Assembly (NCBI GenBank): GCA_021782055.1
Contig: JAJXVP010000048.1
Span: 1 to 15,278 of the forward strand
Source of the DNA: a bacterium
GTDB lineage: Bacteria > Spirochaetota > Spirochaetia > JABEVK01
DNA length: 15,278 bases
Reading direction: 5' to 3'
Under the pieces are notes generated by a model, which searched no databases, was not told the DNA's origin, and saw nothing but the letters and a program-made list of their open reading frames with translations. Positions 1 through 15,278 of the stretch are shown here, piece by piece (position 1 is the first letter of the stretch; each line of letters opens with the position of its first letter). The translations under genes and the position numbers were made by a program.

Positions 1-185
1 AAACCGGTCGCCACCATAAAGGCACCAAATTGAACGGAACTCATGCCAACTTCATGTTCTCCGAACAACGAGGTAAACGGCGAAACAAAGGAAGTGCTCA
101 AACCCAACAGGACATTGCAGAGAAGCAAACCCCAGAGTCGGGGATGTGAAAAAAGAGTTCTAGCTGTTCGGCCTAACACGGTCAT
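1..185 (-). CDS. MFS transporter, N-terminal fragment (runs off left edge)
   Basis: Reading the minus strand from the ATG at 185-183 gives 61 open codons to the window edge. After a short basic N-terminus with a Ser-His-Pro-Arg-Leu-Trp stretch comes one hydrophobic segment at about residues 18-42 ([18 protein letters not shown]). A loop follows, and then a second helix begins ([11 protein letters not shown]). This is the usual opening of a 12-helix major facilitator superfamily exporter, closest in feel to SetA-type sugar/drug efflux proteins. The substrate cannot be told from this fragment. The start codon overlaps the stop of the upstream chemoreceptor gene by four bases (ATGA, 185-182), so the two are probably co-transcribed and translationally coupled. 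Most of the gene lies outside the window, so intactness is unknown. Confidence 0.72.
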
Positions 186-1960
186 TGGCGTTTCTTGGTT
201 CCTTGTACAACGTCAACGAGATTTAAAACAAGGGCGTGAAAGGTTTTTACTTGTGTTTGAAGGTCTACCGCGGTGTGGGCGGCTTTTTCTGCCCCCGAGG
301 CATTTAACTGCACGACTTGGTCAAACTGGACAATAGCTTTGTTGACCTGATGAATTCCCTCATCCTGCTGTTGACTAGCGGCTTCGACCTCGGCCGAGCG
401 TTGGCTCACGTTTTGGATAGAAAGTGATAGGTCTTCAAAAATCTTTGACAGCTTTTGTGCCAGGGAATTGCCTTGCCGGATCTTGGCAAGGGATTCATCG
501 ACAATCTGTGCCGTTTCTTTTGAGGCGGTTGCCGACCTCAGAGCTAAACTCTTGACTTCCTCGGCGACGACGGCAAAGCCTAAACCGATCTCTCCTGCCC
601 TTGCCGCTTCGACAGACGCATTGAGTGCCAGGATGTTGGTTTGAAACGCCAAGTCATCGATCACCTTCATGACTTTTTGTACTTTTTCACTCGAGGCGGC
701 GATCTCGCGCATCGCAAGTAACATTTCTTGCATTTGTTGATAGCCTCGCTTAGAGGCCGAGGCAGCTTCACCGGCTAAGCGATTAGATTCTTTGGCATTA
801 ACAGCGTTCTGCTTCACCATCGACGAAAGCTCCTCCATTGAGGAACTCGTTTCTTGAATTGAGCTAGCTTGTTCGACAGCTCCACTAGCAAATTGTTGGC
901 TGAGGCTCGACAGCTCCTGACTAGCCAGTCCCAGTTGTCCCGCCCCAGCTTTGATACTTTGCGAGATATGAATCAAGGGACGGCTCAAGGCGGTTGCACC
1001 GCGCAAAATCAGAATGACGATTACGAGAAGAGCTATGCCAACTAAAAAAGCCAACAGAATCAAGGCTTCCACAGCCTGCTGTTCTGCCACCGCTGTAGAG
1101 CTCAGTGACCGCGCAAACTCGTCGTTTATGACAGCACCAAGACGATCCACGGCACGAGTAATAACAGCAAAGAAGACTTTAGGGTTGAGCCCAAAGTTAC
1201 CAATCGAGGCACGATCTAGAACGGTCTGCACGGCCTGCTTCGTTTCTTTCCATTCAGAACCAGCCAAAAAGTCTTTGATTTTTTGCAAAGTTATAGCGTT
1301 AGTAACGAGAGCCGGGGCTTCGAGGCTCACGCGAGTAGCCGCACTCAAATCCACAATGGTTTGCAATTCTTGGGAGGTTAACGGCTTATTCATGGCCAAC
1401 ACGGCCGAAACCTCCGCACGGAGTTTACCGAGGCTTTCTTTTGCTGTTTCGAGAAGTGAGATTCTGGTAATCCCGTCGGAGCCATTCCCTTGGTCAGCCA
1501 CAACCTCTAGCCACAAAAACTCGACGATAAGGTTGCTGTACCCCGCGATAATTTTGTTTTTTTGTGCCTTATGAAGCACCTCGTCACGGAGCCCGGCCAA
1601 AGCGTTTAAAGCTTGATCAATGCGTTGGTGAACATTTTTTGCCACGTCCGAATTCTTAAAGGTAGAACGAAAAGTAGAGAGTTTTGCATCAGATTCTGCT
1701 TTTTGCGTCGAAAGCTCCGCTTGCGAGAGCCCCCCGCTAACGTACAAGCTTGATTTTCCGCGTTCACGTTGAAGTTCTGTAACCACTTCAGAAGCTGACT
1801 GCGCTAACAGAGTATGGCGAGTCGAAACAATTTCGGAGCGAAGGGCGGTCCACGAATCGTAGACGAGGATACCGCTCAGAAAAAGAATCACGAGAAACGA
1901 TACTGCATTAAGGCCGAGCACACGGCCGCGAACGCCTTGAACGGATCTTTGCTGCTTCAT
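182..1960 (-). CDS. Methyl-accepting chemotaxis protein with NIT-type sensor domain
   Basis: This is an inner-membrane chemoreceptor of 592 aa that would signal to CheA/CheW. Seen in order: TM1 at about 18-36; a periplasmic sensor region at 53-290 that opens with a Gln-Arg-Glu-Arg-Gly motif (64-68), typical of nitrate/nitrite-sensing NIT domains; TM2 at about 299-319; and a long cytoplasmic coiled coil. The MCP hairpin tip is at about 434-478, with [20 protein letters not shown] and [17 protein letters not shown] matching the family consensus well. Only a stub of HAMP remains after TM2 ([11 protein letters not shown]); the second HAMP helix is missing. No CheR-binding pentapeptide is seen at the C-terminus (TKKRQ). 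I chose the ATG at 1960 because AAGGGG lies about 6 nt upstream of it; the in-frame TTG at 1981 has no ribosome binding site. The stop overlaps the MFS start. The ligand is inferred from the domain type only. Confidence 0.9.
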
Positions 1961-1984
1961 CGCTTGCCCCTTGAATGACAATTT

Positions 1985-2013
1985 AGTCTAAACGGTAACT
2001 TGTGCAAAAACAA
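1985..2013 (-). promoter_or_regulatory. Possible promoter for chemoreceptor gene
   Basis: On the minus strand, TTGTTT (2013-2008) and TAGACT (1990-1985) are separated by 17 nt and lie about 25 nt before the ATG at 1960. The match to the sigma-70 consensus is modest, and I saw no clear sigma-28 (flagellar-type) promoter. Confidence 0.25.
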
Positions 2014-2015
2014 GC

Positions 2016-2044
2016 TTTACAATAACAAATTGAAGTGTTAGCAT
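2016..2044 (+). promoter_or_regulatory. Possible promoter for small lipoprotein gene
   Basis: TTTACA (2016-2021) and TAGCAT (2039-2044) are spaced 17 nt apart, 33 nt upstream of the lipoprotein start. It lies back to back with the possible chemoreceptor promoter in the 116-bp divergent gap. Confidence 0.3.
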
Positions 2045-2076
2045 CCTTTATACTTTTTTTTAATCAAGGATCTCTT

Positions 2077-2574
2077 ATGAAAATTATTAAGTTACTAGCC
2101 ACCTTGTTTATTGTCTTTTCACTGTCAAGTTGTGTGACACGGTTGACAGACTTTACGATTATCTCTACAAAAAATATTGACCTTTCCCAAATGGCCAAGT
2201 TTAAGCGTGGTGAAGCCCGTGTTTCAGGGGAAGATTCAAAATATATTGTCATAATCATTCCGACGGGAACACCGAGTATGAAACAAGCTATTGACAACGC
2301 CATACAGTCGGTTCCTGGTTGTGTTGGCCTCCTCGATGGTGTGGTTTATTACAAGTGGTTCTATATCCCCTATGTGGTAGGAAAGTTTTCATACGTTGTG
2401 GAAGGTACACCGTTAATTGATCCTTCGCTGAAGAGTTCTAGCTCGAACATTAACTATTTACGTCTCGACAAAGACGGGAAGGTTCTCGAAAAGAAATACA
2501 TTACGAATGCCGAGTTCAAGAAAATCACCAATTCTTATGAAGCCTCGAAACCTTTACAACTAATTACTCAATAA
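2077..2574 (+). CDS. Small predicted lipoprotein of unknown function
   Basis: This is a 165-aa protein with a clear type II signal peptide: a basic start (MKIIK), a hydrophobic core and a lipobox LSSC, with the lipidated cysteine at residue 19. The ATG at 2077 is preferred over the upstream ATG at 2035 because AAGGA (2066-2070) sits 6 nt before it and because it puts the signal peptide at the N-terminus. The mature part has no recognised catalytic motif. A region around residues 68-112 (AIDNAIQSVPGCVGLLDGVV, followed by a Tyr/Trp-rich stretch and a Val-Glu-Gly-Thr end) loosely recalls TRL-type small lipoproteins, but I would not name it on that basis. The gene is visibly more AT-rich than its neighbours. 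It is probably anchored in the inner or outer membrane. It stands alone, divergent from the chemoreceptor and convergent with the TetR gene. Confidence 0.8.
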   Translation: MKIIKLLATLFIVFSLSSCVTRLTDFTIISTKNIDLSQMAKFKRGEARVSGEDSKYIVIIIPTGTPSMKQAIDNAIQSVPGCVGLLDGVVYYKWFYIPYVVGKFSYVVEGTPLIDPSLKSSSSNINYLRLDKDGKVLEKKYITNAEFKKITNSYEASKPLQLITQ

Positions 2575-2581
2575 AGAAACT

Positions 2582-2623
2582 TTTTCCGAATCCCCTTCGC
2601 GAAACTGTGGAGGGGGCGGAAAA
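2582..2623. terminator. Stem-loop between convergent genes, possible weak terminator
   Basis: TTTTCCG (2582-2588) pairs with CGGAAAA (2617-2623), and CCCCT (2592-2596) pairs with AGGGG (2611-2615), separated by a small internal loop. It fills the 49-bp gap between the lipoprotein stop and the TetR stop. There is no U-run after the stem on either strand, so termination function is uncertain. Confidence 0.4.
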
Positions 2624-3193
2624 TTAGTCCGGAACGCGGTGAGTAAGCCGGTACAAATCCCCTAACGTCGACCGTATGGTCGTCGATAGAAGGGTTCCTT
2701 CCCCCTCCGCCCACTGTTCAAAGGCTCTACGAAAAACCAGAACCCCCAGCTCCACAGCAAACCGAACTGTCCTTGGCTCCATTCCTTCGGCAACAAAAAC
2801 CTCGGCAACCTTGGTACTGATCTTGGCCATCTTTTGGCCTTCCCGTTCCTGTAACTCGGGATTGGACTGGATAATAGTCTGTCGCTTTTTAACAGCCTCG
2901 GCGCGGGAATCAAAATATTCCAAGGCAAGGGACTCGAACGAGCTAACAACACGCTCTAAGGGCTCCTCGGTCGTTCTTTCGCCCAGACCACCGATAACGG
3001 CCTCTTCAAAAACCTCGGTTCCCCAAAAAAGAACCTCCCGCTTATCGGCGAAGTAGCGAAAGAAGGTGCGTTGGGTTAACTGCGCCCGTTGCGCGATTTC
3101 TTCGACAGTGGTTCCTTCGTAACCTTTTTCAGAAAAAAGCTCCATAGCGGCTTGCTGAAGACGCAAGGGAGCATCTGGTTGCCAACGACTCAT
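2624..3193 (-). CDS. TetR-family transcriptional regulator
   Basis: This is a 189-aa DNA-binding repressor. The N-terminal TetR domain is clear: a first helix (RLQQAAMELFSEKGYEGTTV), then a helix-turn-helix at about 28-47 with the family signature EEIAQRAQLTQRTFFRYFAD. The C-terminal helical domain (60-189) is the variable ligand-binding and dimerisation part and gives no clue to the ligand. I start it at the ATG at 3193, not at the upstream ATG at 3280. The family starts a few residues before helix 1, and the longer form would run through the operator palindrome and overlap the divergent gene. It almost certainly represses itself and the adjacent SDR gene through the inverted repeat at 3207-3249. 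Confidence 0.9.
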   Translation of the reverse strand: MSRWQPDAPLRLQQAAMELFSEKGYEGTTVEEIAQRAQLTQRTFFRYFADKREVLFWGTEVFEEAVIGGLGERTTEEPLERVVSSFESLALEYFDSRAEAVKKRQTIIQSNPELQEREGQKMAKISTKVAEVFVAEGMEPRTVRFAVELGVLVFRRAFEQWAEGEGTLLSTTIRSTLGDLYRLTHRVPD

Positions 3194-3206
3194 TGTTCCA
3201 CTATAG

Positions 3207-3249
3207 CACAAACTGACATCAGATAGTATCTTTCTGATATCAGTTTGTG
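3207..3249. promoter_or_regulatory. Probable TetR operator (large inverted repeat)
   Basis: The arms at 3207-3223 and 3233-3249 match as an inverted repeat at 16 of 17 positions around a 9-nt spacer. Each arm also contains its own small palindrome (CTGATATCAG perfect on the right, CTGACATCAG on the left). This suggests two adjacent dimer sites. It lies between the start codons of the two divergent genes, 13 nt from the TetR ATG and 14 nt from the SDR ATG. A possible plus-strand promoter (CTGACA 3213-3218, TGATAT 3235-3240) lies inside it, so binding would block transcription. Confidence 0.8.
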
Positions 3250-3263
3250 ACATGGAGGATGTT

Positions 3264-4175
3264 ATGAAAGTATTTGTCACTGGGGCCTCTGGCCATGTTG
3301 GTTCAGCGGTGGTGCCCGAATTATTGAACGCAGGTCACACAGTGGTGGGGTTGGCGCGGTCTGAAAGAGCCGCCGAGGCCCTTCAGACTGCCGGTGCGGC
3401 TGTTTGGAAGGGCGACCTCTCCGATCTCGACAGTCTAAGTGCCGCTGCGGCTGAAGCCGATGGCGTGATTCACCTGGCCTACCGTCACGATTTAGCCTTT
3501 TCTGGCCAACCCAACGGATTTCTAGAGGCTGCGCTGGTTGACTTAGCCGCTGTCAAAGCGATGGGTCAGGCTCTAGTCGGTACGAACAAGCCTTTTGTTA
3601 TAACCTCGGGGACCGCAATCCTTTCGCTCCACGGTGAAGTTCGAAAGGTTACCGAAGACGACCACTTACCGCGTGGTCCCCGCGTGGATTGTGAAAACTG
3701 GGCTATTGGGTTGGCAGAGCAAGGTGTCCGCTCAGGAGTGGTTCGCCTGGCGCCATCGGTCCATAGCACGCTCGATCAGCATGGTTTTTTGGCAATGCTC
3801 GTCGCCATAGCAAAAAAGAACGGCTTTGCCGCCTATGTAGGTGACGGGCAGAATGTTTGGAATGCTGTTAATACTCTTGACGCAGCAAGCCTGTATAGGC
3901 AAGTACTCGAGAAAGCACCTGCAGGGAAGCGATGGCATGCGGTAGCCGAAGAGGCAGTCCCCTTTCGTTCGATTGCCGAGGCCATTGGTACCCAGCTAGG
4001 TACCCCCGTTCGAAGTCTGAATCAGGAAGAAGCCACCCTCTATTTTGGTGGGTTTCTCAACTTCAGCTTGATGAATTGTCCCGCCTCGAGCGCACAAACC
4101 AGGACCGTTTTGGCTTGGGCCCCCACACACAACACCATTCTCGAAGACCTCAAGCTCCCGCACTACTTTCGCTAA
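3264..4175 (+). CDS. NAD(P)-binding SDR-family (atypical extended) protein
   Basis: This is a 303-aa cytosolic Rossmann-fold protein. The nucleotide-binding glycine motif GASGHVG (residues 7-13) starts right after strand 1. GDLSDLDSL (about 51-59) and VIHLAY follow at the positions expected for extended or atypical SDRs. No YxxxK catalytic pair appears where it should be; the equivalent stretch reads CENWAIGLAEQGVRSGVVRL. It may therefore be an atypical SDR that binds NAD(P) but works by other residues, as in NAD-dependent epimerase-like families often paired with TetR regulators. The ATG at 3264 is chosen over 3252 because GGAGG (3254-3258) precedes it by 5 nt. It is divergent from the TetR gene and under the shared operator. 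The substrate is unknown. Confidence 0.85.
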   Translation: MKVFVTGASGHVGSAVVPELLNAGHTVVGLARSERAAEALQTAGAAVWKGDLSDLDSLSAAAAEADGVIHLAYRHDLAFSGQPNGFLEAALVDLAAVKAMGQALVGTNKPFVITSGTAILSLHGEVRKVTEDDHLPRGPRVDCENWAIGLAEQGVRSGVVRLAPSVHSTLDQHGFLAMLVAIAKKNGFAAYVGDGQNVWNAVNTLDAASLYRQVLEKAPAGKRWHAVAEEAVPFRSIAEAIGTQLGTPVRSLNQEEATLYFGGFLNFSLMNCPASSAQTRTVLAWAPTHNTILEDLKLPHYFR

Positions 4176-4217
4176 TAAGGAAAGTTGGGTCGCAGGGGGC
4201 ACTCGGGAAGGTTTCAG

Positions 4218-4237
4218 CCTGTTAAAATTTTAACAGG
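4218..4237. repeat. Perfect 20-bp palindrome, copy 1
   Basis: CCTGTTAAAA is followed directly by its reverse complement. It shares the half-site CCTGTTAAA/TTTAACAGG with the copy at 4532-4555. There is no U-run after it, so it reads as a protein-binding site rather than a terminator. Confidence 0.75.
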
Positions 4238-4531
4238 TCAAGCCCGCTAACGTCCTAACGCGGCCCATCTTTCAGCATTTTTGTCTCTTTTTCATGTTTT
4301 TTTGCCGATTTCTTTTTCAGCCATAAAACTTTTCGCTCCAGGACTGGCAACAAGCAAGATTGAGACTTTAGCTCGCCAAGATATAAGCACAATCTCTCCT
4401 GTTTCTCGTCACAAACGCAACGTGTTTAAGTCTTGTTCTGGTGAGAAACGTGACTACATTTGGCGAAATTTACGATCTGATCCTCGAAATGGTCAGATTT
4501 TCGTTTCTACAGCTCGTTCAATCCTGGTCTC

Positions 4532-4555
4532 AACCTGTTAAATCTTTAACAGGTT
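4532..4555. repeat. Palindrome with 11-nt arms, copy 2
   Basis: AACCTGTTAAA (4532-4542), TC, then TTTAACAGGTT (4545-4555): a perfect inverted repeat with the same core as copy 1. It lies about 90 bp upstream of the kinase-cyclase ATG and just upstream of its possible promoter. It is a good candidate for a regulator site for that gene. Confidence 0.75.
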
Positions 4556-4587
4556 ACCTAAAGAATCAATAAAATTTCTACTTTCTC

Positions 4588-4616
4588 TTGTATTGGCATG
4601 TTGCTTAAATTATTAT
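4588..4616 (+). promoter_or_regulatory. Possible promoter for kinase-cyclase gene
   Basis: TTGTAT (4588-4593) and TATTAT (4611-4616) are spaced 17 nt apart. The -10 box is good and the -35 box weak, which fits a promoter needing an activator. The palindrome at 4532-4555 lies just upstream. Confidence 0.3.
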
Positions 4617-4644
4617 TACTTCACTTAGATTTATAGGAGAATTC

Positions 4645-7600
4645 ATGACTCTGAAGGGCTTCCACTCTCTCCGTGAGATTTATCGCGGGGCGGGTTCGAC
4701 CATTTTTCGTGCGGTACGCGAAAGCGACCAGGCCACCGTCATTTTAAAATGCGGTACCAGCGAGCTCCCAACAACCTCGGGAAGCTCACGGCTACGCCAT
4801 GAATACGAAATAGGTCTTCGCCTTAAGGATATCCCCGGGGTCATCAGATACCTTGATCTTCTTGATTCTGACGTTGGGTTTGTTATCGTTCTAGAAGATA
4901 TCGACGGGATGCCCCTACGGGAATTCTTTCAAACCTTTCAACCCCGTATCACTACCGTCGTCGAAATCGCCCTTAAAGTTGCGCGAGTCCTCGCCGCTGT
5001 TCACGATCAAGGCATCATTCACAAAGACCTGAATCCGTCAAACATCGTTGTCGACAGCACCGGCGATAACCTTAGGCTCATCGATTTTGAACTGGCTATT
5101 AACTTACCGCGCGAGACTCAACAACTTCAGCCGCCAGAACTGATCGAAGGAACCCTGGCCTATATTTCTCCGGAACAGACGGGCCGGATGAATTGTCCTG
5201 TGGATCTGAGAACCGATTTGTATTCTTTGGGTGTTCTGTTTTATGAGGGGTTAGCTGGTCAGCTCCCCTTTCCCACCGAGGACAAAAATGAACTGGTCCA
5301 TCGACATATCGCACTTGTTCCTGAACCACCCTTGGTTGCCTCGTCAGAATTTGAACGAGGTGTCTCGGCGGTTGTCCTCAAGCTTTTAGCCAAGGCCCCC
5401 GAAGAACGTTATCGCAGTGCCTATGGACTTATTGCCGACCTTGGTTTTCTTCTAGCCCATAGAGAAGATGAGCCAGCCCTAGCCCACTTTACTCCGGGAC
5501 GACAGGATCAATCGCATAAACTCCTTATCCCGTCGAAACTTTATGGCCGTGAAACTGAGATCCAAATACTCTTTGACACCTACGCGCAAGTAGCCTCGGG
5601 GCAAACAGCACTTGTGTTGGTCAACGGAGGGGCGGGGGTTGGTAAATCGTCCCTCATTCACGAGATTCATAAGCCACTTTCGGCCGGAAGGGGCTTTTTT
5701 TTGTCAGGCAAGTTCGATCAGTTTGGGCGTAGCTCTCCCTATTCCGCCTTTTTAGCCGCTTTTGCCTCCTTGTTCCGCCGACTTATTTCGGAGCCAGAGG
5801 ACCGCGTCCAAACCTGGAAATCCTTGGTTCTCGAAATGGCCAACGGTGCCGTGTCGGCTCTTTTTGAGGTACTTCCTGAACTCACTTGGCTCGTGGGGGA
5901 ACAACCCCCAGCTCCCGTCCTTGAGCCGCAAGAAGCGCACAACCGTTTTTTGCACCTGATGGAGGGCCTGGTCAGGGTCTTTGCGTCCCCAGCACATCCT
6001 TTAGTTCTTTTTATCGATGACTTGCAATGGGCGGACTCTGCTTCGCTGGGCCTGTTAGAACGTATTCTGAGCGAGCAGGCACTTCAAGGCCTTCTAATTT
6101 TCGGTGCCTATCGTGACCAAGAGGTCGATGAAGCTCATCCCTTAATGCTGTTATTGCGAAGACTCAACCGCGAGGACCTTTTGCTGCAACGAGTTTCACT
6201 CTCCGCCCTAACAGCACCACCGTTAAACCAGTTAGTTGCCGACACTCTTTCGCTGAGACTTGAAGACGTTCACCCTCTAACCAGCCTTCTGTTCGAAAAG
6301 ACCCAGGGCAACCCTTTCTTTTTTACGCAAATGTTGCGTCACCTTTATGAAAACGAGCTTTTGCACTACTCGCCCGAAGAACAAAAGTGGACTTGGGATA
6401 TTTCTGCGATCAAACGGCTTCATGTTTCCGAAAATGTTGTAGACTACCTTGTTGCCAGACTGAAAAAACTCCCCTCAGAAACGGCGAAAATTTTAGCAGT
6501 CGCCTCCTGCATCGGACCTAAGTTTAGCCTTAACGCTGTTTCGGCAGGGCGAGAGTCAAGTGCTGACGAGTTATTCAGTTGGCTACCGCAAGCCTTGCAG
6601 GAGGAACTAATTTCCCCCTGGGGTGATGACTACCAGTTCATGCACGATCGAATTCAACAAGCCGCTGGCCTCTTGTTGTCAGATTCAGAGAAGGCAATTG
6701 TTCACTGGCGTTTAGGAAGCTACTGGCTTCAAGAGGCACAAACGCCTCAGCTATTGAACGAAAACCTTTTTACCATTGTTGATCACCTCAATGCAGGAAT
6801 TGCCTTCCTGACGAACTCAGAGAAAGACAAGGCGCAATACGTTGCTTTGGCAGGCTATAACCTTCACGCCGGACAAAAAGCGAAAAGTTCGGCAGCCTTC
6901 CAAGAGGCTAAAGCATACCTAAAACTAGGTATAGCGATTCTGGAACCGTTTGAGCCTTGGCAAAATTATTACCAAAACCGCTTTCACCTTCAACTTGATC
7001 TTGCAGAATGTTTATCGTTTCTTGGTGATAACTCTGGTGCGTTAGAGCTTTACCAAGAAGCTCTAACCAAAGCAATGACACGGCAAGACCGCGCACTAGT
7101 GCACGAAAGTCTCATTCACTTTCATACAAACCTTGGGCAGTTTCAAGAAGCTTACAAAGTGTCTCGGGCAGCGCTAAAACCCTTTGCCGTTAGTTTACCC
7201 CTGGGTTTCGTGCCACCTGTTTTTATCAAGGATCTTATCACTTGCAAATTGCTATGGGGAAAACGCCGCGCCGAGGACCTACTCCAATTACCGGAATGCA
7301 CCGACGTGGAGCGCGCCACCGCCATGCGCCTTCTGGCCGCCGTGCTCAAGGCTTGTTACCAAATACGACCGGAACTCTGTGTGGCTAACGCCTTTAAACT
7401 TATCAACATGGCGCTGAGGTTTGGACTGATCCGTGATATGCCCGTAGCGTTTATGGCCGCAGGAGGAATCTTTCTAGGAAGCATCATCGGCAAGCACCAA
7501 GTTGGATGGGATTTTGGCCAGCTCGCCTTAGCCGTGATCGAAAAATATCAAAATGAAAAACAAAAAGCCGAGGTCAACTTTATCTATGGTTACTTTGTGC

Positions 7601-9825
7601 ATTTCTGGAAGAAATCCGCCGCTGATGCCGAGCAATACTTTCACACGGCTTATGAGTCGGCCCTACAAACGGGTGACCACTTTCACCTTTCGTGTGCGGC
7701 GTGCACCCTCGTCGAAAGTGCTTGGATAAGAGGTGAAAACTTTGATGACCTCACCAGTCTTGCCCAAGCTTACCAACCCCTTCTGACAAAAATCGACCGC
7801 CGCGAAGCTTCTGGTGCGATTCAGGCCGTGACACAAGCAATTGCCAACTTACAAGGAAAGACTCAATCGCCTTACAGTTGGGACAGTGAAGGGTTTGTTG
7901 AAGCCAACTACCGGGCCGAGATTGCTCAGTATGAATTGCGACACTTTTCGCACTTTTACTTCATTAACAAGATGCAGGCCTTGTATCTCTGGCAAGACTA
8001 CCAGGAGGCCTGGAAGATTTGCGAGGAATCCCAAAGTTACCTCAAGTATTCTGTTGGCATGCTCCACACGACGGAACACTACTTTTACCAAGGCTTGATA
8101 GCCGCCGTTCACCCCAAGTTTTCGCTGGCCCGAAAGAAAGCTCTCGTTCACGGTGTCGTTAAACGCTTTGCGGCTTGGGCCGCCGAGAACCCCGAGAACT
8201 TTGAACACAAATGGAATTTTCTAGCCGCTGAGGAAGCTCGTCTCAAGGGACAAAAACAAAAAGCTCTGCTCCTTTACCAAAAGGCTATTCAAGCTGCACA
8301 ACAGCAAAAGTCCTACCAAAATAAAGCTCTCGCTGAAGAACGTTGTGCCCTCTTTTTGCTCGACGACGGACACCAAGATTTGGCCTCTCGCCTCCTTCGG
8401 TCGGCCAAAGCTGGTTACGAGTTTTGGGGGGCCTCAGCTAAAGCTGACGCTCTTGTGGCGTCTTTTCCCGCCTTTGATTTGCAACTTTCACAGCAGGAAA
8501 GTTCCCTAAGTACTTCACGACGCAAAACGAAACGGCATTCGTTGAGTACGGACCACAACCTCGACCTAGATTTGGGCAGTATCTTAAAAGCGACGCAAGC
8601 CATCAGCCAAGAAATTCAATACGATGGACTTTTGGGCAAATTGATCAGCATCATCCTCGAGAGCGCCGGCGCTCAAAAAGGATTTATCTTAACGCCGGCT
8701 TCGAATAGTTTCAAAATCGAGGTCCAGGCCGAGCTTGGTCAACCAGCACAAATCCTGCACACGGAAGTGACCAGCAAACACGAAATTTCTGAAGCGGTCT
8801 TGCGCTATGTCAGGATGTCAAAAGAAAGTTTTATTCTTGAACCTACCACCAATATCCTGCCCTTCACCGACCAAGGCACCGCCTTAGCCTCGACAAAATC
8901 TTTACTGTGCTCACCGGTTCTGCACCAAGGTCAGGTCATCGCCCTGATCTACCTCGTGAACAACCTTTCGGATGGCGCCTTCACCCCGGCTAGCCTCGCT
9001 GTCCTTGCTATGCTTTCTGCGCAAGCGGCAATTTCTATAGAAAACGCCCGTAACTATGAGCAAATGGAAAAAAAGGTCGAGATGCGGACAAAAGACCTCA
9101 AGGCCGCCCAAGAAACGAGTAATCGCCTTCTGTTAAACATTCTTCCAGTCAGCATAGCGGACGAGTTAAAACAGTTTGGTAGAGTCGTCCCCCGAATTCA
9201 TAAGAATGCCACCGTTTTATTTACAGACTTTAGCAAATTTACCGCTTTAGCCAGCCGTATGAAACCCCTGGAGCTTATCAATACCTTGGGTCAATACTTC
9301 TCGGCCTTCGACGAAATTTGTTTACGGTATGGACTCGAGAAACTCAAAACGATCGGCGATGCCTATATGGCCGTTTGCGGGCTCCCCCTCGACAACCCTA
9401 CGCACGCGGTGAGTTCCTGCCTTGCCGCCCTAGAAATGTCAGCGTATGTCCAAGCCCAGCAAAACGAAGACAGACCCTGGAGCATCCGAGTTGGACTCCA
9501 TTCTGGTGAAGTCGTTGCCGGCGTGGTGGGTACGAATAAATTTGCCTACGATATTTGGGGCGATACGGTAAATATTGCTTCACGCATGGAATCTGCAGGA
9601 TCACCGGGACGTATTAACGTTTCGGGGGTTTTGTGGGAACAAGTTTCTCGATATTTTGAAGGCGAGGCCCGTGGACTCATCGCCGTCAAGAACCGCGGCG
9701 ACTTGTCCATGTTCTACCTCGACCGCCTTCGGGCCGAATACTCAGCTAATACCTCCGGACAACTTGCCAGCCCCGACTTCTTGAGCCAACTGAGGCGGTG
9801 GAAAGAATCGGGGGTTCAGCCGTGA
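4645..9825 (+). CDS. Giant Ser/Thr kinase - ATPase - TPR-like - GAF - adenylate cyclase protein
   Basis: This is a 1726-aa cytosolic signalling protein. Kinase domain (about 1-275): glycine loop GAGSTIF, Lys35, catalytic loop HKDLNPSN (Asp128, Asn133) and the SPEQTGR motif at 175-181; the DFG motif is DFE (147-149). ATPase domain (about 295-640): Walker A GGAGVGKSS (328-336) and Walker B IDDLQWAD (457-464). Residues 640-1300 are TPR-like helices. A GAF domain follows at about 1303-1475, then a short coiled coil. The class III cyclase has metal Asp1528 and Asp1572, base-selecting Lys1568 and Asp1640, and Asn1643/Arg1647. The Lys/Asp pair predicts adenylate, not guanylate, cyclase. AGGAGA lies 4 nt before the ATG. 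In relatives the same kinase/ATPase/GAF scaffold often ends in a histidine kinase. The gene is single, overlapping the convergent lipoprotein gene by 10 bp. The signal sensed is unknown. Confidence 0.93.
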   Translation: MTLKGFHSLREIYRGAGSTIFRAVRESDQATVILKCGTSELPTTSGSSRLRHEYEIGLRLKDIPGVIRYLDLLDSDVGFVIVLEDIDGMPLREFFQTFQPRITTVVEIALKVARVLAAVHDQGIIHKDLNPSNIVVDSTGDNLRLIDFELAINLPRETQQLQPPELIEGTLAYISPEQTGRMNCPVDLRTDLYSLGVLFYEGLAGQLPFPTEDKNELVHRHIALVPEPPLVASSEFERGVSAVVLKLLAKAPEERYRSAYGLIADLGFLLAHREDEPALAHFTPGRQDQSHKLLIPSKLYGRETEIQILFDTYAQVASGQTALVLVNGGAGVGKSSLIHEIHKPLSAGRGFFLSGKFDQFGRSSPYSAFLAAFASLFRRLISEPEDRVQTWKSLVLEMANGAVSALFEVLPELTWLVGEQPPAPVLEPQEAHNRFLHLMEGLVRVFASPAHPLVLFIDDLQWADSASLGLLERILSEQALQGLLIFGAYRDQEVDEAHPLMLLLRRLNREDLLLQRVSLSALTAPPLNQLVADTLSLRLEDVHPLTSLLFEKTQGNPFFFTQMLRHLYENELLHYSPEEQKWTWDISAIKRLHVSENVVDYLVARLKKLPSETAKILAVASCIGPKFSLNAVSAGRESSADELFSWLPQALQEELISPWGDDYQFMHDRIQQAAGLLLSDSEKAIVHWRLGSYWLQEAQTPQLLNENLFTIVDHLNAGIAFLTNSEKDKAQYVALAGYNLHAGQKAKSSAAFQEAKAYLKLGIAILEPFEPWQNYYQNRFHLQLDLAECLSFLGDNSGALELYQEALTKAMTRQDRALVHESLIHFHTNLGQFQEAYKVSRAALKPFAVSLPLGFVPPVFIKDLITCKLLWGKRRAEDLLQLPECTDVERATAMRLLAAVLKACYQIRPELCVANAFKLINMALRFGLIRDMPVAFMAAGGIFLGSIIGKHQVGWDFGQLALAVIEKYQNEKQKAEVNFIYGYFVHFWKKSAADAEQYFHTAYESALQTGDHFHLSCAACTLVESAWIRGENFDDLTSLAQAYQPLLTKIDRREASGAIQAVTQAIANLQGKTQSPYSWDSEGFVEANYRAEIAQYELRHFSHFYFINKMQALYLWQDYQEAWKICEESQSYLKYSVGMLHTTEHYFYQGLIAAVHPKFSLARKKALVHGVVKRFAAWAAENPENFEHKWNFLAAEEARLKGQKQKALLLYQKAIQAAQQQKSYQNKALAEERCALFLLDDGHQDLASRLLRSAKAGYEFWGASAKADALVASFPAFDLQLSQQESSLSTSRRKTKRHSLSTDHNLDLDLGSILKATQAISQEIQYDGLLGKLISIILESAGAQKGFILTPASNSFKIEVQAELGQPAQILHTEVTSKHEISEAVLRYVRMSKESFILEPTTNILPFTDQGTALASTKSLLCSPVLHQGQVIALIYLVNNLSDGAFTPASLAVLAMLSAQAAISIENARNYEQMEKKVEMRTKDLKAAQETSNRLLLNILPVSIADELKQFGRVVPRIHKNATVLFTDFSKFTALASRMKPLELINTLGQYFSAFDEICLRYGLEKLKTIGDAYMAVCGLPLDNPTHAVSSCLAALEMSAYVQAQQNEDRPWSIRVGLHSGEVVAGVVGTNKFAYDIWGDTVNIASRMESAGSPGRINVSGVLWEQVSRYFEGEARGLIAVKNRGDLSMFYLDRLRAEYSANTSGQLASPDFLSQLRRWKESGVQP

Positions 9826-11354
9826 GGCTGCCCAGTAGGGATTGCCTGGTGACCTTCTTCGGCCGAGATTACTGGTGTAGGCTGTTTCGTGAGAAAAACC
9901 TGCATCACTTCATTGGTTGCATGAGTACCAGTATTAGGAACGAGCGGTAAGGGGTTATCCGCCTCGATGCCGCCATAAATGTAACCGATTAAGATGGCTT
10001 TTCCCTGAGGAAACTGATCGAGGTTAAGAACACCGTTAGGCAAGGCCAAGCCCGACGTTCGCAAAGAGGGCAACTCGAGAAAATCCGCTGATGCCCCCAA
10101 CAGTCTTTGTCCAGGTAAGGGATTGGTAGCCACATATTCCGAGGTACCGGAGGTGGTTTCTACTTGAAAGGCAACATCTTCGACAAACGGAAAACCATCA
10201 TTTCGTTTTTCTTTTGAGACCCGTTGGTATGCGGCGGCATGCGCCGCTGATTGATGCAACCAATAATTACCAATGCCCCCTACCAGACAGCGGTAAACAG
10301 TTTGTGTCGCAGGTGACCAGAATCGGAGGACCGGACATTCATATTGGCTGAACTTCTGACTGAAGTTGGTATCCACGTCATACGAACCATCCGCACCAAT
10401 CGTAATCGGTTGCACATAGGCCCCAATAATCCCTGGGCGAAAGACACCCCCCAAGGCAATAATTCTCGGTGTTCCATTGGGCGAAACATCTTCTACAATA
10501 TTCCCATCACGGCGATGAAAAGGGTGTCCAGCCTGTTGCACTTGCTCCTGAGGATAGTAGACGCTACTTACCGCACCAATACGATCGAGTGTGCCAGCTT
10601 TCAATCGAAACATCCTATAGCTCTCGGTGTATTGTTGAAAAAAATCACTTCCCCCAAAAGCCCGGTATTGCCCATCAAAAACTTGTCCAAATACCAAAAA
10701 GAACTGCCCGTTAAGATTTAGGAGCGCACCACCTGTTACTTTGTACGCTGGGTCGTGTGTAATTTGAATAGCCGCGAGAATCTTGGCGGGATCTGGAGAC
10801 ACCTTTTGAATTTCTGCAATCAAAGCGGGAACGTTGAGGCTAAGTAAGGCATCTGATGTTGCCATATCACTACCGTCGGCTTTCCAACCGTACCCGCCAG
10901 CAATGTAGAGAAGATTGCTTTGCGGATCAAAATAAAATTCGGAATTTGTTACACTTAACGCCGTAGCGATTTCTGGAGGTAATAACTTTAAAGAAAACCT
11001 GTGGAGTTCCCCCGTTGCTGGATTCAACGTCAACAAAGCGTTATTGAAAGTATTCTGTGGAAAGTTCTGATTAGGGGCCCCTTCAAAGGTATGTAAACCG
11101 CCTTTGGTCGTTTGCACACCCGGTTGACGCCCCCCGACTAAAAGTGAAATGACTCCTTGACCATCGGGCGTCGGTTCTTCGGCATGAGCATACGACTGAA
11201 GGGCCTGCGCCGGAAGCGACGACACCGGTACAAAACTCACGTTGAAGGGTAACTGCGGTGAACTCGTTTGGGGTGTCGTGGATTGAGGGGCTTTGACCTG
11301 TGGTGAACACGCCAAGAAAAGAACGAGTGACAAGACTCCAAGTAGAAATCTCAT
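9816..11354 (-). CDS. Kelch-type beta-propeller lipoprotein
   Basis: This is a 512-aa predicted surface lipoprotein. The N-terminus is a signal peptide ending at Ala15-Cys16 (MRFLLGVLSLVLFLAC), followed by a Pro/Thr/Ser/Gln-rich linker (17-36). The rest shows at least six kelch-like strand ends of the form hydrophobic-x-Gly-Gly, at about 71-75 (LLVGG), 150-154 (YIAGG), 219-224 (FLVFGQ), 298-303 (IIALGG), 356-360 (CLVGG) and 454-462 (ending YGG). This suggests a six-blade beta-propeller with long loops. Such propellers usually bind proteins or sugars; no enzyme site is seen. It is the last gene of the three-gene operon. Its ATG overlaps the upstream stop (ATGA, 11354-11351), and its ribosome binding site GAGGAG lies inside the end of that gene. 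Its 3' end overlaps the convergent cyclase gene by 10 bp. Confidence 0.82.
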   Translation of the reverse strand: MRFLLGVLSLVLFLACSPQVKAPQSTTPQTSSPQLPFNVSFVPVSSLPAQALQSYAHAEEPTPDGQGVISLLVGGRQPGVQTTKGGLHTFEGAPNQNFPQNTFNNALLTLNPATGELHRFSLKLLPPEIATALSVTNSEFYFDPQSNLLYIAGGYGWKADGSDMATSDALLSLNVPALIAEIQKVSPDPAKILAAIQITHDPAYKVTGGALLNLNGQFFLVFGQVFDGQYRAFGGSDFFQQYTESYRMFRLKAGTLDRIGAVSSVYYPQEQVQQAGHPFHRRDGNIVEDVSPNGTPRIIALGGVFRPGIIGAYVQPITIGADGSYDVDTNFSQKFSQYECPVLRFWSPATQTVYRCLVGGIGNYWLHQSAAHAAAYQRVSKEKRNDGFPFVEDVAFQVETTSGTSEYVATNPLPGQRLLGASADFLELPSLRTSGLALPNGVLNLDQFPQGKAILIGYIYGGIEADNPLPLVPNTGTHATNEVMQVFLTKQPTPVISAEEGHQAIPTGQPHG

Positions 11355-13210
11355 TTTTTCTCCTCTTGAGTTTGAACAGGGGTTTGTTGAATTTGCTTTA
11401 TATAATAAAGAACAGTCGTGAGCTTGTTCGGCGAAAAGTCGCGCGACAGCGGCATATAGCGGGGGTCGTTGATATCGCGAGTCATGTAGAATGGAATAGC
11501 CCCTGACGAAATCAAATAACCGTTAAGATCATAGGGAGGTGTATCTGCACCGTAAACTTTTGTCCATGGCGGATTATTGCCAAAAATGAAGAAGGTATTT
11601 TGGTCAGTTAAGTCTATTTTGTTTCGCATCCCTGGAAACAATTTCATATAAGGAGCCATCAAAGCTTGAACCAGCTCCCACGAAGGATTTTCATTCACCT
11701 GGTAACTTGACCAAAGGACGACCGATATTGTTTTCTCTTGTGAGACTCCTGTTTTTGGATCGGGCTTTTGATCGGCGTAAAGCCATAAGAAATACAGTTG
11801 TCCATCAAGCTCAGCGGTGCGGCTCCCTGGGTCTTTTACTGCACTGAGAGTGACCTCGGCCCAACCCCATGCATCCGTTAAACCAAGTGTTGCCACCAAA
11901 GCCCCGTCAGCCGAAGGAGTGTCTCCGGGGTTGGTCGGGGGAACCGTAGCGCCGGGCGTGTCCCCATGCACGGGTACAACCTGTACTTTAAGCGGAAAAT
12001 CTTTCAGTGGGTTACCAAATCGCGTGACCCGAACCCGGGCTGTCAGCCGCGACAAGCTACTCCCAAGCTCACTAGTCATGCGCAAGGAACGATCATCGGC
12101 CGCAAACCACAAACCATCCTCAGCCTCTTGAAATAAAATTCCTTTGTTAGGAGACCTCAAAATAAGGGGATGAGCTGCTAACAATTGAATTTGGTCTGGG
12201 TTAGTGAGTTTAAAATCGACAACACCAGAGTTGCTATTGTAGGTTGCGTCGTTATATTGAAAGCTGCCTAGCTCGACATAGGTACGTCCAGGAACTTTAA
12301 TACTAACGAACCAGTCGCCTAAGTTGCAGGGAGGACCACCGGGCCAACTTCGGCATACGGCATTTGCCAAATCCAACGAGACGAAGGACTGAGTGGTATT
12401 AAGTTGAAAGGGAAAGGAGTTTAATGAGGGGTCGTTCCAAGCGGCCTCTGGTCCTAAAGGCCTGCTTTGAAGCCACCTTGGTCCGGGGGCCTGTAGTGGA
12501 TCCCCCACAAGCTGAGGTCCCACCATGGCGGTCAGCCGTCCCAGTCGGAACCCTTGGTTCACAGGGCGATTTAGGTCGCCATCGATGTAACCACCCGACA
12601 CATTGTCATAGCCATCTAAAACGAATCGAATCGATAAAAGAACCTGATTCTCGTCATGAAGTGACGCGGCTATCAGAGCATCAAGGACCGCCGATTTTCC
12701 GTAAGGGAATTGCTTTGCATCAAACCGAACCACGGACCTGTAGAATCCACAGGCATTAAAGTCGCCACCAGGACTTCCCCAGCCATAGTCTTGATTCCAG
12801 CCGCGTTCGGGCAACACGGCGTTAAACCAGGAACTATTAAGCGAACAAGGATCAAGATTTCCGATAGCAGAACTTCCATCGGCAAAGGTCAATTTCATTT
12901 GCAACCCAAAGATGGTTGAGACCCCTTGCTGATAAACATCCAGGTCGACAATTTTGGCGGGCGAGGGCACATCCGTTGTCACGACTTCCATCCCCACAAG
13001 CCCATCCGCAGGTTGGCTAATCCCTTGGGTATCCCAACTATTGATCACTTGACAGTTGCGAAACTGAAAGTAGTGCAGACCCATCGGCTCTTGCCAGGGC
13101 GATGGATTAGTTACCGAGGGATCATAATGCTGTGGATCATTATCCACTGTAGACGGGTCAGTAAAAAACTGGCCGGCAAAACAAAACCGGGGAAAATCAA
13201 GATAGCTCAT
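11351..13210 (-). CDS. Stand-alone protein resembling the N-terminal half of VioB/RebD
   Basis: This is a 619-aa protein with no signal peptide or membrane helix, so cytosolic. Its opening (MSYLDFPRFCFAG, then a Thr-Val-Asp-Asn-Asp-Pro-x-His stretch at 21-28) closely follows the start of VioB (SILDFPRIHF...DPHGH, from memory). Other matches come in the same order: DGLVG (69-73), a Leu-Asp-Leu-Ala-x-Ala region ending in LGDW (279-300) against VioB's LACAI...LGD, and RYMPLSRDFSPNKL (584-597) against VioB's YMPSTRELSAPKA. VioB/RebD/StaD are about 1000-aa haem-associated enzymes that couple two tryptophan-derived imines. Their C-terminal ferritin-like domain is absent here, so the reaction cannot be assumed to be the same. 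AGGA stands a few nt before the ATG, which overlaps the upstream stop (ATGA, 13210-13207). It is the middle gene of the operon. Family placement is from remembered sequence, not a search. Confidence 0.7.
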   Translation of the reverse strand: MSYLDFPRFCFAGQFFTDPSTVDNDPQHYDPSVTNPSPWQEPMGLHYFQFRNCQVINSWDTQGISQPADGLVGMEVVTTDVPSPAKIVDLDVYQQGVSTIFGLQMKLTFADGSSAIGNLDPCSLNSSWFNAVLPERGWNQDYGWGSPGGDFNACGFYRSVVRFDAKQFPYGKSAVLDALIAASLHDENQVLLSIRFVLDGYDNVSGGYIDGDLNRPVNQGFRLGRLTAMVGPQLVGDPLQAPGPRWLQSRPLGPEAAWNDPSLNSFPFQLNTTQSFVSLDLANAVCRSWPGGPPCNLGDWFVSIKVPGRTYVELGSFQYNDATYNSNSGVVDFKLTNPDQIQLLAAHPLILRSPNKGILFQEAEDGLWFAADDRSLRMTSELGSSLSRLTARVRVTRFGNPLKDFPLKVQVVPVHGDTPGATVPPTNPGDTPSADGALVATLGLTDAWGWAEVTLSAVKDPGSRTAELDGQLYFLWLYADQKPDPKTGVSQEKTISVVLWSSYQVNENPSWELVQALMAPYMKLFPGMRNKIDLTDQNTFFIFGNNPPWTKVYGADTPPYDLNGYLISSGAIPFYMTRDINDPRYMPLSRDFSPNKLTTVLYYIKQIQQTPVQTQEEKK

Positions 13211-14250
13211 AGGACTTCCTTATCTTTCCAGAATAAGCGCGGAAAGCGCTCATGGGCGTGATGCCTGTAGACTTCTTTTTGGGTGGTATCGAGCTCTTGA
13301 GCAAAAAACATTATCAGATAGATCGGCTGACGGTTATCCTGATCCATCAAGCGATCTTTCGTTTCGTTAAGAACTAGCCCATAGCAGACACGGTCTAGGT
13401 TCTGTTGCTCACAATATCGAACAGAAGCAAGAACGATATTTTCATAAGCCTTGAAGTTCTCTGCTAGAAAACCACCCTCTGTCAGTTCTAAATGGCGAGG
13501 ATGACGAATAAATATTTGTGTTCCGGTCAAACGACCATGCTGTCGAGCGTTTATAACAACAGCCTTTTGGTAGCTAGTCAAAAAGTCAAAGATTTCTTCA
13601 CCATAGGAACTTATATCAATGGAAACACCAGGATGGGTGTTTTTCCGATAGGAATGCAAACAGCACGTGACAATTTCTTGTGCTTCGTGGGAGGACAGGG
13701 AACCCTCACGGATTTCAATTTCGCTCCCCGACTTCTCAAAATATCGAACATGTCGTCGAAGATGCTGATGACGCGCCAAGAAGGCTTGGGCAGTTCCTTT
13801 TCCTGAAACCGAAATGGAACCGGCTTCCAGAATCTTTTCGGCGAAGATATGTGGAATCTTCTGCAAAGCACGAGGAAACTCCTCTCGTAGATCCGGATCA
13901 ATATAACCGACATAGTAGCCCTGCGGGTAAACTTCCAATAATTTTTTGATCATGACTTCTAAAACGGCTACGCGGTCAGCCTCTGACGAGAAAAAGAACG
14001 TCGTGTTGGTTCCCAGATGATTTCCTGGTCCAAAACAGTGCTTCATAAACACCGAAGTGGCAACTAAAACATTCGAGAGTCCCACCAATTGCCCAGAATC
14101 AGAATAAACCTTAAGTAATCTCGTTTTTTCAGGGACGTTGGTTAAAAGATCAAGTAAATCAAGGGAGAGTCCCCTCGCATGGAGACAAGGCGCCAAAAGC
14201 GATTTTTCCTCGGCCGAAAGAGGGACAGCAGGTGTTATGACAGCGTTCAT
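13207..14250 (-). CDS. GNAT/FemAB-like acyltransferase, substrate unknown
   Basis: This is a 347-aa soluble protein. The centre (about 158-180), with a His-Leu-Arg-Arg-His-Val-Arg-Tyr pattern leading to FEKSGSEIEIREG, resembles the linker helix and strand that open the second GNAT fold in BioF2/FemAB-like acyltransferases. The pattern HGRLTGTQIFIRH (beta strand with Gly) and the late helix before LDRVCYG also fit that fold. No strict acetyl-CoA loop (Q/R-x-x-G-x-G/A) is visible, so donor and acceptor are unknown; an amino acid or small-molecule acceptor is plausible. GGAGG (14260-14256) lies 5 nt before the ATG, a strong ribosome binding site. It is the first gene of the operon with the VioB-like and kelch lipoprotein genes. 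Confidence 0.6.
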   Translation of the reverse strand: MNAVITPAVPLSAEEKSLLAPCLHARGLSLDLLDLLTNVPEKTRLLKVYSDSGQLVGLSNVLVATSVFMKHCFGPGNHLGTNTTFFFSSEADRVAVLEVMIKKLLEVYPQGYYVGYIDPDLREEFPRALQKIPHIFAEKILEAGSISVSGKGTAQAFLARHQHLRRHVRYFEKSGSEIEIREGSLSSHEAQEIVTCCLHSYRKNTHPGVSIDISSYGEEIFDFLTSYQKAVVINARQHGRLTGTQIFIRHPRHLELTEGGFLAENFKAYENIVLASVRYCEQQNLDRVCYGLVLNETKDRLMDQDNRQPIYLIMFFAQELDTTQKEVYRHHAHERFPRLFWKDKEVL

Positions 14251-14275
14251 AGGTCCCTCCGGAGAGCCTATTACT

Positions 14276-14300
14276 AAACTTTTTCAGTCAGGATTGTCAA
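14276..14300 (-). promoter_or_regulatory. Probable promoter of the VioB-like operon
   Basis: On the minus strand a perfect TTGACA (14300-14295) is followed about 18 nt later by a weak TAGTAA -10 box, ahead of the strong ribosome binding site GGAGG at 14260-14256. The -35 box is convincing and the -10 is not. Confidence 0.4.
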
Positions 14301-14321
14301 GTTTTACCTCTCCATCCCCCC

Positions 14322-14350
14322 TTGACACCCCTTTTATTAACCTCTAAATT
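14322..14350 (+). promoter_or_regulatory. Probable promoter of the HD-domain gene
   Basis: Perfect TTGACA (14322-14327), a 17-nt spacer and TAAATT (14345-14350). It is back to back with the divergent operon promoter, with only 21 nt between the two TTGACA boxes. Confidence 0.5.
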
Positions 14351-14364
14351 TCAGCAGCAAACGA

Positions 14365-14389
14365 TTGCGCTAAGCTAAAACCTGCGCAA
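14365..14389 (+). promoter_or_regulatory. Leader hairpin before the HD-domain gene
   Basis: TTGCGC (14365-14370) and GCGCAA (14384-14389) form a perfect 6-bp stem with a 13-nt loop in the presumed 5' untranslated region. It ends 1-2 nt before the ribosome binding site GAGGTG (14391-14396). It could affect translation, but the stem is short. Confidence 0.35.
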
Positions 14390-14398
14390 AGAGGTGTC

Positions 14399-15278
14399 AT
14401 GCTTTCTCTTCCGGTTTACTTTTCTTCTGAAAGCATCCTGACCGCCGAAGCAAGGGCCACCCGTGAGCTTTTGCGTCAGGTGTGCCACAACTTCGCCAAA
14501 GTTAGTGTTCTTCTTCCGTCAGCTACTGCCACAGGGCTATTGACCGAAACCAGCCGTTGGCTGGATTTACTCTTTCCTGACCTCCCGCTGGAACGACTTG
14601 TTCTCTCAACTTCGCACTTTTCACTGTTGGCGTTGGGGGGCGCTCTCTTGGTTTCTTCCAGCCAACCTTTGTGCCAAAGCTGGGAATCCGCTGGGGGGCA
14701 GGCCATTCTTTTTCAGTCGGTTAATGAAACCAGTCAGCGGTTGGCTTGCCTGAGCTTCGCGTCGACAAATGATCAGCTAGCCCCCCCGCTCCACCTTTCG
14801 GACTTATACAGCCGCACCTTGTACTTTGCGGCTAGGGCCCACGCCCACCAAAGCTTGCCCGGAAGCTCGTTGCCCTACATGACGCACCTCGTCCAGGTTG
14901 CTCAAGAAATCATGCTCACGGCTCATCAGGAATTACTCCCTTTAACTTTGGCCCTTCCGGTTGCCCTTCTTCATGACGTTCTCGAAGATACTCCCGTCAC
15001 TGTGGCCGAGCTTGACGCCTTTGCCGGAAGCACCGTCACCGAGGCCGTCCAGGCCTTAACTAAGAACCCAGACCTACCGGCAGAACGCCAAATGAGCGAG
15101 TGTCTTGAACGCCTCCGCCTGGCAGGCCCCTTACCGGCTGCGGTCAAACTAGCAGACAGGCTGGTTAACCTTCAAGCACCCCCGGCGAGTTGGAGTGCTG
15201 AAAAGATCTCCCGTTACCGAGAAGAAGGCCAACAGATCTTGCAAGAGCTGGGCTGGGCGTCGCCCCACTTGGCCCTTC
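14399..15278 (+). CDS. RelA/SpoT-type HD phosphohydrolase domain protein (runs off right edge)
   Basis: From the ATG at 14399 the frame stays open for 293 codons to the window end. GAGGTG precedes the start closely. Residues 1-130 match nothing I recognise. From about 134, a RelA/SpoT hydrolase-like HD domain is clear: Arg139, then YMTH with His163, LLHDVLEDT with His192/Asp193 and Glu196/Asp197, and KLADRLVN with Asp253 and Asn257. These match the metal-binding and catalytic residues of the (p)ppGpp 3'-pyrophosphohydrolase domain (SpoT, MESH1). The spacing (AALLHD-EDT, then VQALTKN) also fits. No synthetase domain is visible before it, so it may be a stand-alone hydrolase or act on another nucleotide. 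What follows beyond the edge is unknown. It is divergent from the VioB-like operon. Confidence 0.82.
   Translation, partial: MLSLPVYFSSESILTAEARATRELLRQVCHNFAKVSVLLPSATATGLLTETSRWLDLLFPDLPLERLVLSTSHFSLLALGGALLVSSSQPLCQSWESAGGQAILFQSVNETSQRLACLSFASTNDQLAPPLHLSDLYSRTLYFAARAHAHQSLPGSSLPYMTHLVQVAQEIMLTAHQELLPLTLALPVALLHDVLEDTPVTVAELDAFAGSTVTEAVQALTKNPDLPAERQMSECLERLRLAGPLPAAVKLADRLVNLQAPPASWSAEKISRYREEGQQILQELGWASPHLAL

Follow-up and report, generated by a model that had tools for sequence, protein, structure and literature searches.

A stand-alone protein homologous to the N-terminal half of VioB/RebD, encoded with a kelch-like lipoprotein beside a giant kinase/cyclase gene

We analysed a stretch of 15,278 nucleotides from a Spirochaetota assembly (contig JAJXVP010000048.1, positions 1 to 15,278), referred to here as the window, which carries an apparent three-gene operon on the minus strand and, convergent to it, the gene of a giant multidomain kinase:

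4645..9825, plus strand: 1726-aa protein with Ser/Thr kinase, AAA_16, TPR-like, GAF and class III cyclase regions (Pfam matches; kinase, P-loop and cyclase motifs located)
9816..11354, minus strand: 512-aa kelch-like lipoprotein, the partner of VioB-N (the two genes overlap by ATGA)
11351..13210, minus strand: VioB-N, a stand-alone protein of 619 aa homologous to the N-terminal half of VioB/RebD (ORF, profile match, relatives)
13207..14250, minus strand: 347-aa protein whose gene comes first in the apparent operon and shares an ATGA overlap with VioB-N

The VioB-N gene runs from an ATG start at 13210 to 11351 on the minus strand, in agreement with the coordinates of the original prediction, and the plus-strand frame over the same positions contains many stops. 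The ordered motifs that had been predicted are all present (LDFPR at residues 4-8, NDPQH at 24-28, DGLVG at 69-73, LANA at 281-284, LGD at 297-299 and YMPLSR at 585-590), and in a profile alignment VioB has counterparts opposite the first and last motifs, DGLVG, LANA and LGD. As a single sequence, the 619-aa protein matched nothing in Pfam or NCBIfam, and its one match in the PDB was at chance level; a profile search of the PDB returned two matches with E values of about 0.1 over 53 residues, which were also taken as chance. The 347-aa protein gave no match in Pfam, NCBIfam, PADLOC or the PDB, and no homologue among the ORFs of 57 other loci.

VioB, RebD and StaD belong to a family of pigment-making enzymes, the iminophenyl-pyruvate dimer synthases and chromopyrrolic acid synthases, which are characterised by haem binding and by dimerising imines oxidatively. 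We compared A1, a profile built from 40 relatives of the window protein, with residues 1-600 of 33 VioB and RebD proteins and found a significant profile-profile match (probability 99.6, E 3.1e-24, 547 columns), which was retained with 16 VioB rows alone (E 2.5e-16) and with 16 RebD-like rows alone (E 7e-20). Ten decoy profiles, comprising the VioB C-half, one reversed and four column-shuffled versions of VioB-N, and the kelch, ferritin-like, cyclase and RPE65 profiles, gave E values of 0.19-0.81. Plain HMMER searches against VioB in a small ORF set were weaker for A1 (E 2.1e-4, in five collinear pieces that are each non-significant alone), and gave E 9e-13 with a profile of the sister lineage described below and 3.2e-13 with a combined profile. 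The match ends at VioB residue 584, and the ferritin-like domain (PF12902) of that VioB starts at about residue 605. Judged from these alignments, the window protein is homologous from end to end to VioB/RebD residues 1-584 and stops just before the ferritin-like domain, as had been proposed. It shares with VioB, RebD and StaD the opening and closing motifs (DFPR and YMPxxRxxSxxK), but the profile alignment shows an identity of about 20%, the PF12902 half is missing (no Pfam match) and a kelch partner is found instead.

At least 201 relatives of the window protein were found at E <= 0.001, and among the 120 listed the identity is 40-100% over 97-100% of the query, with lengths of 598-654 aa and no Pfam domains, supporting the earlier suggestion of a separate family. 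This lineage is called clade 1 here. Its sister lineage and neighbour in the tree, clade 2, consists of stand-alone VioB-N genes of about 560-670 aa with an identity to the window protein of about 23-33%, and is a split VioB, since a PF12902 gene lies directly downstream in 23/23 testable loci; examples come from Dyadobacter, Chromobacterium, Azospirillum and Mycetohabitans plasmids, annotated as a hypothetical protein followed by a 'ferritin-like protein'. A ferritin-like gene also adjoins at the further clade-2 places left out of this count (L046, L047, L073, L074/L075), and no kelch or cyclase match was obtained in the split-VioB loci. The third lineage, clade 3, has VioB-N proteins of about 660-735 aa, compared with 619 aa in the window, and lies next to VioB/RebD in the tree. 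Its module resembles that of the window: VioB-N goes together with a partner of the same kelch type and in most cases with a cyclase gene, and has no ferritin-like neighbour; the clade-3 cyclase carries 7TMR-DISM or GAF, whereas the window's protein has kinase and AAA domains. A direct profile match between clades 1 and 3 is weak (70.5%, 113 columns). In an AU test, a single origin of both kelch-type lineages was rejected (p 2e-83), a value to be read with the group having been picked after the tree was seen, 3/26 rows having no kelch neighbour and long branches meeting. A scan of viral contigs for close relatives, with one VioB-N/kelch fusion protein as the query, found nothing.

With custom ferritin HMMs, no ferritin-like gene was found near VioB-N in any of 26 clade-1 loci. 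Left out of the counts were duplicates of listed loci, two loci at a contig end (L026 and L005), and L042, where a 52-aa VioB-N stub lies beside a kinase gene, with a 132-aa kelch fragment and likewise no ferritin-like match. The place of the ferritin-like gene is taken by the kelch-like one, which in the window lies directly downstream of VioB-N on the same strand and which directly follows VioB-N in 25/25 testable clade-1 loci. In 72 genomes of one genus, the kelch-type gene directly follows 12/12 clade-1 and 13/13 clade-3 VioB-N genes, and 25 of the 28 kelch-type genes in these genomes lie directly behind a VioB-N gene. VioB-N is thus genetically partnered with the kelch-like gene. Moreover, five proteins of about 1152 aa (P0212 and four others) are clade-3 VioB-N fused to a kelch-related domain, that is, the kelch counterpart of VioB; such fusions were not seen in clade 1. 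The partnership has exceptions on both sides, with no kelch gene near three VioB-N genes of clade-3 type from outside the sampled genus (L094, L095 and L068) and no VioB-N neighbour at three kelch genes (L091-L093).

The 512-aa partner is described as kelch-like because kelch Pfam matches, all below the Pfam cut-offs, were obtained only in its relatives, the window's own protein having none. Among 16 homologues, Cys16 is kept in at least 90%; the lipobox Cys is lacking in L021, and the protein of L085 has no evident signal. VioB-N itself has no signal peptide as judged by eye, in contrast to its lipoprotein-like partner, so that the two may be in different compartments.

We also looked at the linkage to the kinase gene. 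The giant kinase gene adjoins VioB-N in 23/26 clade-1 loci, and the remaining three loci carry it at another position. In most relatives it is upstream and has the same orientation, and homologues of the kinase were found in 18/18 genomes searched; in clade 3, a cyclase gene adjoins 9/11 VioB-N genes. The architecture of the 1726-aa protein is shared with known Ser/Thr kinase-AAA-GAF proteins that have a histidine-kinase or cyclase output. A reading as a defence system was dropped, because at least 25 of this protein's 38 PADLOC matches fall within the kinase or cyclase domain and no match was obtained with the three operon proteins. In a raw count, 22/22 other giant-kinase loci fetched had a gene for a lipoxygenase, RPE65, MpaB or FAD oxidase within two genes. 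In the clade-1 loci, the giant kinase goes instead with VioB-N and kelch, and six redox-enzyme families had no match in the 26 loci. The open-licence literature yielded nothing on the giant kinase or on a kinase/oxygenase layout and, for VioB with kelch, cyclase and violacein, only work on violacein as an antimalarial.

Taken together, these observations suggest that VioB-N and the kelch-like protein make up a small-molecule enzyme unit with a link to kinase/cAMP signalling, a reading that we find somewhat probable as a whole. The VioB N-terminal module would act without the ferritin-like half, whose place would be taken by the kelch-like propeller lipoprotein from the next gene, possibly in a physical complex, as the second component of the enzyme unit. 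VioB-N would bind and then convert or condense a carboxylate-bearing, probably oxidised substrate. Its putative active site would rely on Arg and acidic side chains that are conserved, and not on any conserved ligand of haem or metal: the conserved charged residues include R8, D89, R245, E362 and R590, and the haem or metal ligands sought following the original prediction did not appear, as none of the 20 columns that all four groups conserve is a His or Cys (clade-3 rows L095 and L068 omitted from the count). The product, or the state of the enzyme, might then be sensed by the kinase/AAA/GAF/adenylate-cyclase protein of the same module.

More tentatively, the N-terminal front module may have found two bidomain solutions, one with the ferritin-like half and one with kelch. 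The kelch version could then be one enzyme of a signalling system whose redox enzymes are interchangeable (lipoxygenase with a catalase-like protein, carotenoid oxygenase, MpaB, FAD oxidases, VioB-N/kelch). The small signal that they make would be sensed by the co-encoded kinase/STAND-ATPase/GAF protein and passed on as cAMP or phosphorylation, in parallel with the oxylipins and retinoids that serve as signals in animals. The kinase neighbourhood suggests such an enzyme-plus-receptor layout in Bacteroidota, and the combination of VioB-N, kelch and kinase points to an unexplored bacterial small-molecule signalling system. With natural VioB-N proteins whose second half is missing, encoded separately or exchanged, the function of the N-half becomes directly testable, and the kelch fusions allow a clean comparison with VioB.

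The link to the kinase/cyclase could be regulatory only, the kinase controlling the expression of an ordinary enzyme operon and sensing none of its products, a plausible alternative to which we give somewhat less than even weight. It is in keeping with output domains that vary while VioB-N stays constant (a histidine kinase in L005, a SpoIIE phosphatase in L022, a weaker cyclase in L014) and with the arrangement in the window, where the kinase is not co-transcribed with the operon because it is convergent to it. However, the occurrence of the same kinase family beside changing enzymes at the other giant-kinase loci suggests more than shared regulation, and the GAF domain, found in every clade-1 kinase scanned, is a possible ligand site.

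It is also conceivable, if rather doubtful, that VioB-N has no catalytic activity and serves as a ligand-binding or scaffold module. The iron or haem of VioB may all reside in the ferritin-like half, and VioB-N by itself would then not have to be an enzyme. On this view, the N-half of VioB would present the substrate to the ferritin-like half, and the clade-1 protein would be a soluble sensor that, with the kelch lipoprotein, reports an external or internal ligand to the kinase/cyclase. The lack of conserved His or Cys would fit this, as would the FIST or 7TMR-DISM sensor domains in clade-3 loci and the presence of a cyclase or histidine-kinase gene near ferritin-less VioB-N even where kelch is missing (L094, L095). 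Against it, the other giant kinases pair with enzymes and not with binding proteins, and oxidase or halogenase genes adjoin some clade-2 genes (1/5 plasmid records inspected, and a FAD_binding_4/BBE gene alongside the Chromobacterium gene L036), while a BBE-type FAD oxidase gene lies near 3/10 screened clade-3 loci.

That the window protein is a functional VioB-type imine dimer synthase whose ferritin-like partner is encoded at some other place in the genome is very improbable, even with the whole N-half homologous and split VioB-N/ferritin pairs in existence. As the original prediction had noted for tryptophan oxidase, no oxidase partner gene was found nearby, in contrast to VioB/RebD clusters: two flavin-oxidase profiles (flavin amine and BBE oxidase, and not VioA/RebO themselves) had no match in the window and 25 related loci, and the larger genes of the window include no VioA/RebO-type amino-acid oxidase by Pfam. 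A hidden ferritin partner is mostly rejected for the clade, since no PF12902 match was found in 17/23 clade-1 host genomes searched, a set that lies outside the window's own host and includes incomplete MAGs, with named isolates among the genomes lacking it. A PF12902 gene is present somewhere in the other six of the 23, and in two of these (G010 and G024) it adjoins a separate clade-2 gene.

In the window, the 619-aa VioB-N protein (VioB-N being the N-terminal half of VioB/RebD) is encoded in the middle of what looks like a three-gene operon, and its gene overlaps each neighbour by ATGA. The operon lies tail to tail with a gene for a 1726-aa protein, in which kinase, P-loop and cyclase motifs were searched for and all found:

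14250..13207, minus strand: first operon gene, 347-aa protein of unknown family, upstream of VioB-N
13210..11351, minus strand: middle operon gene, VioB-N protein, 619 aa
11354..9816, minus strand: third operon gene, 512-aa lipoprotein (kelch-like), downstream of VioB-N
4645..9825, plus strand: 1726-aa protein with Ser/Thr kinase, AAA_16, TPR-like, GAF and class III cyclase domains (Pfam)

The 347-aa protein (13207-14250) matched no family in Pfam, NCBIfam, PADLOC or PDB, and no ORF of the related loci compared.

One search returned at least 201 relatives of the window protein, and the 120 listed are all full-length and without a Pfam domain. A profile of 40 sequences from the window's lineage, the window protein among them (A1, clade 1), was compared with one made from residues 1-600 of 33 VioB/RebD proteins, and the profile-profile match ran end to end (probability 99.6, E 3.1e-24, 547 columns). 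A1 also matched 16 VioB rows alone (E 2.5e-16) and 16 RebD-like rows alone (E 7e-20), compared to E-values of 0.19 to 0.81 for ten control profiles (the C-terminal half of VioB, VioB-N once reversed and four times column-shuffled, and the kelch, ferritin-like, cyclase and RPE65 families). The likeness to the VioB/RebD N-terminal half proposed in the original prediction was thus borne out and, judging from these profiles, the window protein is almost certainly homologous to VioB-N. By plain HMMER the A1-VioB match is less sure (E 2.1e-4, split into five collinear segments that are not significant singly). Since the profile of clade 2, the split VioB lineage, matches VioB better by HMMER (E 9e-13; combined profile, E 3.2e-13), clade 2 forms a bridge between A1 and VioB. 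The VioB used as reference belongs to Chromobacterium subtsugae (genome G001, locus L040; 998-aa gene in L058), where the start of the downstream gene, which we take to be VioC, resembles an FAD monooxygenase; many other VioB/RebD rows are annotated at source as VioB or 'ferritin-like'.

A profile scan of GTDB genomes yielded 43 loci (L-numbers). Clade 1 (L001-L025 and the window) shows 40-46% identity to the window protein and has a kelch-like gene, and clade 2 (L026-L041, L043) shows 23-33% identity in a different context. L042, from an Acidobacteria MAG, was excluded from the counts; what it retains of VioB-N is a 52-aa stub, which follows a kinase gene and precedes a 132-aa kelch fragment (L042:4554-5327). 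The arrangement resembles a VioB-N/kelch module that has decayed or been misassembled. A third lineage, clade 3 (about 660-735 aa), was reached via distant homologues of the window lipoprotein; its profile matches VioB-N (probability 99.7, E 3.1e-25) and clade 2 (probability 98.4), with a weak direct match to clade 1 (probability 70.5, 113 columns). In a tree of 64 rows, for which clade 1 and VioB/RebD were sampled, each group occupies one side of a branch (support 100/100 for clade 1 and for VioB/RebD, 97/88 for clade 3 and 83/95 for clade 2). Clade 1 neighbours clade 2, and clade 3 neighbours VioB/RebD, with a program warning that long branches meet centrally. The spread is patchy, the clade-1 profile matching 3 of 196 genomes in the wider family of one host and the clade-3 profile 4 of 395 genomes of its phylum.

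We then scanned the loci with our own profiles for ferritin-like, kelch-like and cyclase genes. In clade 2, a same-strand ferritin-like gene adjoins VioB-N within 175 bases in 23/23 distinct testable loci (L027-L041, L043, L061, L067-L071, L090), a count that omits L062 and L063 (repeats of L036 and L040) and L026 (contig ends inside the gene). A ferritin-like gene was also present at four further clade-2 places, and the clade-2 loci scanned in this way matched neither the kelch nor the cyclase profile. In clade 1, a kelch-like gene adjoins VioB-N in all 25 testable loci (L005, where the contig ends, being excluded), and a ferritin-like gene was found in 0/26. The VioB match stops at residue 584, and PF12902, the ferritin-like domain, begins near residue 605. 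The protein does stand alone without a ferritin-like half, as originally predicted. Of the 23 clade-1 genomes searched, some of them incomplete MAGs, 17 gave no PF12902 match. The window protein does not qualify as a VioB, for the ferritin-like half that defines one was looked for and is absent.

In clade 3, a kelch-like gene accompanies 9/11 genes and a cyclase gene is adjacent to 9/11; L094 and L095 are without kelch, L094 has a 7TMR-DISM histidine kinase in place of the cyclase, and the stretch chosen for L086 truncates its first copy. A twelfth, divergent gene (L068) has neither a kelch-like nor a cyclase gene. It is a second VioB-N-like gene on a Gloeothece verrucosa plasmid (L068:899-2902, 667 aa) that has a split VioB pair 7 kb away, and it adjoins the gene of a 444-aa protein with no Pfam assignment.

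Across 72 genomes of Algoriphagus (genus judged from locus titles), VioB-N is followed by kelch in 12/12 clade-1 and 13/13 clade-3 genes and by PF12902 in 8/8 clade-2 genes. Conversely, 25 of the 28 kelch-type genes follow a VioB-N gene (exceptions, L091-L093). PF12902 lies beside clade-2 VioB-N at 8 of its 17 places and elsewhere at 9, and therefore occurs also without VioB-N. One Algoriphagus protein of about 1036 aa (L059:5326-8436) joins a ferritin-like domain to a long segment that the profiles used do not recognise as VioB-N.

Among the 62 proteins found with the clade-3 profile, five (1151-1154 aa) are fusions of clade-3 VioB-N (residues 1 to about 719, E <1e-237) to a kelch-like part (about 736-1153, E 1e-52 to 9e-59). 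In one of them, P0212, the halves share 61% and 52% identity with a neighbouring but unfused gene pair in L085. With a kelch-like part in place of the ferritin-like one, these fusions are the kelch counterpart of VioB and the strongest evidence that VioB-N and kelch act as one unit; they were found in clade 3 and none in clade 1. A genetic partnership of VioB-N with kelch is highly probable. The name 'kelch' rests on sub-cut-off Pfam matches in some relatives and repeated glycine pairs in the alignment.

The kinase/cyclase neighbour belongs to a family of giant kinase/AAA/TPR/GAF proteins with a variable output end. Of the clade-1 loci, 21 have an adjacent, same-strand cyclase-type gene, in some cut by the contig start; in L005 and L014 the adjacent kinase gene has a histidine-kinase or weaker cyclase end, in L011 it lies 5.3 kb away, in L022 it is on the opposite strand with a SpoIIE end, and in the window it is convergent. 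Kinases away from VioB-N were taken as 7 remaining matches spanning most of the protein in 18 clade-1 genomes, and 15 remaining matches at E <1e-150 in 345 phylum genomes, scored at no more than two candidates per genome. A redox enzyme gene lies at most two genes from the kinase in 22/22 loci fetched (L078-L084, L116-L130), a set without matched background in which several loci share ancestry. The enzymes were called by Pfam in 12 of these loci and by similarity to those in the other 10:

Lipoxygenase, with or without a catalase-like gene: L079, L116, L118, L119, L121-L123
Carotenoid oxygenase, RPE65 family: L080, L081, L083, L084, L126, L129
MpaB-type oxygenase: L082, L127, L128, L130
Flavin amine oxidase: L078, L117, L124, L125
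FAD_binding_4/ALO oxidase: L120

The catalase label is weak: L079 gave a single sub-cut-off Pfam match and L116 gave none. L119 carries its lipoxygenase on the opposite strand, and no Pfam family matches the adjacent gene there; kinase and enzyme are separated by one gene in L123-L125, L128 and L130. Six redox-enzyme-family profiles, made from the kinase loci and so circular for those loci, gave no match at E 1e-6 in the 26 loci of clade 1; hence, VioB-N and kelch occupy the enzyme slot of the other kinase loci. That the kinase/cyclase senses the product of the VioB-N/kelch unit is a tentative reading, falling just short of an even chance. In clade 3, a FIST-domain protein and a GAF adenylate cyclase directly precede VioB-N and kelch (L087:4217-9043, L088, L096-L098; identified by Pfam in L087 and by similarity in the others) and are a second sensor type of the same module.

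We next considered the chemistry. Twenty columns, including R8, D89, R245, E362 and R590, are conserved at 70% or more in each group (40 clade-1, 21 clade-2, 10 clade-3 and 33 VioB/RebD rows), which may suggest a pocket holding carboxylates. The conserved haem or metal ligands that the original prediction had proposed to look for did not emerge: none of these columns is His or Cys, which speaks against a haem or metal site common to the groups in the VioB-N half. In the literature, VioB is called a heme protein (PMC2810235), chromopyrrolic acid is reported to be produced from tryptophan with RebO and RebD (PMC10784701), StaD is a hemoprotein according to a paper in the reference list of the latter, and the ebo cluster is treated (PMC5133447, PMC6282210). 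A literature search gave nothing relevant on VioB with kelch and cyclase, or on the kinase/oxygenase layout.

In clade 3, 3/10 loci have a BBE-type FAD oxidase gene nearby, as do two Chromobacterium genomes of clade 2 (L036, the same as L062, and L038). These neighbours, together with the Mycetohabitans oxidase and halogenase genes described below, fit an oxidase-fed chemistry, as in VioA/VioB, but most clade-2 loci have no such oxidase by two oxidase profiles. We lean slightly towards predicting that the VioB-N/kelch unit is an enzyme, and the window protein may well work on chemistry similar to that of VioB. Five of the eight plasmid records with a relative were inspected, and in all five the next gene is annotated as 'ferritin-like protein'; one, from Mycetohabitans, also holds genes for a LodA/GoxA-type oxidase and a tryptophan 7-halogenase, and ebo-type genes. 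The plasmid split VioB pairs of L069 and L071 lie beside ebo-type genes, the Mycetohabitans pair also being near the halogenase and LodA/GoxA-type oxidase genes, and these loci are possible uncharacterised pigment or alkaloid clusters.
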